From positions 149,048 to 213,047 of the forward strand of contig NZ_JAHXRI010000025.1 of assembly GCF_019923725.1 (NCBI RefSeq): DNA of 64,000 nucleotides, given 5' to 3'. The translations under genes were made by a program, and so were the position numbers. Shown one piece after another: positions 1-64,000 of the stretch (its first letter is position 1; every line of letters starts with the position of its first letter). The notes beneath the pieces were generated by a model. It did not search any database and had not been told where the DNA came from. It saw only the letters and a list, made by a program, of their open reading frames with translations. Origin of the DNA: Zwartia hollandica. Lineage in GTDB: Bacteria; Pseudomonadota; Gammaproteobacteria; Burkholderiales; Burkholderiaceae_B.

Positions 1-116
1 CGCTCGAAGAGCTCGAAGAGACTGCGAAACTTTGGTTGCGTGGCGGCTGCACGGCGAAGGCATTGGATGAGTCTTCCATACAAGAATTGCGTGAACTTTT
101 TAAGGCGTCTTGGTAA
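1..116 (+). CDS. Class II aldolase (OtnC-like), C-terminal fragment
   Basis: The reading frame that starts at base 3 is open from the left edge to a TAA at 114-116 and gives 37 residues. They begin LEELEETAKLWLRGG and end ELRELFKASW. An acidic helix followed by a short ELRxLF helix is the usual C-terminus of OtnC/araD-type class II aldolases, which decarboxylate 3-oxo-tetronate 4-phosphate. The next gene, a D-erythronate dehydrogenase-like gene, starts only 2 bases after the stop, which supports a four-carbon acid operon entering from the left. Only the tail is visible and the metal-binding histidines are outside the window, so the family call rests on the tail and on context. Confidence 0.5.
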   Translation, partial: LEELEETAKLWLRGGCTAKALDESSIQELRELFKASW

Positions 117-118
117 AT

Positions 119-1135
119 ATGAATATTTTAATTACTGGTGCGGCTGGTTTTCTGGGAACCCTCTTGACGCAAGCGTTGCTCAAGCGCGGTCAGCTACGCG
201 ATCAGACGATCACATCGCTCACACTTACTGACTTATATGCGCCTGCGCGACGAGAGATCGCGTCACATCCGTTAGTGACGGTCGATGTTGGTGATTTACT
301 CACGCGTATCGATGCTTTATGTGAAAAAAATTACGACGCTGTTTTTCATTTTGCGTCTGCAGTATCTGGTGAGTGCGAGACGGATTTTGATTTGGGTCTA
401 CGCTCAAATCTCGATACAACCAGAAAACTACTGGATGCATTGCGTGCTCAGCAAGCGCGTAATGGGCAAGCGCCGCTATTATTTTTCGCAAGTTCTGTGG
501 CGGTATTTGGATCGGACCCAGCAATTGCTTTGGCCGATGTCGTGCGTGATGGGACATTACCTACGCCTCAGTCGAGCTATGGCATTCATAAATTCATTTG
601 CGAGCAAATGATCGCGGATTACACACGCAAGGGTTATATCGACGGAAGAGTAGCGCGCTTGATGACTGTGTCGGTGAGGCCTGGACGTCCGAATGGGGCG
701 GCCTCAAGCTTTCTGTCCGGTATTGTGCGCGAGCCTTTGTCTGGTATCGCTTCAGTGTGTCCCGTTGAACTAAACACTGCGGTCGCGCTTTCCTCTCCGA
801 ACAACACGATTGAGGGCATATTGAAAGTTGTCGAAGTCAGTCGAGAGGAGTTCGGTGGCCGAACTGCCTTGAACTTGCCTGCCTTGACAGTGACGGTAGG
901 CGAGATGTTGCAAGCGCTCAAAGATGTCGCTGGACCCCAAGTCGCTTCGCTGGTGACGGTTCAGCCTGACGCAACAATTAAGCGGATTGTGGGTGGTTGG
1001 CCACCACGCTTTGATTGCCAACGCACAAACAAGCTCGGCTTGAAGGCAGATGCTTCTTACCGAGCTGTGATTGAGCAGTATATCGAGATGGCCGGGATTA
1101 AACGACCAGAGGGTGTGCCGCACCGTCCATCGTAA
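119..1135 (+). CDS. denD: D-erythronate dehydrogenase-like NAD-dependent epimerase/dehydratase
   Basis: This is a 338-residue extended SDR. The nucleotide-binding motif GAAGFLG lies at residues 7-13, a serine pair at 125-126, and the catalytic YGIHK (Y154, K158) fits the YxxxK signature. Overall pattern and length match DenD/OtnE-type enzymes, which oxidise D-erythronate with NAD in the OtnC-linked four-carbon acid pathway. I chose ATG 119 because the Rossmann strand begins there; a TTG at 110 is in frame but lies inside the upstream gene. The start is 2 bases after the stop of the aldolase fragment, so the two are probably co-translated. The 3' end overlaps the convergent SDR gene by 38 bases. 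The substrate is inferred from context. Confidence 0.75.
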   Translation: MNILITGAAGFLGTLLTQALLKRGQLRDQTITSLTLTDLYAPARREIASHPLVTVDVGDLLTRIDALCEKNYDAVFHFASAVSGECETDFDLGLRSNLDTTRKLLDALRAQQARNGQAPLLFFASSVAVFGSDPAIALADVVRDGTLPTPQSSYGIHKFICEQMIADYTRKGYIDGRVARLMTVSVRPGRPNGAASSFLSGIVREPLSGIASVCPVELNTAVALSSPNNTIEGILKVVEVSREEFGGRTALNLPALTVTVGEMLQALKDVAGPQVASLVTVQPDATIKRIVGGWPPRFDCQRTNKLGLKADASYRAVIEQYIEMAGIKRPEGVPHRPS

Positions 1136-1898
1136 TAATGGTGCCGGTGACGTAGCTGGCACGACTTGAAGACAGATAGACCACCGTATCGGCGACTTCC
1201 TCAGGTGAGGCAAGTCGGCCCATCGGCACGCGTGCCGTGGCTTTTTGTATGGCCTGCTCGACCGAGATGTTCTCGTGCTTAGCCGCGACCTTCATGCCTT
1301 CCATCAAACGATCTGTTGCCGTCGCCGCAGGGTTCACTGCGTTCACTCGAACGCCGTGCGGCGCATAGGCTGCGGCCAGGCCAGCGCTTGCGAGCATCAA
1401 GGCTGCGTTTGCGCTTCCGCCCGAGATGTGTAACACCGATGGTGACTTACCGCCATTGCCGACCACATTGACCACGACACCTTTTTTACGAGCACCCATG
1501 CGCTTGATGCAGGGGTCCAGCATGTTGATGTAGGTGAAGAATTTTGAATCCATCGCATCACGCCAATTTTCTGGCTTGAGGTCTGCGGCCGCAACACGCT
1601 TGGCCGCTCCTGCAGAGTTCACTAATACGTCGACGGGACCAAACGCTTTTTCGGCTGCATCAAGGGCTGCTACAGCCGAGTCCGATGCTTTGAGGTCTGC
1701 TGCGTAGATCGCAATGTGCGCGGCAGCACCTGGATTTTGTGTGGCCAGTTGCTGCTTGGCTGCCTCTAGCGTAGCGAGGTCGCGTGATACGAGGCTGACT
1801 TTGGCGCCTTCCTCTAAAAACACTTTCGCGCAAGCCAGGCCGATGCCTTTGCTGCCGCCTGTGATGAGGACGTGATGATTTTTTAAATGTAAGTCCAT
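1098..1898 (-). CDS. SDR-family protein lacking the catalytic Tyr/Lys
   Basis: This 266-residue protein has a clear SDR Rossmann fold: TGGSKGIG at 13-20, NSAGA at 94-98, and a typical VNAVNPAATAT stretch after the active-site region. The usual YxxxK is not there. The aligned segment reads ISGGSANAAL (158-167), placing Gly160 and Asn164 where Tyr and Lys should be, and the catalytic Ser position in VVNVVGNGG is also not Ser. It may bind NAD(P) without classic SDR chemistry, or use another mechanism. It lies downstream of a CaiB/BaiF CoA transferase on the same strand with a 42-base gap, so the two probably form an operon for an unknown carboxylate. The gene is convergent with denD. Confidence 0.75.
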   Translation of the reverse strand: MDLHLKNHHVLITGGSKGIGLACAKVFLEEGAKVSLVSRDLATLEAAKQQLATQNPGAAAHIAIYAADLKASDSAVAALDAAEKAFGPVDVLVNSAGAAKRVAAADLKPENWRDAMDSKFFTYINMLDPCIKRMGARKKGVVVNVVGNGGKSPSVLHISGGSANAALMLASAGLAAAYAPHGVRVNAVNPAATATDRLMEGMKVAAKHENISVEQAIQKATARVPMGRLASPEEVADTVVYLSSSRASYVTGTIITMDGAAHPLVV

Positions 1899-1940
1899 GT
1901 CTGCTCCGGTGGTAAAGGTGTAATGCTTTAGATAAAAAAT

Positions 1941-3161
1941 TTATTGCGGATTTGGTTCAGCGCTACGAATGATGCCCTGGTCCCTCAAGCCGTCGATCTC
2001 AACGTTTGAGTAGCCCAGGCTTTGCAAGAGTTCTATTGTGTCGGCGCCAATGCGAGGAGGTGCATTACGAATGCGTAGGCGTTCATCATTTAGCGCGAGT
2101 GGCAATAGGGCTGCGCGCGTTTCAATATCTTTTCCCGAACTTGTGTTGTCGGCGGCGATCGTCACAGGCGCGAGTCCTCCGGTTGCTAGCAAGTGTGGAT
2201 CATCAAAGAGCTCGTGAGGGCGCGTAATCGGTGCGTAAGGCAGTCCGACTTTCTCGAAACGCTCGCTAAGCTCTTTCGCGCTTAAGGCAGCGAACCGCTC
2301 GCGTAGTATTGGAATCAGAAAAGAACGGTTTTGAACACGCTCGTTGTTAGATCCCAGTCGTGTATCGGCTTTTAGATCATCAAAGGCGAACTCTTTACAT
2401 AGCAAGGCCCATTGCGTATCGCTGACTGCCGAGAGGAATATCTGCTCACCGTCCTTGACGGTGAAGACGTCATAGACGGCCCAAGCGCTCAGTCGGTTCG
2501 GCATGGGGTTCGCTGGTTTACCTGTGACCGCAAACTGCATCATATGTTGTGCGACTAAGAAAACATTGTTTTCAAACAAAGCGCTGGCTACCTCTTGGCC
2601 GTGCCCCGTGCGATTACGTTGCTGTAGGGACGCCAAGACACCAATTGCGCCAAACATGCCTCCCATGATGTCGTTCACACTTGCGCCCGCACGCAGCGGT
2701 TGTCCGGCAGGGCCCGTCATATACGCTAAGCCACCCATCATTTGAACGACTTCGTCGAGCGCGGTACGGTTGTCGTAGGGACCGGGCAAGAAGCCTTTGT
2801 GCGAAACATAAATGAGGGAGGGGTTGAGCTTAGATAGGGCGGAGTAGCCAAAACCCAGCTTGTCCATCGTGCCACTTTTGAAGTTTTCACTGAAAACGTC
2901 AGCTCCGGCCACAAGTTTTAGAATAATTTCACGACCGATTGGGTTCTTGACATCGATCGAGATGCTTTTTTTGTTGCGATTGAACATGGGATAAAAGCCG
3001 GCTCCCGAACCCAGTAGCCTGCGGGTGTTGTCCCCGGCCAGGGGTTCGACTTTGATGACCTCGGCGCCTAGGTCGGCCAAAATCATGCCGCAGGTTGGGC
3101 CCATCACCATGTGGGTGAACTCAACAACGCGTATCCCTGCTAGGGGTAGGGTCTCAGACAT
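1941..3161 (-). CDS. CaiB/BaiF family CoA transferase
   Basis: This 406-residue class III CoA transferase moves CoA between carboxylates through an aspartyl-CoA intermediate. Visible hallmarks are RVVEFTHMVMGP near the N-terminus, LGAEVIKVEP at 31-40, NRNKKSISID at 61-70, SENFKSG at 91-97 and GASVNDIMGG, where Asp164 is the expected nucleophile. Length is normal for the family. ATG 3161 is followed at once by the conserved LPLAGIRVVEF start. The donor and acceptor acids cannot be read from the sequence. With the downstream SDR-like gene it forms a small minus-strand operon, and a second CaiB-type gene lies at 14682-15848. Confidence 0.85.
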   Translation of the reverse strand: MSETLPLAGIRVVEFTHMVMGPTCGMILADLGAEVIKVEPLAGDNTRRLLGSGAGFYPMFNRNKKSISIDVKNPIGREIILKLVAGADVFSENFKSGTMDKLGFGYSALSKLNPSLIYVSHKGFLPGPYDNRTALDEVVQMMGGLAYMTGPAGQPLRAGASVNDIMGGMFGAIGVLASLQQRNRTGHGQEVASALFENNVFLVAQHMMQFAVTGKPANPMPNRLSAWAVYDVFTVKDGEQIFLSAVSDTQWALLCKEFAFDDLKADTRLGSNNERVQNRSFLIPILRERFAALSAKELSERFEKVGLPYAPITRPHELFDDPHLLATGGLAPVTIAADNTSSGKDIETRAALLPLALNDERLRIRNAPPRIGADTIELLQSLGYSNVEIDGLRDQGIIRSAEPNPQ

Positions 3162-3276
3162 GCATTACCTTTTCGGAACTTCAATGTGGTTTGTGAGGTT
3201 TTGAAGCACGGGTTGTTATACCATCGCTGTAGTGGCTAGCGCTTGTTGTTCTTTACGCACATGAAGGGAGGTATTT

Positions 3277-3765
3277 ATGCAGTGCAGCATTTCAGTTCGA
3301 ACCGTCGATTACCTTAACCCTACTGACCGTGCGGATTTGTTGACCATCCTTGATATGTACGCGAGGGATCCTATGGGCGGTGGGGACGAGTTGAGTCCTG
3401 AAGTCAAAGCGCGACTATGTGATGACTTGGCGAAGTTTCCAGGTGCAATGAGTTGGTTAGCTTACAGTGATGGACGCCCGGTCGGACTGCTCAACGCGAT
3501 GCCAGGTTATTCCACCTTCAAGGCGCGTCCACTGATGAATGTGCACGATATCGCGGTTATCCCAAGTTTTAGAGGGCAAGGCGTAGGTCAAGCACTGCTT
3601 GGTGCGTTAGAGACCTATGCGCGCAAGCAAGGTTGTTGCAAGTTGACCTTGGAAGTCTTAAGTGGCAATCAGGGTGCACAAGCTTCGTACGCTCGGTTCG
3701 GCTTTGCACAGTACGAGCTGAGTGCGTTGACGGGGCAGGCCTTGTTTATGCAAAAATGGCTCTAG
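3277..3765 (+). CDS. GNAT family N-acetyltransferase
   Basis: This 162-residue protein has the GNAT acetyl-CoA site: a conserved strand (NVHDIAVIPSF) followed by RGQGVGQALLGALE, matching the R/Q-x-x-G-x-G/A pyrophosphate loop. The C-terminal part (LEVLSGNQGAQASYARFGF) is the usual motif B region. It would transfer an acyl group from CoA to an amine; the substrate is unknown. A strong GGGAGG ribosome site sits just before ATG 3277. Its last 10 bases overlap the DCC-family gene, so these two are translationally coupled and head the plus-strand pterin/light operon. Confidence 0.85.
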   Translation: MQCSISVRTVDYLNPTDRADLLTILDMYARDPMGGGDELSPEVKARLCDDLAKFPGAMSWLAYSDGRPVGLLNAMPGYSTFKARPLMNVHDIAVIPSFRGQGVGQALLGALETYARKQGCCKLTLEVLSGNQGAQASYARFGFAQYELSALTGQALFMQKWL

Positions 3766-4112
3766 TGACTGTCTACTACGATGGTTCATGCCCTCTTTGC
3801 CGCAAAGAGATAGCGGTCTATCAACGATCTAGAGGTGCCGCAAATATTGAATGGACAGACGTCAGTTCAGCAGAGCAGGCATGTTTAGGAGAGGGCTTAA
3901 CCTGCCAGTTGGCGATGGCGAGGTTTCATGTCAGAGACCGACAAGATAATTTGTGTAGTGGAGCCTTGGCTTTTGTTAAGCTTTGGCTTGAGCTGCCAGA
4001 GTGGCGCCGGCTTGGAAGGCTTTGTTCAAATAAACCGACGCTTTGGTGTTTGGAGCGGCTGTATGTCGGATTTTTAAAGATACGTCCCAGCATGCAACGC
4101 AGATTCAGATAG
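3756..4112 (+). CDS. DCC-family (DUF393) thiol-disulfide oxidoreductase-like protein
   Basis: A 118-residue protein starting MALVTVYYDGSCPLCRKEI. The YDGSCPLC element with C12 and C15 is the DxxCxxC signature that names the DCC (DUF393) family, which is thioredoxin-like and presumed redox active. I chose ATG 3756, inside the end of the GNAT gene, because the motif must lie near the N-terminus; a longer frame upstream would only read through GNAT coding sequence. The rest is helical and ends in basic residues. Its exact partner is unknown. It stands directly upstream of folE in the same direction. Confidence 0.8.
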   Translation: MALVTVYYDGSCPLCRKEIAVYQRSRGAANIEWTDVSSAEQACLGEGLTCQLAMARFHVRDRQDNLCSGALAFVKLWLELPEWRRLGRLCSNKPTLWCLERLYVGFLKIRPSMQRRFR

Positions 4113-4163
4113 CGCACTTTAGTATTGAAAATTTCCGAAAGTATTGTTTAAAGAACCTAACAC

Positions 4164-4865
4164 ATGAACTCGAACGATCAGGACAAAGGCACGCCGATTT
4201 CGGTGGTTATTCGCAACCGCCTTAAAGAGGCGCGCAAGCGATTTCATGCCAACGACAATATTTCGCAATACATCGAACCGGGTGAACTTGGTCAGTTGCT
4301 TGATGAAGTCGAGCAGAAAATGAAAGGCGTGCTAGAGAGCCTGGTCATCGATACGGTGTCAGATCACAACACAAACGATACTGCACGACGTGTCGCCAAA
4401 ATGTATTTACAAGAAGTGTTTGGTGGGCGGTATGCCGCTCAGCCCAAAATCACTGAATTCCCAAACGCTGAACACCTTAGTGAGCTGATGATTGTTGGTC
4501 CGATTACTGTGCGAAGCGCCTGCAGCCATCATTTTTGCCCAGTCATCGGTAAAGTCTGGATTGGTGTGATGCCAAATGAACATACCAACGTGATTGGCTT
4601 ATCCAAATATGCACGGCTCGCAGAGTGGATCATGAGTCGTCCTCAGATTCAGGAAGAGGCTGTGGTGCAGCTCGCTGATTTGATACAAGAAAAGACACAA
4701 CCTGATGGACTAGCTGTTGTGATGAATGCAACGCATTACTGCATGTCTTGGCGCGGTGTGAAAGATCCGGATAGCAGAATGATTAATTCAGTGATGCGCG
4801 GTGCCTTTTTGAAAGATGCGAATTTGCGTCGAGAATTCTTGTCGTTAATGCCTAAAGAGAGCTAA
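4164..4865 (+). CDS. folE: GTP cyclohydrolase I
   Basis: This 233-residue cytosolic enzyme converts GTP to 7,8-dihydroneopterin triphosphate, the first step of folate and pterin synthesis. Zinc ligands are visible: Cys120 and His123 in SACSHHF, and Cys193 in THYCMSWRG. The core GPITVRSACSHHFCPVIGKV and the C-terminal R-G-V-K-D-P-D-S-R-M-I-N-S block are typical of type I FolE. Length is near the usual 190-230 residues. It is followed 2 bases later by a BLUF photoreceptor and further on by pterin carbinolamine dehydratase and photolyases. This suggests a dedicated copy that raises pterin or folate supply for the MTHF antenna of photolyases, rather than the only housekeeping copy. That role is inference. 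Confidence 0.93.
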   Translation: MNSNDQDKGTPISVVIRNRLKEARKRFHANDNISQYIEPGELGQLLDEVEQKMKGVLESLVIDTVSDHNTNDTARRVAKMYLQEVFGGRYAAQPKITEFPNAEHLSELMIVGPITVRSACSHHFCPVIGKVWIGVMPNEHTNVIGLSKYARLAEWIMSRPQIQEEAVVQLADLIQEKTQPDGLAVVMNATHYCMSWRGVKDPDSRMINSVMRGAFLKDANLRREFLSLMPKES

Positions 4866-4867
4866 TC

Positions 4868-5293
4868 ATGCTGGTACGTTTGTTGTATGTGAGTCGGGCA
4901 GTCAATCCCGAAGATACTAAAGCGACACAATCAATTTTAGATTCCGCGCGTGAGCACAACTTAAGTAATGGCATCACAGGCATTCTTTGCTATGGTGGCG
5001 GGATCTACTTGCAGGCGATTGAGGGCGGACGCCATCAGGTCAACGAGTTATACGGGTACATCGTACGCGATCAACGTCACAAAGATGTTGCCCTGCTGCA
5101 CTACGAGGAAATCACGGAGCGTCGTTTCGGTGGCTGGACAATGGGGCAAGTCAATCTCGCCAAGCTGAACACTTCCATCGTATTGAAGTATTCAGAGAAG
5201 CCTGAGCTGGATCCATACTCGGTCTCTGGCGCAGTCTCGCTCGCACTGCTAGAAGAACTCATGCTGACCGCTTCAATAATTGGTAGAGCGTAA
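4868..5293 (+). CDS. BLUF-domain blue-light sensor
   Basis: This 141-residue protein is a single BLUF domain that binds FAD and senses blue light. Key residues are present: Tyr7 in LLYVSRA, Gln49 in GIYLQAIEG, and Trp90/Met92 in FGGWTMG, equivalent to the Tyr-Gln-Trp/Met switch of known BLUF proteins. After about residue 100 there are only about 40 residues and no recognisable output domain, so it probably acts through protein contacts, like short BLUF proteins. It starts 2 bases after the folE stop and ends 5 bases before the MFS gene, clearly within the same operon. What it regulates is unknown; the nearby photolyases and pterin genes are plausible outputs. Confidence 0.92.
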   Translation: MLVRLLYVSRAVNPEDTKATQSILDSAREHNLSNGITGILCYGGGIYLQAIEGGRHQVNELYGYIVRDQRHKDVALLHYEEITERRFGGWTMGQVNLAKLNTSIVLKYSEKPELDPYSVSGAVSLALLEELMLTASIIGRA

Positions 5294-5298
5294 AGATT

Positions 5299-6486
5299 AT
5301 GGCAAAAGATCACTCTCTCGCAGTACGTCTGCTTCTAAACATCGGGCATGGACTTGATCACATGTTCCTGCTCATTTTTGCGGCAGCCGTTGGTGTGATG
5401 GCGCATGACTTCGGGTTTTCGACCTGGGAAGATTTGATGCCATACGGGGTTGGAGCATTTGTACTCTTCGGCTTGGGATCTATTCCGTCTGGACGCCTAG
5501 GGGACTTATGGGGCCGACGTCGAATGATGATTGTGTTCTTTATTGGCATTGGTGTGGCCACCTTGCTGGCAGCAGTCGCGCAGACGGTTTGGCAGATGGC
5601 AATCGCTTTGACCTTAGTCGGTGCTTTTGCCTCCATCTATCACCCAGTGGGTATTCCTTTTCTAGTACAAAAATCGGCGAATCCGGGCTATGCAATTGGA
5701 ATCAATGGTTTGGCCGGCAACCTGGGTGTGGCCTTGGCGGCGATGCTGACGGGTTTTTTGATTAAGTGGATCGGTTGGCGCGCAGCTTTTGCGGTACCCG
5801 CTTTATTTTCTATCGGCTGTGGTGTCTGGTTTGCTTTGATTTGCCCACCAGAGGTCGAGGCGCCCGCCAAGCGTAAGAGCGGGCCAAAGGTCGCTTTATC
5901 ACGCGCGATGGTGGCACGTGTGTTGGCAGTCATGACGGTGTCTGCCGCAACAGGAAGCGTCATTTTTAATTTCACCACGAATGGAAACAATCAGTTGTTT
6001 GCCGAACGCTTCGCCGGTGTGCTCGAGGACCCCGCGATTCTAGGTATTCTGCTCGCGGTCATTTATACCGTTGCATCCATCATGCAGGTCGTTGTCGGAA
6101 AGTTGTTAGATAAATATTCGCTACGACCGATCTTCCTGGGTATCGTGTTGTTGCAGATCCCGTTGTTTGTGCTTGCGGCGTATGCGCAGGGCTGGTGGTT
6201 GTTCGCCGCTATGTTGGGCGTGATGGTTTTCATATTCGGTGCTGTGCCCTTTGTAGATGTCATGATTGTGCGTTACGTTGATGATCGTATGCGTTCACGT
6301 GTCGCCGGTATTCGGCTATCAATTTCGTTGGGGCTGAGCTCGATCGCTGTGTGGGCCCTTGGCCCTGCCGTGAAGGGTTGGGGCTTTGAATCGTTGCTCT
6401 TAATCATGGCGGGTTTTGCAACATGTACGGCGATCGTGGTGCTGTTCTTGCCCGCTGATACGGATGTAAAGGTAGAGCCAGCATGA
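5299..6486 (+). CDS. MFS transporter
   Basis: A 395-residue inner-membrane protein with about twelve hydrophobic segments. The loop between helices 2 and 3 carries the MFS motif ([13 protein letters not shown], about residues 64-76), and a cytoplasmic linker [12 protein letters not shown] separates the two six-helix halves. The substrate is not evident. It lies between the BLUF gene and pterin carbinolamine dehydratase with a 4-base ATGA overlap to the latter, so it is part of the pterin/light operon. A pterin-, folate- or flavin-related compound is a reasonable guess but unproven. Confidence 0.85.
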
Positions 6487-6773
6487 CCATTGAGCGCCTA
6501 CCAGCAGGGCAGTTAAACGCATGTCTAGCCTCCATCCCTAATTGGAAGTATGACCCTTCCGCTGGTGGCAGTATTAGTCGAAAGTTGGTCTTTGAGGACT
6601 TTACGCAGGCCTTCGCTTTTATGACGCGTGTCGCTTTTCTCGCGCACGAAGCAGACCATCATCCCGAGTGGAGCAATGTGTATAACAAGGTTGAGATCAC
6701 CCTGCGTACGCACGATGCCGGTGGGTTGTCGATTAAAGATATCGATCTGGCAAAACGTATTGATCAGATTTGA
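6483..6773 (+). CDS. phhB: Pterin-4a-carbinolamine dehydratase
   Basis: This 96-residue protein dehydrates 4a-hydroxytetrahydrobiopterin, recycling oxidised pterin cofactors. The family signature is clear: [19 protein letters not shown] with the catalytic His-His pair, followed by a T-H and the C-terminal D-I-D-L-A helix. Length is standard (about 95-115). No phenylalanine hydroxylase is visible nearby. Here it shares an operon with folE and sits next to photolyases, pointing to a pterin role other than Phe hydroxylation. The start overlaps the MFS stop by 4 bases. The 3' end overlaps the convergent FeS-BCP photolyase gene by 10 bases. Confidence 0.92.
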
Positions 6774-8293
6774 TCTAGATCGTTGCGAATCGTAAAAGCC
6801 CGGCTTTGTAGGCTTGTTTTACTTTCTGTGTCCATCTTTTCAATTTGTCGATAGACCATCCCAAGCCGATGGTTGCCCGATAGTGCGCTGGCATTTCGAA
6901 TAAAGAAATCCCAGTAGAGCGCATTAAAGGGGCAGGCGCGTTCGCCGACTCGTAACTTCTTGTCGTAGTAGCACCCTTTGCAGTAGTCCCCCATTCGGTC
7001 GATATAGGCAGCGCTCGAGACATAGGGTTTGGTTGCCAACAAGCCCGCATCCGCAAACTGACTCATGCCAATTGTGTTTGGGAGTTCGACCCACTCAAAG
7101 GCATCGATATAAATACCCAAATACCAGCGGTGTAGTGCTGAAGGATCGATGCCTGCTAGCAACGCAAAGTTTCCGGTAATCATTAACCGTTGGATATGGT
7201 GCGCGTAAGCATGGTCAAGGGACTGTCCTACGGCTTTGGAAACGCATTGCATCTTGGTCTTGCCAGTCCAAAACCAAGTGGGCAGTGGCGTGTCATGCGC
7301 GAAATGATTGGAGTCTTGATAATCAGGCATGCGGAACCAATACACGCCTCGAATATATTCGCGCCAACCCAAAATCTGACGGATAAAACCCTCTGCCGTG
7401 GCGATACTGATGCGTTGTTGGCGCCACGCCGTCTCTGCTTTTGCGACGACCTCTTGTGGACTCAGCATCTTTACGTTCAGGGCGAACGACAAGAGGGAAT
7501 GAAACATGCGCCAGCTCTGCGTACTCATCGCGTCTTGAAATTCACCAAAATAGGGTAGTACATCTGAGATAAAGCGCTCTAGGTCGTCGAGCGCCTCTTC
7601 GCGGTTGACAGGCCAGCGAAAAGTGTTGCACTGGGGTTCACCAAAGCTAGAGACGCCTGCGGCTTGAATTTCTGCCCACAGCGACGAGTGATCGTGCCGA
7701 CGCGTATGGTCGACGGGTTCGGGAGGTGTGCCACTCCAACGTTTTCGATTTTCGTGATCAAAGTTCCATTGACCACCCTCGGGCTTTTTAGATGCATCGA
7801 TCAAGACACGATGCTTGACACGCATTTGGCGATAAAAGCGCTCCATCAGCCATTGCTTTTGTGTTTTGAATAGCTCTGCTGTCTCAAGCCGCTCTGTAAA
7901 GAAATGTTCACTCGACACCATCTCAGAGGGAATCGATAGCGCGTGACAAAAGCTCGATAGCTGTGCATCTAGCCGCCACTCGTCTGGCTGTTGATATTCA
8001 AATTTTATGCATCGATGCTTAGCAATCAGCGCCTTGAGATTGCCTTCAATCGTCTGTGTGTTCTCGGGATCACCAATGCGCAGGTAATGCACGCGATGAC
8101 CTTCTACTTCGAGCCGCTGGGCAAGCGCTCGCATGCCGGAAAAAATGCTAATAATTTTTTGAGCGTGGTGTAAGACGTAGTCTGTCTCTTGTCGCATTTC
8201 TATCAGCGTATAGAGATGCTCAGAATCGACGTGTTTGAACCAGCTGTGTTCTGGATTGAGTTGGTCACCCAGCAGCAGTCTAAGTGTGGTCAA
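6764..8293 (-). CDS. phrB: Iron-sulfur bacterial cryptochrome/(6-4) photolyase (FeS-BCP, PhrB-like)
   Basis: A 509-residue flavoprotein of the FeS-BCP class, which repairs (6-4) photoproducts and carries FAD and a [4Fe-4S] cluster. The four cluster cysteines are C350 (KMQC), C438 and C441 (DYCKGCYYD) and C454 (RACPFN). These are the positions known for Agrobacterium PhrB when translation starts at TTG 8293. That TTG overlaps the Cry-DASH stop as TTGA. A TTG at 8305 would add four residues. Other hallmarks are [10 protein letters not shown] at the N-terminus, the [17 protein letters not shown] stretch and [17 protein letters not shown]. The gene is translationally coupled to the Cry-DASH gene upstream. 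Confidence 0.93.
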
Positions 8294-9564
8294 GCGTGTC
8301 CCCAATGTTTACGATAGATACTGTCCGGATCATGCTCTTGAATCTGTTTTTGCATATTCATTCGTCGACCGCCTCGGGGGTCGGTCCCACATCCCGCAAT
8401 ATAGAGCCAATTACCCTGATTGCTGTAGATATCAAAATCAAGTAATTGACTTTCAAACCAGGCGGCGCCAGCTCGCCAATCGACCTCGAGATCGTAAATA
8501 AGATAGCTGGCGACGACTTGTCGCATGCGGTTCGACAGATGTCCCGTTTCTCTGAGCTCGGTCATGCCGGCATTGACGAAGTCATTTGGTGTCTGAGCGT
8601 TCGTCCATGTTAGTAGCCGTGCCTGCTCAATGCTTGGGTCTTGTCTTGCAGGTAATGTTGCGGCGGGCTCACGTTTGAGTCCATCTCTCAGATACAGCTT
8701 TCTGCCGTATTTGAGGTGCAAGAGCCGGAAGTAGTCGCGCCAGAGCAGTTCAAAAAAAATCCAGTATGTACTGTCGTTGCTACCGCGCTTGGCTTCGTAT
8801 CGCTTGAGGGTCTGATAGGTAGTGGCGGCAGAGATCGCGCCAGAGGCAAGCCAAACAGATAATCGGGTGGAGTAATGTGCTCCCATGAGCTGGTTACGTG
8901 TCTGCTTGTAATACAGTGGATGCTCGGTCGAGAAGTATGCAGTGACTGCACGGTGTGCCGTGTCTTCGCCAGCAGGTTTACGCGTTATATGTTCGCCTAA
9001 TGCATCGATGTTTATCACCCGCGCCAAACCCGGCGGTGGGGGTGGAAGACGCGTTGGTGCTGCAACCGGGTCTCTTGGGTACACACCAGACTGCTCGATC
9101 TTCTGACGGAATGCGGTAAAGATATCGGGCATCGCCAGGGGCGCGAAGGGTAGGGAGGCTGGGTCGAACATCGTAGACTGCCAGGTGGATACGACCTGCA
9201 TGCCTCGACTTTCTATGTTTGCAACGTCGGTACGCTCTTCAGGAGCTTCGATCGCTTCGCAATAGACACACTCGACATTGAACCTGTCTGCCAGTGAGCT
9301 CAGAACCTGTGCAGGCTCACCGGCTAACTCCAAGAGTTGGTTGCCGTGGTTGGCGATGTTTGCACGCAGTTCTTTTAGTGCTGCTCGCAGCTGCGTTGTT
9401 CTTTTTTCGCTCGTTCGGGCAAAGCCCCAGACTGTGTCACCTTGAAGGCGCGTAGGGTGAATGTAAACAAGAATAAGTTGTTGCGCACTCTCGCAGGCTT
9501 TTAACAACCCAGGCGAGTCACCCAAACGCAAATCCTGTCTAAACCAGTAAATGTTGGTCTTCAT
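8290..9564 (-). CDS. DASH-type cryptochrome
   Basis: This 424-residue protein is of the photolyase/cryptochrome superfamily, Cry-DASH branch. The N-terminal Rossmann antenna domain starts [20 protein letters not shown]. The FAD domain has [18 protein letters not shown] and the conserved C-terminal [17 protein letters not shown] block, followed by the IYRKHWG ending typical of DASH proteins. Such proteins bind FAD and usually the MTHF antenna and repair CPDs mainly in single-stranded DNA. The gene lies 163 bases downstream of a third photolyase gene on the same strand, and its stop overlaps the start of the FeS-BCP gene. Confidence 0.9.
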
Positions 9565-9661
9565 GTCTTGGATGGGCCCGCCTGACGACAGCGGTCCGAA
9601 CAGTACCTAACGTTCTCCCAGTCGCGCTCCCATTTTTTTCTCCAGTTAAAAGGGCGAGCGC

Positions 9662-9695
9662 AAGTCAGACATACCTTGGAGGGTAAGTCTGACTT
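9662..9695. terminator. Long inverted repeat, probable terminator/attenuator between photolyase genes
   Basis: Bases 9662-9676 (AAGTCAGACATACCT) pair with 9681-9695 (GGGTAAGTCTGACTT). The stem has about 14 pairs, one A/A mismatch and a 4-base loop. It lies between the stop of the class I-like photolyase gene (9728) and the start of Cry-DASH (9564). On the plus strand it is followed by CTTCTTCT. On the minus strand, in the direction of transcription, it is followed by a GC-rich stretch and then CCCTTTT. It may be a terminator or a processing hairpin that separates expression of the two genes. Confidence 0.5.
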
Positions 9696-9727
9696 CTTCT
9701 GCATACGATGATTGGAACGCTGAGGCA

Positions 9728-11266
9728 TTAAAAATCAAGTGTGTGCTGTGGCGAGACTGGTGGGGCAGTGCCAGATTTTGGTTTGTTGCGCAACACCGGG
9801 CGCTTACGCGACCCGTGCTTATTTAAGACTGCTGATTTCTCTGCAGAGACTTCAGGTCGTCCACGTCGCTCAAACAGTTTTTGTTTTGCCGCACGTGTCG
9901 ACATTTCTAAGTCTACGATTGGTGCGTTGATTTTAGGGGGAGAGACCTTAGAGACTGTACGAATCAAGTCGTCGGGGATTTTCCAAGGTTCAAAAACCCA
10001 AGGGTCAGGTACTTGTCTGAGCTCCGGCAGCCACTTTCGGACGAATACGCCTCTGGGATCGTGATCCTGCGCTTGTTTGATTGGGTTGTAGATGCGTGGA
10101 ATGTTGATTCCCGTCGTACCCGATTGCATCTGCATCTGACTCCAGTGAATGCCAGGTTCGTAATCAAGGAAGTGCCGTGCTAGCCAGTTTCCAACGGGTT
10201 TCCAGTGGAGCCAAAGTGGGTATGCCGCTGTTGAGACAAGCATGGCACGCATACGAAAATTAATCCAACCCGTGTGTTTGAGCATCGCAACACAAGCATC
10301 CACTATTGGCCATCCTGTCCGGCCTTCACTCAGTGCGTCGAAGTGTTTGGCGTTCCAGTCATTCTCACGCAGCCCATCGTAGCCGCGGTGCATATTTTGG
10401 AACTCAAGCTCTGGTTCGCATTCAAGCTTTTGGATGAAGTGGCAGTGCCAGTACAAGCGGCTCACCATACTGCGCAGGCCTTTAGCACGACGACTATCTT
10501 CTTGTGTCTCGTCCGCTATTGCATACATGACCCGCTGATAGACTTCTCGAACGCTAACACAGCCGTGTGTTAGATAGGGCGAAATCCTTGAGCATGCGGT
10601 CGGTGCTGAAAGCGGAGAGGAAATGCCGCCGCGATAGCTCTCACTTCGATTGTTGATGAAATCGTCGAGCACATACATAGCCTGAGACCGCCCACCGCGC
10701 TGGCGGCTGGGTGGATCAAGCAAATCGATCGCGAGCTGCTCTGCCGTCGGAGGTTTGACCTGCTCGACCAGCGGTTGGAACGATACGAGGCGCTCGGGTG
10801 TCGGCGTTTGCGACTGACTTGTATGTTGAGTCCAAAGCCTCTGCCAATCATCGCGATCAAGGCGGCCACGAAAGACTCCCGACTGTATGGGTTCGTGCCA
10901 AGCGATATTTTTGTTTTTACACCAGCCTTTCACTGCGAGATCGCGCATAAAAGAGGCATAGTTACCAGTCTCTTGGTGAGAGTAGATTGCATCAAACGGG
11001 GTATGTGCATGCAGACGTTCGAGGACGTCGCACGCTTCGCCCGTTAATACATGCAGGGTCGCACCAAGTTTCTTGAGCGCGACATATAGGTCGCGCAGAC
11101 TTTCAAGAATAAAGTCGTAGTGCTGCTTGGAGGCATCGGGACCTTGCCAGATGCTTGGTTCGACAATGTAAATACAGCATACCGCTCCTGCCTCGGCTGC
11201 CTTGGCAAGTGCCGCGTTGTCGTGGATGCGCAAATCCTTTTTGAACCAGACAACGCTTTTTGCCAT
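9728..11266 (-). CDS. Cryptochrome/deoxyribodipyrimidine photolyase (class I/III-like)
   Basis: This is a 512-residue FAD-binding photolyase-superfamily protein. The antenna domain begins [18 protein letters not shown]. The catalytic domain includes [63 protein letters not shown] and [16 protein letters not shown]. This is the core FAD/CPD region of photolyases, distinct from DASH and FeS types. After about residue 430 there is a basic tail of roughly 80 residues ([12 protein letters not shown]) that is unusually long. It probably repairs CPDs in double-stranded DNA, but a signalling role cannot be excluded. It heads the minus-strand set of three light-dependent flavoproteins. Confidence 0.87.
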
Positions 11267-11295
11267 TGCAGTGAGGGTGATCGGTTCTCCGCGGG

Positions 11296-12666
11296 CTAGG
11301 CCGAGAAGAGCGTTCTCAAGGAGGGTAGTGTTTCTAACGCCACAATCCGGTCGTACAGACCAGCGTCTGCGCCCTTGATCGCTGGATTGATTGCACGACC
11401 CGTTATGACGCAGTCATTGAATTTCTTTTTTAAGCCTGCGGCGTCAATCGGATTCTTCGAGTTGCCAAGCGGGAAACGAATTTCGCCAGAATCAAAACTG
11501 CGTCCATCCGTCGTTTTGATGACAACCCGATCTGTGAACGCAAAAGCGGGCTCTAGCGGACAGAAAGTGTCAACGGTCGACACCTTTACTTTGCTGTAGA
11601 GGTTCGAGACATCTTTGCGCGTCGCGAATTCATCGGTCAACTGGGATAGTCCAACTTCCCGCGCAACGATCGCAGACGCGACGGCAAACTGGGCGCTGAA
11701 CTTAGCTTCCAGGCCGGTCTTAGGATGATGGTTACGCAGCATAGATGCTTGTGCGGGTCCCATGGTGAGCGCGACTTCTGCAATCTCTTCAGGCTGCAAG
11801 TTTTCTCGATCTGCAATCTCAATCACGCCATCAATGGTGCGATGACTCGAATAGCATACGGGGTAGCGCTTGATAGATAAACCGCTATCGAGAATCCTGA
11901 GCGTTTTACCTAATGTGTCGGCAGGGCGGGTACGGTCGACTTTCCCGGCCAGGGAGAGTGCAAAGAGATAGCCGGCAGGGTGCTCAAAGACGTCAGGCGC
12001 TGAAGTCATCCCAAGCTTGGATAACTTGACTGCCTCAATGCCGTGAGAGGCGGCTCTACCAGCGTGGAAGGGTTTGGTCATGGTTCCAAAGTTGGCGACC
12101 AAGCCACTGGCCAGACTTGCTGAAATGGCGAGCGCTTGTCCCGCGTCCGCTTCATTCAATTTATTAAGGTATGCGACGGCTGCTGCTGCACCAACCGCAC
12201 CAAAAACGCCGGTGGGATGCCAGCCTTTTAAGTGATATTGATCGGTTTCGCGGTTGACGAGTTCGCCCCACACTTCGTAGCCGACAACATAAGCGCGTAA
12301 CGCGTCGAGGCCTGAGCAGTTCAGTTTGTAGCCCTCTGCCAAAATGGCTGGCACGAGCACGGTACTTGGATGGCCAGAGATTGCCACATCGTCATAATCC
12401 AGCGCATGACCAGCAACAGCACTGATAAATGCTGCTTGTGCAGCGGGGTGCATCGTACCGAGAAAGGGCACAGGTGCCTCGGCAGGAGTTGTGGCCTCGG
12501 CAAAATACTTGCGTACGATATTGACAACCGGCTCTGCATTGCCAGCCATCATTGTTGCAATCGTATCGATGAAGCCCGTTTTTGCGACCTCGAGTGCAGC
12601 ATGTTCATCAGTGCCAAAACTGGGTTTGGCAACGAAGGCGGCGAGTGCTTTAGTTAGACCTGTCAT
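11296..12666 (-). CDS. MmgE/PrpD family protein
   Basis: This 456-residue protein is of the 2-methylcitrate dehydratase/cis-aconitate decarboxylase superfamily. Hallmarks are the N-terminal FIDTIATMMAG helix, VAGHALDYDDVAISGHPSTVLVPAILA (the active-site DYDD/HP region), GWHPTGVFGAVGAAAA, and KPFHAGRAASHGIEAVKL. Members add or remove water, or decarboxylate, small tricarboxylates; the substrate here is unknown. It is the last gene of a minus-strand operon with acyl-CoA dehydrogenase, crotonase and CaiB. A second family member is divergently encoded at 22053-23462, so the locus has two. Confidence 0.87.
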   Translation of the reverse strand: MTGLTKALAAFVAKPSFGTDEHAALEVAKTGFIDTIATMMAGNAEPVVNIVRKYFAEATTPAEAPVPFLGTMHPAAQAAFISAVAGHALDYDDVAISGHPSTVLVPAILAEGYKLNCSGLDALRAYVVGYEVWGELVNRETDQYHLKGWHPTGVFGAVGAAAAVAYLNKLNEADAGQALAISASLASGLVANFGTMTKPFHAGRAASHGIEAVKLSKLGMTSAPDVFEHPAGYLFALSLAGKVDRTRPADTLGKTLRILDSGLSIKRYPVCYSSHRTIDGVIEIADRENLQPEEIAEVALTMGPAQASMLRNHHPKTGLEAKFSAQFAVASAIVAREVGLSQLTDEFATRKDVSNLYSKVKVSTVDTFCPLEPAFAFTDRVVIKTTDGRSFDSGEIRFPLGNSKNPIDAAGLKKKFNDCVITGRAINPAIKGADAGLYDRIVALETLPSLRTLFSA

Positions 12667-12697
12667 GTTGATGTCTCCGGTATGGCTTTATTTATTG

Positions 12698-13882
12698 TTA
12701 GAACGAACGTGGCATGCCAAGCATGTGTTCGCCGATGTACGACAGCACTAGGTTAGTTGAAATGGGTGCGATCTGGAATAAGCGCGTTTCGCGCCACTTT
12801 CTTTCAACGTCATACTCTTTGGCGTAGCCAAATCCGCCGTGGCACTGCAGGCAAGCTTCTGCCGCATGCCAGGTTGCTTCCGAGGCAAGTAACTTACCCA
12901 TATTGGCGTCATCGCCACAGGGTAGCCCTGCGTCAAATAGTGCCGCAGCGCGACGTAGCACCAGATCGGCCGCATCGGTTTCAGCGTGGGCGCGTGCAAT
13001 CGGGAACTGAACGGCTTGGTTTTGACCAATGGGGCGATCAAACACACGGCGCTCGTTAACATAGTTCACTGCAGTCTGGGTAAACCAACGTGCATCGCCA
13101 ATCGCTTCGGCTGAAACGAGGATGCGCTCCGCATTCATGCCATCCAGAATGTATTTGAAGCCTTTGCCTTCGTCACCAATTAGGCAATCCGCAGGGATCT
13201 TGAGATTATCAAAAAAGACCTCGGTCGCATGGTGGTTCACCATTGCCTTGAGCGGACGAATGTCCAGACCTTTACCTAGGCCATCACGGATGTCGAGCAA
13301 AAATACCGAGAGTCCATCGCTCTTCTTTTTGATCTGATCAAGTGGTGTGGTTCGTGCGAGCAAAAGCATGAGGTCAGAGTGCAGCGCACGCGAGGTCCAG
13401 ACTTTTTGACCGTTGATGACGTAATGATCACCTTGACGTTCAGCACGCGTTTTCAGTTTGGTCGTGTCTGTACCGGTGGTGGGCTCTGTGACGCCAAAGG
13501 CTTGAAGGCGAAGTTTGCCGCTCGCGATATCAGGAAGATATTTTTTCTTTTGCGCTTCGCTGCCATGACGCAGCACGGTTCCCATTGTGTACATCTGTGC
13601 ATGGCATGCGCCTGCGTTACAGCCTGAGGCGTGGATGGTTTCAAGGATCACCATCGCTGCGCGCAAGGGCATGCCGCTGCCACCGTACTCTTCAGGGATC
13701 AAGGCACCAAGGTAGCCTGATGCAGTGAGGGCTTGCACAAATTCAGTTGGGTAGGCGAGAGTCTCTTCTAGTCCGCGCCAGTACGACCCTGGAAAGTCGG
13801 CACAAACGCGTTTTACACCTTCGCGAATTTCTGGATAATCTTCGCCAGTCGAAATGCTAATGTTTTGGACGGGTTGACTCAT
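12698..13882 (-). CDS. Acyl-CoA dehydrogenase family protein
   Basis: A 394-residue flavoprotein that should oxidise an acyl-CoA to the enoyl-CoA. FAD/CoA motifs are visible: FGVTEPTTGTDTTKLKT, YVINGQKVWTSRA, CLQCHGGFGYAKEYDVERKWRE. The C-terminal segment reads LFQIAPISTNLVLSYIGEHMLG instead of the IYEGT motif that carries the catalytic Glu in short/medium-chain enzymes, so the base may lie elsewhere, as in some other subgroups. The gene is 2 bases downstream of the enoyl-CoA hydratase gene and precedes the MmgE/PrpD gene. Together with CaiB and crotonase it describes activation, dehydrogenation and hydration of an unknown carboxylic acid. Confidence 0.87.
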   Translation of the reverse strand: MSQPVQNISISTGEDYPEIREGVKRVCADFPGSYWRGLEETLAYPTEFVQALTASGYLGALIPEEYGGSGMPLRAAMVILETIHASGCNAGACHAQMYTMGTVLRHGSEAQKKKYLPDIASGKLRLQAFGVTEPTTGTDTTKLKTRAERQGDHYVINGQKVWTSRALHSDLMLLLARTTPLDQIKKKSDGLSVFLLDIRDGLGKGLDIRPLKAMVNHHATEVFFDNLKIPADCLIGDEGKGFKYILDGMNAERILVSAEAIGDARWFTQTAVNYVNERRVFDRPIGQNQAVQFPIARAHAETDAADLVLRRAAALFDAGLPCGDDANMGKLLASEATWHAAEACLQCHGGFGYAKEYDVERKWRETRLFQIAPISTNLVLSYIGEHMLGMPRSF

Positions 13883-13884
13883 GA

Positions 13885-14685
13885 TTAACAGCCTTTAAAG
13901 TTTGCTTTTCGTTTTTCGTTAAAGGCTTTGACGCCTTCCATGCGATCTTCGGTGTCAATAAGATGGTTGTACGCTTCAATTTCAAAGCGGAATGCCGTGC
14001 GCAACTCCATTTGACCGCCATAACGCACAGACTTCTTAATTTGCCGCACAGATAATGGGGCATTGGAAGCGATGACTTCTGCTGTTTCCAGCGCCTTTGC
14101 CAGCACTTCTGTGGGTTCGAGGATGGCATTGATCAAGCCGTATTCACTTGCTTGCTGTGCGCTGAACGGCTTGCCGGTCATGAGGATCTCTTTGGCGCGT
14201 CGCTCGCCGATGGCGCGCGGTAGGTTTTGGGTGCCACCAGCCCCCGGCATGATGCCTAAGGTCACTTCGGTCAAGGCGAAGCGCGCAGCATTGCTGGCGT
14301 AGATGAAGTCGCAGGACAAGGCCATCTCGAGTCCACCGGCGTAGGCGTGCCCATTGACCGCAGCGATCACTGGGATGGGCAAGTCCACTAGGGTCCAATA
14401 CATGCGCTCAAAGAGCTCATGCTGCAGCGTCCATTGCTTCTTGGTCATCCCGTTACGTTCTTTGAGATCGCCGCCAGCACAGAATATCTTCTCTCCGGCG
14501 CCGGTCAGGACGATGCAGCGGATGTCGCCTGCGTCAGCGGTCAGACGGTTCCAAAGATCGAGCAAGTCATGGCCAGATTGTGTATTAATCGCGTTGCCGA
14601 CCTGGGGTCGATTAAGCGTTACTTTTAGAACATGCGCACCCACCATTTCAGTGGCGATCGTTTCGTATGCGGGGAAAGCGGTCAT
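13885..14685 (-). CDS. Enoyl-CoA hydratase/isomerase family protein (crotonase)
   Basis: This 266-residue crotonase-fold enzyme has the oxyanion-hole motif FCAGGDLKE (68-76) and both glutamates of true hydratases: Glu120 in GGLEMALSCD and Glu140 in LTEVTLGIMPGAGGT. It probably hydrates the enoyl-CoA made by the adjacent acyl-CoA dehydrogenase. The start overlaps the CaiB stop (14682) by 4 bases and the stop is 2 bases from the dehydrogenase start, so all three are one translational unit. Its substrate is unknown. Confidence 0.88.
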   Translation of the reverse strand: MTAFPAYETIATEMVGAHVLKVTLNRPQVGNAINTQSGHDLLDLWNRLTADAGDIRCIVLTGAGEKIFCAGGDLKERNGMTKKQWTLQHELFERMYWTLVDLPIPVIAAVNGHAYAGGLEMALSCDFIYASNAARFALTEVTLGIMPGAGGTQNLPRAIGERRAKEILMTGKPFSAQQASEYGLINAILEPTEVLAKALETAEVIASNAPLSVRQIKKSVRYGGQMELRTAFRFEIEAYNHLIDTEDRMEGVKAFNEKRKANFKGC

Positions 14686-15848
14686 TTCTTATTCCTTTGA
14701 TTAATCAAATCTGAGTGTTCGCCAAGTTTGGGAGGCGGTGCGCTTGGGTGTGGTCGCACACCGTCAAAACTAATTGGCAGCCCGATGAAGCGCATTCCTG
14801 AACCGGGCACATCTTGAATCAAACCGAGCGCCTCAGTCTGTGGATGTGCAGCCATTTGAGCGATATCGTTAACGGGTGCGCAAGGGACTCCAGCTTTCTC
14901 GAGCTCCGCAACCCAGTGTGAAGTTGGCTTAGCGACAATCAGCGCATCAAGCATGCCGTAGAGCAGTGTTTCGTTTTCGACACGTTTAGGGTTGTCGGTA
15001 AAGCGTGGATCGTCGATCCATTCCGGATGTCCAACCGTTTTGGCGAGAGATTTAAATAGAGCGTCGCTGCCGGCAGCAATCACGAGCTCACCGTCACTGG
15101 TCAGATAGCTTTTGTACGGGACAATTCCTGCGGCACCGGAGCCTTGTTTTGCCATGACTTTACCGCTAGCAAAGTACTGCGCCGCCAACAAAGAAACCCA
15201 AGTTGTTGCGGTTTCAAAAAGCGATACATCGACCACTCTGCCACGGCCCGTCGTGTGGCGTTCTAGCAGGGCGGTGAGGGCGCCAATCACGGCCCACATC
15301 CCGGTGCCCATGTCCACGATCGATGCACCCACGCGCACCGCAGGTCTGCCTGGCTCGCCCGTGGTGCTCATGATGCCCCCAAAGGCCTGCATCAACGGAT
15401 CGTAGCCAGGACGATCCTTGAGTGGTCCGGTATTTCCGAACGCGCCAAGATTGCAGTAGATCAGGCGCGGTTGGCGAGCAAGAAGGGTGGCGCCATCAAG
15501 TCCGAGCTTTTGAACATGACCAGGCCGTAGATTTTGAATCACGATATCAGCGTGCTCGCAGATGTACTGGCGCAGGGCTTCGACCTCAGTCTCATTACGT
15601 AGGTCGCAGACTACCGACTTTTTATTGCGATTGAGCGATTGAAAAAAGGGTGAGGCACCTTCCCAGAAAGGGGGACCCCACTTTCGGGCATCGTCACCGT
15701 CTGACTTTTCAATTTTGATAACATGGGCACCCAGCTCGCCGAAAATCTGACCAGCGAAAGGGGCTGCCACACTGTTTCCCAGTTCGATCACCACGAGTCC
15801 CGCGAAAGGGGTGGCACCGAGGGATTGCTGCTGCGTATGCTCAGACAT
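14682..15848 (-). CDS. CaiB/BaiF family CoA transferase
   Basis: This 388-residue class III CoA transferase shows FAGLVVIELGNSVAAPFAGQ at the N-terminus, LGAHVIKIEKSDGDDAR at 39-55, SLNRNKKSVVCDLR, IQNLRPGHVQKLGL, and VGASIVDMGTGMWA with Asp179 as the expected nucleophile. It likely activates the operon substrate by transferring CoA from another acyl-CoA. It begins the CaiB-crotonase-acyl-CoA dehydrogenase unit, and a dyad-symmetric element lies just upstream (15857-15888). It differs clearly in sequence from the CaiB protein at 1941-3161. Confidence 0.88.
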   Translation of the reverse strand: MSEHTQQQSLGATPFAGLVVIELGNSVAAPFAGQIFGELGAHVIKIEKSDGDDARKWGPPFWEGASPFFQSLNRNKKSVVCDLRNETEVEALRQYICEHADIVIQNLRPGHVQKLGLDGATLLARQPRLIYCNLGAFGNTGPLKDRPGYDPLMQAFGGIMSTTGEPGRPAVRVGASIVDMGTGMWAVIGALTALLERHTTGRGRVVDVSLFETATTWVSLLAAQYFASGKVMAKQGSGAAGIVPYKSYLTSDGELVIAAGSDALFKSLAKTVGHPEWIDDPRFTDNPKRVENETLLYGMLDALIVAKPTSHWVAELEKAGVPCAPVNDIAQMAAHPQTEALGLIQDVPGSGMRFIGLPISFDGVRPHPSAPPPKLGEHSDLINQRNKK

Positions 15849-15856
15849 TTTTAATG

Positions 15857-15888
15857 TAATTTTGGGATGATTCGTCTCTCCAAAATTA
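15857..15888. promoter_or_regulatory. Inverted repeat TAATTTTGG-N14-CCAAAATTA upstream of caiB operon
   Basis: Two perfectly complementary 9-base arms (15857-15865 and 15880-15888) are separated by 14 bases. The element starts 8 bases upstream of the CaiB start codon on the minus strand, in the 120-base gap that follows the metallo-hydrolase gene. Length, spacing and position fit a repressor operator or a leader hairpin. I cannot identify the regulator. The remaining bases of the gap show nothing else I recognise. Confidence 0.4.
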
Positions 15889-15968
15889 TGTCACGAATTG
15901 ACCTCCATCAACGCCTAGACAGTGTGTCCGGCAAGGAGTTGACCGCATAGCGGAATGCGGCCGGCGCT

Positions 15969-16658
15969 CTAGCGCAAAATCAGTTCGATGGAAGGGGGTT
16001 CGTCCCAAATCCAGTTGCCATGACGGCGAAAGATCTCTGGGAAGTGACCAGGAACCACGATGTCGGTATTTGCACAAATTTCTGCGATCGAGCGCCTGGA
16101 GTCCTCAGTCGAGCCAAAGCACATGTCGCCGACCTGGGCCAGGACCTCTTTTGGGTATTTGATTGCATCGCCCGCTAAGACGACCCGACGACCATCTTCC
16201 TGCGCGAAACGCAGGGCTTGACAGCCGGTCGTATGTCCTGGGACTTCAAAGTGCTCGATCCCGGGAGCAATTATGCCGCGCTGCGGCAACACGCGTAATT
16301 CAAAGTCTGCGAGGAGGTCGTGGATTTTCCAGGGAATAAACAAGTCGTCTGGATGTGGGTTGCGCGCGTATTCAATTTCTGTTTTGCCGACTGCGACGGG
16401 AACACCCTTGAAGAGATCGAGGTTCTGGCAATGATCGAAATGCAGATGCGATAGAAAAACAAGATCAATATCCGTGGGAGCAAGCCCTCGGTCTTTCAGG
16501 CCGTTGATGAGACCCTTGCGTACACAGTAGTGACCCGTGTCGAACAAAACACGCGTGCCGTCCGCGGCAGTGACGAGTGCGACGTTGCATAATCCAAAAA
16601 AGCCACCTTTGAAGCTTAAGCTATTACCTCGGACGAGTAGTTCGTATTTTGCGTGCAC
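15969..16658 (-). CDS. MBL-fold metallo-hydrolase
   Basis: This 229-residue protein is of the metallo-beta-lactamase superfamily. The zinc motif HLHFDH (H71, H73, D75, H76) is followed by later metal ligands in VPGHTTGCQAL and VLAGDA. It is a hydrolase of the AHL-lactonase-like branch with unknown substrate, perhaps a lactone or thioester intermediate of the surrounding pathway. The start is GTG 16658, with GGAGATC at a suitable distance. It lies between the tartrate dehydrogenase-like gene and the CaiB gene on the same strand. A second MBL-fold hydrolase is divergently encoded at 21233. Confidence 0.83.
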   Translation of the reverse strand: MHAKYELLVRGNSLSFKGGFFGLCNVALVTAADGTRVLFDTGHYCVRKGLINGLKDRGLAPTDIDLVFLSHLHFDHCQNLDLFKGVPVAVGKTEIEYARNPHPDDLFIPWKIHDLLADFELRVLPQRGIIAPGIEHFEVPGHTTGCQALRFAQEDGRRVVLAGDAIKYPKEVLAQVGDMCFGSTEDSRRSIAEICANTDIVVPGHFPEIFRRHGNWIWDEPPSIELILR

Positions 16659-16689
16659 GGGGGATCTCCAGACGAATGAGTGCGCCTAA

Positions 16690-17757
16690 TTACTTCAGTT
16701 GCTCACAAACGGCAGCCGTAACTTGTGCAGTAGTCGCCAAGCCACCTAGATCACGGGTATGCAGGCGAGGGTTTGCAGTGACGGCCTCAATTGCCTGCAT
16801 TAAACGATCTGCTGCAACCTGCTCACCGAGGTGCTCGAGCAGCATTACTACGGACCAGAATGTACCGATTGGGTTAGCAAGACCTTTGCCCATAATGTCG
16901 AAAGCCGAGCCGTGAATGGGTTCGAACATAGAGGGGTAGCGTCTTTCTGGATCAATGTTGCCCGTCGGCGCAATCCCTAGACTGCCAGCTAAAGCGGCTG
17001 CAAGATCACTCAAAATGTCTGCGTGCAGATTAGTCGCGACAATCGTGTCGAGCGTGGCGGGGCGGTTCACCATGCGGGCTGTCGCTGCGTCAACAAGCTC
17101 CTTGTCCCATTTGACATCAGGAAATTCTTTCGCGATTTGGACCGCAATCTCGTCCCACATCACCATGGCGTGACGCTGCGCATTCGACTTCGTGACGACG
17201 GTCAACAACTTACGTGGGCGCGACTGTGCAAGGTTGAAGGCATAACGCATGATGCGTTCAACGCCGGCTCGCGTCATCATGCTCACATCGGTTGCCACCT
17301 CAATAGGGTGGCCTTGATGGGCTCGGCCGCCAACGCCTGAATACTCACCTTCTGAGTTTTCGCGCACAATGATCCAGTTAAGCTGTTCAGGTGTGCAGCG
17401 TTTGAGCGGTGCATCGATACCAGGCAAAATTCGCGTGGGACGAACGTTCGCGTACTGATCGAAGCCCTGGCAGATTTTTAAACGTAAGCCCCACAGGGTG
17501 ATGTGGTCCGGAATATGGGGATCACCAGCGGAGCCGAACAAAATGGCATCCTTGTCGCGCAAGGCGTTGAGGCCCTCCTCAGGCATCATCATTCCATGCT
17601 TGCGGTAGTAGTCGCCACCCCAATCAAAGTCCTGAAATTCAAACTTTATATTTTTGTCTTTCTGGGCAATGGCCTCTAAAACTTTTTGGCCCTCAGGGAC
17701 GACTTCTTTTCCAATGCCGTCTCCGGGGATTGTTGCTATGCGATATGTTTTCATCAT
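16690..17757 (-). CDS. Tartrate dehydrogenase/decarboxylase-like (isopropylmalate DH family)
   Basis: This 355-residue beta-decarboxylating dehydrogenase uses NAD and a divalent metal. Visible features are IATIPGDGIGKEVVPEG at the N-terminus, the substrate Arg region NVRPTRILPG, IVRENSEGEYSGVGGR, and TNLHADILSDLAAALAGSLG carrying metal-binding aspartates, then the nucleotide region EPIHGSAFDIMGKGLANPIG. The pattern is closest to tartrate dehydrogenase (TtuC-like) rather than LeuB. Tartrate, D-malate or an alkylmalate are possible substrates. Two adjacent ATGs allow starts at 17757 or 17754. It lies in a minus-strand operon after the isocitrate lyase-family gene. Confidence 0.83.
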   Translation of the reverse strand: MMKTYRIATIPGDGIGKEVVPEGQKVLEAIAQKDKNIKFEFQDFDWGGDYYRKHGMMMPEEGLNALRDKDAILFGSAGDPHIPDHITLWGLRLKICQGFDQYANVRPTRILPGIDAPLKRCTPEQLNWIIVRENSEGEYSGVGGRAHQGHPIEVATDVSMMTRAGVERIMRYAFNLAQSRPRKLLTVVTKSNAQRHAMVMWDEIAVQIAKEFPDVKWDKELVDAATARMVNRPATLDTIVATNLHADILSDLAAALAGSLGIAPTGNIDPERRYPSMFEPIHGSAFDIMGKGLANPIGTFWSVVMLLEHLGEQVAADRLMQAIEAVTANPRLHTRDLGGLATTAQVTAAVCEQLK

Positions 17758-17819
17758 TTTGTTTATGTGTGTCGTTAAAGCTACTGCTTCAAAGGGTGTG
17801 GATGGTCTGTCTAAGCGGT

Positions 17820-18689
17820 TCAGCGCTCGCCACTCTCGTAGCGCTTGCCGCGCGCCAATAGTTCCGGAGTCCCAATGAGGTCATTAAGCCCATCAAAGTC
17901 GAGCATTCTGTCCTGAAAGGCTTGAGTGCTACCGGTCTGCTTAAGGCTTCCATAATATTGCTGCAGTGTATTTGCCACGGCGCGGACCGTGCCGCCTGGA
18001 AAAATTACGATGGAATAGCCAAGCGACTGTAGCACTTGTGTCGATTTTACTGGCGTTTTTCCACCCTCGACCATATTGACCAAGAGGGGCGCGCGGCCCT
18101 TGAACTGCGCGTTCACGACTTGCATTTGCTCGTCGGATCGAACCGCCTCCACAAACAATACATCAGCACCGGCGGCGAGGTATTTCTCAGCGCGTTCCAA
18201 GGCAGCTTCGAAACCCTCGACGGCGACAGCATCGGTACGCGCCATAATCAGCGTGTCGGCGTTGTGGCGCGCGTCAGTCGCTGCCTGAATCTTGCCTACC
18301 ATCTCTTGCGTACTAACAAGCGTTTTTCCTTCGAGGTGCCCACAGCGTTTGGGAAAACTCTGGTCTTCGAGCTGAATGATGTTTGCACCGCTGCGTTCGA
18401 AGCCGCGTACTGTGCGTTCCGTGTTGAGTGCGTTCCCAAATCCCGTATCCGCATCCACGATGATAGGCAACTTTATACGGTCACGTATTTGAGCAATTTT
18501 TTCATTGACCTCGGTGAACGTGGTTAAGCCGACGTCGGAGCGCCCGAGCGTGGTGTAAGCAATCGATGCGCCCGACAGATACACCGCTTCAAAACCAGTT
18601 TGCTCAGCGACCATTGCAGAGAAGGCATCGTAGATGCCTGGTGCAAGGAGAATCTCTTCTTTTTGTAAACGTTGTTTAACGGTCATCAT
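17820..18689 (-). CDS. Isocitrate lyase/PEP mutase family lyase
   Basis: This 289-residue TIM-barrel enzyme has the lyase signature KRCGH at 114-118, with Cys116 as general acid, and metal-binding aspartates in VDADTGFGN (D79, D81) and LEDQ. KRCGH marks C-C lyases such as methylisocitrate or 2,3-dimethylmalate lyase, not phosphonopyruvate-forming mutases. It would split a 2-hydroxy-dicarboxylate or tricarboxylate into pyruvate or glyoxylate and another acid. The start overlaps the stop of the amidase gene by 4 bases, so it is coupled to it. The precise substrate is unknown. Confidence 0.85.
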   Translation of the reverse strand: MMTVKQRLQKEEILLAPGIYDAFSAMVAEQTGFEAVYLSGASIAYTTLGRSDVGLTTFTEVNEKIAQIRDRIKLPIIVDADTGFGNALNTERTVRGFERSGANIIQLEDQSFPKRCGHLEGKTLVSTQEMVGKIQAATDARHNADTLIMARTDAVAVEGFEAALERAEKYLAAGADVLFVEAVRSDEQMQVVNAQFKGRAPLLVNMVEGGKTPVKSTQVLQSLGYSIVIFPGGTVRAVANTLQQYYGSLKQTGSTQAFQDRMLDFDGLNDLIGTPELLARGKRYESGER

Positions 18690-20320
18690 CTTGCACCAGG
18701 TCGAAAATTATTAGCGGGCTCATCAAACCAATCTCGATTTTTCTGTAGGCGTCGAGTCATTTGTAATGCGTAGGGCGCTGCCTCAAATAGCAGTTCAAGA
18801 AGCTCATCATTCAGCCGTAATCCCGCGTTGATAGCCATACGATGCGCAAAGTCTCTGGTCGCCGCATCACAGTGGGAACTGTCTGGAGTCAGGTCTGGCG
18901 TAATTAGAGAGGGGGCAGTGTCGCCGGGCGTTAACTGAGGACGCTTTGCGCGCAGCGCAAGTGCGCACTCTAGAATATGTCCTGTTCTTAGCACTTGTGC
19001 ATCCTGCAATGGGGCTCCGACGAGTTGCATGCCCATCGGCAGTCCGCTCGCATTAAAACCGCAGGTCATTGCAAGGGCAGGTCCTGCCGTAATGTTAGCC
19101 AGCACTTGTGCATTGGCCCCTTTCCAAAAGCTGATCGGACGGTGCGCCGTGATGGGTTTGGCAGCGCCAAAACTTGGCATGAGCAACACATCAAACTTCT
19201 CATAGATGGGTGCCATTTCGTGGATCATACGGCGATGCTCTCGGGTCGCTGCGACAAAATCGGCAGACTGGAACATCACTGCAGGCAATATACGTGTCAG
19301 AAAATCTCGACCGTAGTCACCGGGTCGCTCAATGAGACCTTGTTGTTGAACCGTAAAAATCTCGGTCTCGGCCAGCACGACCTTGACATCCATGTACTCC
19401 TGCATCGGACGAAGCGTGCAGTCTGACACCGTTGCGCCGAGTCCTTTTAAAACCTGCACGGCATTGTTTAGTGCTTGTTGGTGGTCGGCTGAAATGGGTA
19501 GATCACCCTCCCATACATAGCGCAATACTCCAACGCGCAAACCTTTCAAGTCACCGTCTAGGCCAGCGCTATAGTCTGGTATGTTTTGTATAAAACTGTT
19601 GCCGTCAGCGGGATCATGCCCAGCAAGAGCTTGCAGCATGATGGCACAGTCTTTCACGGTCCAGGCCATAGGACCACAGTGATCAAGTGTGAACGAATTT
19701 GGCATGACTCCAGTTCGGCTCACTAGCCCAGAACTCGGCATAAATCCTGCGATACCGCAGAGAGAAGCAGGCCCGCGGATAGAGCCTCCTGTGTCTGTGC
19801 CTAACGCTGCAGGCAAAAGGCCCGCAGCAACAGAAGCTCCCGAGCCACTGGAGGATCCGCCACTAAAGCAGTCCAAGCTCCAAGGGTTACGGACTATTGG
19901 CCAGGGCACGTCAAACGAAGGACCTCCGTGCGCAAATTCGTGCGTGTTGAGTTTACCGAGCAAGACGGCGCCCGCATTTCGCATGTTGGAGATGGTCGTC
20001 GCATCATGCTTAGGGACATGGTGCTGAGCAATGCGCGAACCGCCAGTCGTCAGAATCCCAGCGGTCTCATAGATGTCCTTCGCACCGTAGGGGATGCCGT
20101 GCATCGGACCGCGGTAATTGCCAGCTGTGATTTCTGCTTCGGCCGTCTTGGCTTGTGCGCGAGCCATTTCGACTGTTGGAGTAATAAAGGAATTGATTTG
20201 TGGATCAATAGCCTCTATCCGCTTCGCTAGATGATCGACATATTCGACTGGTGACAACGTACGCGCTTTAATTTGTTGCGACGCTTCTGCAATCGTTAAG
20301 AAATGTAATTCTGTTGTCAT
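18686..20320 (-). CDS. Amidase (amidase signature family)
   Basis: This 544-residue protein has the Ser-cisSer-Lys triad of the amidase signature family: Lys81 in YGAKDIYET, the cis-Ser in SGGSSSGSG (near 156-157) and nucleophile Ser180 in GTDTGGSIRG. It hydrolyses a C-N amide bond; GatA-like sequences share the fold, but no GatB or GatC gene is nearby, so a catabolic amidase is more likely. It follows the ModA-like gene (18-base gap) and overlaps the lyase gene. The natural amide may be the true growth substrate or inducer of this operon. Confidence 0.87.
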   Translation of the reverse strand: MTTELHFLTIAEASQQIKARTLSPVEYVDHLAKRIEAIDPQINSFITPTVEMARAQAKTAEAEITAGNYRGPMHGIPYGAKDIYETAGILTTGGSRIAQHHVPKHDATTISNMRNAGAVLLGKLNTHEFAHGGPSFDVPWPIVRNPWSLDCFSGGSSSGSGASVAAGLLPAALGTDTGGSIRGPASLCGIAGFMPSSGLVSRTGVMPNSFTLDHCGPMAWTVKDCAIMLQALAGHDPADGNSFIQNIPDYSAGLDGDLKGLRVGVLRYVWEGDLPISADHQQALNNAVQVLKGLGATVSDCTLRPMQEYMDVKVVLAETEIFTVQQQGLIERPGDYGRDFLTRILPAVMFQSADFVAATREHRRMIHEMAPIYEKFDVLLMPSFGAAKPITAHRPISFWKGANAQVLANITAGPALAMTCGFNASGLPMGMQLVGAPLQDAQVLRTGHILECALALRAKRPQLTPGDTAPSLITPDLTPDSSHCDAATRDFAHRMAINAGLRLNDELLELLFEAAPYALQMTRRLQKNRDWFDEPANNFRPGAR

Positions 20321-20338
20321 ACGGAGCCTCGTAAGGAG

Positions 20339-21040
20339 TTAAAGCAGTGGGTCCAAGCCTTGGGAGTGTAAGGCGGCAGCTACTTCTGGAGAGTGCATAA
20401 AGGTTGCTAAGGACTGAATGACCTTTGCTTGCTTTGTCTCGGTGAAGCTAGCTAAAGAAAAGATTGTTGATTGTTGAACGGCGGGGGGAAGTTTTGCAAA
20501 AATATGAATCCCTGATACTTGCATCAACTCGCTCATCTGTTGTACGGCGAGCTCGATCTCTCCGCGGGCGACAGGTTCACCGGTTAAGCCCTCTGGTAAG
20601 ACTAGTGCTTTAGCTCTCACTTCGTCTTCAATCCCTATTTTTTTTAATAAGCTGGCGAAGTACATACCGCTTGCACCTTGCTTAGAAAAACAGATTGAGC
20701 GACAGGATAGGAGCGTCGCTTTGAAAGCCTCTGCCGTAGAGATGTCCGGTGCAGGAGTGCCTTGCTTGACTGCCATTGCGACATCCGAGCTGACAAAGTC
20801 CAAACGACTTCCGCTGTGTAAGATGTTTTCTTTGATGAGTTCATCAATAGAAGTTGATACAGCCATGATGGCATCGGCGCGCGCGCCTGCCCGGATGCGT
20901 TCCGATAACTGAGCGGTCGCACCATACTCAATCGTCACGTGTGCGTCAGTGCGCTTTTCGAACTCGGGGATAATCTCTTTGAGCACGTTGCGCATCGCAA
21001 TCGTAGAAAATAATTTTAGGGACTGGTTCGGAGTCGTCAT
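20339..21040 (-). CDS. ModA-like substrate-binding protein without signal peptide
   Basis: This 233-residue type II periplasmic-binding fold protein resembles molybdate-binding ModA: KLFSTIAMRNVLKEIIPEFE near the N-terminus, YGATAQLSERIRAGARADA, and a C-terminal ALHSQGLDPLL. It begins MTTPNQSLKLFS directly with the first beta strand, and an in-frame TAA lies five codons upstream of the ATG, so no signal peptide can be added. It is therefore predicted to be cytoplasmic, with no permease nearby. It could act as a ligand sensor or sequestration protein for the amidase operon it heads. Confidence 0.75.
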   Translation of the reverse strand: MTTPNQSLKLFSTIAMRNVLKEIIPEFEKRTDAHVTIEYGATAQLSERIRAGARADAIMAVSTSIDELIKENILHSGSRLDFVSSDVAMAVKQGTPAPDISTAEAFKATLLSCRSICFSKQGASGMYFASLLKKIGIEDEVRAKALVLPEGLTGEPVARGEIELAVQQMSELMQVSGIHIFAKLPPAVQQSTIFSLASFTETKQAKVIQSLATFMHSPEVAAALHSQGLDPLL

Positions 21041-21058
21041 AGTGTCTCGGGGTTATGC

Positions 21059-21077
21059 AATCAAAGATGATTTGATT
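21059..21077. promoter_or_regulatory. Palindrome AATCAAA-N5-TTTGATT in divergent promoter region
   Basis: Perfect 7-base arms at 21059-21065 and 21071-21077 flank GATGA. The element lies 19 bases upstream of the ModA-like gene start (21040, minus strand) and 156 bases upstream of the divergent hydrolase (21233, plus strand). It is in the right place for an operator of the large minus-strand catabolic operon. No regulator gene is adjacent. The rest of this 192-base divergent gap shows a good ribosome site (CCGGAGGAACA) for the plus-strand gene and nothing else I can name. Confidence 0.4.
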
Positions 21078-21232
21078 CTATTCGATTGACCCGGAGGTAT
21101 CCGCTCGTTAGCATTGGGTTCACGATTTAATAAGTTTGTGTGCAGTGCGCAAAAACGCATGAAACAAGCAATGCTTAGCGGGTTGCGGCGCGTACGCAAG
21201 AATGTGGCGAATGGGTGTAAACCGGAGGAACA

Positions 21233-22060
21233 ATGACACGAGATGTTGAGCAGACAGAAATGAATCTTCAGCCTTATGAGGTGTTTGCGGTGAAGTACGC
21301 AACACGCGAGGCCTTACGCAAAAACCATTTCATTGGCGGGGATTCGCACGATGGTCCGATGGCGATGGATTACTACGTGTGGGTGGTGCGTAATGCCGAG
21401 CACACGTTTGTCGTGGATACGGGATTTAGCGCAGAGATGGCTGCCAAGCGTGGGCGAACCTTATTGCGGACACCAGCTGAAGGACTCAAGCTGTTAGGTG
21501 TTGACGCGGCGACCGTCCAACATGTGATCATCACGCACCTTCATTACGATCATGTAGGCACGTTTGAAAGCTTCCCGCAAGCTCAGTTTCATTTGCAAGA
21601 CGATGAGATGGCCTATGCAACTGGCCGCCACATGTGTCAGAAGCAATTCAGCCATAGCTATGAAGTCGACGAGATCGTGGGTATGGTGCGCTTGGTCTAT
21701 AAAAACCGCGTGAGTTTTTACGCGGGCAAGGGTGACTTGGCGCCGGGCCTGACGGTTCACCGTATCGGAGGTCACACACATGGTATGCAGTGTGTACGCG
21801 TGTGGACTCAACGCGGCTGGGTTGTACTTGCCTCAGATACGAGTCATTACTACGAGCATTTTGAAAAGCGGCGTGCCTACACAACGATGTTTAATGTTGG
21901 CGAAGCATTGCAGGGATACGCTAAGCTTGAAGCGTTAGCGCAATCGAATCGCCATATCATCCCCGGTCATGACCCTCTTGTTATGCAGCGTTATCCAGCG
22001 GCGTCACAAGCTATGACGGGTATCGTCGCCCGCTTAGATTTGGAGCCCAGCCATGGATAG
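21233..22060 (+). CDS. MBL-fold hydrolase, N-acyl homoserine lactonase-like
   Basis: This 275-residue protein has THLHYDH (H102, H104, D106, H107), a later metal His in IGGHTHGMQCV and the Asp in LASDTSHYYEHF. Pattern and length match the AHL-lactonase-like branch often annotated as N-acyl homoserine lactonase. In catabolic neighbourhoods such proteins usually act on other lactones, and no quorum-sensing gene is nearby. The start is preceded by CCGGAGGAACA. Its last 8 bases overlap the following MmgE/PrpD gene. Confidence 0.83.
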   Translation: MTRDVEQTEMNLQPYEVFAVKYATREALRKNHFIGGDSHDGPMAMDYYVWVVRNAEHTFVVDTGFSAEMAAKRGRTLLRTPAEGLKLLGVDAATVQHVIITHLHYDHVGTFESFPQAQFHLQDDEMAYATGRHMCQKQFSHSYEVDEIVGMVRLVYKNRVSFYAGKGDLAPGLTVHRIGGHTHGMQCVRVWTQRGWVVLASDTSHYYEHFEKRRAYTTMFNVGEALQGYAKLEALAQSNRHIIPGHDPLVMQRYPAASQAMTGIVARLDLEPSHG

Positions 22061-23462
22061 CCATCCCGTTTCGTTATTGCCAGGTGCGACGCGCGAGTTG
22101 GCGGCCTTCTCGGCGCAGCTTCGCTTTCAAGATATTCCGCCTGAAGTCATCGCGCGTATGCGTACGAGTTTTCTGGATAGTGTGGGTTGCTGTTTATTTG
22201 GTGCAACCTTACCCTGGACGCAACGTGTCGCCGCGATGGTGCAAGAAGAGGGGGCACGGCCTGTCGCATCAATTTTTGGTTGTGGACAAAAAACTTCGGT
22301 GAGCTCGGCTGTGCTCGTGAATGCGACGGCTGGTCATGCATTTGAGCTAGATGATATTCACAAAGAGTCGATTTTGCATGCGGGTTCGATTGCAACGCCG
22401 GTTGTTGTGGCACTAGCCGAACAGACGAAGCAGCGCGATGGTCGCGCTTTGCTTAAAGCGATGACGGCCGGCTATGAGATTGGCACTCGTATTGGCAATG
22501 CTGCGACGATGGGTCTCTTTTTTAGAGGATTTCATCCGCAGGGTGCCTCCGGTGTGTTTGTGGCGGCAGCCAGTGCCGCGGCGATGCTTGGGCTTGATCC
22601 CTTGCGTACACAACACGCGCTGGGTATCGCTGGATCACAGGCGGGTGGATTGATGGCTGCGCAGGAAGGGGCAATGGTGAAACGTTTTCACTCTGGCCGG
22701 GCAGCGCAGAGTGGTGTGTATTCGGCGTATTTGGCACAGAGAGACTTTACCGGGATTACCGATGTGCTAGAGGCCGGTTACGGTGGCTACTTAAGTACCT
22801 ATTCAAATAGTCCCAACCCAGAGCGATTATTGGAGGGGTTAGGGTCCGTCTGGGAGACCGGGAAGGTTGGCTACAAGCCGCACGCTTGTGTCACAAGCAT
22901 TCATTCGGCCTTGGACGCGTTCTCCGCGCTCTTGACCAAACATAAGTTGACGCCTCAGGATATTAAAACGCTCGATGTTGGTGTCAGTTCAATGACCTTT
23001 ACGCATTGCGCCTGGGAGTACAAGGCACAAGGTGTGACCGCAGCCCAGATGAACTTGTACTACGGTTTAGCGGTGATGGGCTTTGACGGCATGGCGTTTG
23101 TTGCGCAGTATCAGGAGCAGCGTTTAGCTGATCCCCAGATTATGGATTTCATTGGGCGGATTCAAGCGCGGATCGACTCAGAGATTGATGCGATGGGACC
23201 CGCTTATCGCCATGCAGCCAGGGTAGGCATTACGACGACCGACGGACGTCGCTTTGAGCATGAAATACTCAATCGTCGTGGTAGTCCGGAAAATCCCTTA
23301 TCCCACGATGAGGTAGTCTATAAGTACCGTCATGTTGTGCAATCATGCTTGTCCGCCAGTCAAATCGACCGCTCGATTGCCCTGATTGACAAGCTCGATA
23401 GGCTTGAGGACACCACGGAACTATTTGAGTTGTTGGCAGCGGCAAGGGTCGTATCGACTTAA
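22053..23462 (+). CDS. MmgE/PrpD family protein
   Basis: This 469-residue member of the 2-methylcitrate dehydratase-like superfamily shows FLDSVGCCLFGA, NATAGHAFELDDIHKESILHAG (active-site region), RGFHPQGASGVFVAAASAAA and KRFHSGRAAQSGVYSAYLAQ. It is the second such gene in this island and only distantly resembles the one at 11296-12666. With the upstream lactonase-like hydrolase it forms a plus-strand pair divergent from the amidase operon. Possible roles are (de)hydration or isomerisation of a branched di- or tricarboxylate. Confidence 0.86.
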   Translation: MDSHPVSLLPGATRELAAFSAQLRFQDIPPEVIARMRTSFLDSVGCCLFGATLPWTQRVAAMVQEEGARPVASIFGCGQKTSVSSAVLVNATAGHAFELDDIHKESILHAGSIATPVVVALAEQTKQRDGRALLKAMTAGYEIGTRIGNAATMGLFFRGFHPQGASGVFVAAASAAAMLGLDPLRTQHALGIAGSQAGGLMAAQEGAMVKRFHSGRAAQSGVYSAYLAQRDFTGITDVLEAGYGGYLSTYSNSPNPERLLEGLGSVWETGKVGYKPHACVTSIHSALDAFSALLTKHKLTPQDIKTLDVGVSSMTFTHCAWEYKAQGVTAAQMNLYYGLAVMGFDGMAFVAQYQEQRLADPQIMDFIGRIQARIDSEIDAMGPAYRHAARVGITTTDGRRFEHEILNRRGSPENPLSHDEVVYKYRHVVQSCLSASQIDRSIALIDKLDRLEDTTELFELLAAARVVST

Positions 23463-23525
23463 AATGGAACTCTAACCCGACTTTTGTTGTCAGATCGGGT
23501 TCCATCCTCGTTAAAGGTAAGTGGT

Positions 23526-24203
23526 ATGTCGCGCAGTTCAGTGATTCTTCGAAAGTGTCTGCAGGTGTTTAGCCTCTGGTTATGCTTTCACATACCAGCA
23601 TTCGCTCACCCCCATATTTTTATCGATGGTGGCGTGCAACTTTTATTTAATAGCGAAGGGCAGATTGTTTCCTTGCGCCAGAGCTGGAAGTTTGATGAGT
23701 TATTCGCGGCCTATGCCCTGCAGGGCATGCCTCGCTCCAAGTCCGGAGAGGTTGCGCAAGATGAGCTCGAAAAAATAACGAAAGAGTGGATGACTGCGCT
23801 TGCTGACCCTGAGTCGCATTTCTTTACGGAGACGCTGCAAGGGACGAAAAAATTTGCATTTGGCTTGGCTAAGGAGGCGGTGACAACCTGGGAGCCAAAA
23901 AGCGGTCAATTGACATTGTCGTTTGAGCTGCCCTTCACTCTGCCCATAACCCCCGGTAAACAAGCGGTAGAAGTTGATATTTACGACCCGAGCTATTTCG
24001 TTGCATTCGCGTATAAAGGGGCTGCCTCCTATCGCTTGGACGGTGCGCCCAAGAGTTGCCGAATCAACTATCTGTCCCCACGTCCGCTCGACCCCAAAAC
24101 AGAAAGGCTTCTTTGGTCCATTCCTGCAGACCAGAAGGAGCTACCGCCTGAATTAAAAGAGATCACTAAGCAGCTATCACACCAATTTAAGGTGACATGT
24201 TGA
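23526..24203 (+). CDS. DUF1007 periplasmic protein (ZevA-like)
   Basis: This 225-residue protein has a signal peptide (positive start, hydrophobic LQVFSLWLCFHIPAFA), then the DUF1007 start HPHIFIDGGVQLLF with two histidines right after cleavage. DUF1007 proteins are encoded with NicO-type carriers; the pair ZevAB of Haemophilus influenzae is involved in zinc acquisition. I chose ATG 23526 because upstream in-frame codons up to TTG 23484 would spoil the signal peptide. The stop overlaps the next gene by 7 bases. Neighbouring Zur and ZnuABC-type genes favour a zinc role. Confidence 0.8.
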   Translation: MSRSSVILRKCLQVFSLWLCFHIPAFAHPHIFIDGGVQLLFNSEGQIVSLRQSWKFDELFAAYALQGMPRSKSGEVAQDELEKITKEWMTALADPESHFFTETLQGTKKFAFGLAKEAVTTWEPKSGQLTLSFELPFTLPITPGKQAVEVDIYDPSYFVAFAYKGAASYRLDGAPKSCRINYLSPRPLDPKTERLLWSIPADQKELPPELKEITKQLSHQFKVTC

Positions 24204-25267
24204 GAGGCCCGTTGCAGCTCCAACGCTTTCTGAAGCGGCCAACGATCGCGTTCGTCGTTGGGTTGTACGTTTGCGGTTTGTTTTTAATGAGCGCAGAGGT
24301 GCTCGCTCAAACAGCTCACCCGTTTGCGACACCGGAGCAACGGTTAAATTTCAACTTGGGAGGCTGGTTCAGTGAGTTCTCTGCCCAGATGGCGATGTGG
24401 CAATCGCATTTTTACCGACAACTCACCGGGGCTGTTCGTGCGTGGCAGCAGGATGGCTGGGCCGCATGGCTCTTGTTGGGCCTCTCCTTTGCTTACGGGG
24501 TGTTTCATGCTCTTGGACCTGGGCACGGAAAAGCAGTGCTGACTGCGTACGTGCTTGCGAACCGAGAGACGATACGTAATGGAGCGCTTTTGGCCTTACT
24601 GTCAGCATTTTTGCAGGCTGTCGTTGCCGTCGTGCTAGTGGGTGTTGCAGCAGGTTTGTTAAATGTGTCGGGGATGACTTTAAATCGGGCAACCTGGTGG
24701 CTGGAGCTTGGCTCCTATTTCATGATGGTTGCGCTTGGGCTCTTGCTTGTTTATCGGCATGTCATACGTGTGGCGTTTCAGCGTGGGTCGTCTCAGCAAG
24801 TGTCTCCCCATGCTGGGCATGATCATGGATCACATGCTCACGCTCATCACCAGGGGCATCATCACGATCATCACCACGATGACGCTTGTGGCTGCGGGCA
24901 CTTACATGCACCCGATCCAGCGCTAGTGAGCGGCAAACTCAATTGGTCGAGGGCGACCTCTGCGGTCTTGGCAATTGGACTTAGGCCTTGCACCGGTGCT
25001 ATCTTTGTTTTGGTTTTTACACTCTCGCAAGGTTTCTTTATTGCAGGCGTCGCCGCAGCGTTGGCAATGGGGCTCGGTACGGGTTTGACAGTGGCTGCGT
25101 TGGCGAGTGCCTCGCTTTGGGCGAATCATGCCTTAGAGAAAATCGTTGATGGACCCAAACTGCGGTTGGGCACGTACTTGGTCGCGCTTGTGCAAGGCCT
25201 TGCCTCGGTCGCGGTCTTGCTATTTGGACTGTTGATGTTTAGCGCCGCCTGGTCAACGCATGCTTGA
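24197..25267 (+). CDS. NicO-family nickel/cobalt-type membrane transporter (ZevB-like)
   Basis: This 356-residue multi-pass membrane protein is of the NicO/RcnA superfamily. It has LSFAYGVFHALGPGHGKAVLTAYV with the conserved HxxGPGHGK element, a second conserved segment IGLRPCTGAIFVLVFTLSQG, and a central cytoplasmic loop (about residues 204-235) very rich in His, including a CGCGH. NicO proteins carry Ni or Co; in the ZevAB pairing with DUF1007 the metal is zinc. The gene is co-translated with the DUF1007 gene and ends 3 bases from the convergent Zur-like gene. Confidence 0.85.
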   Translation: MLRGPLQLQRFLKRPTIAFVVGLYVCGLFLMSAEVLAQTAHPFATPEQRLNFNLGGWFSEFSAQMAMWQSHFYRQLTGAVRAWQQDGWAAWLLLGLSFAYGVFHALGPGHGKAVLTAYVLANRETIRNGALLALLSAFLQAVVAVVLVGVAAGLLNVSGMTLNRATWWLELGSYFMMVALGLLLVYRHVIRVAFQRGSSQQVSPHAGHDHGSHAHAHHQGHHHDHHHDDACGCGHLHAPDPALVSGKLNWSRATSAVLAIGLRPCTGAIFVLVFTLSQGFFIAGVAAALAMGLGTGLTVAALASASLWANHALEKIVDGPKLRLGTYLVALVQGLASVAVLLFGLLMFSAAWSTHA

Positions 25268-25270
25268 CGG

Positions 25271-25660
25271 CTAGCAGTCTTTGCAGCGCCCGTAGAGCGT
25301 GAGGTCGTGACTTTCGACTTTGAAGCCTTTAGGGGCTAGATTGCCCAAGTCGCTTGGGCAGGAGTGGATATCGAACACTTTCTGGCATGCATTGCATTGA
25401 AAATGATGGTGGTGGTCGTGCCCCGCTAGTTCGAAGCGCGGGTTCTCTCCAGGCAGCAGTACTTGCTTGATCGCGCCTTCTTCCACCATGACTTTGATGT
25501 TGCGATAAACCGTCGCAATGCCAAGGCGGGGTACATGCAGACCAGCAAGCTCAAGCACTTCTTGCGCCAGCAAGGGGCGTCCGGCTTGTTCAATCGCTTC
25601 GCGGATCGCCGCACGTTGGCGTGTCGAGCGTTCTACTTTTGGAGCATGATTGTTGTTCAT
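25271..25660 (-). CDS. zur: Fur-family repressor, probably Zur
   Basis: This 129-residue protein has a winged-helix domain (RQRAAIREAIEQAG to GIATVYRNIKVMVEEGAI), a His-rich hinge GHDHHHHFQC, a structural zinc pair CNAC and a C-terminal CKDC. The architecture is that of the Fur family. The neighbours (zinc ABC transporter divergently, ZevAB-like convergent) point to zinc sensing. Nickel or general iron control is less likely because the heme locus has a separate classic Fur box. A TGATA...TATCA dyad lies in the divergent promoter region and may be its operator. Confidence 0.83.
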   Translation of the reverse strand: MNNNHAPKVERSTRQRAAIREAIEQAGRPLLAQEVLELAGLHVPRLGIATVYRNIKVMVEEGAIKQVLLPGENPRFELAGHDHHHHFQCNACQKVFDIHSCPSDLGNLAPKGFKVESHDLTLYGRCKDC

Positions 25661-25684
25661 ACCGTATCTTACCTACATCAATAT

Positions 25685-25700
25685 TGATATTGTATTATCA
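25685..25700. promoter_or_regulatory. Candidate Zur operator (TGATA-N6-TATCA)
   Basis: The 104-base divergent gap between zur (minus) and the His-rich peptide gene (plus) is AT-rich and contains TGATATTGTATTATCA, a dyad with 5-base perfect arms. Its place between the repressor gene and the zinc transporter operon fits an autoregulated Zur site. The sequence is not a close copy of the enterobacterial Zur box, so this rests on symmetry and position. Confidence 0.45.
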
Positions 25701-25764
25701 TTATTGAATTGTGTGAATATTTCCTCATCTTAACCAGTCTTTTCTAAACCTAACCCCTACGACA

Positions 25765-26010
25765 ATGTCGTCATCATCGAAGCACGAGCATTTGCATGCT
25801 CATCCTCATGAGCACCATCATGAGCACCACCACCAAGACCAAGTCGGACTGGGGGGCGAGGGCCCGCGCACGTCTAGGGGGATTGTGTATGCGCCTCCGG
25901 CGCTACGCAGTCCGGTGCTCAGTGGCGTTGCTCAGCGTGTCGCCGTTGTCTGTGGCGTGATCGGTCTCGTTTGGATCGCTGTGTGGTGGGCGCTGCAGAA
26001 CAATGGATAA
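25765..26010 (+). CDS. Small His-rich single-pass membrane protein
   Basis: This 81-residue protein has an N-terminal 28 residues dominated by His and Glu (EHLHAHPHEHHHEHHHQD), then a Gly/Arg/Pro-containing linker and one transmembrane segment near residues 57-76 (AVVCGVIGLVWIAVWWAL). It overlaps the ZnuC gene by 8 bases, so it is the first gene of the zinc ABC operon. The His cluster probably binds Zn(II) at the membrane, as a store, delivery site or sensor for the transporter. I know no characterised homologue. Confidence 0.75.
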   Translation: MSSSSKHEHLHAHPHEHHHEHHHQDQVGLGGEGPRTSRGIVYAPPALRSPVLSGVAQRVAVVCGVIGLVWIAVWWALQNNG

Positions 26011-26788
26011 GCTCACTAAGCAAGGCAGTTTCGCGCCGGAAATTGCGTTGACGAATTTGACGATTGCCTATGATGGACATCCGGCGGTACATCACCTGTC
26101 GGGAACGTTCGCTTCGGGTTCGCTCACCGCGATTGTCGGGCCTAATGGTGCTGGGAAAAGCACTCTTTTGTCGGCTCTCTCAGGTCAATTGAAGGGTATT
26201 GAGGGATCTATTCGGTTTGGAGATGCTTCGCGCATTGATCTTGCCTACTTACCGCAGCAATCAGCGATTGATCGAGATTTTCCCGTTCGCGTTCTCGATG
26301 TCGTGGTTCTCGGGGCATGGAAGATCATGGGGAGTTTTTTGCCAGCATCCCGTGAGATCAAGCAGAGGGCGACTGAAATGCTCGCGGCGGTGGGTCTCGT
26401 CGGCTTTGAGCGACGTTTTATCGGAGAGCTATCGGTCGGACAATTGCAGCGCGTTCTTTTTGCACGCCTACTGATGCAGGACGCACCTGTAATTTTGTTG
26501 GATGAGCCGTTTAACGCACTGGATACGCGAACGGTTGAAGACTTGCTGCAAGTCGTCTTAGACTGGCATCACCACTCGCGGACCGTGATTGCTGTTCTGC
26601 ATGATCTGGAGATGGTTCGTCAATACTTTCCCCAAACACTTTTATTAGCGCGTGAGGCGATTGCCTGGGATGCCACGCAGGCTGTCTTGAGTACTGATAA
26701 TTTATCTCGGGCTCGTGCAACGGCAGAATATTGGGATGACCGAGCACCGTGGTGCGTTCGGGCTCCCGAAGCTGGAGGACGTCTCTAA
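26003..26788 (+). CDS. znuC: Zinc/metal ABC transporter ATP-binding protein (ZnuC-like)
   Basis: A 261-residue ABC ATPase. Walker A is GPNGAGKST, the signature motif is LSVGQLQRV, Walker B is VILLDEPFNALD, and the switch His lies in VLHDLEMV. YLPQQSAIDRDFPV is typical of metal-type ABC ATPases. It powers import of zinc (or manganese) through the permease encoded next. The start overlaps the His-rich peptide gene by 8 bases and the stop overlaps the permease start (TAATG). Confidence 0.88.
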   Translation: MDKLTKQGSFAPEIALTNLTIAYDGHPAVHHLSGTFASGSLTAIVGPNGAGKSTLLSALSGQLKGIEGSIRFGDASRIDLAYLPQQSAIDRDFPVRVLDVVVLGAWKIMGSFLPASREIKQRATEMLAAVGLVGFERRFIGELSVGQLQRVLFARLLMQDAPVILLDEPFNALDTRTVEDLLQVVLDWHHHSRTVIAVLHDLEMVRQYFPQTLLLAREAIAWDATQAVLSTDNLSRARATAEYWDDRAPWCVRAPEAGGRL

Positions 26789-27681
26789 TGCTGACGGACG
26801 CATTTCAACAAATATATAACTTTGTATTCTTGCCGTTTGTCGACTATGGCTTTATGCGACGCGCGCTCGTGGCTTGTGTCATCATCGGTTTGGCGTGTGG
26901 CCCGATTGGTACCATTTTAGTATTGCGGCGCATGAGCCTAGCGGGCGATGCGATCGCACATGCAGTGCTCCCAGGGGCTGCAGTTGGTTTTATATTTTTT
27001 GGTCTTTCGCTGCCGGCCATGACGATTGGTAGTTTTGTAGCCGCTGCCTTGATGGCGCTAGTTGCAAACCTAGTCACGCGTTGGACCAAACAAAAAGAGG
27101 ATGCGAGTTTCGCTTCGTTCTACCTTATTTCTTTAGCAGCTGGCGTAATGTTGATTTCCACCAGTGGAAGCAAAGTGGATTTATTGCACTTTCTATTTGG
27201 GAGTGTTTTGGCGACGAATGATGAATCCTTGATCATGATCGCAGGCGCCTCGACTGTCACTTTACTGGTCTTGGCCGTTATTTGGCGTCCGTTGGTGATT
27301 GAATGCTTTGACCCAGCGTTTTTGCGCTCCGTCGATGGTCGTGGTGGGCTGATTCATCAAGTGTTTATGTTGACGGTTGTCTTGACCTTAGTGTCTGGTT
27401 TTCAAGCACTGGGCACCTTGATGGCCGTCGGTTTGTTGATGTTGCCAGCCACAGCAGCTCGATTTTGGTGTTACGGCGTCATTGCTCGGGCGAGCGTTGC
27501 TGCCGGTATTGGCGCGGCAAGCGCGGTCGTGGGGCTGTTGATTTCATACCACGCCAACTTTCCTTCAGGGCCAAGTATTGTGCTGGTGGCTGGGGCGCTC
27601 TACTTGGTTTCCTTGTTTGCTGGTTCGCGCGATAGTCTTAGACAAGTGTGGTTTCCTGCCCCACAACATAAGGAGTCATAA
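26788..27681 (+). CDS. znuB: Zinc/metal ABC transporter permease (ZnuB-like)
   Basis: This 297-residue inner-membrane protein has about eight hydrophobic segments and the ABC-3 family motif GDAIAHAVLPGAAVGF, and the later conserved stretch FQALGTLMAVGLLMLPAATA-like region. I chose ATG 26788, which shares its A with the preceding TAA stop; a GTG-like extension to 26749 would run inside the ATPase gene. It forms the channel of the zinc importer with the flanking ATPase and binding protein. Confidence 0.87.
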   Translation: MLTDAFQQIYNFVFLPFVDYGFMRRALVACVIIGLACGPIGTILVLRRMSLAGDAIAHAVLPGAAVGFIFFGLSLPAMTIGSFVAAALMALVANLVTRWTKQKEDASFASFYLISLAAGVMLISTSGSKVDLLHFLFGSVLATNDESLIMIAGASTVTLLVLAVIWRPLVIECFDPAFLRSVDGRGGLIHQVFMLTVVLTLVSGFQALGTLMAVGLLMLPATAARFWCYGVIARASVAAGIGAASAVVGLLISYHANFPSGPSIVLVAGALYLVSLFAGSRDSLRQVWFPAPQHKES

Positions 27682-28610
27682 TGCACCTTAGTACATTTCG
27701 CACGTTTCGCTCATGGCTGTTGATTGCACTTGCGAGTGTTCTTGTCGCCCCTGCAGCGGCTCAGCCTTTGCCGGTCGTGGCTAGTTTTTCAGTTCTTGCG
27801 GATCTCGTGAGAGTGGTTGGTGGCTCGCATGTCGAGGTGACGAGTTTGGTGGCACCGAACTCAGATGCTCATGTGTTTGATCCAACTCCGGCTGATGCCA
27901 AGCGCCTTGCTAACGCCAAACTTGTTGTGATCAATGGTCTGGGTTTTGAGGGCTGGATGGATCGCTTGATAAAGTCCTCTGGATATCGCGGCTCGGTCGT
28001 CGTAGCCAGCCGAGGCATAAAGACCATTCAAGAGGCGGCAGGTCATGGGCATCAGCATGGGCATAGCCATAGTCATGCGGCTGATCCACATGCCTGGCAG
28101 AACCCATTGAACATCAAACAGTATGTACAAAATATACGTGTTGCGCTTGCTGCTGCAAAGCCTGAGGCGGCCCAGGAGTTCGAACAGCGTGCAACGGCTT
28201 ATAGTAGGGAGTTAGATGCGCTTGATCAGTCGATACGCGAGCGGTTCAAAGCAATCCCTGTTGCACAACGACGTATTATTACTTCACATGATGCGTTTGG
28301 ATATTTTGCTGCCGCCTACAACGTTAAGTTCTACCCACTGCAGGGTTTATCGACAGGTAGTGAACCTTCCGCTGCCGACGTTGTGCGCATCATTGACCAG
28401 ATAAAAAAGAACAAGGTCACTGCGATTTTCGTTGAAAACATTTCTGATTCACGCGTGCTCGAACGTCTTACCAAGGAGAGTGGGGCGCGGATTGGCGGGA
28501 CGCTCTATGCCGACGCTCTCTCTGAGCCAGGTACAGCGATGGACACCTATTTGAAAATGATCGAGCACAATGCAGCGACCATCATCAAGGGACTTTCGCC
28601 GAGACAGTAA
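27681..28610 (+). CDS. znuA: Zinc/metal ABC transporter binding protein (ZnuA/AztC-like)
   Basis: This 309-residue cluster A-I binding protein has a signal peptide (LLIALASVLVAPAAA), candidate metal ligands His64 (DAHVFDP), His137 (DPHAWQ) and His203 (TSHDAFGYF), and a His-rich loop at about 121-132 (GHGHQHGHSHSH) typical of zinc-specific proteins. It captures periplasmic Zn(II). It is the last gene of the operon, starting on the last base of the permease stop codon. Loop, histidine set and context with Zur all favour zinc over manganese. Confidence 0.88.
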   Translation: MHLSTFRTFRSWLLIALASVLVAPAAAQPLPVVASFSVLADLVRVVGGSHVEVTSLVAPNSDAHVFDPTPADAKRLANAKLVVINGLGFEGWMDRLIKSSGYRGSVVVASRGIKTIQEAAGHGHQHGHSHSHAADPHAWQNPLNIKQYVQNIRVALAAAKPEAAQEFEQRATAYSRELDALDQSIRERFKAIPVAQRRIITSHDAFGYFAAAYNVKFYPLQGLSTGSEPSAADVVRIIDQIKKNKVTAIFVENISDSRVLERLTKESGARIGGTLYADALSEPGTAMDTYLKMIEHNAATIIKGLSPRQ

Positions 28611-28631
28611 AAACACAATGCAAGAAATGCC

Positions 28632-28670
28632 GTGACAAACTTGCAAATGAGAATCATTATCGTTTAGAAT
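28632..28670 (+). promoter_or_regulatory. Fur box and promoter of the heme uptake operon
   Basis: Bases 28643-28661 match the 19-base Fur consensus (GATAATGATAATCATTATC) at 16 of 19 positions. A sigma70-type promoter overlaps it: GTGACA (28632-28637), 17 bases, CATTAT (28655-28660). Iron-loaded Fur would therefore block transcription of hemP and the downstream heme genes. The predicted transcription start (about 28667) lies almost on the first hemP ATG, so a later ATG or a leaderless mRNA is possible. Confidence 0.85.
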
Positions 28671-28883
28671 ATGCGCATGGATGTCATTACTCATGCGTTA
28701 AACCCCGCTGCCAAAAAGCCAAAGCCCCAAAATCTTGGGGTGTCTGGTTTGCCGCAGCAGGGTGTCATGCACACCACGAGCCAGGCTCTGTTTCGCTCGG
28801 CTCTTGAAATTCATATCCAACATGACGGTGTGCTGTACCGCTTGCGCAAGACCTCTCTTGGTAAGTTGATTCTCACTAAATAA
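28671..28883 (+). CDS. hemP: Hemin uptake protein HemP
   Basis: This 70-residue protein has the conserved HemP C-terminus, EIHIQHDGVLYRLRKTSLG, then KLILTK. HemP family members head heme uptake operons in beta- and alphaproteobacteria and promote expression of the heme receptor. ATG 28671 gives normal length; ATG 28677 and ATG 28764 are in-frame alternatives. The Fur box ends 9 bases before the first ATG. The receptor gene follows after 100 bases. Confidence 0.85.
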   Translation: MRMDVITHALNPAAKKPKPQNLGVSGLPQQGVMHTTSQALFRSALEIHIQHDGVLYRLRKTSLGKLILTK

Positions 28884-28960
28884 TATTCACCTCACGTCCC
28901 GACTTGCTCGAGGCCGTGAAAATTCTTTAATTCGCACCAGCCAGCCGTCGCCAGCCAGTG

Positions 28961-28976
28961 CCTAAGATGTTTTAGG
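28961..28976 (+). promoter_or_regulatory. Small hairpin covering the ribosome site of the heme receptor gene
   Basis: CCTAA (28961-28965) can pair with TTAGG (28972-28976) across a 6-base loop. The right arm overlaps the only Shine-Dalgarno-like sequence (TAGGA, 28973-28977) before ATG 28984. Folding would hide the ribosome site. The stem is short, so the effect may be weak or temperature-dependent. Confidence 0.3.
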
Positions 28977-28983
28977 ACACTTC

Positions 28984-31176
28984 ATGCTGAGCAAAACGCG
29001 TGTATCCCTCTATTGTTTAACACTTGGCATTCACTTGCCTCGCTTAGTGCTCGCGGATCCGAGTACGTCAACAACCGTTTCGCATAGTAGGCTTGAAGAG
29101 GTCACAGTGAGCGCGACGCGCAGCCCGCGTCGCGTTCACGATGTGTCCGCATCCGTTACCGTCATCGGCGCACAACAAATAGAGCAAGAGGGCGCGCGCG
29201 ATATAAAAGATTTGTTCCGCAATGAGCTTGATGTCAGTGTGCGGGCAGCGCCAACGCGCTTTGGGCTAGGCGGTAACGCCAGCGGCCGTGCGGGTAACGA
29301 AGGGATCAATATTCGAGGCTTAGGGGGCAATCAGGTCCTCATGCTAGTTGATGGGATCCGGATCCCAAACGGTTTCAACTTTGGTGCCTTCGCAACAGGG
29401 CGGGGTGACTTTCTTGATATTGATGGGCTCAAATCTGTCGAAGTATTGCGTGGACCTGCTTCTACGCAATATGGCAGTGATGGCTTAGCCGGTGCCGTAA
29501 GCTTCCGTACACTCGACCCAAGCGACCTGCTTAAGACGAAAGCAGTGGCGGCCTTTTCGCGCATGAGCTATGCCAGTATCGATCACTCCGGTGCGGGGAC
29601 GCTTGCCGTTGCAGGCGAACGGACGGCTTGGCAAGGTATGGTGCTAGCTAGTTATCGCTTGGGGCGTGAGACTGCAACCCACGGCATTGACGGTTCGGAA
29701 AATGCGATGCGTACTCAAGCCAATCCCGCAAATTATCGTAATCGTTACCTGTTAGGCAAAGCAGTTCATTCGCTCAGCGCAGCGCAGCAGCTCTCACTCA
29801 CTGTAGAGTCACAATATCGTACGCAAGCGATTGAAGTCTATTCCGCGCGAGCTCTCCGACCTACCTCACCTCGAGCAACGCTAAATTTTGATACGCGTGA
29901 TCAGATACAGCGCGATCGAGTATCGCTAGAGCATCGTTTCAGCGATATGAATGCATCTTGGATTCAAAGTGCAGAAACCAAGGTTTATTGGCAGGATGCT
30001 TTTGTGAATCAGTTCACTCAAGAGGAGCGCGTTCGAAGTGCAGTACGAACGCGCGACAACACCTACCGTACGCGCTTAGTTGGCCTTACCTCCCAGTTTG
30101 AAACTAATCTATCCGGTGTGGTTAGTCAGAAATTAACGTACGGCTTCGACTGGAGTCAGGCTCAGGTATCTGGCTTGCGCGACGGAACTTTACCTCCTTA
30201 TGGGGAAGTCTTTCCGGTTAAACCCTTTCCGGATTCACGCTATACGCAAAGTGGGGTATTCGGTCAAAGTGAAATGGAGTTCGGAGCGTTAAGTGTCATT
30301 CCGGGTCTGCGCTTTGACTATTATCAGATCGCACCCTCGACGAACGCCTACAAAGGCAACTCTCCGCAAATATCGCAGGGACAAGCCGTTACGCCAAGAC
30401 TGGGTGCGGTCTGGCGATGGCTACCGAATTTTTCTCCTTACGGACAGGTCGCACGCGGATTTCGAGCGCCCACTCCGGAGCAAGTCAATAACGGATTCAG
30501 CAATATTGCGGCTGGCTATACCAGTGTCGGAAATGCTGAACTTAAGCCCGAGTATGCAGACAGCATAGAGCTTGGTGTGCGGGGTTCAATGCAAGGCCTG
30601 CGCTACAGCATCGCGGGTTTTGACAATCGGTACAAAAACTTTATTAGTCAGCAACGTGTAGGCGGCATCGGTCGCCCTAGCAATCCCTACGTCTATCAGT
30701 ATGTGAACCTAACGACTGCCAGAATCAGGGGGGTCGTGATAAGTACTGAATCCAAAATAGATGAACGCTGGAGCCTTCAGGCAGGTATTGCCTATCTAAA
30801 GGGAACAAGCGAAGTCAATGGACGCCAGCAACCCCTGGATAGTGTTGACCCGCTCAAGGCAGTCCTTGGCGTACGTTATGACGTAGGGCAGTGGGGTGCA
30901 CGTGCAAACGTAACCTACAGCGCACCCAAATCAGCAGGCGACATCGCGGAGTCCGCCGAGAAGGCGTTTGCACCTGGAGCAAGTGCCGTACTCGATCTGG
31001 GATGGTTCTGGAAGCCCACCCGCGATCTCACGCTCAACGTAAATATCAACAACGCCTTGGATGCTAAGTATTGGCGTTGGTCCGATATGCGTGGACTAGA
31101 AGATACCAGTCCCGTCAAGGATGCGTACACCGCAGCAGGTCGCAATATCCAGCTTTCCTTACGCTATGACTATTAA
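28984..31176 (+). CDS. TonB-dependent heme/hemoglobin receptor (BhuR/HmuR-like)
   Basis: This 730-residue outer-membrane protein has a signal peptide (to about LVLADP), TonB box LEEVTVSATRS, plug domain with INIRGLGGNQVLMLVDGIRIP, and a 22-strand barrel ending in ...QLSLRYDY with a terminal aromatic. The FRAP motif of heme receptors is present (GFRAPTPEQVNNGF), but NPNL is replaced by NAEL, and I see no His in between, where many heme receptors carry a ligand. It would move heme across the outer membrane using TonB. It is the first large gene of a heme operon with HemS and an ABC transporter. Confidence 0.87.
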   Translation: MLSKTRVSLYCLTLGIHLPRLVLADPSTSTTVSHSRLEEVTVSATRSPRRVHDVSASVTVIGAQQIEQEGARDIKDLFRNELDVSVRAAPTRFGLGGNASGRAGNEGINIRGLGGNQVLMLVDGIRIPNGFNFGAFATGRGDFLDIDGLKSVEVLRGPASTQYGSDGLAGAVSFRTLDPSDLLKTKAVAAFSRMSYASIDHSGAGTLAVAGERTAWQGMVLASYRLGRETATHGIDGSENAMRTQANPANYRNRYLLGKAVHSLSAAQQLSLTVESQYRTQAIEVYSARALRPTSPRATLNFDTRDQIQRDRVSLEHRFSDMNASWIQSAETKVYWQDAFVNQFTQEERVRSAVRTRDNTYRTRLVGLTSQFETNLSGVVSQKLTYGFDWSQAQVSGLRDGTLPPYGEVFPVKPFPDSRYTQSGVFGQSEMEFGALSVIPGLRFDYYQIAPSTNAYKGNSPQISQGQAVTPRLGAVWRWLPNFSPYGQVARGFRAPTPEQVNNGFSNIAAGYTSVGNAELKPEYADSIELGVRGSMQGLRYSIAGFDNRYKNFISQQRVGGIGRPSNPYVYQYVNLTTARIRGVVISTESKIDERWSLQAGIAYLKGTSEVNGRQQPLDSVDPLKAVLGVRYDVGQWGARANVTYSAPKSAGDIAESAEKAFAPGASAVLDLGWFWKPTRDLTLNVNINNALDAKYWRWSDMRGLEDTSPVKDAYTAAGRNIQLSLRYDY

Positions 31177-31186
31177 AGAGATCCCC

Positions 31187-32311
31187 ATGCACCTAACACA
31201 AGAGACGATTCAAAATTCTTATCAGACAATGCGCAGCCTTCATGGAATGCGTGTGCGTGATATTGCGAATCAGCTACACATTACCGAAGGTCAATTAATT
31301 GCGGCACATCTGGACGTCTCGGGTGGGGCAGCAGAGGCTACACAGTCTGGCGCAGCGAATGCACTGAGTGCAATACGCTTGAGCGAAGACTGGCCTTCGA
31401 TTTTGCAGTCCCTTGAAGCCTTGGGTGTCGTGATGGCGTTGACGCGTAATCACGCTTGCGTACATGAAACTATTGGCATCTACAAAAATGCAAGCCATCG
31501 AAATAGCATCGGTATTATTCAAGGTGACAAGATTGAACTTCGCGCTTTTTATCGTACTTGGCGTTTTGGCTTTGCAGTAACTGAAAAGGGAGTTTCAGCT
31601 GCAGGTGCAACTGGCGGTGTGCAGCACAGCTTGCAGTTTTTTGATGAAGCAGGAATTGCAATTCATAAAATATTTTTACGTGCAGAGAGCGCTATCAAGC
31701 AGTTTTATCAACTGGTTGACCGGTTCCGGCATCCGGTGCAAAAGCCAAGTGAGTTTGCCCGAGCTCCTGCGCGACACGCCCCAAATTGCTGCGCCACTGA
31801 GCATGTGGATGTTCGTACGTTTCATCAAGCATGGCGCAATCTTAATGATACCCATGAATTTTTCGATTTACTAAAACGATTCTCAATCTCTCGTATCGCG
31901 GCCTTACGTCTAGCAGAAAGCGAATTCGCACAGTCATTAAGACCCGATCAAGTAGAGTCACTTTTGCTGCGCGCTTCTGAGCAGAAAATTCCTATTATGG
32001 TGTTCGTAGGAAATCAGGGGATGCTACAAATTCACTCAGGATTGGTGAATCGAGTGGTCCAGAGTCAAGCGTGGCTCAATGTCCTAGACGATTGTTTTAA
32101 TTTACACCTGCTACTTGAAAGCGTACGGAGTCTTTGGTTGGTCAAGAAGCCAACCCAAAATGGCTATGTCACTTCGATTGAAGCCTTTGATTCCCAGGGT
32201 GAGCTAGTCGTCACATTTTTTGGAGAACGCGAGCTTGATAGTCCCGAGTTAGAAGTTTGGAGAGAACTGACCGAGTCTTTAGCGCTGGAGGCAGAAGCAT
32301 GTCTGCACTGA
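31187..32311 (+). CDS. Hemin-degrading factor (HemS/BhuS-like)
   Basis: This 374-residue two-repeat cytoplasmic heme protein has HTH-like start RVRDIANQLHITEGQLIAAHL, followed by HemS core segments (VMALTRNHACVHETIG and ELRAFYRTWRFGFAV). In the second half, NQGMLQIHSG and WLNVLDDCFNLHL are typical. HemS proteins accept heme and release iron. I chose ATG 31187, 10 bases after the receptor stop, with AAAGAGA in front; an upstream ATG at 31166 overlaps the receptor gene. It overlaps hmuT by 13 bases. Confidence 0.85.
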   Translation: MHLTQETIQNSYQTMRSLHGMRVRDIANQLHITEGQLIAAHLDVSGGAAEATQSGAANALSAIRLSEDWPSILQSLEALGVVMALTRNHACVHETIGIYKNASHRNSIGIIQGDKIELRAFYRTWRFGFAVTEKGVSAAGATGGVQHSLQFFDEAGIAIHKIFLRAESAIKQFYQLVDRFRHPVQKPSEFARAPARHAPNCCATEHVDVRTFHQAWRNLNDTHEFFDLLKRFSISRIAALRLAESEFAQSLRPDQVESLLLRASEQKIPIMVFVGNQGMLQIHSGLVNRVVQSQAWLNVLDDCFNLHLLLESVRSLWLVKKPTQNGYVTSIEAFDSQGELVVTFFGERELDSPELEVWRELTESLALEAEACLH

Positions 32312-33216
32312 GGCGTTCAAGCTCCCTATTCCTAGATCGACGGCAACTAATCCAAGCGACTTGTCTGAGCATTCTGTCGGGCTTTCCCGCAGTAGAGGCT
32401 GCGAACTTTCGTCCTAACGCTAAAAAGCGAGTGGTTTGCGTTGGAGGCGGCTTGACTGAAATCGTGTGTGCGTTGGGATGCGAGTCACACCTTGTCGGTG
32501 TGGATACTACATCGAGATTTCCTTTGAGCGTACGACGCCTGCCTAGCGTTGGCTATGCGCGTAGCCTTTCTTTAGAGGGCGTACTTGCGTTGGCTCCCCA
32601 GAACGTGATTGTCGGCCGTGATGCCGGCCCGGCATCGGTGTTAGCGCGTCTGCGCGAGGCGGGCGTCACCGTTTCGAGCGCGGACGATGGTTATACGGTC
32701 GAAGCGCTCCTTTTGCGGGTGACGAAACTCGGTCGTGTCCTAAAGTGCGAGGAGAAGGCTCAAGCGCTCACTGAACAACTATGGCGTGAGTGGACCGCTC
32801 TGATATCCATGATTCCTGTCGCTGAGTCTGGTATCCGAGTGATGTTCATTCTGGGGTTGGCACCGGGCCAAGTCATTGTGGCAGGGTCGGGTACTGGTGC
32901 GGATGTCATGCTGAAGTACGCAGGACTTCAAAATGCATTTTCTGATACGAATGGCTACCGTCCCATCACAACAGAGGCATTAATTGCTGCGCAGCCCGAT
33001 TTGATTGTGTTGGCGCAGCCAGATTCCAGCACACAAGAGGTCGCTCGTAGTACGCGCGAGTCGATCAAACAGATTCAGGGCTTGTCTGCGACACCTGCTG
33101 CACAGCCTGCGCGTTGGCTGGTGTTTGACACGATGTTTCTGCTGAGCTTTGGTCCACGCATGCCAGACGCAATATTGACGCTGCATCGTACATCGCTAGA
33201 AGCGATGCGAGCATGA
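32299..33216 (+). CDS. Heme ABC transporter substrate-binding protein (HmuT/BhuT-like)
   Basis: This 305-residue binding protein of the heme/siderophore cluster has an N-terminal signal with a twin arginine (LDRRQLIQATCLSILSGF) ending near VEAANF, possibly Tat-type. The core has VCVGGGLTEIVCALGCESHLVGVDTTS and VGYARSLSLEGVLALAPQ, with Tyr as in heme-binding HmuT proteins. ATG 32299 is preceded by TGGAGG at proper distance and lies within the end of hemS. It delivers heme to the permease encoded next. Confidence 0.86.
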   Translation: MSALRRSSSLFLDRRQLIQATCLSILSGFPAVEAANFRPNAKKRVVCVGGGLTEIVCALGCESHLVGVDTTSRFPLSVRRLPSVGYARSLSLEGVLALAPQNVIVGRDAGPASVLARLREAGVTVSSADDGYTVEALLLRVTKLGRVLKCEEKAQALTEQLWREWTALISMIPVAESGIRVMFILGLAPGQVIVAGSGTGADVMLKYAGLQNAFSDTNGYRPITTEALIAAQPDLIVLAQPDSSTQEVARSTRESIKQIQGLSATPAAQPARWLVFDTMFLLSFGPRMPDAILTLHRTSLEAMRA

Positions 33217-34256
33217 GGCGATACCCTGGCTGGCCAGAGCCACCTAACACCCTCGTTCTCGTGGGCGTGTTGTTTTTAATTACGCTGGTCGCAACCAAGT
33301 ATGGTGCATTGCCGCTAGATCAATCGGCGTGGCTGTTTTGGCGTGAGGTGTCAGAGTCAGAAATCTTGGCAGTGGGCAGCCGGCACATTCTATGGGGTAT
33401 CCGTTTGCCTCGGATACTGTTTGCGGGTGTGGTCGGGGCCAGTCTTGGCATTGGAGGGGCATTAACCCAGGCGTTGTTTCGGAATCCCTTAGCTGAACCG
33501 GGACTTTTGGGGATTTCCTCGGGTGCGGCGTGTGCGGCTGCCTTATCGATTGTTTTTCTCGGGCGGATCCCGGGTGCGGACACCTTTGCTTCACATTGGC
33601 TGCCTCTACCACTTATTGCATTTAGTGGAGCGATCCTTGTCTGCCTTTTTTTGAATGGAATTTCTCAGAGATGGATGACAGGTTCCATGGCGGGTCTTCT
33701 GTTAACAGGAATTGCAGTTAATGCACTTGCAGGAGCGGTGATCGGACTATGTGCGTATACGGCGACAGATATTCAGCTACGCACACTTACTTTTTGGACG
33801 CTGGGCTCACTGGCAAATGCCAGCTGGACGCTTGTCGCTGTTTCGAGTGGAATTCTTTTGGTTACCTGGATAGCTGCACGGCCACTTTTGCAAGGCTTGA
33901 ATGCGCTGCTTCTTGGCGAAAACATCGCCAGACATGTAGGAGTTTGTTTGCCCAGTCTTCGATTACGGATTGTCTTGATGGTGGCAGGATTAGCAGGCTT
34001 TGCTGTGGCATTTTGTGGTGTGATCGGTTTTATAGGGTTAGTCGCGCCACACTTGGTGCGCATGACGGCTGGCGCTGATCTTCGAGTTGTTTTGCCTCGT
34101 GCTGCAATTGTTGGTGCTATTTTGCTAATTTGCGCTGACACGTTGGCCCGTACGATTGCTGCCCCTGCGGAAGTACCAGTCGGCATATTTACCGCTCTAT
34201 TGGGCAGCTCATTTTTTTTGTGGCTGCTGGCTCGAGACAAAGGGCGAGCGGTATGA
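33213..34256 (+). CDS. Heme ABC transporter permease (HmuU/BhuU-like)
   Basis: This 347-residue FecCD-family permease has about ten membrane segments. Conserved blocks are GIRLPRILFAGVVGASLGIGG, FRNPLAEPGLLGISSGAACAA and AFCGVIGFIGLVAPHLVRM. It forms the inner-membrane channel for heme. It overlaps the hmuT stop by 4 bases and the hmuV start by 4 bases (ATGA on both sides), so the three genes are tightly coupled. Confidence 0.88.
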   Translation: MRRYPGWPEPPNTLVLVGVLFLITLVATKYGALPLDQSAWLFWREVSESEILAVGSRHILWGIRLPRILFAGVVGASLGIGGALTQALFRNPLAEPGLLGISSGAACAAALSIVFLGRIPGADTFASHWLPLPLIAFSGAILVCLFLNGISQRWMTGSMAGLLLTGIAVNALAGAVIGLCAYTATDIQLRTLTFWTLGSLANASWTLVAVSSGILLVTWIAARPLLQGLNALLLGENIARHVGVCLPSLRLRIVLMVAGLAGFAVAFCGVIGFIGLVAPHLVRMTAGADLRVVLPRAAIVGAILLICADTLARTIAAPAEVPVGIFTALLGSSFFLWLLARDKGRAV

Positions 34257-35044
34257 CTGCTCAAACTGGAGTGCTTTTACGTCTGGACCAAGCTGAGGTG
34301 TGCATCGGATCGACGCGGTTTGGACCGTTCAGTTTTGATGTTTTGGCGGGAGAGCGCATCGCAATCCTCGGGCCAAGTGGCGCGGGAAAGTCATCCTTAC
34401 TAAAAGTGATCTCGGGTGAGTATGCGACTGCAAATGGCAATCTTAGTTTAGGGGGAATGCCGGTAGAGTCCTTGAGGCCTGCTGCACTGAGTCGTGTGTT
34501 GGCGGTGTTGCCCCAGTCTTATCAGAATACCTTTGCAATGCCGGTTGAGTTAGTGATTGGACTTGGCAGATTAGGTAGGGTGGCAGGTGGAGACTCGAAT
34601 CAAATTATTAGACAGTCTGCGACCTTGGCACGCGCAGAGCATTTGCTGCATAGAACAACAGCGGGCCTCTCCGGTGGGGAGCTTGCGCGAGTGCATCTCG
34701 CACGCGTGTTCGCACAGCTTTGGGATGTCTCTGGGGGACTCCTTCTTGTAGATGAGCCCCTCACTGCCTTGGATCCTGGTCTTGCGCTTGAGCTATTTGA
34801 TCGACTGTCGAGCTTCACTCGATTGCGCGGGCATACCTTAATCGCCGTTTTGCATGATGTGCAGCTTGCTTTGCAAGAGTTTGATCGACTCATCCTAATT
34901 CGGCAAGGACAGTTATACGCAGACTGTCCTTCTTCGGTTGATGCGATACCGATATTAGAGCGTCTTTTTGAAGTGCGTTTTAGGAAACATCACGCTGACG
35001 ATCTTCTGTTTATATGCGCAACCGCTACCCAAGGGCATTCATAA
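34253..35044 (+). CDS. Heme ABC transporter ATP-binding protein (HmuV/BhuV-like)
   Basis: This 263-residue ABC ATPase has Walker A GPSGAGKSS, Q-loop VLPQSYQ, signature LSGGELARVHLARV, Walker B LLLVDEPLTALD and switch His in AVLHDVQLA. It energises the heme permease. I chose ATG 34253, overlapping the hmuU stop as ATGA; a start at 34220 would lie inside hmuU. The C-terminus passes directly into tonB through a TAATG overlap. Confidence 0.88.
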   Translation: MTAQTGVLLRLDQAEVCIGSTRFGPFSFDVLAGERIAILGPSGAGKSSLLKVISGEYATANGNLSLGGMPVESLRPAALSRVLAVLPQSYQNTFAMPVELVIGLGRLGRVAGGDSNQIIRQSATLARAEHLLHRTTAGLSGGELARVHLARVFAQLWDVSGGLLLVDEPLTALDPGLALELFDRLSSFTRLRGHTLIAVLHDVQLALQEFDRLILIRQGQLYADCPSSVDAIPILERLFEVRFRKHHADDLLFICATATQGHS

Positions 35045-35664
35045 TGTGCACGGACACTTGCTCTTTGCGGCGTTCTATTTTGCTAGCGAGCTTGATGCAT
35101 CTTGGCGGGGTTGCAATCCTGATTGTTTTAGCGATGGTAGGTCAGTCACAAAGCACAGCCATGCCTCCTCAAGCGGAATCTGACAACATTCTGATGCTCT
35201 TTGCGAGCCCAGCGCAAGTCACTGAGAACGTTGTGGCTACACAGGTGGTTGCCCAAGCCATAGCGGTTGCCGAGACGCCGCCGGTGCGCTCCGAAGTCAT
35301 CATCGCGAAGGAAATCGTGGCGCGTCCTTCTCCAGCCTCGGTCCCAGTGCAGGGCAAAGAGTTCAAGGAGGTGGTGCACACCGCGTACGAGTATGCGCGA
35401 CCTCAGCATGACCTCAATCCAGTACCAGATTATCCGATCATGCTGCGTCAACGCGGTATTGAAGGTACGGTGTGGTTGCGGGTTTTGGTTGATCGGTCGG
35501 GGCTGCCCGAGCGAATTATCTTATTTAAAACGAGCGGCTATCGCTTGTTCGATGAGTCTGCATTGCGAGCCGTCGCGCGCTGGCGCTTTAAACCCGCGAG
35601 ATCTCAAGGGACTACCATGGCAAGTTGGGTAGAGTTTCCTGTGCGTTTCACTTTGCAGGGATAG
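35044..35664 (+). CDS. tonB: TonB energy transducer
   Basis: This 206-residue protein has one N-terminal membrane anchor (about residues 12-33, LASLMHLGGVAILIVLAMVG), a periplasmic linker with few Pro/Lys repeats, and a C-terminal TonB domain (GIEGTVWLRVLVDRSGLPE to RAVARWRFKPA). It probably serves the heme receptor in the same operon. ExbB and ExbD are not in the window. ATG 35044 shares its A with the hmuV stop; ATG 35014 is an in-frame alternative with an odd N-terminus. The 3' end overlaps the convergent NicB-like gene by 17 bases. Confidence 0.85.
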   Translation: MCTDTCSLRRSILLASLMHLGGVAILIVLAMVGQSQSTAMPPQAESDNILMLFASPAQVTENVVATQVVAQAIAVAETPPVRSEVIIAKEIVARPSPASVPVQGKEFKEVVHTAYEYARPQHDLNPVPDYPIMLRQRGIEGTVWLRVLVDRSGLPERIILFKTSGYRLFDESALRAVARWRFKPARSQGTTMASWVEFPVRFTLQG

Positions 35665-38600
35665 GGCCATTTGGCTGTTTGGCGGTTTCCAGTCGAATGC
35701 GAGCGATGCTTGGCTCGAGATCGTTCCAGGCTCCCTTGTCGGGTGCGAAGCGAGCGCGCATATACTGCACTAGGGACAGGATTTGATCGTCGTCGAGTTG
35801 GCCTGCGAAGGACGGCATGAAGCCGATCGCTTGGCTTGCGGGCTTACGGACACCCTCGAGAATCACTCTAATGACGTTATCCGGCTTATCGCTATGTAAG
35901 TTGGTGTTTAGCGCCAGCGGGATGTTTGCGCCGAGTAGTTTAGGGCCGTCGCCATCGTGATGACATGCAGCACAAGCCATCGTGAACATTCTTTGAGCAG
36001 GTCCGAGCAAGGTCGCACTTTGGGTTTGGGCCGCCACGACATAGTCTTGTGCCGCTTGGGTCGCTCGTGCGGAGGTGGCTGCTTCTTGGAAAGAGGCTAA
36101 ATAATGGGCCATCGCTTTGATATCGCTATCTGGTACGGAGGCCAGTTGTTGCACAACCGGTGCCATGGGGCCTCCGGCACTACCGTGTTGGCCACTAAAA
36201 CCCGTGCGTAGATAGTCATAGAACGATTGCTCCGTCCATCTGACGGGCGACTTGGATGCGGCGGTTAAGGCGGGGGCTTCCCAGCCTTTGATCCAGGCGC
36301 CGGATAAAAAGCCTTTACCTAGTTTTTCACCACCAAGCATGTCGCGCGGGGTGTGACATGCTGTGCAGTGTCCAACACCATTGACGAGGTAGGCGCCGCG
36401 GTTCCAAAGCTCGCCTTGATCGGCGAGTAAGGTCTGGGAGGTTGCGGGCTCGCTGTATAGCGCGTTCCATACGGCCATGAGTGGACGATAGGAAAACGGT
36501 GCTGAGAGTTCGGTTGAGGGATTCTTCTGTTCGACGGAGGGCTGCACCATCAAGTAGGCATAGACCGAGGTAATGTCCTCGTCGGTCATATTTTTAAATG
36601 AGGTGTAGGGGAAAGCGGGATACAGCAGATGTCCGTCCTGCGATACGCCATCGCGCATCGCGCGCCTAAAAGCGGGCAAGGACCAGGAGCCAATCCCAGT
36701 CGCTTTGTCTGGCGTTAAGTTTGTCGAATACACCGTGCCAAAGGGGGTTTGTATGCCTAAGCCGCCTGCATTGGGCTGGCCGCCCGGTGCCGTGTGACAG
36801 CTGACACAATTGCCTAGTGCAACTAGCTGACGACCCTTCTCGATGGTTTGTGCCGAATACAGGGCAGGGTTGAACTGCGTGATGGGCGCAATGGGTGCCG
36901 GGCTACGTAAGCCGATCCAGCCGAGTGACAGACCTGCGACACCGGCAAGCACTGCAGCCAGTCTTTTTGCAAAGGGTCTTCGCGTGGGCCACTGTGCGTT
37001 CGGATTTGCTGTGGGGGGCAACTGCCGTTGTATGGGTTGCTCAGCAGGGTAACCAGGTTGGGATGCAGGGGGTAGGGGATTCAGTGCCGCGCGGACCACT
37101 TCTGGCGTGAAAGGTGGTTGACGAAAGCGAATTCCGGTCGCATCAAAGATTGCATTGGCAATCGCTGCTGTACCTGGTACCGAGGATGACTCGCCGGCTC
37201 CCAGTGGTACCTCGTTTGGCCGAGGCATTTGCAAGACATCGATAACCGGGACCTGACGGAAATTCAGAATAGGATAAGAGCCCCATTCGCGTGTTGCCAC
37301 GGTGTTATCTTGCTTGCGCACCGGAACGCTCTCATGCAGTGCGCGGCTCGTGGTTTGGACTACATTGCCGTGCACTTGATGCTCTACACCGGCGGGGTTG
37401 ATTGTCATGCCGGCATCATGGCCCACGACGACGCGTTTGACATGGACCTCGCCGGTGCGACGGTTTACCTCGACATCGGCCACCCACGCTGCCCATGCTG
37501 CCCCAAATCCCGGCCACTTGCTGTGGATATAACGGGCATAGGCAACACCTTGACCACGTAAGATATCGCCCTGGGTATCTTGCTGTTGCGGCTCGGCATG
37601 CCGTATCCAGCCCGCTTTGTCGGTCGTTGCTTGCAAGAGCTCTCTTGCGCGCGGATCGTCTAAATAACGTAGGCGGAACTCGACTGGGTCAACGCCGGCT
37701 TGTGTGGCGAGCTCGTCAATATACGACTCGTGTGCGAAAGAGTTTGGCAGTGCGGATACGCCACGCAACCAGGAGGCGCGCAGGATCGGCGGCATGTCGT
37801 TGACAGTGACCCGTAGATTGCCGACTTGGTATGGCGGGCGGGCCGTGCGGTCACCCATTTCGTAGGTTTGGGCAAGCGGTTCAATCGTGCGTGTTAACAG
37901 CAGGGCAAGGGTAGGAGCACCGTTCGATGGGTATGAGGTTTGAAAGTCATAGGCGGCAAAGTCGCCCGCTGCGTCCAGCCCTCCGCGTACTTGCATCCAT
38001 TGCGCCGCGCCTTTTGGTTCCCAAAGGTTTTCTTGTTCGCGCGTGAGCTGGACCCGCACGGGTGCACCGACAGCGCGCGACAGCAAAACCGCGTCAGCTG
38101 CGACATCGTCGGCACCGTTGCGTCCATAACAGCCAGAGGCCTCCATTCGGACGATTTCAATATCTAGGTCGGTAAGCCCTGTCAAGCGCGCAAGATCGGC
38201 CCGCAGTACATGTGGGTTTTGTGTGCCAGCCCATACTGTGAGCGTATAGGGTTCCGCATTCGACCAATCTGCGACCGCGCAAGATGGGCCGATTGACGCA
38301 TGCATCTGATAAGGCCAGATGTAGGTGCGCGAGATCTCAGTGCCCCCATCCTCTAGCGCGGCATCGATGTTGCCTTCGTTGATAAGTTCGCGGGGCGTGG
38401 AAGGGTTCGCGCGTAGCGCATGCTCAAGGTTGCTCAGGTCAGGCAGACCAGGCCATTCCTTCCAGACAACACGCAGTTGGTTCGCCGCTTGCTCGGCAAG
38501 TTCTTCGCGCTCGGCAACAATGCCGATAAAGTCACGAATGACGACCACGGCTTTTATGCCAGGGATATGGGCAATCGAGGTCTCGTCAACAGACTCCAGA

Positions 38601-39337
38601 AGGTTGCCAACAAAATCACCATGGTCAGCACCTGCATACGGCGGTCTGACGACGCGTCCGTGCAGCATTCCGGGTACGCGCATGTCATGCACGAAGGTAA
38701 GCTGCCCTGTCGCTTTGCCTGGGATGTCAACGCGGGGAATCGGTTGACCGATCGTGTGATGCTCTTCTTGAGCCTTAAGTCTGACCGAAGGATCAAGTAA
38801 CAAACGAATATTGGCCTCACCAACGAGCTCGCCGTAGGTCAGGCGCTGCGTGGGGTGGTCGACCTGCTCGTATAGGACTTCACCACGCTCAGTGTGCAGG
38901 GAGTCTTCATGCGTATTCCATCTGGCTGCCGCTGTTTGCAGCAACCAGCGTCGCGCTTGAGCGGCTGCTTGCCGCAAAGGGGGGCTATGAAGTTGTATGG
39001 AGCCGCTTGCGATCGTTGGACCTTGGTTCGGTGCGCGGCCAGTATCGCCAAGGATCACCTCAACTTGAGCCATTGAAACATCAAGTTCTTCTGCAACGAT
39101 TTGACCGAACGCTGTACGTAGTCCGGTTCCAAGATCTACATGACCGTGGAGTGCAACGACTCGTCCATCAGACCATACCGAAAGCAATACCTCCTGACCC
39201 TCCGCAGGATTAGCAGGTACAGCGGCGGGCTGCCCTTTTGTTGGAGGAGGTGCCGGGAGTGGCTCTCGTACAACGAGCAGCACGCCGGACGCCTCGAGAA
39301 AGTCTTGACGCAGCCGCAGTACTTGGCTAGGTGCCAT
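35648..39337 (-). CDS. nicB: Nicotinate dehydrogenase-like molybdenum subunit fused to triple cytochrome c
   Basis: This 1229-residue protein has a molybdopterin hydroxylase domain (about 1-760; QGPTIASGS near 104, VPLGAGESSSVPG near 714 with the catalytic Glu), a membrane-spanning stretch near 790-810 (LAAVLAGVAGLSLGWIGL) and three c-type heme motifs: CVSCH (about 846), CTACH (about 992) and CAACH (about 1122). This is the layout of NicB, which hydroxylates nicotinate to 6-hydroxynicotinate and passes electrons to the respiratory chain. Isoquinoline 1-oxidoreductase-type enzymes are related. The 6-hydroxynicotinate reductase-like gene in the same operon favours nicotinate. It overlaps the 2Fe-2S subunit gene by 11 bases. 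Confidence 0.85.
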   Translation of the reverse strand: MAPSQVLRLRQDFLEASGVLLVVREPLPAPPPTKGQPAAVPANPAEGQEVLLSVWSDGRVVALHGHVDLGTGLRTAFGQIVAEELDVSMAQVEVILGDTGRAPNQGPTIASGSIQLHSPPLRQAAAQARRWLLQTAAARWNTHEDSLHTERGEVLYEQVDHPTQRLTYGELVGEANIRLLLDPSVRLKAQEEHHTIGQPIPRVDIPGKATGQLTFVHDMRVPGMLHGRVVRPPYAGADHGDFVGNLLESVDETSIAHIPGIKAVVVIRDFIGIVAEREELAEQAANQLRVVWKEWPGLPDLSNLEHALRANPSTPRELINEGNIDAALEDGGTEISRTYIWPYQMHASIGPSCAVADWSNAEPYTLTVWAGTQNPHVLRADLARLTGLTDLDIEIVRMEASGCYGRNGADDVAADAVLLSRAVGAPVRVQLTREQENLWEPKGAAQWMQVRGGLDAAGDFAAYDFQTSYPSNGAPTLALLLTRTIEPLAQTYEMGDRTARPPYQVGNLRVTVNDMPPILRASWLRGVSALPNSFAHESYIDELATQAGVDPVEFRLRYLDDPRARELLQATTDKAGWIRHAEPQQQDTQGDILRGQGVAYARYIHSKWPGFGAAWAAWVADVEVNRRTGEVHVKRVVVGHDAGMTINPAGVEHQVHGNVVQTTSRALHESVPVRKQDNTVATREWGSYPILNFRQVPVIDVLQMPRPNEVPLGAGESSSVPGTAAIANAIFDATGIRFRQPPFTPEVVRAALNPLPPASQPGYPAEQPIQRQLPPTANPNAQWPTRRPFAKRLAAVLAGVAGLSLGWIGLRSPAPIAPITQFNPALYSAQTIEKGRQLVALGNCVSCHTAPGGQPNAGGLGIQTPFGTVYSTNLTPDKATGIGSWSLPAFRRAMRDGVSQDGHLLYPAFPYTSFKNMTDEDITSVYAYLMVQPSVEQKNPSTELSAPFSYRPLMAVWNALYSEPATSQTLLADQGELWNRGAYLVNGVGHCTACHTPRDMLGGEKLGKGFLSGAWIKGWEAPALTAASKSPVRWTEQSFYDYLRTGFSGQHGSAGGPMAPVVQQLASVPDSDIKAMAHYLASFQEAATSARATQAAQDYVVAAQTQSATLLGPAQRMFTMACAACHHDGDGPKLLGANIPLALNTNLHSDKPDNVIRVILEGVRKPASQAIGFMPSFAGQLDDDQILSLVQYMRARFAPDKGAWNDLEPSIARIRLETAKQPNGPIPAK

Positions 39338-39848
39338 GCTTAGCCACCTGAGGATGTTTGGCCTCGCGCATCAGCTGCGCTGCACGCTGAACGGCACGGA
39401 TAATCTCCACATGTGTGCCGCAACGGCAAAAATTCGAAGATAACTCTGAGCGAATTTCTTGCTCGCTGGGTGAGAGCGTCCGTGCCAAGAGAGATGCGGT
39501 CATCATGATCATTCCGTTGAGGCAGTAGCCACATTGTGCTGCCTGTTCGGCAATGAACGCTTGTTGAATGAGATGAGGCTTGGCAAGTGTTCCCAAGCCC
39601 TCTAGCGTTGTGATGGCTCGGCCTTGAACGCCATCGAGCGGGATCACGCAGGAGCGAGCTGCCTGCCCATCGACGAGCACCGTACAGGACCCACATTGAC
39701 CAAGACCACAGCCATATTTAGGTCCATTGAGCCCAAGGTCGTTCCGTAAGAAATTGAGGAGAGGCGTATCTGGATCCAGCTGAGTTTCAACCGCCTGACC
39801 GTTAATGGTCAGATTCAGAGGCTTCGCGTTGATGTTCAGAGAAGGCAT
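39327..39848 (-). CDS. nicA: [2Fe-2S] subunit of nicotinate dehydrogenase-like enzyme
   Basis: This 173-residue electron-transfer subunit has a plant-type ferredoxin site (C47, C52, C55, C67 in GCGLGQCGSC...SC) and a second all-helical [2Fe-2S] site (C106, C109, C141, C143 in QCGYCLNG and NFCRCGTH). It matches NicA/IorA-type small subunits of molybdenum hydroxylases and relays electrons from the Mo centre to the cytochrome part of the large subunit. It lies 6 bases after livF and overlaps the large subunit gene, at the end of a long minus-strand operon. Confidence 0.87.
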   Translation of the reverse strand: MPSLNINAKPLNLTINGQAVETQLDPDTPLLNFLRNDLGLNGPKYGCGLGQCGSCTVLVDGQAARSCVIPLDGVQGRAITTLEGLGTLAKPHLIQQAFIAEQAAQCGYCLNGMIMMTASLLARTLSPSEQEIRSELSSNFCRCGTHVEIIRAVQRAAQLMREAKHPQVAKHGT

Positions 39849-39854
39849 GTGCGC

Positions 39855-40586
39855 TTAAAGGCTCAAGTAAGCGCGTCGCACTGCTTCGTTTTCGTCGAGC
39901 TCGCGCATCGTGCCCGCAAAGCGGATTTGACCTTTTTCTAGGACATAGGCGCGGTCGCACACGAGATTCGCAAAGTGTAGATTCTGTTCGGATAACAAGA
40001 TGCTGACTCCTTGCTGTTTAAGAGCCAAAATCATATGAACCATTTGCTCCACAATGACGGGAGCGATCCCCTCGGACGGTTCGTCGAGTAGGATCAAGTA
40101 GGGATTGCCCATCAGAGACCGCGCAACCGTCAGCATCTGTTGTTCGCCACCACTCATCCGTCCGCCTGGGCGGTGGGGCATCTCGCCAAGGTTCGGGAAA
40201 AGCTTGAAGAGCTTTTCTGGCGTCCAGTGTGGTGCCGCCTCACCGCTAGGCCAAAGACGCGTCGTTTGTCGCCCAACTTCAAGATTCTCTAGGACAGTGA
40301 GATCGGTAAAAATACGTCGATCCTCTGGTACAAAGCCAAGACCCATGCCAGCGATCTCGTGCGTCGAGCGTTGCGAAATGTCGCGCTCCATGAAGTGTAG
40401 CTGACCGCGCCGCTTATCTATCAATCCCATGATAGATTTCATTGTGGTGGATTTGCCTGCGCCGTTGCGTCCCATCAGCGCGACAACCTCACCACGCCCA
40501 ACAGTCAAGTCTACGTCGTACAGAATTTTTGCTGCACCGTACCAAGCCTGCAATCCAGAGACGGCTAGAAGGGTCTGCTGACTCAT
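39855..40586 (-). CDS. Branched-chain-type ABC transporter ATPase (LivF-like)
   Basis: A 243-residue ABC ATPase. Walker A is GRNGAGKST, the signature is MSGGEQQMLTVARSL, and Walker B is YLILLDEPSEGIAP. The EDRRIFTDLTVLENLEVG block is typical of LivF. It pairs with LivG as the second ATPase of the importer encoded by this operon; the cargo is probably nicotinate or a related pyridine acid. It overlaps livG by 4 bases. Confidence 0.87.
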   Translation of the reverse strand: MSQQTLLAVSGLQAWYGAAKILYDVDLTVGRGEVVALMGRNGAGKSTTMKSIMGLIDKRRGQLHFMERDISQRSTHEIAGMGLGFVPEDRRIFTDLTVLENLEVGRQTTRLWPSGEAAPHWTPEKLFKLFPNLGEMPHRPGGRMSGGEQQMLTVARSLMGNPYLILLDEPSEGIAPVIVEQMVHMILALKQQGVSILLSEQNLHFANLVCDRAYVLEKGQIRFAGTMRELDENEAVRRAYLSL

Positions 40587-41368
40587 TGTGAAACCTCTAC
40601 TGCTTTAGAGGGGTTGAGCGCAAAGGTGCTGCCACCACCAAAATAGACCTCTTGTACGTTCCGGTCCTCACGGATAGAGTCGGGTGTGCCGTGCGCAATC
40701 AGTCGTCCACGGGCCAGCACGCTAATGCGATCGGCGTAGGCGAAGACGACATCCATGCTGTGCTCGGTGAAGAGCACAGCAATTCCGCGCTCAATCACTA
40801 GGCGCTTGGTCATCGCCATCATGTCGTTTCGTTCTTTGGGCGCCATACCGGCTGTCGGTTCGTCCATGAGTAACAGTTTTGGCTCATTCGCTAACGCGAT
40901 CGCGAGCTCTACTCGCTTCACGTCGCTATAGGCTAGTTCGCTACAAGGACGATCCGCCTGCTCCTGCATGCCCACCTGGCTCAAAAGTTCGAGTGCTTTG
41001 TCTCGCGCGTGTGAGGAAGCGGGTTTAAAAAAGGAAAACAGCTGGTTGTCGTGAGATAACAAGGCCATCTGCACGTTTTCAATCACCGTCAGGGAGGAAA
41101 ATGTCTCTGCGATCTGAAAGCATCGTCCCACGCCTAAACGCCAAATCGCACGTGGCGCCAGACCGATGAGTTCAGTGCCATTCATTTTGATCGAGCCTCG
41201 ATCGGCCTTGAGTTGACCATTGACCATGTTGAAGGTGGTCGATTTACCTGCGCCGTTTGGTCCGATCAGGGCGAGCAGTTCACCGGCCTTTAAGTCAAAG
41301 TCAATACCATCGACCGCTTTCACGCCTCCGAAAGACTTTCCGAGTCCACGTACAGTGAGCAAGGTCAT
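40583..41368 (-). CDS. Branched-chain-type ABC transporter ATPase (LivG-like)
   Basis: A 261-residue ABC ATPase. Walker A is GPNGAGKST, followed by FNMVNGQLKADRGSI, then RCFQIAETFSSLTVIENVQ, the LivG-specific insertion. Walker B is LLLMDEPTAGMAP and the switch His lies in FTEHSMDVVF. The signature region (LAYSDVKRVELAIAL) departs from LSGGQ, as in many LivG proteins. It overlaps both neighbours by 4 bases. Confidence 0.87.
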   Translation of the reverse strand: MTLLTVRGLGKSFGGVKAVDGIDFDLKAGELLALIGPNGAGKSTTFNMVNGQLKADRGSIKMNGTELIGLAPRAIWRLGVGRCFQIAETFSSLTVIENVQMALLSHDNQLFSFFKPASSHARDKALELLSQVGMQEQADRPCSELAYSDVKRVELAIALANEPKLLLMDEPTAGMAPKERNDMMAMTKRLVIERGIAVLFTEHSMDVVFAYADRISVLARGRLIAHGTPDSIREDRNVQEVYFGGGSTFALNPSKAVEVSQ

Positions 41369-43263
41369 ACGGCCTCCTTGCGCGCTGCTTTGATGCGCTC
41401 GGTAATTTGTGCGGCAAAACCAGCAATGCCTTGGGGAAAGAGTAAGACGAGCAAGAGAATGATGGCGCCTAGCATTGCGCGCCAGTACTCTGTGTTGCGT
41501 GCAACGGTGTCATGCAACCAGGTAAAGGTGAAGGCGCCAACGATCGGCCCTGCAAGGGTTTGAATCCCACCCAAGAGCACCATCACTAAACCATCAATTG
41601 AACGACTGACATGCAAGCTCTCAGGTGAAATGCTCCCCTTAGAGAAGGCAAATAACGCGCCTGCTAAACCTGCAAAGGTGCCTGCCACAATAAAGGCAAC
41701 CCATTGTATTTTCTTTACATCGATCCCAATTGCATCGGCGCGAAGAGGGGAATCTCGACCCGCGCGCAGCGCATACCCAAACGGGGAGTAGAGAAGACGA
41801 CGCATGACGTAGACTGAAATCACCACCAGTCCAAGCGTTAGGAAATAGTAATTTCTCTTGTCCTGTAACCACTGCGCCGGCCACACCCCAGTTAAGCCGT
41901 TACTGCCGCCGGTGAACGCATCCCACTGATAAACGATTGCCCAGGTAATTTGGGCGAAGGCGAGGGTCAACATGGCCAGATATACGCCCGAGAGTCGTAC
42001 ACAAAACCAGCCGTAAAGAAAAGCCCCAAGCGCAGCAACGGCAGGTGCGAGTATCAGACTAAGCTCCATCGGTACGCCGAGGTGTCGGATGAGCAGAGCT
42101 GCACCATACGCGCCCAAGCCAAAATAGGCGGCATGCCCAAACGAGTGAAGCCCTGCTGGCCCCATGATGAAGTGCAAGCTTGCTGCGAAGAGGACAGCGA
42201 TTAAGAGGTCGATCAGCAGGACTGTGACATAAGGTGATTGCGCGGCAAGCCATGGCATGGCAATCAAAGTTAGAACGACCAAGACACCACCCAACTTGTA
42301 GGCGTTCGAGGCCGGACGCAATGGCAATTCGATTTCGGCGGCGTTTCGCGAGGCCGGCTGAGCACGTCCCATTAGTCCCCAGGGTCTGAAGACCAAAACG
42401 ATTGCCATCACGAGAAACTCAACAACGAGTGTTAGCTTGGAGAAAGATATTTGTATTCCGGCGATCTCGACGAGTCCAAGCCAGATGCAAATCGCTTTGA
42501 GTTCCGCGATAAGTAGTGCAGCAACATAGGCACCGGGAATAGAGCCCATGCCACCAACAACGACCACCACGAACGCGGCACCAATCGTATGGAGATCCAT
42601 CTCGAGGTTTGCAGGTTCGCGAGGAAGTTGAAGGGCGCCACCTAGTCCTGCCAGGAGTGCACCAAGTGCGAACACCGCCGTAAAAAGCCATGCTTGGTTG
42701 ACGCCCAGCGCCGCGACCATCTCTCGGTCTTGTGTCGCCGCACGCACAAGGGTGCCCCAACGTGTACGGGTGAGTAATAGCCATAACAAGCCAAGCAAGA
42801 CGGGTCCCACGACAATTAAAAACAGGTCGTAGGAGGGAAAGTTACGACTCAGAATTTCGACAGAGCCCTTGAGTCCTGGGGCACGAGGCCCGAGTAGTTC
42901 TTCAGGCCCCCAGATCCATAGCACAGCGTCTTTGATGACGAGCACCAAGGCAAAAGTGGCTAGAAGTTGGAATAGTTCGGGTGCGCGATAGATGCGACGC
43001 AACAGCGTGACTTCAATGACTGCGCCCAGCAGACCGACGGCCAAAGGGGCTAATAATAGAGCTGGCCAAAAACCAATACTCGCCGACAGTTTCTCAACGA
43101 GCGTGTATGCGATATAGATGCCCACCATAAAAAACGAGCCGTGGGCAAAGTTCACAATCCGGGTTACCCCGAAAATCAAGGATAGCCCCGCCGCCACAAG
43201 AAAAAGTGACGACGCGCCCGCTAGACCATTGAGCAGTTGAACAATCAAGCTTGAAAGGTCCAT
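41365..43263 (-). CDS. Fused LivH-LivM type ABC permease
   Basis: This 632-residue membrane protein carries both permease halves of a branched-chain-type importer. Residues 1 to about 300 are LivH-like (FGVTRIVNFAHGSFFMVGIY, GGMGSIPGAYVAALLIAE). Residues about 320 to 632 are LivM-like (GPAGLHSFGHAAYFGLGAYG, VMLLGGIQTLAGPIVGAFTF-like block). The two are usually separate genes; here one polypeptide would form the whole channel. It is followed by livG and livF and preceded by the binding protein after a 34-base AT-rich gap. Confidence 0.87.
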   Translation of the reverse strand: MDLSSLIVQLLNGLAGASSLFLVAAGLSLIFGVTRIVNFAHGSFFMVGIYIAYTLVEKLSASIGFWPALLLAPLAVGLLGAVIEVTLLRRIYRAPELFQLLATFALVLVIKDAVLWIWGPEELLGPRAPGLKGSVEILSRNFPSYDLFLIVVGPVLLGLLWLLLTRTRWGTLVRAATQDREMVAALGVNQAWLFTAVFALGALLAGLGGALQLPREPANLEMDLHTIGAAFVVVVVGGMGSIPGAYVAALLIAELKAICIWLGLVEIAGIQISFSKLTLVVEFLVMAIVLVFRPWGLMGRAQPASRNAAEIELPLRPASNAYKLGGVLVVLTLIAMPWLAAQSPYVTVLLIDLLIAVLFAASLHFIMGPAGLHSFGHAAYFGLGAYGAALLIRHLGVPMELSLILAPAVAALGAFLYGWFCVRLSGVYLAMLTLAFAQITWAIVYQWDAFTGGSNGLTGVWPAQWLQDKRNYYFLTLGLVVISVYVMRRLLYSPFGYALRAGRDSPLRADAIGIDVKKIQWVAFIVAGTFAGLAGALFAFSKGSISPESLHVSRSIDGLVMVLLGGIQTLAGPIVGAFTFTWLHDTVARNTEYWRAMLGAIILLLVLLFPQGIAGFAAQITERIKAARKEAV

Positions 43264-43297
43264 GCAGGCAGGGCTCCTTAATTAATTAATAAATGCA

Positions 43298-44512
43298 TTA
43301 ATCCGCAGGACGAAGCTTTTTTACTTCTTCTGCAGAAGGTAATACGGTTGCGCCATCGATGTAACGGAACGTGCCCATCACACCCTTCCCGTTCTCAAGT
43401 TTAGTACGACCCACATAGCCTCCCATCGTCGATTGGTGATCCTCAGGGCGGTAAGTGACGCTGCCAAAAGGTGACATGAGCGTCAAGCCACGGAAGGCCG
43501 TGATTAGCTTTTCAGTATCTGTACTTTGGGCTTTTTTAATCCCGGCGGCCAGAGACATGATGGCGCTATAACCGACAACGGAGCCAAGTCTTGGGTAGTC
43601 TTTGAACTTGGCCTCATAGGCATTCTTGAAGGCGTCATGTTCGGGTGTCTTGATTGCATACCAAGGGTATCCCGTTACTAACCAGCCTGTTGGGCTTTCG
43701 TCTTTGAGTGGATCCAGGTACTCTGGCTCTCCAGTCAGGAGACTCACAACCTCTCGACCTTTAAACAGCCCGCGCGTATTACCTTCGCGGACAAAACGTG
43801 AAAGGTCCGCTCCAAATAAGACGTTGAAGATCGCATCCGGTTTGGCATCTCCTAGAGCTTGCACCACGCTACCCGCATCTACTTTTCCCAATGGTGTTGC
43901 TTGCTCAGCCACAAATTCGATATCTGGTTGAGCAGCCTTCATCAGTGTTTTGAAGGTCGCCGCTGCAGATTGACCGTATTCATAATTTGGGTAAACGATT
44001 GCCCAGCGCTTCTTTTTCATGGCACTAGCTTCTGGCACTAACATCGCCACTTGCATGTGGGTGGAAGGGCGCAGACGGAACGTGTAGCGGTTACCGTTTT
44101 GCCAGACAATTTTGTCCGTTAACGGTTCGCTTGCAAGAAAGAAAACCTTTTTCTGCTTCGCAAAATCCGTGAGTGCTAAGCCAATATGTGACAGAAATGA
44201 TCCAGTCAGGACATCGACTTTATCGCGTGAAATAAGTTCCTCGGCGACGCGCACTGCATCGCCTGGGTTTGCATTGTCATCACGCGTAATCAGTTGAACT
44301 TTCTTTCCATTTAATCCACCTGCTGCATTGATTTGATCAATCGCCAGCTCCATCCCCTTTTTGTAGGGCTCCAAGAAAGCGGGCTGCGCTTTATAGCTAT
44401 TGATCTCCCCAATTTTGATGACGTCCTGTGCCGTGGCTGCGATAGACGCACCGAGCAGTGAGGCGCCTAAGAAAAATGACGCTGTGATGCGTTTGGTAAA
44501 TATGCGACGCAT
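43298..44512 (-). CDS. ABC transporter substrate-binding protein (LivK-type)
   Basis: This 404-residue type I periplasmic binding protein has a signal peptide (RIFTKRITASFFLGASLLGASIAATA) ending before QDVIKIGEIN. The core includes GMELAIDQINAAGGLNGKKV, VLTGSFLSHIGLALTDFA and WAIVYPNYEYGQSAAATF. I chose ATG 44512, preceded by AGGAGA; an upstream ATG at 44575 would overlap the previous gene and mask the signal peptide. It should bind the substrate of the degradation operon, probably a pyridine carboxylate. Confidence 0.85.
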   Translation of the reverse strand: MRRIFTKRITASFFLGASLLGASIAATAQDVIKIGEINSYKAQPAFLEPYKKGMELAIDQINAAGGLNGKKVQLITRDDNANPGDAVRVAEELISRDKVDVLTGSFLSHIGLALTDFAKQKKVFFLASEPLTDKIVWQNGNRYTFRLRPSTHMQVAMLVPEASAMKKKRWAIVYPNYEYGQSAAATFKTLMKAAQPDIEFVAEQATPLGKVDAGSVVQALGDAKPDAIFNVLFGADLSRFVREGNTRGLFKGREVVSLLTGEPEYLDPLKDESPTGWLVTGYPWYAIKTPEHDAFKNAYEAKFKDYPRLGSVVGYSAIMSLAAGIKKAQSTDTEKLITAFRGLTLMSPFGSVTYRPEDHQSTMGGYVGRTKLENGKGVMGTFRYIDGATVLPSAEEVKKLRPAD

Positions 44513-44543
44513 GAAGTTCTCCTGGAAATTAAAACTGTTTTTA

Positions 44544-45128
44544 TTAACGTAAGCCATCTTTACCCTCGATTTCACTAGCCTGCAGGCCGCCGATACGAGG
44601 CAAAGGGCGACCGCTATCCGTTACTGCGACTGCAACGACGATTTCTTTTGCACCTGGAGCATCTGTCACGCGTGCTTCAATTGCGTCAAAGTGACTGCGG
44701 ACAAAGGCCGCATCTTTGTGGCCTAGCGGCACGTCAATCGCACAACCTGGTCCACCGCGTTTTTTACTTGAGGGAACGAGCGCCGCGCCTTGCTGCACAG
44801 CTTGACGCAGCGGAGCACCTAACTTAGGGTGCAGAATTGCCGCTGCGTGCTCGAGTTCGCCAGCCTCTCCGACTATTGCCGCTTTTCCATAGCTTTGAGC
44901 CTGCTCTGGCTTGATGCCTAGCGCTTGCACACACTTGTTGCCAAGAAGGGCGCCTAGCTCCTCTCCTATTTGAATCAACGCGTCTAGATTTTGGCTAAAG
45001 GTGCCGGCATAAGGATTTTCAATGACGGCAATGGCAAGTGCTCTGCGCGTAGGGGGCGAGACAACCTGACCCATTTCAAGATGGGTCTCATCGACCTGAA
45101 CGATGAGTTTGCGAATCTTTGCGGCCAT
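44544..45128 (-). CDS. Amino acid synthesis (AA_synth) family protein, function unknown
   Basis: This 194-residue protein is of the AA_synth (former DUF1185) family: RKLIVQVDETHLEMGQ at the start, VIENPYAGTFSQNLDALI, YGKAAIVGEAGELEHAAAILHP, and AVTDSGRPLPRIGGLQASEI at the end. The biochemical role of the family is not established. Here it lies 27 bases downstream of UPF0280 and before the importer genes in a nicotinate-type operon, so a metabolic or maturation role in the reductive pyridine pathway is likely. The family name should not be taken as a function. Confidence 0.75.
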   Translation of the reverse strand: MAAKIRKLIVQVDETHLEMGQVVSPPTRRALAIAVIENPYAGTFSQNLDALIQIGEELGALLGNKCVQALGIKPEQAQSYGKAAIVGEAGELEHAAAILHPKLGAPLRQAVQQGAALVPSSKKRGGPGCAIDVPLGHKDAAFVRSHFDAIEARVTDAPGAKEIVVAVAVTDSGRPLPRIGGLQASEIEGKDGLR

Positions 45129-45155
45129 GCGGACTCCTGATTGATACGTAAAACG

Positions 45156-46040
45156 TTAGTGAATTTGATTGCGAACAATGTGGGGCGAAGCTGTGCTGAC
45201 GATCCAGCCTTGACAGGTCAAGATGCAATCAGAGATTAAACCGCTTTGTTTCATTTGTAGAGCCTGCTGTAAACCCTGTTGCAAGGCATGCTGAATTGTG
45301 TCTGAAGCTAAAGGGGGAACATGCACAGTGACAAGTCGTTGCCCCAAGTCGGAGTTATCTTTGACTTCGTTGGCAGGTTGTCGCTCAACGGCGGGATGGT
45401 CGGTATCAACAGCATTCGCGATTACAGTTGCAGCAGCATCGGCCAAACTTGCGGTGGCGGCTAAAACGGTGACGCTATCGGCGATGCCGAGAGACAGGCT
45501 GCGACCTCGCCAACCGCTCGTGGCGACGCCGCGAACAGGCATTGCGTAATCGATGCTTAGTGTCCCATCCAAGGTAAGCCCTTGTTTAAGCGCGTGAGCA
45601 TCAAACTTTGACAGGTCGGCAAACAAGCCAATGTCAACTTTTGTTCCAGGTGTTAAATACAGCGCAATGTCACCACCATTGTTTACCCAAGCCCGCGTGA
45701 CACCGGGCTGCTGGTAGAACGTAATAAGTGCCTGTGCAACAGAGCCCGCCACGGCTGCCATCGGCGTAATAAAGTCGCTCGGGCAGCGTTGGCAGGCCTC
45801 CCACATTACTTGGGCGATTGGGCCTGTCACGGGGCAGGCAGATTGTTGCTTGACGGGTTGGCGTAGTGTCGGTAGTTCTTGAACGAGCTCAGTCAGGATT
45901 GTTGCGAAGCGTTCAGATGCAGCATGATGCGCGTCCGCCACTGCGGTCCGATCGCCTTCGGCATGCGCCACGATATCGATTGGACCGTGTTGAAAGTGTA
46001 GACGTCCGTCTTCCAGCACGACAGAGGTTGCATGTGACAT
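45156..46040 (-). CDS. UPF0280 protein (ApbE superfamily)
   Basis: This 294-residue protein of the UPF0280 family belongs to the ApbE (flavin transferase) superfamily. The segment AWVNNGGDIALYL resembles the VNxGGDI motif of ApbE, and FITPMAAVAGSVAQALITF and SLADAAATVIANAVD are further conserved blocks. Its start is 6 bases from the stop of the 6-hydroxynicotinate reductase-like gene. The E. barkeri reductase carries covalent flavin, so this protein is a candidate flavin-attaching or cofactor protein for it. That is inference. Confidence 0.75.
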   Translation of the reverse strand: MSHATSVVLEDGRLHFQHGPIDIVAHAEGDRTAVADAHHAASERFATILTELVQELPTLRQPVKQQSACPVTGPIAQVMWEACQRCPSDFITPMAAVAGSVAQALITFYQQPGVTRAWVNNGGDIALYLTPGTKVDIGLFADLSKFDAHALKQGLTLDGTLSIDYAMPVRGVATSGWRGRSLSLGIADSVTVLAATASLADAAATVIANAVDTDHPAVERQPANEVKDNSDLGQRLVTVHVPPLASDTIQHALQQGLQQALQMKQSGLISDCILTCQGWIVSTASPHIVRNQIH

Positions 46041-46046
46041 GTTTGC

Positions 46047-47570
46047 TTAACCTAGCATTGGCGGCATGCCTAACGGCCACGGGGTATCCTCGCGTGGAGC
46101 TACCCATAATCTGTTCTGCGGCGCTCCGTCGTCATGCCAGGCACCTTCTCGTAGGACCTGATCCAGCCCTCGCACATAATCGACATGCCCACCCAGCTGT
46201 TTGAAATCATCCGCGCGCATGCTGAACTCAATCGGCGCAACGATCGCTGGGGTTGGAACGGTACCGAAACTATTGTCGGGCATACGCAGTACGTCGACCA
46301 TCACAGTAATCCCGCCGCCTGGCCAGACATAGGCCGGGGCTCCACCGCAGGTGACATTGACGAGCGCCTGTTTGATCGCTCTGGTCAATAGAATCGGGTT
46401 GTTTGTTACCCCTGCACGCAGGCTACCTCCCGCACCACCCAAGAACAGCACGGATGCCAGCGACGGCTCACAGTTTTCACCTATGCGGTCGATGACAGTT
46501 TGAACTGCATCAGGCATCGCTTGCTCAATGGGGCGCAACTGCTCGTCTAGGACGTACCAGCAGGCATGTTCGCCGGTTGTCGAGGTCATCAGCAAGCGCA
46601 GGCCTGGCCAGGCGATATCGGGCTCCCAGCTTTCAATAATGCTCAAGGGATCAGCAATATCTGTCCCGCCCCAGCCCGTGCCAGGGTTGGCAACTTGAAA
46701 ATAGCGCCCAGGTGTCGAGCGCCTGCCGCCAATGACAATTCCAGAGGCGCGCATACCCAAGCACTTACCTGCCTGGTGCTCGGTCAGCACACCAGTAATG
46801 TGGTCATCCACAACAACCACCTCGTCGGCGAGCTCGGAAAACTGCTGCGCAAAAATCCCAATCGCGGCTGAACCACACCCAACGCGCATGCGTCGCTCTT
46901 CTATGCCGTTGACGATCGGCGCTCGGCCCGCCTGCACGATCAGGTTTGATCCGCCTTCGATGTCGAGCTCAACAGCTTGTTTGTTGCCTAGCGTCTGCAT
47001 CATCTCCATGGTGATGCGACCCTCTTTTTTACTTCCACCAGTTAGGTGATGTACGCCACCGAGCGAGAGCATTTGCGACCCGTACTCAGCAGTGGTGACA
47101 TGACCAACGACTTCGCCCCGGCAGCGCACATTTGCCTGCTCAGGCCCGAGGTAGCGATCAGTGTCAATTTTGACCTTTAGGCTGCAGTAGCTGAAGATGC
47201 CTTCGGTGACAACGGTCACCATGTCAACACCATCTACTTGCGAGCCGACGATAAAAGGAGCTGGCTTGTAGTCGGGGTAAGTTGTGGAAGACCCGACACC
47301 CGAGACAAAAACTTGGTTGGCGTGCAGTAAGTCCTGGTCCCAGGCTTGCGCTTGCTCGGTTGTCCCCAGCTTTTGAGGGTCGACGAACGGGACTAGCGCT
47401 GGAGTTTCATTGTTTTGTAGGCTGCGGTTCAGCAAGACAACAGGATCCACCCGAATGAGCGTTCCATTTGCGTTTGCATACCGGTCGCAGGCGCCGGTCT
47501 TTCCCGGACTGATCTGGCATAACACCGGGCAAGCGTTACATTCGATCTTTGCTTTAGTCTGGTCTGTCAT
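46047..47570 (-). CDS. hnr: 6-hydroxynicotinate reductase-like iron-sulfur flavoprotein
   Basis: This 507-residue protein is related to 6-hydroxynicotinate reductase of Eubacterium barkeri, which reduces 6-hydroxynicotinate to 1,4,5,6-tetrahydro-6-oxonicotinate with ferredoxin. An N-terminal cysteine cluster (C11, C14, C18, C28 in CNACPVLCQ...GAC) can hold an FeS centre. More conserved Cys follow (SYCSLKVKIDTD, NVRCRGEVVGHVTTAEYGSQ, RVGCGSAAIG). It is first in the minus-strand operon and divergent from a TetR regulator. An enamidase, the next enzyme of the known pathway, is on the other side. Those neighbours make the assignment stronger than sequence alone. Confidence 0.82.
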   Translation of the reverse strand: MTDQTKAKIECNACPVLCQISPGKTGACDRYANANGTLIRVDPVVLLNRSLQNNETPALVPFVDPQKLGTTEQAQAWDQDLLHANQVFVSGVGSSTTYPDYKPAPFIVGSQVDGVDMVTVVTEGIFSYCSLKVKIDTDRYLGPEQANVRCRGEVVGHVTTAEYGSQMLSLGGVHHLTGGSKKEGRITMEMMQTLGNKQAVELDIEGGSNLIVQAGRAPIVNGIEERRMRVGCGSAAIGIFAQQFSELADEVVVVDDHITGVLTEHQAGKCLGMRASGIVIGGRRSTPGRYFQVANPGTGWGGTDIADPLSIIESWEPDIAWPGLRLLMTSTTGEHACWYVLDEQLRPIEQAMPDAVQTVIDRIGENCEPSLASVLFLGGAGGSLRAGVTNNPILLTRAIKQALVNVTCGGAPAYVWPGGGITVMVDVLRMPDNSFGTVPTPAIVAPIEFSMRADDFKQLGGHVDYVRGLDQVLREGAWHDDGAPQNRLWVAPREDTPWPLGMPPMLG

Positions 47571-47609
47571 CCGAATCCACTAGCTTTTGTCAAAATTTCA
47601 TGTTGCAAT

Positions 47610-47626
47610 TACTACATTAATTAGTA
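47610..47626. promoter_or_regulatory. Candidate operator in hnr-tetR divergent region
   Basis: The 83-base gap between hnr and the TetR gene holds TACTACATTAATTAGTA, an inverted repeat with 5-base arms (TACTA/TAGTA). Its core ACTACATTAATT matches 11 of 12 bases with ACTACATCAATT (52220-52231) upstream of nadC. The position between regulator and target operon is typical for a TetR site. Neither start codon here has a strong ribosome site. Confidence 0.45.
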
Positions 47627-47653
47627 CCTTATTACATTTGTTGCCCTCTGGCA

Positions 47654-48346
47654 ATGACTCTTATGATTCTGTCTCCAAACGGCTCGGCGCAAGACGACTC
47701 CCCTCGAAAGTTAGGGGTGCGTGAAAAAGCGGCCCTCGCAACGCGTGCGAGCTTGTTGCGAGCGGCCATTAAGATCTTTGCGCAATACGGGTTGGATGGC
47801 GGCAGCGTCGACAAAATTTCGAAGGCAGCCAAGTCGCACGATCGAATGATTTATTACTATTTTGGTAATAAGGAAGGCCTGTTCGTTGCGGTGATTGAGG
47901 AAATCTATAAGCGTTTTAACGTGGCGGAATCTAAGCTCAAGCTTGATTTACTCGATCCGTTGCGCTCGCTAGAGAAGATTGTTCAGTTTATTTTGCGCTA
48001 CTACCGGGATCACCCAGAATTCGTCACGTTACTGAATATTGAAAACCTGCACAAAGGCAAGCACATTGGTAAGGCGAGCTTTCGGGACTATTCATCGACA
48101 GCCATTGGCGTGATTGATCAAGTGCTGACTACCGGCGCGCAGGCGGGAGTGTTTAGCAAACAGCTCAAAGCGCGTGATCTGTATATGATGATTGCTGCGC
48201 TTGGTTATTTTTATCAGTCGAACCGCTATACGCTCTCCGCGTTTTTAGGTGAAAACTTAGAGGCGCAGAGCGCGTTTGATCAGTGGGAAAACTTTGTTAT
48301 CTCTACGGTGCTTAAAACGATTGCACCGGACTCCTCTAACTCCTGA
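47654..48346 (+). CDS. TetR/AcrR family transcriptional regulator
   Basis: This 230-residue protein has the N-terminal HTH (RASLLRAAIKIFAQYG, then DGGSVDKISKAAKSHDRMIYYYFGNKEGLF), the classic TetR DNA-binding domain. The C-terminal ligand domain is longer than average and contains many aromatic residues. It lies divergently to the hnr operon and 12 bases upstream of the enamidase gene, so it likely represses both until a pathway intermediate binds. ATG 47654 and ATG 47663 are both possible starts. Confidence 0.87.
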   Translation: MTLMILSPNGSAQDDSPRKLGVREKAALATRASLLRAAIKIFAQYGLDGGSVDKISKAAKSHDRMIYYYFGNKEGLFVAVIEEIYKRFNVAESKLKLDLLDPLRSLEKIVQFILRYYRDHPEFVTLLNIENLHKGKHIGKASFRDYSSTAIGVIDQVLTTGAQAGVFSKQLKARDLYMMIAALGYFYQSNRYTLSAFLGENLEAQSAFDQWENFVISTVLKTIAPDSSNS

Positions 48347-48358
48347 AGGAAGACAAGT

Positions 48359-49558
48359 ATGGCGCACGCCGTCGTTGAAGAAAAATCTGGAAAGGTCGTT
48401 ATTAAAAATATCGGGTTACTGCTCTCCGGTGATTTAGATCGTCCGATTTTGGACGCCGACACGGTCGTTGTGCAAGACGGAATTATTACGGCGGTTGGTA
48501 AGGAAAAAGACTGCGATATCGCGCATGCAGACTTATTGATCGATGCCCAAAAGACCTGTTTGGCGCCAGGACTCATCGATAGCCATGTGCACCCCGTTTT
48601 TGGTGACTGGACGCCGCGGCAAAATCAGTTGGGATGGATTGAATCCACCATGAACGGTGGTGTGACCACCATGATTTCAGCAGGAGAGGTCCACCTGCCT
48701 GGACGTCCGAAGGATATCGTCGGTCTGAAGGCTTTGGCCATTACCGCGCAACGCGCTTTCGATAGTTTTAGACCAGGCGGCGTCAAAGTGCTGGCTGGTG
48801 CGCCAGTGATCGAAAAAGGGATGACCGAGCAAGACTTCAAAGACCTGGCAGATGCAGGTGTTAAGTTGCTAGGTGAGGTCGGTTTAGGTTCTGTGAAGGC
48901 TGGTGAAGAGGCCCAGAAGATGGTGGCCTGGGCGCGTAAACATGGCATACAGAGCACGATCCATACCGGCGGACCCTCGATTCCCGGATCGGGCCTGATT
49001 GATAAGGATGTAGTACTTGAGGCGGACGCTGACATTATCGGTCACATCAACGGGGGGCACACGTCCTTATCCGAGGCGCATGTCTGCGAGTTATGTGAGA
49101 AATCCACACGTGGAATTGAAATTGTTCACAATGGCAACGAAAAGGTAGCGATTGCTGCCGCGCAGCACGCGATTCAGCTAAAGTGCCCGCATCGTGTGAT
49201 TCTCGGCACGGACGGACCTGCAGGGTCGGGTGTGCAGCCGCTGGGTATTTTGCGCATGATTGCCTTGCTGTCTAGTCTGGGCAATATCCCTCCTGAGCTT
49301 GTGTTTTGCTTTGCCACCGGAAATACTGCGCGCATGCGTAATCTGAACTGTGGCTTGATCGAGCCGGGTCGTGCAGCAGATTTTGTTTTCATGGACCGCG
49401 CCCAGCATACAGCCGGTCGTGATTTGCTCGACAGCGTGCGCTTAGGCGATATTCCCGGTATTGGTATGGTCATGATTGATGGTTTGGTCAGATGCCATCG
49501 CAGTCGCAATACGCCACCCGCAACAGAAGTGCCCGTGATCGTGAGGCAACACACCTAG
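48359..49558 (+). CDS. Enamidase-like amidohydrolase
   Basis: This 399-residue metal-dependent amidohydrolase resembles enamidase of E. barkeri, which opens 1,4,5,6-tetrahydro-6-oxonicotinate to 2-formylglutarate and ammonia. Metal-site residues are visible: H76 and H78 (DSHVHP), Glu173 (LLGEVGLG), His202 (STIHTGG), His229 (IIGHING) and Asp285 (LGTDGPAG). The start VVIKNIGLLLSGD also fits. GAAGGAAG precedes ATG 48359. It follows the TetR gene and ends 4 bases from the convergent phnN/phosphorylase fusion. With hnr and nicAB it completes three consecutive steps. Confidence 0.85.
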   Translation: MAHAVVEEKSGKVVIKNIGLLLSGDLDRPILDADTVVVQDGIITAVGKEKDCDIAHADLLIDAQKTCLAPGLIDSHVHPVFGDWTPRQNQLGWIESTMNGGVTTMISAGEVHLPGRPKDIVGLKALAITAQRAFDSFRPGGVKVLAGAPVIEKGMTEQDFKDLADAGVKLLGEVGLGSVKAGEEAQKMVAWARKHGIQSTIHTGGPSIPGSGLIDKDVVLEADADIIGHINGGHTSLSEAHVCELCEKSTRGIEIVHNGNEKVAIAAAQHAIQLKCPHRVILGTDGPAGSGVQPLGILRMIALLSSLGNIPPELVFCFATGNTARMRNLNCGLIEPGRAADFVFMDRAQHTAGRDLLDSVRLGDIPGIGMVMIDGLVRCHRSRNTPPATEVPVIVRQHT

Positions 49559-49562
49559 ATTC

Positions 49563-51338
49563 TTAGGCGATGCGGAAACCGTTATCGCGTTCTGCCGACT
49601 TAACCGTTTTATTCAACAAAACGGGGTCGCAGGACTGAATCCGATACAGCAAATCGCCAGGCTGTACGCGGCTGCCTGTTGGCTGGACGATATCAACTCC
49701 AGCGAGCTTGTCGAAGGGAGCGCCGGCCATACGTGCTAGCCCCGAGATGACGAACCCATCTATCTGACGCACGGTTCCTGCCTGTGTCGCATAAACAGGA
49801 TGCTTGAGGATGCCAGACAGATCGGGCCAGTCGTGCGAGCCTTGGGCCTGGATGATGTTTTCCATGGCCTCGCGCGCTGCGCCTGAAACTAACAATCTCT
49901 GTGCGACTTCGGCCCCTTTTTCCACTGTTCCAACGGCGGGATCCATCGCCAGGATCTGGCTGGCGAAGAAGAGTGATTTTTCTAAGAGATCGCTTGGAGC
50001 GTCCGGGTGTTGCTCTAGCACCTGGAGCACATCCCGAACTTCAAGAGAAGGACCGATGCCGCGCCCAATGGGCGATTCACCGCTTGTGGCGAAGGCTTTG
50101 ACAACAAGACCCAACTCGCGACCTACCATTTCAAAGAGCTGGCCTAAGGCGAGCCCGTCCTCTTTTGATTTGACCTTTCCCGCTTCAGCATACGGGATGT
50201 CAATCACAACATGAGTCGCACCTGCGGAGTATTTCTTTGAGAGTATCGAGGCGACGGACCACTTGCGCGTATCGAGTCCAAGCGGACGGGTGATGGCATT
50301 CATCGCGTCATCTAGGACGGAGTGATTAAGCTTCCCGTTCCAAGCAATACATGCATTCGCTTTCGCTACGCATTGTTTAAGCTCCTCAGGTGTCAGATCG
50401 ACTTTAGCGATAACTTCCATTGCGTCTGCGGTGCCAGCTGCTGAAGTAATGGCGCGCGACGATGTCTTGGGAATCATTAAGCCATGTGCGGCGACAATGG
50501 GAATCACAACCATCGTCACGCGGCTGCCTGGTAGCCCACCTAAAGAGTGTTTGTCGACCACCATGGGACGACCCCAGTCAATACGAGGCAGAATCTTTGT
50601 GCGTGCTTTTGCAATCGCAATCATTTCCTCGTCTGACAGCTCTACCGTGCAAGCAATCAGGAAGGCTTGTAACTCTGCCTCTTGAGTCTTAGCCGACAGG
50701 ATCGTCTCGATCGCAGTCTGATACTCAGCAGGTGTTAAGGCGCGTCCGGCAATTTTCTTGAACAGAATGCGCGAGGAGGGCGGCGCGCTGTCCGTTTCTG
50801 TCAGGAGACAAGCTAGTAATCTGATCGTGCCGATCGCAAGCGATTGATCATTGACGACTTTGAGTAGTGGTGTTCCCGCTGGATAAGGCTCAACAGACCG
50901 ACTCAACCGCTTGGCAATATCATCGGCAGACTCTCGTCCACGGGCGTTCAGTCTTGTTTGTAGAACGTGTGCAGGTGCGTTGATTTCGATGACAACTAAG
51001 TTAGGCACCAGTTGGCTTAGCGCCTTGATCATGCCGCGCGAGCCATTCGCAATCACATGCTGCCCAGACCTGAGTGCATCGAGTAGCTCGATCGGTAGCC
51101 CGTAGTGCAAACCATGTGCCTGCCAGGAAATCAAAAATTTCCCAGCCGCATTGAGTCTCTGGAAATCGGCTTCAGTGCAAGCAGTATGCACTTCCCCAGG
51201 CGATCCCTCCGGGCGCGTGATCGTGCGCTTGGCAAAGATAAAGCGTGACGGGTCGAGCGACGGTCGAACACCATCGAGCAGGCTGTCTTTGCCTGCTCCG
51301 CTGGGGCCAACAACAAAAAAGAAGCTACCTGCGGCCAT
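49563..51338 (-). CDS. Fusion: PhnN-like ribose 1,5-bisphosphokinase + AMP phosphorylase-like domain
   Basis: This 591-residue protein has two parts. Residues 1 to about 185 are a P-loop kinase (FFVVGPSGAGKDSLLDGVRP, FAKRTITRPEG, HGLHYGLP) of the PhnN type, which phosphorylates ribose 1,5-bisphosphate to PRPP. From about 200 to the end is a thymidine/AMP phosphorylase-family domain. The segment KHSLGGLPGSR (near 262) and IPKTSSRAITSAAGTADAME fit archaeal-type AMP phosphorylases, which make ribose 1,5-bisphosphate from a nucleotide and phosphate. One protein could thus turn a nucleoside monophosphate into a free base plus PRPP. It lies 9 bases after nadC. Confidence 0.83.
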   Translation of the reverse strand: MAAGSFFFVVGPSGAGKDSLLDGVRPSLDPSRFIFAKRTITRPEGSPGEVHTACTEADFQRLNAAGKFLISWQAHGLHYGLPIELLDALRSGQHVIANGSRGMIKALSQLVPNLVVIEINAPAHVLQTRLNARGRESADDIAKRLSRSVEPYPAGTPLLKVVNDQSLAIGTIRLLACLLTETDSAPPSSRILFKKIAGRALTPAEYQTAIETILSAKTQEAELQAFLIACTVELSDEEMIAIAKARTKILPRIDWGRPMVVDKHSLGGLPGSRVTMVVIPIVAAHGLMIPKTSSRAITSAAGTADAMEVIAKVDLTPEELKQCVAKANACIAWNGKLNHSVLDDAMNAITRPLGLDTRKWSVASILSKKYSAGATHVVIDIPYAEAGKVKSKEDGLALGQLFEMVGRELGLVVKAFATSGESPIGRGIGPSLEVRDVLQVLEQHPDAPSDLLEKSLFFASQILAMDPAVGTVEKGAEVAQRLLVSGAAREAMENIIQAQGSHDWPDLSGILKHPVYATQAGTVRQIDGFVISGLARMAGAPFDKLAGVDIVQPTGSRVQPGDLLYRIQSCDPVLLNKTVKSAERDNGFRIA

Positions 51339-51347
51339 GCTCTCGCG

Positions 51348-52178
51348 TTACTCGTCGAGCCCGATATCGACCGCTGGAGCCGCTTGTGTAATCTTGCTGG
51401 TCGAAATGTAATCGACACCTGTCATGGCGATTGCGTGGATGGTGTCGATACGGATGCCGCCGGAGGCTTCTATTTTGGCGCGCCCATTTACTAACTTGAC
51501 AGCCTTTGCCATTTCATCAACGGACATGTTGTCCAGCATGATGACATCGACCTGTGCATCAAGCGACTCTTGCACTTGTTCAATGCGATCACACTCAACT
51601 TCGATTTTTGTGAGGACTGGGAGTCTCTCGCGCACGCGCTCGACGGCCTTTTTGATATTGCCGGCGATGGCGATGTGGTTATCTTTGAGCATCACACCGT
51701 TGTCGAGGCCGAGTCGGTGATTTAAGCCACCACCGCAGGTCACGGCGTGCTTTTCTAACATGCGCAACCCTGGTGTGGTTTTGCGGGTGTCGATTAGCTT
51801 GGCTTTGGTGCCAGCCATGGCGGCGCAGTAGCGTGCTGTCTCTGTGGCAATCCCGCACAGCAGTTGAAGAATGTTGAGGGCAGGGCGCTCTGCTGTCACG
51901 ATGCTTCGGGCTGGACCCGAAATCGTCATGATGCGCTTGCCCTTTTCTACGCGCTCACCATCTTTAACCAGTTTGGTGATGGTCAAGCGCGAGTCGTATC
52001 GGGTGAAAATGCGGGCAGCCACATCAATTCCGGCGATATGCATGGGTTCGCGGGCATTCATGTGAAAGGTGCTGATCGCGTCTTCGTCGATCATGAGTTG
52101 AGCGGTGAGGTCGCAGGAGCCAATATCTTCGGTCAGCCAAAGATCAATGAGGCGCTCAATCTGGAAATGATCGTACAT
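51348..52178 (-). CDS. nadC: Quinolinate phosphoribosyltransferase (nicotinate-nucleotide pyrophosphorylase)
   Basis: This 276-residue enzyme converts quinolinate and PRPP to nicotinate mononucleotide, CO2 and PPi. The conserved core is complete: DTRKTTPGLRMLEKHAV, GGGLNHRLGLDNGVMLKDNH, KIEVECD, DVIMLDNMS, EASGGI. So it is NadC rather than a degenerate ModD paralogue. nadA and nadB are absent. Instead it is followed by a PhnN-phosphorylase fusion and sits beside nicotinate catabolic genes, suggesting a catabolic role. ATG 52178 is preceded by AAGG, and a strong palindrome lies 31-48 bases upstream. Confidence 0.92.
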   Translation of the reverse strand: MYDHFQIERLIDLWLTEDIGSCDLTAQLMIDEDAISTFHMNAREPMHIAGIDVAARIFTRYDSRLTITKLVKDGERVEKGKRIMTISGPARSIVTAERPALNILQLLCGIATETARYCAAMAGTKAKLIDTRKTTPGLRMLEKHAVTCGGGLNHRLGLDNGVMLKDNHIAIAGNIKKAVERVRERLPVLTKIEVECDRIEQVQESLDAQVDVIMLDNMSVDEMAKAVKLVNGRAKIEASGGIRIDTIHAIAMTGVDYISTSKITQAAPAVDIGLDE

Positions 52179-52208
52179 GAGGATACCTTTATAAAAGCGG
52201 AAATTTTT

Positions 52209-52226
52209 ATGTAGTGTTCACTACAT
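52209..52226. promoter_or_regulatory. Palindromic operator ATGTAGTG-TT-CACTACAT upstream of nadC
   Basis: Perfect 8-base arms surround a 2-base centre. The site lies 31-48 bases before the nadC start and 26 bases after the LysR gene stop (both minus strand). No T-run follows on either strand in the direction of transcription, so it is not a terminator. The right arm with its flank (ACTACATCAATT) closely matches part of the site between hnr and tetR, suggesting control by the same regulator. Confidence 0.6.
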
Positions 52227-52252
52227 CAATTCCTCATGCTAATGCAGTTTTT

Positions 52253-53173
52253 TCATCCTTGCAACAGTTTTTTAGGTGGGGGAATCGCTTGCCAAAGAGC
52301 ATTCGCAGCTGCCGACTTAATCTCAAGTTGGCGGTACAACCTGACTTCTAACTCGATATCCCAGGAAGAGTCCGCCGCATGCACGAGACGTCCCGAGTGC
52401 AGTTCGTCTTCGATCAGCCCTGTCGGCAGCCAAGCGAGTCCGCGCTTCTCGAGGACCATCGTCTTGAGAACTGTTGCCAAATCCGCAGTAAATACGGTGT
52501 CGACCGAGCATTTCGCTAGTGCTCCTTCTTTGATGGCTCTGAAAATTCTGCCAAGACCGGATCCCGCGCTGTAGGAAAGGAGTGGCACCGGCACGCCGGT
52601 AGTAAGTCCCAAGCTGAACAACGGTTTGGCATTCTTAGCGCTTGGGGCGGATACCGGAATCAAGGCTTCAGTACCAATTACGATTGAGGGAAAGCTCAAG
52701 GTGTCGAGGGTTGAAGGGACAAGGGCATGCGCATGAGTCAGTAAAAACTGCGTCTTGCCCTGTTGCATTAGGGATTCGCAACGTTGAAAGACGTCCGACA
52801 CTAACTCAATTCCCCCAACTGCAATGCGAGACTCCATCGTCCGAAGCCATTTCGGCAGAAAGGTGAAGGACAGGGCGTGCGTGGAAGCGAACCTTAGGGT
52901 GTTCGAGTGCGCTTGCGAAAGCGCTTGTGCTTGCTCGGGTAACTGGTCAAGATCATCTAGGACGCGTTGAGCCACACTCACGAACCACTGGCCGACTGGG
53001 GTTAACCCTAGTGGTTGATGCGTTCGGTCGAAAAGCTCGACACCGAGCCATTCCTCTAGGGCGCGAATGCGCCGGCTGAAGGCAGGCTGCGTCATATGCC
53101 GCTCTTCGGCGGCTCGGGAAAAATTGCCCGACTTTGTTAGTGCCAAGAAATCTTCCAGCCAGGTTGGATTCAT
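52253..53173 (-). CDS. LysR-type transcriptional regulator
   Basis: This 306-residue protein has an N-terminal winged HTH (WLEDFLALTKSGNFSRAAEE, MTQPAFSRRIRALEEWLGVELFDRT), which is the LysR signature, and a C-terminal co-inducer domain. It is divergent from the dapA-tctC-SDR-tarD-selenoprotein operon with 125 bases between the start codons. By the usual LysR rule it controls that operon. nadC lies downstream on the same strand and could be read through, though it has its own palindrome. I see no clear T-N11-A site. Confidence 0.88.
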   Translation of the reverse strand: MNPTWLEDFLALTKSGNFSRAAEERHMTQPAFSRRIRALEEWLGVELFDRTHQPLGLTPVGQWFVSVAQRVLDDLDQLPEQAQALSQAHSNTLRFASTHALSFTFLPKWLRTMESRIAVGGIELVSDVFQRCESLMQQGKTQFLLTHAHALVPSTLDTLSFPSIVIGTEALIPVSAPSAKNAKPLFSLGLTTGVPVPLLSYSAGSGLGRIFRAIKEGALAKCSVDTVFTADLATVLKTMVLEKRGLAWLPTGLIEDELHSGRLVHAADSSWDIELEVRLYRQLEIKSAAANALWQAIPPPKKLLQG

Positions 53174-53298
53174 GGGCAGTGCTTTTTAAGCATAGAAGTC
53201 AAAGTAAATAGCATTGGAAATGCAAACCTTATTCAAGCAAAGTATGGCTGGTACATATTAACGGGCTAATTTCGCCGTCAACGACTAGGGAGCTACAC

Positions 53299-54231
53299 GT
53301 GCCGACCATCAGTAACTATAAAGGAATCATTCCTGCTATTGCGTGTCCGTTTACCGCCGATCATAGAATCGACGAGCCGGGCTTGCGTAAGCTGGCGTCT
53401 TGGTTGTCGACGCAGCCCGGTGTTGTTGCGGTGATGACGAACGGCCACACCGGGGAAGTGTTTTCGTTAACCCCAGACGAGCGTGCCCAGGTCACCCAGA
53501 TTGTTGCCAGTGAGATTGCGCATCGCACCCCTGTGGTTTCGTCGATCGTATGTGAAGGCTTAAGGGACGCTCGTGTGCACGCAGAGATGGCTAAAAAAGC
53601 GGGTGCGACAGCTTTAGATGTCATGCCGCCGCACCATTGGTTGCGGTTCGGATTCCGTCCGAGCCATGTCAGAGAGTATTTTGATGCGATTGCAGAGTCT
53701 GGGCTCGATTTGATCGCACATGTCTATCCTGCTTGGACTCGCGCCTCTTATTCGACCGCAACAATGGCTGAGCTAGCGAAGTTGCCTTACCTTCAGGCAT
53801 TTAAAGTTGGTCAGCGAGATATGAATAAGTACGCCGCTGATGTGAAGGCCGTGCGCGATGCGGATCCAACAAAAGCCATTCTTACCTGTCACGACGAATA
53901 TCTGCTCGCATCGATGGTGCAGGGTGTCGATGGCGCCCTGGTCGGCTTCGCGACATTTATTCCGGGTTTGATTAATGATTTGTGGCAGGCCGTACAAGCG
54001 GGTGATTTGAAAAAAGCGATGCAAATTCAGGCAGTGATCACTCCATTAAAAGATGCCGTGTACGGGGGCGGAGAGCCCACTGGCGAGGCGCATGCACGGA
54101 TGAAAATGGGAATGTATTTGGCAGGCGTCATTGATGCGCCGACCGTGCGTCCTCCAACCGAGATGCCGAGCGACGCTGAGACTAACCAATTACGCGCAGC
54201 GGTAGCGAATGCAGGCTTGCTGAAACGCTAA
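53299..54231 (+). CDS. Dihydrodipicolinate synthase family protein
   Basis: This 310-residue TIM-barrel class I aldolase/dehydratase has a Schiff-base Lys169 (YLQAFKVGQRD), a catalytic Tyr143 (LIAHVYPAWTR) and the TNGHTGEVFSL segment equivalent to the GTTGE motif. Family members make or break pyruvate-linked C-C bonds or dehydrate keto-sugar acids; they are rarely DapA itself outside lysine operons. The start is GTG 53299 with AGGGAGCT upstream. As first gene of an operon with a tartrate dehydratase-like enzyme and a TctC binding protein, it probably acts on a hydroxy- or keto-dicarboxylate. Confidence 0.87.
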   Translation: MPTISNYKGIIPAIACPFTADHRIDEPGLRKLASWLSTQPGVVAVMTNGHTGEVFSLTPDERAQVTQIVASEIAHRTPVVSSIVCEGLRDARVHAEMAKKAGATALDVMPPHHWLRFGFRPSHVREYFDAIAESGLDLIAHVYPAWTRASYSTATMAELAKLPYLQAFKVGQRDMNKYAADVKAVRDADPTKAILTCHDEYLLASMVQGVDGALVGFATFIPGLINDLWQAVQAGDLKKAMQIQAVITPLKDAVYGGGEPTGEAHARMKMGMYLAGVIDAPTVRPPTEMPSDAETNQLRAAVANAGLLKR

Positions 54232-54264
54232 GGCAAGCAGAATACTTAACAAACGGAGACAGAC

Positions 54265-55230
54265 ATGAAATTAGAAAAATCACTAAAAATGATTCTCGCA
54301 GCATCAGTGGCGTTACTTTGCGCCACAGCGGGTGCGCAAAACTATCCAACAAAATCGGTAAACGTCATTATTCCTTTCCCTCCAGGAGGGACACTTGATA
54401 TCGTGGGCCGCATGCTGGCACAAAAGCTCAGTGAACAAACGGGACAGACCTTTGTTGTCGAGAACCGCGCAGGCGGGGGAGGTACGATCGGCGCGAACGC
54501 TGTGGCGAAAGCACCTGCGGACGGTTACACATTACTGTTCAGTGCGTCCACCTTCACAATTGCACCAATGCTAGTGACTGGAATCCCTTACAACATTGAA
54601 AAAGATTTCATTCCGGTATCTCTGGTCGCAAAAGCGCCGCTTGCGGTAGCGATTGGTAACCACGTCCCTGCAAACAACATTAAAGAGTTGATTGCCTATG
54701 GGAATGCGAATCCAGGAAAGCTATCATTTGCCATTGGTTCGTCGGGCTCTGCGGGGCATCTATCGACAGAATTGTTAAAAAAGGCTGGTAAATTTACCGC
54801 GGTCACGATTCCTTATAAAGGCTCGTCACCGGCCTACACCGACTTAGTAGGTGGACGTATTGACGGCTTCATCGATCCAATTTTGGGTTCCCAGCCGTTC
54901 GCCAAAGCCGGCAAACTAAAAGTCATTGCAGTCACGTCAAAAGATCGGCTCAGCAGCATGCCTAATATTCCAGCAGTTTCGGAGTCTGTTCCGGGGTATG
55001 AGTTCTACAGTTGGTATGGACTGTGGGCGCCAGCCGGTACGCCAGCTGCCGTTGTTAACAAGTTGAGCGCTGAGTCCTTAGCAGCACTAAAGGGTGACAT
55101 GGCTAAGAAGCTTGTTGAGCAAGGATTGATTGTCGATCCGGGTACGGCCGCTGATTTTGCCAAGTTTCAAAAGGCTGATATGACTATGTCGCAAACCATT
55201 ATTAAAGAGGCCAATATACGTGCGCAGTAA
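54265..55230 (+). CDS. TctC/Bug-type tripartite tricarboxylate transporter receptor
   Basis: This 321-residue periplasmic binding protein has a signal peptide (ILAASVALLCATAGAQ) and the Bug signatures YPTKSVNVIIPFPPGGTLD, VENRAGGGGTIGANAVAKA and APADGYTLLFSAS. Bug proteins bind carboxylates such as tartrate, glutamate, nicotinate or citrate. No TctA or TctB membrane gene is adjacent, as is common in Burkholderiales. The likely cargo is the sugar acid or tartrate-like compound used by this operon. Its stop overlaps the SDR start by 11 bases. Confidence 0.9.
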   Translation: MKLEKSLKMILAASVALLCATAGAQNYPTKSVNVIIPFPPGGTLDIVGRMLAQKLSEQTGQTFVVENRAGGGGTIGANAVAKAPADGYTLLFSASTFTIAPMLVTGIPYNIEKDFIPVSLVAKAPLAVAIGNHVPANNIKELIAYGNANPGKLSFAIGSSGSAGHLSTELLKKAGKFTAVTIPYKGSSPAYTDLVGGRIDGFIDPILGSQPFAKAGKLKVIAVTSKDRLSSMPNIPAVSESVPGYEFYSWYGLWAPAGTPAAVVNKLSAESLAALKGDMAKKLVEQGLIVDPGTAADFAKFQKADMTMSQTIIKEANIRAQ

Positions 55231-55912
55231 ATTCAGTGCGCTAGTGACTGGAACAAGTTCTGGGTTGGGTTGTGCGATTGCCCAGGACTTGTTGGCCGAA
55301 GGCTGGATGGTGCATGGTCTGGACGTATTGCCCGCTACGATCAGTCATGAACGCTTTGTGTCGCATGCTGTGGACCTGCGTGATGCCCTGGCGGCGCAGG
55401 AGGTTGCTGCCGCTTGCGCCTCGATTGGTGTGTTTGTGCACGCAGCTGGGTTGCTGCGCGTCGCTCGGCTTGGGAGCTTAGCCCCAGAGGATCTCGAGGT
55501 CATGTGGCAGGTGCATGTTGCTGCAGCGAGCGCAATTGGAAATCAATTAATTCCTCGGATGGTAGAGCAGCAGTTTGGAAGAGTGGTGTTGATCGGCAGT
55601 CGCGTTTCGGCAGGAATTGCCGGACGCAGTCACTACGCAGCCACAAAATCCGCATTGAATGCTTTAGCGCGCAGTTGGGCTTCCGAGGTGGTGCGCGCGG
55701 GGGTGACTGTGAATGTTGTCTCACCCGCCGCAACGAATACTGGAATGGTGAAACAGACAGGTCGCAGCGCATCGCCGCCTGTATTGCCACCGATAGGGCG
55801 GTTGATCGAACCGCAAGAAATTTCATCACTTGTTCGCTATCTGATCGGCCCTAATGCTGCTGCCATCACCGGTCAAAATATACAAATTTGCGGCGGCTCT
55901 TCACTTACTTGA
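55220..55912 (+). CDS. SDR family oxidoreductase
   Basis: This 230-residue classical SDR has TGTSSGLGCAIA (coenzyme binding), VHAAGLL (NAG-like motif), catalytic Ser in VVLIGSRVSAG and the YAATKSALNALA segment with Tyr and Lys in YxxxK spacing. Unlike the SDR at 1098-1898 the catalytic residues are intact. The start is GTG 55220, inside the end of the tctC gene. It likely oxidises or reduces a hydroxyacid/ketoacid in the pathway. Confidence 0.86.
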   Translation: MRSKFSALVTGTSSGLGCAIAQDLLAEGWMVHGLDVLPATISHERFVSHAVDLRDALAAQEVAAACASIGVFVHAAGLLRVARLGSLAPEDLEVMWQVHVAAASAIGNQLIPRMVEQQFGRVVLIGSRVSAGIAGRSHYAATKSALNALARSWASEVVRAGVTVNVVSPAATNTGMVKQTGRSASPPVLPPIGRLIEPQEISSLVRYLIGPNAAAITGQNIQICGGSSLT

Positions 55913-55928
55913 ACTTTAAAGCATCGTT

Positions 55929-57092
55929 ATGAAAATTGTAGAAATCCGCGAGTCCACACGTCCAATTAAATCTGATATTCGTAATGCGTATATCGATTTT
56001 TCTAAAATGACTCTCAGTCTTGTCGCCGTGGTGACTGACGTGATCCGGGACGGCAAACCAGTGGTTGGTTATGGTTTTAATTCCAATGGACGTTACGGCC
56101 AAGGCGCCTTAATGCGTGAGCGTTTTATTCCACGCGCACTCGAGGCTAAGCCCGACACCTTGCTCGACGATCGTGGCGTGTTGTGCCCCCATAAAGTGTG
56201 GGAAACCATGATGCGTAACGAGAAGCCTGGTGGGCATGGCGAGCGCTCGGTCGCGATTGGCACAATTGATATGGCAGTATGGGACGCGGTGGCCAAGATT
56301 GAAGAGAAGCCTTTACATCAGATGCTGGCCGAACGCTACGGGAACGGCAAGGCTGACCCTAAGGTTTTTGTATACGCCGCCGGCGGCTACTACTACCCGG
56401 GTAAAGATTTAGATGGGCTGAAGTCTGAAATGTTGAGCTACCTCGACCGTGGTTATTCGGTCGTCAAGATGAAAATCGGTGGTGCGTCCTTGGCTGAAGA
56501 CTGTACGCGTATTGAGTCTGTTCTGAAGTTGCTCGGTCCAGGCCAACGTTTGGCTGTAGATGCGAATGGTCGCTTCGATTTAAAGACTGCGATTGCCTAC
56601 GCAAAGGCTTTGTCACCGTACAACCTGTTCTGGTACGAAGAGGCGGGCGATCCTCTCGACTACACGTTGCAGGCCGAGCTCGCAAACCACTATCAGAATC
56701 CGATGGCTACAGGCGAGAATTTATTTTCCATGCAAGATGCGCGCAACCTGATTCGCCATGGCGGCATGCGTAAAGATCGGGACTGGCTGCAATTTGATTG
56801 TGCGCTAAGCTATGGGCTAGTTGAATATCTGCGTACCCTAGAAATGCTCAAGGAGTATGGTTGGTCTGCGACCCGCTGTATTCCACACGGCGGACATCAG
56901 ATGTCTTTAGCGATCGCTGCGGGCTTAGGTCTGGGCGGCAACGAGTCTTACCCTGATTTGTTCCAGCCTTATGGCGGCTTTCCTGATGGTGTAAAAGTGC
57001 AGAACGGTTATGTAACCTTGCCGTCTCTAGTCGGGATTGGCTTTGAGGGCAAGGCAGACTTGTATGCGGAAATGAGTGCTTTATCTCGTTAG
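55929..57092 (+). CDS. tarD: D-tartrate dehydratase-like enolase superfamily enzyme
   Basis: This 387-residue mandelate racemase/muconate lactonizing family enzyme closely resembles D-tartrate dehydratase TarD of Bradyrhizobium. The shared segments are IRNAYIDFSKM, SNGRYGQGAL, NEKPGGHGERSVAIGTIDMA and VYAAGGYYYPGKD. Active-site residues are Lys182 (VVKMKIGG), metal ligands Asp211, Glu237 and Glu263, and His320 (CIPHGGHQ), each two positions before those of TarD. It should dehydrate D-tartrate to oxaloacetate, or act on a close analogue. It is fourth in the operon and precedes the selenoprotein gene by 27 bases. Confidence 0.87.
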   Translation: MKIVEIRESTRPIKSDIRNAYIDFSKMTLSLVAVVTDVIRDGKPVVGYGFNSNGRYGQGALMRERFIPRALEAKPDTLLDDRGVLCPHKVWETMMRNEKPGGHGERSVAIGTIDMAVWDAVAKIEEKPLHQMLAERYGNGKADPKVFVYAAGGYYYPGKDLDGLKSEMLSYLDRGYSVVKMKIGGASLAEDCTRIESVLKLLGPGQRLAVDANGRFDLKTAIAYAKALSPYNLFWYEEAGDPLDYTLQAELANHYQNPMATGENLFSMQDARNLIRHGGMRKDRDWLQFDCALSYGLVEYLRTLEMLKEYGWSATRCIPHGGHQMSLAIAAGLGLGGNESYPDLFQPYGGFPDGVKVQNGYVTLPSLVGIGFEGKADLYAEMSALSR

Positions 57093-57119
57093 TATTCTTA
57101 CAAAAAAAATGGAGAAAAA

Positions 57120-58352
57120 ATGGTCCGACTTGCTGATTTACTAGAGATCGAACGTGCCCACCACTTGGAACGTTTGCACGTGATGCCTGAGATGGGTGCA
57201 CCCACGCTTGTCGCAGGGGTGTCTCTTTCTAAACGACGCGTCGCGATCGTGACGACTGCAGGTATGCATGTACGTAGCGATATTCCTTTCAACACGACGG
57301 GGTCTGGAACGGACTATCGCGTGATTCCTGGTGATGTCGCTTCTGCCGATCTCGTGATGAGCCACGTGTCCGTCAATTTTGATCGTTCGGGTTTTCAGTC
57401 AGATGCAAACGTTGTGTTTCCGCTTGAGCGCTTGAAAGAGCTTGCGGAACAAAAATATATTGGGTCTGTCGCGCGTTTCCATTACTCCTTTATGGGGGCG
57501 ATCTGGCCTATCACTAAGTATGAGGCGAAAGCGCGCGAGCTTGCTGCTTTGCTTAGAGCGGACGGCGTCGATGCGGTAGTGCTTTCTCCGGTTTGACCGC
57601 TATGTACGTGCGCCGTGAGCGCCGTCGGCCGTTATCTCGAAGAGCAGGGCATACCTACCGTTCAAATCAGTCTTATTAGGGAGCACACCGCCGCCCTCAA
57701 AGCGCCGCGAGCCTTGTGGGTGCCTTTCATGCTGGGCCGGCCCTTCGGTGCGCCGAAGGAGCCCGAGTTTCAGGCTCGCGTATTGAGAGAGGCACTCGCG
57801 CTACTCCCCCGCTTGGATGGTCCGGTTTTGGAGGACTTTCCTGAGGATGCACCGCCGGATCGCCTTGGCGTGGAGGATCATCAACTGGTCTGCCCGGTGA
57901 GTTTCCCTGGTCCAATACCAGATGGGTCGGTGGCGCAGCGCTTGTCGTCCGAAGTGGCGCAGCTAGCTGCGTGGCACGAGTTAAGCGTACTTGCAAGAGG
58001 ACGAACAACCCTCGGCGTGACAGGTGCCACGCCGGCGGAGCTCGCAACTTTCATTGCCTCTTGGCTCGGTGAGCGTCCAGAGGGCGTTCTGAAGGATCCG
58101 ACGATGGCCCCTGCTGTTGCGTTGAAATTTGCAACCGACGAGTTGAAGTCGTTCTATTACGAAGCCAAGGCAATGCAGCCGGGCGGGCATACTTCAGACT
58201 CTATTTTGCGTTGGTTTTGGTTGGAAACCTGCGCAGGCGAGGCTTTTCTAGCTTTGCGCAAGAGGTTGGGTCAGGAGGCAGATCCGTCGTTTAAGGGACT
58301 GGCTACGTTGAGTATGGTGCCCAGAGTGGTGTTGGCTATGGTGCAAGAATAA
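57120..58352 (+). CDS. GrdB/PrdB-family selenoprotein with in-frame UGA (Sec159)
   Basis: Read with UGA (57594-57596) as selenocysteine this is one 410-residue protein. The first part (VRLADLLEIERAHHLERL, TTAGMHVRSDIPFN, VNFDRSGFQSDANVVFPLER) and the second part (AVSAVGRYLEEQGIPTVQIS, PFMLGRPFGAP) are consecutive blocks of the glycine/sarcosine/betaine/proline reductase selenoprotein B family. The UGA falls in SPV-U-PLC, a U-x-x-C redox motif. The frame is kept exactly, and a SECIS-like hairpin follows. Reading it as two short genes would cut the active site. The start ATG is preceded by GGAGA. The substrate is unknown; sel genes are not in the window. Confidence 0.83.
57606..57625 (+). promoter_or_regulatory. 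Bacterial SECIS-like hairpin after the UGA codon
   Basis: ACG (57606-57608) and GCGC (57610-57613) pair with GCGC (57619-57622) and CGT (57623-57625). T57609 is bulged and the loop is CGTGA with a central GU. Counting the U of UGA as 1, the bulged U is at 16 and the loop GU at 22-23. In E. coli fdhF the bulged U is at 17 and GU at 23-24. The hairpin is coding, as in all bacterial SECIS elements. Confidence 0.7.
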
Positions 58353-58425
58353 ACCGGCTGGCCCGACGTTATCTCTACCTAGGGCCGCGCGGTTGATTTC
58401 AAGATCGACGAGTGAATGTCCTGCT

Positions 58426-58467
58426 AAGGCGTTTTTTGACAGAGTTTGTGAGGTTCAAAAGCGCCTT
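58426..58467. repeat. Inverted repeat between selenoprotein gene and NRPS gene
   Basis: AAGGCGTTTTT (58426-58436) pairs with AAAAGCGCCTT (58457-58467) with one G-T pair, extended by GA/TC after a bulge, around a 15-base loop. It lies in the 208-base gap between 58352 and 58561. No T-run follows the downstream arm, so it is not a standard terminator on the plus strand. A second short hairpin GCCC/GGGC (58506-58517) is closer to the NRPS start. A TTGACA at 58436-58441 has no good partner -10. Confidence 0.4.
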
Positions 58468-58560
58468 CGCCCTTAAAATCAAGCAGTTATATAAAGGTGT
58501 TGCGAGCCCTGCGGGGCAAGTAATCCTTTATTTGTTCTGACTGATTTTCTGATTGGGCGT

Positions 58561-61500
58561 ATGCAAAACTTAGTGTCTAACAAGATTGCGACGCTGCCTT
58601 TATCTGGCGCGCAACGCAACATCTGGTTTCACCAGCAAATCGATACGGCGAGCGCCGCATACAACCTGAGTTTCAGAACTCGGATCTTGGGTGATCTGAA
58701 CCCTGAACGATTGGAAAGATCGCTACAGTATGTTGTGGACCGCCTTGACAGTCTGCGTGTACGTTACTTCGTAGAAAATGAAGAACCCTTTCAGGAAATA
58801 CTGCCCCCCTATCGGGTAGCGCTGACCCATTGGGATGTTCGCCATGAGGCGAATGCGCAGGAGGCAGCCATCAGGCTTCTTGACGCGCAGACCCTGATGC
58901 CTTTTGCGTTTGAAAAGGGCCGCTGTAATCGCTTCGGTTTGGTACGCGTGTCGGACGGGGATTGGCTTTGGCAGTGGGCGACGCATCATTCGACATTGGA
59001 CGGCGCTGGCTGTGAGGTATTCATACAGGCGTTGAATCTTGCCTACAAGAATGATGAGGCGTTGACGGGTACAGGAGATGCGGCCGCGTTGTGCGAGCAA
59101 TCGACACGTCTTTGGCTGCAGGCGGTTCAAGCGGATCAAGCGTATCGCCATAGCGAAGCTTGGCAGAGCGACAAAAAATATTGGGAAGACAAGCTGGTCA
59201 CGGTGACGTCACCCACGACGTTGTCTGCAACAGAGCCTGCTGCAGTAGACATACAGGTTCCACGACGAGTCAGTCGTCCACTCAGTCGGCACGACTTCAA
59301 TCAGTTGGCCGCCTTCGGTCGTATCAACGGAAAAAGTGTTTATGCTGCTCTCGCAGCAGGATGCCTTGCCTATCTTTACCGTGTCAAACAGCAGACTGAG
59401 TTGTGTATTGGCGTTCCGACATCACGCAGAACAAGAGAGACTCGCTTGGCGGGTGGGATGTTGGCGAATCAACTTCCCCTGCGTATAGCGATTGACGCAG
59501 AGTCAACGCCAGCGGCAATCGTTCAAGCGGTTGCGACAGAGTTGGCTGAAGTGATGGCGCACGGACACTATCCGAATGGCGAAATTCAACATTTACGCCG
59601 GCTGTCGCGTCAGCCCGATGCATTCAACGTCATTATCAATCTTGCCAGTTTCAATTATGTGGCAGATTTTGGTCTGCCCAAGACACCGTATTACGTTGTG
59701 GGCACAGCTCCGGTTTCGGACATGACCTTGCACGTATGGGATCGGCGCGACGACGATGTGGTCGACTTTTCATTTGAGTACAACAAAGAGCTCTACACAG
59801 ACCACGAGGCGACCACTCATTTAGAAGCTTTACTGCGATTCTTAAAGGCGTTTGTTACAAATAGTAGTGAACCTATTGTAATCGTTCCGATGATGGACGC
59901 GACACAACGCGCGCGGGTGCTGGCCAACTCTTGTGGTGAGGAGGTCGATCGAGCGGAGCGTCCGTTAACAATGCCGGTTTTGTTCGACAGACAGGTTAAG
60001 AAAGATCCTTCCGCGATTGCTTTACGTTTAGCCGATCAGGTGGTGACTTATCGGGAGCTCGACCAGAAATCGAATCAGGTCGCGCGCCTCTTGATTGATC
60101 GTGGTGTCGGTCCAGAGCAAGTTGTTGCTGTGTTGTTGAACCGTTCGGTCGACTTGATCGTGGCAATGCTGGCAGTGCTGAAGACCGGCGCTGCGTATTT
60201 GCCATTAGATCCTGAGTACCCATTGGCGCGCTTGGCATTTATGTTGGAAAACAGCAAGGCGTCACAGCTATTAACGCGCGTCGACTCCTTTCAAGACTTT
60301 TTGTCCCGAAGTGATTTGTCTGTAGTGCCGCTTGTTGACTTTAGCTCGTCGACACAGCAAGACATTATGCGTGTTCTCAGTGCTGAGCCGATCACGGACT
60401 CGATCCGTGTTAGTCCACTTTTGCCGGATCACCTTGCGTATCTCATTTATACGTCGGGTTCGACCGGGTTACCGAAGGGGGCTGGCAATATCCATCGTAG
60501 CGTTGCAAATCGTCTGGACTGGATGCAGCACGTTATGCAGTTAGATGCGTCTGATCGCGTATTGCAAAAAACAAGCATAGGTTTTGATGTAGCGGTTTGG
60601 GAGTGGTTTCTGCCAATCATGACTGGCGCATCGCTCGTGATCACGAAGTCTGATGGTCATCGCGATCCTACCTATCTTAGAGAAACGATCGCGAAGCAGC
60701 AGGTAACGGTTTTACATTTTGTTCCGTCGATGTTGGCCGTCTTCGTCGAGCAGCTTGAAGCGGGCGAGTGCCAGTCGATTCGGCAAATCGTAACAAGCGG
60801 CGAGGCACTTGGCGGAGTATTGCAAAGTCAAACTTTAGCGAAGCTTAGTCGCACGAAGCTTTGGAATTTGTATGGGCCGACGGAAGCATCCATTGATGTG
60901 TCGGTGTGGCAATGCCGTGAATTGGACGGCACGCGCACCCCGCCCATTGGCCATCCTATTTGGAATACAGAACTTTACATTTTGGACGCTGCGCTAGAGC
61001 CCGTTCCTGATGGCAGTGTCGGTGAGCTTTACATTGCTGGTGTGGGGCTTGCCCGCGGCTATCTTGGTCGTTCGGCCTTGACTGCGGAACGCTTTATTGC
61101 GTGCCCCTTTGCCACTGACGATCGTCGTGGCTCACGTATGTACCGAACCGGTGATCTGGCCTATCGCCGAGATGATGGTGCGATTGAGTATTTGGGCCGA
61201 GCAGACCAGCAAGTCAAAATTCGAGGCTATCGAATCGAAACCGGAGAAATTGAAGCCTCCCTGTTGACAGGATTTCCTGATTGCTTGAGCCAAACGGCGG
61301 TTGTGCCGATCAAGATAGGCACAGAGTCGCATCTTATTGCTTACCTTGTGCCACACCCTGGAATGCTTGTTCCAGAGTCGGCTGTGCTACGCGCCACGTT
61401 GCTCGAAACCCTGCCAGAGTTCATGGTGCCATCGGCATTTATGTCGCTCGATGCGTTGCCTTTGACACCAAACGGCAAACTTGATCGTAAAGCGCTACCG

Positions 61501-64000
61501 AATCCTCAGTCTCTTTCGAGTGAAACACCTTATCGGGCAGCCCAGACCGATACCGAAATCATTTTATGCCGTTTGTTTGCTGAGTTAACGGGAGTGAGTT
61601 CGGTTGGATTAGATGATAGTTTCTTTTCCATTGGTGGTCACTCCCTCTTGGCAATGAGACTCATCTCTAGAGTTGCGAAAGAGCAGCATTGGCATATTTC
61701 TCTTCGAACGCTATTTACATCTCCCACGCCTTATGCGCTCGCTCAGCAGGTTGCGCGTCGTGTGGATGAAAATGTCGTCGCGTTGGTTTCAGGGTCAGGC
61801 CGCCTCGATGCAGAGCGTGTCGTTTTGTCGTTCGGTCAAAAACGTCTCTGGGCGTTAGATCGAGTTGAGGGATCCTCATCGACTTACAACATCCCTTCGG
61901 CGGTTCGTCTGCTTGGTCATTTAAATGTCGACGCACTAAAGAGCACGCTTTGGGATATTTTGTCACGCCATGTTCCCTTGCGAACGGTTTTAGTTGAAGG
62001 TGAGGATGGGCTTCCTGTTGGGCGAGTCCTGCAGTCTCCTGATGTTAATGCTTTGTTAAAGGTCGCTGACCTATCGATTTATCCAGAGCAAGGCCGAGAG
62101 GCTTCGGTGCAGAGCTTGATTCGTGAAGAGTATGACAAGCCTTTTGTATTAGACAAAGACTTTGCGATGCGCGCCAGTCTCATCAGAGTGTCCGATCTAG
62201 AGCATGTCTTGATGATTACCTTGCATCATCATGCTGGCGATGGTGTGTCACAGGCGGTTCTGTTTAAAGAGCTTGCGCAGGGATATCTTGCTCGCTGTGC
62301 TGGCAATCAGCCTGATTGGTCCGCATTACCCATTCAGTATTACGACTGGGCCGCTTGGCAGCAGGCGACGTTGGAGCAAAGTCTTGAGGCTAAGGTCGAA
62401 CGAGCCAAGAGGCGTCTTGCTGACTTTCCAGAATGTTTGACATTGCCTCTGACCTATCCCCGTGATCCAAATCGTGCACGCCGCGCTGAGTATCTACCAG
62501 TCAAACTCGACACGCAGTCCGTACAAGGGCTAGAACAATTAGCAAAGCAAGAGCATACGACCCTATTTACTGTATTGCTTGCAGCCTATGGTGCAACCTT
62601 GGGTCGACTTTCGGGCCAAGATGATGTTGTGATTGGTGCTCCGGTTGCCGGGCGAATCCATGGCGACGCTGAGGCACTAATTGGTTTTATGGTCAATACA
62701 TTGGCAATACCGCTGTCAATGGGTGATTGCTGTACCGGTAGACAGTTAATCGCGCGTGCGCGTTCGAGTGTCGAGGAAGCGCTGATTGATCAAGATGTTC
62801 CCTTTGACCGGTTGGTTGAGAGCCTTGGCGTAGCACGGTCACTCTCGCACACACCAGTCTTTCAAGCGATGTTTGCCTTTGAAAATGAGCAGCCCAAGCC
62901 GCCGTCATTACTTGGCCTCGAAGCAAAATTTGAGCCTGTGACGCTGTCGCGTGCCAAGTTCGATCTCATTTTGGCGTTGTGCCCGAATGCGAGTGGCGAG
63001 CTCGTTGGAACGTTTGAGTACGACGCAGATTTATTTTCTAAGTCGAGTGTCGAGATTTGGTGCGAAGCATTTGAGCAGCTTTTGCATGGGTTGATATCTT
63101 CCGTCGAAGTGCCAGTCAAGACGCTCGCGCTGGTAGACGGTGTTGCACGTAAAGAGCTGTTAAAGGATGCACAAGGGCCAGAAGTCTTGTGGCACAAGGC
63201 GGGTGAAGAGACGTTGCCGGAGATGTTTGCCGCACAAGTGCGTCGTAGCTCTGAGGCGCTTGCGCTATACGCGGACGGTCAGAAGCTGAGTTATGCAGAG
63301 CTTGATGCAAGGTCGAATAAGCTTGCGCGTCATTTGATCGCGTTGGGCGCTGGCCCCGATCAGGTCGTGGCGGTACTGTTGCATCGCACGGTGGAGCTGA
63401 TGGTGACGCTGCTGGCGGTGATGAAGTCTGGCGCGGCGTACCTGCCTTTAGATCCAGAATACCCAGAGTCACGCCTGCAGTTTATGCTGAGCGACAGCGG
63501 AGCACAGATTCTGGTGAGCGCTGAGGCGAGCCGAGTCCAAGGCGTGGTATTGCCTGTAGAGGTACGGCTAGACGATCCGGAGGTTGCGCAGACGCTGCGA
63601 GGTATGAGCGATGCGCATGTGCTCGAGCACGAACGGCACGGAGCATTGCGTGCCCAGCACTTGGCGTATGTCATTTACACCTCCGGCTCGACTGGGCAGC
63701 CCAAAGGTGTTGGGGTGCTTCATGCGGGCCTAGTGCACCAATTACGCTGGATGCAGAAGCAGTATCCTTTTGGTGAAACCAATGTGATGTTGGCGCGTAC
63801 GTCTTACGCCTTTGATGCTTCAGTGTGGGAGCTTTTTGTACCGCTCGTCTCTGGTGCGAGCGTTGTGTTGGCAGACAAAGAGACGCTGCTGGATATGGAT
63901 GCGTTGAGCGAGCTGATGGTTGAGCGCGCAGTCACGGATTTACAGCTCGTGCCGTCTCTGTTTCCGATATTTAAAACCGCACTGTCGCGCGCTCGTCCCC
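58561..64000 (+). CDS. Non-ribosomal peptide synthetase, N-terminal 1.8 modules (partial)
   Basis: The frame is open from ATG 58561 to the right edge (1813 codons). Domains: condensation 1 (58600-59880, HHSTLDG), adenylation 1 (59950-61500: [32 protein letters not shown]), carrier (61540-61740, GGHSLL), condensation 2 (61800-63150, HHHAGDG), adenylation 2 (63200 onward, [11 protein letters not shown], cut off). The eight specificity residues plus Asp/Lys of adenylation 1 read DVWHVSLIDK, a serine code. The first four of adenylation 2 are DAWQ, seen in Gln-type codes, but the rest is missing. A condensation domain at the very N-terminus suggests that an acyl or aryl starter, or an upstream partner protein, is used. 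No good ribosome site is visible. Confidence 0.92.

What the first reader, a model, noticed from the sequence alone, without database searches (positions are those of the whole stretch)
49563..52178. Possible PRPP cycle that decarboxylates quinolinate to nicotinate
nadC is followed directly by one gene that fuses a PhnN-like ribose 1,5-bisphosphokinase to an AMP-phosphorylase-like domain, beside a nicotinate degradation operon. Known family reactions can be joined: quinolinate + PRPP gives NaMN + CO2 (NadC); a nucleotide phosphorylase could give nicotinate + ribose 1,5-bisphosphate; PhnN with ATP regenerates PRPP. The net result would be quinolinate to nicotinate with PRPP as a catalyst, and nicotinate then enters the NicAB, Hnr and enamidase steps. 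nadA and nadB are absent. I know of no described pathway of this kind. The step of NaMN phosphorolysis is inference.
Basis: partly seen in the sequence, partly recalled or inferred. Interest (0 to 1): 0.9.

Follow-up and report, generated by a model that had tools for sequence, protein, structure and literature searches.

The report
PRPP-recycling quinolinate-to-nicotinate module
Beside its genes for breaking down nicotinate (vitamin B3), this bacterium carries a two-gene module that likely turns quinolinate into nicotinate by attaching a sugar phosphate (PRPP), losing CO2, and then regenerating the PRPP; it would give a biosynthetic enzyme a new job in breaking down pyridine compounds.

Summary
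nadC (51348-52178, -) is followed after 9 bp by one gene (49563-51338, -) that fuses PhnN to an NMP-phosphorylase domain; the pair converges on a TetR-enamidase pair beside Hnr and NicAB genes. Comparative evidence supports the catabolic reading. (1) In 25 genomes of the genus, none with nadA, fusion, nadC and Hnr are found in 17, 16 and 16; 8 genomes lack all three, so members of this genus live without nadC. (2) One operator, ATGTAG-N6-CTACAT, sits 5' of nadC and 5' of Hnr (15 genomes each), also where these lie on different contigs. (3) The fusion adjoins nadC at 19 of 20 named loci from alpha-, beta- and gammaproteobacteria; standalone phosphorylases at 0 of 60. (4) The linked NadCs form one clade; six of 20 genomes keep a second nadC. 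(5) 19 of 20 fusion-bearing genomes carry Hnr or a close NicB homologue. Pocket residues differ by clade. Not shown: NaMN phosphorolysis, PRPP formation, growth on quinolinate. The neighbourhood nadC-phnN-bug27 is in print, read as NAD metabolism. Best reading: quinolinate + ATP + Pi -> nicotinate + CO2 + ADP + PPi.

The parts
51348..52178 (-). nadC, quinolinate phosphoribosyltransferase of the fusion-linked clade
   Evidence: TIGR00078 316 bits; solved QAPRTases; R98, R132, K133, H154, R155, K165, E195, D216 invariant in 32 of 32 clade members; one clade, 100/98
49563..51338 (-). PhnN/NMP-phosphorylase fusion, 591 aa
   Evidence: (model mean pLDDT 90, lowest near 291-300 and 331-340)
50805..51329 (-). 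PhnN (ribose 1,5-bisphosphokinase) domain, residues 4-178
   Evidence: TIGR02322 168 bits, cut-off 156
49569..50786 (-). NMP-phosphorylase domain, residues 185-590, without the N-terminal domain of the archaeal enzyme
   Evidence: clade-specific residues
52209..52226 (.). operator ATGTAGTGTTCACTACAT, 31 nt 5' of nadC
47600..47617 (.). operator ATGTTGCAATTACTACAT between Hnr and TetR
47654..48346 (+). TetR-family regulator (TetR_C_29), candidate reader of the operator
   Evidence: a homologue also lies in the run divergent from Hnr in L200
48359..49558 (+). enamidase
   Evidence: 2vun, 374 bits over residues 11-391
46047..47570 (-). 6-hydroxynicotinate reductase (Hnr)
   Evidence: names given to homologues by their sources; no Pfam, NCBIfam or PDB match
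45156..46040 (-). UPF0280-type protein (NF003322) of the Hnr run
   Evidence: beside Hnr in L028, L030, L031, L035, L037
44544..45128 (-). PF06684 AA_synth protein of the Hnr run
39855..44575 (-). branched-chain-type ABC importer (Liv-like), substrate unknown
   Evidence: my reading of the translations; no family search was run on it
39327..39848 (-). NicA-type 2Fe-2S subunit
   Evidence: matches include 3hrd nicotinate dehydrogenase
35648..39337 (-). NicB-type molybdopterin/cytochrome c protein

Best explanation
nadC and the gene that fuses PhnN to an NMP-phosphorylase domain form a conserved two-gene module that would likely convert quinolinate to nicotinate for breakdown, with the PRPP spent by NadC predicted to be regenerated by the fusion. 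Predicted steps: (1) NadC: quinolinate + PRPP -> NaMN + CO2 + PPi; quaternising the ring nitrogen is what makes the C2 decarboxylation possible (established for the family, not tested here). (2) Phosphorylase domain: NaMN + Pi -> nicotinate + ribose 1,5-bisphosphate (inferred). (3) PhnN domain: ribose 1,5-bisphosphate + ATP -> PRPP + ADP (established for the family; inferred here). Net: quinolinate + ATP + Pi -> nicotinate + CO2 + ADP + PPi, PRPP being a recycled carrier. Nicotinate then enters NicAB, Hnr and enamidase. Shown: gene order, clade, co-occurrence, shared operator sequence. Inferred: all three activities in these proteins, and the binding of the TetR protein to the operator.
For: Co-occurrence in the genus: fusion 17, nadC 16, Hnr 16, nadA 0 of 25; the 8 genomes without fusion have neither nadC nor Hnr; all 16 nadC genes lie beside the fusion or a piece of it. 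Of the 14 genomes at least 90% complete and at most 5% contaminated, 8 have the fusion (Hnr 8 of 8, nadC 7 of 8, the eighth cut at a contig end) and 6 lack it (nadC 0, Hnr 0). Shared operator 5' of nadC (15 of 16 genomes with nadC) and of Hnr (15 of 16 with Hnr; in the two others the upstream base pairs are missing at a contig end or in a fragment), although the two lie on different contigs in, for example, G004, G005, G019: all 42 hits with at most one mismatch in 194 kb (51 loci, redundant sites included, one of them from outside the genus) are 30-178 nt 5' of nadC or Hnr; none in L040-L102 (63 loci, 1.03 Mb), in 19 other nadC loci and at pncB; in the window 4 strand hits at 2 places against 0.29 expected (the pattern was fitted after both sites were seen). 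Neighbours: nadC beside the fusion at 19 of 20 named loci, 0 of 60 standalone phosphorylases. NadC: one clade of 32 against 19 others, 100/98; phosphorylase: 36 against 30 of the 63 standalone plus the archaeal one, 100/100; distances of the two correlate in 29 loci, Mantel r 0.83, 0 of 2000 permutations. Six of 20 genomes have a second nadC, five of them beside nadA. Hnr in 12 of 20, NicB-type Mo part at 50% identity or more in 15 of 20, either in 19 of 20. Pocket: N334, H339, N347, T350, W360 replace G, L, I, E, Q of the standalone enzymes. Uptake genes of four kinds lie by the pair in 12 of 19 loci (one representative of each kind identified).
Against: No activity is shown. The window's nadC is the only one in its genome, and in 11 of 20 named genomes the linked nadC is the only one and nadA is missing, so NAD supply from quinolinate is likely a second role there. 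The phosphorylase domain is below the AMP phosphorylase cut-off and its substrate cannot be read off; the model is least sure (block means 56 and 60) where the pocket residues lie. One fusion-bearing genome (G056) shows neither Hnr nor a close NicB. There is no control rate for NicB, and a NicB-type match need not be a nicotinate hydroxylase; Hnr alone occurs in 2 of 24 fusion-less genomes. Genus genomes share ancestry, so their counts are not independent. With two mismatches allowed the window has no more operator-like sites (2) than shuffles (2.8), and outside the genus the copies at nadC have one or two mismatches or are missing.
Confidence: 0.76

Rival explanations
1. The pair serves NAD supply: NadC salvages quinolinate to NaMN for NAD, and the fusion helps to provide PRPP, as the published neighbourhood study reads nadC-phnN-bug27.
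For: Only nadC in this genome, nadA absent; quinolinate salvage by NadC is known in Bordetella (PMC11452294, passages and section 13 seen).
Against: In 9 of 25 genomes of the genus neither nadC nor nadA is found, and pncB is present in the window's genome (the others were not searched for it); six of 20 named genomes keep a second nadC; nadC shares its operator with Hnr and not with pncB; a phosphorylase that takes a nucleotide apart has no evident use in NAD assembly (inference).
Confidence: 0.12
2. The fusion degrades AMP, CMP, UMP or NaMN from NAD turnover and returns the ribose as PRPP, its neighbour nadC being only a consumer of PRPP.
For: TkAMPpase accepts all natural NMPs (PMC8376864, passages seen); the family match is general.
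Against: Standalone phosphorylases do not lie by nadC (0 of 60); the nadC-linked clade differs at positions fixed in the others; the shared operator and the co-occurrence with Hnr point to pyridines.
Confidence: 0.07
3. NadC and the fusion act on a hydroxylated dicarboxylate such as 6-hydroxyquinolinate and release 6-hydroxynicotinate straight into the Hnr step.
For: L035 and L037 have Hnr but no close NicB in their genomes, only a distant Mo-hydroxylase beside Hnr.
Against: The quinolinate-site residues of NadC that I checked are conserved; 15 of 20 genomes have a close NicB-type protein.
Confidence: 0.05

Closest known systems
Archaeal AMP (pentose bisphosphate) pathway, T. kodakarensis AMP phosphorylase
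   Different: There the bisphosphate is isomerised and goes to Rubisco; here it would be phosphorylated to PRPP by the fused PhnN; below the AMP_phos cut-off, different pocket residues, N-terminal domain missing in the window
PhnN ribose 1,5-bisphosphokinase of the C-P lyase pathway
   Same: Domain over the TIGR02322 cut-off; family makes PRPP from ribose 1,5-bisphosphate
   Different: Fused to a phosphorylase and paired with nadC
Quinolinate salvage by NadC in Bordetella, and the nadC-phnN-bug27 neighbourhood (PMC11452294)
   Same: nadC without nadA, quinolinate as outside substrate; the neighbourhood is reported there for Variovorax and Jezberella
   Different: Read there as NAD metabolism; no phosphorylase domain, Hnr link, operator or catabolic cycle in the passages and section that I saw
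Nicotinate fermentation enzymes of Eubacterium barkeri (nicotinate dehydrogenase, Hnr, enamidase; organism and pathway recalled)
   Same: Match to enamidase 2vun; Hnr family by names of homologues
   Different: Here with a quinolinate branch in front
NaMN glycohydrolase route to nicotinate in plants (recalled, no call)
   Same: NaMN as source of free nicotinate
   Different: Hydrolysis, which loses the activated ribose

Membership tests
NadC (quinolinate phosphoribosyltransferase) | Score over the TIGR00078 cut-off | tested here: met
   316 against 198 bits
NadC (quinolinate phosphoribosyltransferase) | Basic pocket for the pyridine carboxylate and acidic ribose contacts (Arg138, Lys139, His160, Arg161, Lys171, Glu201, Asp222 in the pig enzyme, PMC3633916, passages) | tested here: met
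   R132, K133, H154, R155, K165, E195, D216, matched by motif and not by alignment to the pig sequence, invariant in 32 of 32
NadC (quinolinate phosphoribosyltransferase) | Makes NaMN from quinolinate and PRPP | not testable with these tools
   needs an assay
PhnN | Score over the TIGR02322 cut-off | tested here: met
   168 against 156 bits
PhnN | Phosphorylates ribose 1,5-bisphosphate to PRPP | not testable with these tools
   needs an assay
AMP phosphorylase (TIGR03327) | Score over the equivalog cut-off | tested here: not met
   358 against 535 bits
AMP phosphorylase (TIGR03327) | N-terminal domain before the phosphorylase core | tested here: not met
   match starts at profile position 84; in L030, L035 and L046 the related NF003338 profile is matched from position 2-5 on
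NMP phosphorylase superfamily (NF003338/PRK04350) | Score over the subfamily cut-off and the PKTSSRAITSAAGTAD stretch of 4ga5 | tested here: met
   521 against 434 bits; stretch identical to 4ga5 in the alignment
Thymidine phosphorylase (TIGR02643) | Score over the equivalog cut-off | tested here: not met
   102 against 571 bits
De novo NAD synthesis operon | nadA in the genome | tested here: not met
   no match in G000, 0 of 25 in the genus
Nicotinate catabolic regulon | Shared operator sequence with the Hnr promoter region | tested here: met
   binding itself not tested

The most novel reading that the evidence does not exclude
PRPP works here as a recycled covalent carrier for a decarboxylation: the cell phosphoribosylates quinolinate so that CO2 can leave, then takes the sugar off by phosphorolysis and recharges it with ATP. 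NaMN, known as a precursor of NAD, becomes an intermediate of carbon and nitrogen catabolism in a module (NadC clade + fused NaMN phosphorylase/ribose 1,5-bisphosphokinase + uptake system) spread over alpha-, beta- and gammaproteobacteria, with the bisphosphate passed between two domains of one protein.
Probability: 0.65. Interest if true: 0.92.

Novelty: new variant of a known kind. Interest (0 to 1): 0.85.

Why it matters
It would be an entry of quinolinate into bacterial pyridine breakdown, a role of NadC outside NAD synthesis, and a NaMN phosphorylase, none of which I found described in the papers searched here. It would give a family of genes that databases now call 'thymidine phosphorylase' or 'PhnN' a concrete, testable function. 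It would also change the reading of nadC in genome annotation: in this clade its presence would say that the cell eats quinolinate, not that it makes NAD from aspartate.

Tried and rejected
Literature: nothing on bacterial quinolinate breakdown through NaMN was seen in the listings (20 of 31 papers listed; 18 of 18; 1; 15 of 682; 20 of 190; 25 of 62; none found; only PMC11452294; 25 of 29). Of the listed papers only PMC11452294 (passages and section 13), PMC8376864 and PMC3633916 (passages) were opened. The held library lacks most subscription journals, so absence there is weak. A sample of 399 genomes of the order found 32 with a strong match to A1, of which G000, G163 and G361 carry nadC beside it (for the loci of G163 and G361) and G202 is a partial match without a locus; most of the others match from about residue 180 on, as standalone enzymes do. 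Too few for an order-wide count; not pursued. LysR 52253-53173 as the conserved regulator of nadC: rejected, since the operator is there without a LysR match in L004, L006-L008, L010-L013, L016 and L017, though their flanks are short. Rfam on 47000-59000: no match at gathering scores. No ligand docking was done: coordinates of the model were not among the files of the Python box, so the placing of the clade-specific residues in the base pocket is by homology with thymidine phosphorylase, recalled.

Errors of mine: the first gene calls chose wrong-strand frames in GC-rich loci and were replaced; the high-quality subset left out G024 (95/3), so the counts in this report for that subset are taken from the tables; the list called 'genus' in the script held one locus (L175) from another family of the order.
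Full report
What is there. nadC (51348-52178, minus strand) and, 9 bp further, a 591-aa gene (49563-51338, minus) that joins a PhnN domain (residues 4-178) to an NMP-phosphorylase domain (185-590) are present as described. The gene pair ends 4 bp from the end of the convergent enamidase gene (48359-49558, plus). On the other side of the TetR-enamidase pair runs a long minus-strand series Hnr, UPF0280, PF06684, Liv-type ABC importer, NicA, NicB. The enamidase matches the solved enamidase 2vun over nearly its whole length, and Hnr homologues that bear a name are called 6-hydroxynicotinate reductase, so the nicotinate context is sound.

Pocket signature. Comparing 36 nadC-linked phosphorylase domains with 63 standalone bacterial ones, positions 246, 265, 300, 334, 339, 347 and 360 hold M, C, P, G, L, I and Q in all 63, and 350 holds E in 62 of 63. 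In the nadC-linked group they are R, S, A, N, H, N, W and T in 34 to 36 of 36. The archaeal enzyme shares S and A but has M, G, L, I, L and E at 246, 334, 339, 347, 360 and 350. By homology with thymidine phosphorylase (recalled), 334-360 border the base. Loss of a conserved Glu and gain of His and Asn is what a pocket for a base with a carboxylate would be expected to show; this is inference, and the model is least sure near 291-300 and 331-340 (block means 56 and 60).

Distribution. nadC lies beside the fusion in 19 of the 20 (in L025 with a MarR gene between; in L028 only a piece at the contig end); the 20th, L087, begins 140 bp from a contig end. None of the 60 standalone loci shows nadC, though many flanks are short. 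By their record titles the carriers include Cupriavidus, Caballeronia, Variovorax, Ottowia, Bosea, Salinicola, Pseudomonas and Rhodospirillales. The linked NadCs form one clade against 19 other NadCs, support 100/98 (the nearest outsider, L197, is a long branch), with 54-100% identity to the window's NadC against at most 46% for the rest. The fused phosphorylases also form one clade, 100/100, in a tree with 30 of the 63 standalone domains and the archaeal one, and the distances of both partners correlate (29 loci, r 0.83, 0 of 2000 permutations).

Dedicated copy. In six of the 20 named genomes (two of which belong to the window's genus) there is a second nadC over the cut-off, and in five of these it lies within 0.21 kb of nadA, in G054 of a nadA split into two matches. 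In 11 of 20 there is no nadA and the linked nadC is the only one; there it may serve NAD as well. Of the remaining three, G058 has nadA and the linked nadC alone, G046 has nadA and a nadC cut in two pieces, G060 has nadA and only a nadC-like match below the cut-off.

The genus as a natural knockout series. In 25 genomes of the window's genus, nadA is found in none, the fusion in 17 (some in pieces), nadC in 16, Hnr in 16. All 16 nadC genes lie beside the fusion or a piece of it. The 8 genomes without fusion (G001, G003, G007, G011, G014, G021-G023, among them two of 100% completeness) have neither nadC nor Hnr. The two odd cases look like assembly limits: G018 has its fusion at base 10 of a contig, G020 is 65% complete and lacks Hnr. 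Fisher tests (8e-6 for fusion with nadC and for fusion with Hnr) ignore kinship and are only indicative. The window's genome has pncB, so NAD can come from nicotinate.

Operator. The palindrome first seen 5' of nadC has the form ATGTAG-N6-CTACAT in the genus. With at most one mismatch to ATGTWG-N6-CTACAT, a pattern written after both sites were known, the window has it at two places only, 5' of nadC and between Hnr and TetR; 4 strand hits against 0.29 expected, 0 of 100 shuffles as many. At two mismatches to the half-sites the window has no more (2) than five mononucleotide shuffles (2.8 on average), so single sites prove little; the strength lies in the repetition. In 51 loci (194 kb, several covering the same site, one of them, L175, from outside the genus) all 42 hits with at most one mismatch are 30-178 nt 5' of nadC (25 hits, 15 genomes) or Hnr (17 hits, 15 genomes). 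These two loci are on different contigs in G004, G005, G019 and others, so physical linkage does not explain the sharing. L040-L102 (63 loci, 1.03 Mb) and 19 other nadC loci have no such hit; pncB and the Hnr loci of two fusion-less relatives have none at two mismatches. Outside the genus, copies with one or two mismatches occur 5' of Hnr and sometimes of nadC; L036/L113 has none at nadC. The TetR protein next to Hnr, a homologue of which lies in the run divergent from Hnr in L200, is the likely reader; this is not tested.

Link to pyridine breakdown. Of the 20 fusion-bearing genomes, Hnr is in 12, a NicB homologue of at least 50% identity over at least most of its Mo part in 15, one or the other in 19; G056 has neither. 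In one search, Hnr is in 2 of 24 fusion-less genomes. For NicB I have no such control. Beside the pair lie uptake genes of four different kinds, MFS, ABC, TRAP and TctC/Bug, in 12 of 19 loci (one representative of each kind), and MarR regulators, which fits a catabolic unit for an outside compound. Bug27 and Bug69, two TctC proteins, bind quinolinate (PMC11452294, abstract and passages).

Mechanism. NadC makes NaMN with loss of CO2; the phosphorylase domain would release nicotinate and ribose 1,5-bisphosphate; the PhnN domain would recharge it to PRPP. The stereochemistry closes (alpha-PRPP to beta-NaMN to alpha-bisphosphate to alpha-PRPP, the two glycosyl transfers with inversion; family knowledge), and phosphorolysis of a pyridinium glycoside is downhill (recalled). 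Cost: one ATP, and one PPi released, per quinolinate. Without recycling, use of quinolinate as a carbon source would drain ribose one to one, which would explain why the three parts travel together. All three activities remain to be shown for these proteins.

What is known. A search for papers with quinolin-, phnN and nicotin- gave only PMC11452294, which reports nadC-phnN-bug27 in Variovorax and Jezberella and reads it as a sign of NAD metabolism, PRPP being the donor for NadC; section 13 and the passages that I saw do not mention a phosphorylase domain, Hnr or breakdown. I saw no description of the cycle in the listings.

Noticed in passing
window 57120-58352: Two ORFs in one frame split by a single TGA (57594-57596...SPV-TGA-PLC...): read as selenocysteine they give a 410-aa relative of D-proline reductase PrdB / GrdB selenoproteins (TIGR04483 122 bits, cut-off 300), so probably a selenoprotein gene; no SECIS element was sought beyond Rfam (no match).
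   Followed up: partly
window 44544-46040: PF06684 (AA_synth) and UPF0280 proteins lie beside Hnr in the window and in L028, L030, L031; UPF0280 also in L035, L037. They may be unassigned steps of the Hnr-type nicotinate route.
   Followed up: partly
L040-L102 (without L046, L075, L087): Standalone bacterial NMP phosphorylases form a separate group with fixed residues of their own (DKHC, P, Q) and no nadC in the flanks held; their substrate is unknown.
   Followed up: partly
L030, L035, L046: These alpha- and gammaproteobacterial fusions (678-738 aa) keep the N-terminal part of the phosphorylase profile; the window's 591-aa form lacks it.
   Followed up: partly
L197 (G030): A second nadC on a long branch, nearest outsider of the fusion-linked clade, in a genome without the fusion; its role is unknown.
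   Followed up: no
G001:C178:3671-4192 and G007:C117:10605-11162: Two fusion-less genus members carry a lone PhnN-like frame with 53-58% identity to the fusion's PhnN part; in G007 it has an internal TAG.
   Followed up: no
L200:3258-4049: Between the operator and the tetR gene of L200 lies a flavin oxidoreductase gene, possibly the electron supply of Hnr; it is missing at this place in the window.
   Followed up: partly
window 53299-57092: A plus-strand run of DapA-like, Bug (TctC-like), SDR and enolase-like genes (names from my reading of the translations) next to the LysR gene, probably a sugar-acid operon unrelated to the finding.
   Followed up: no
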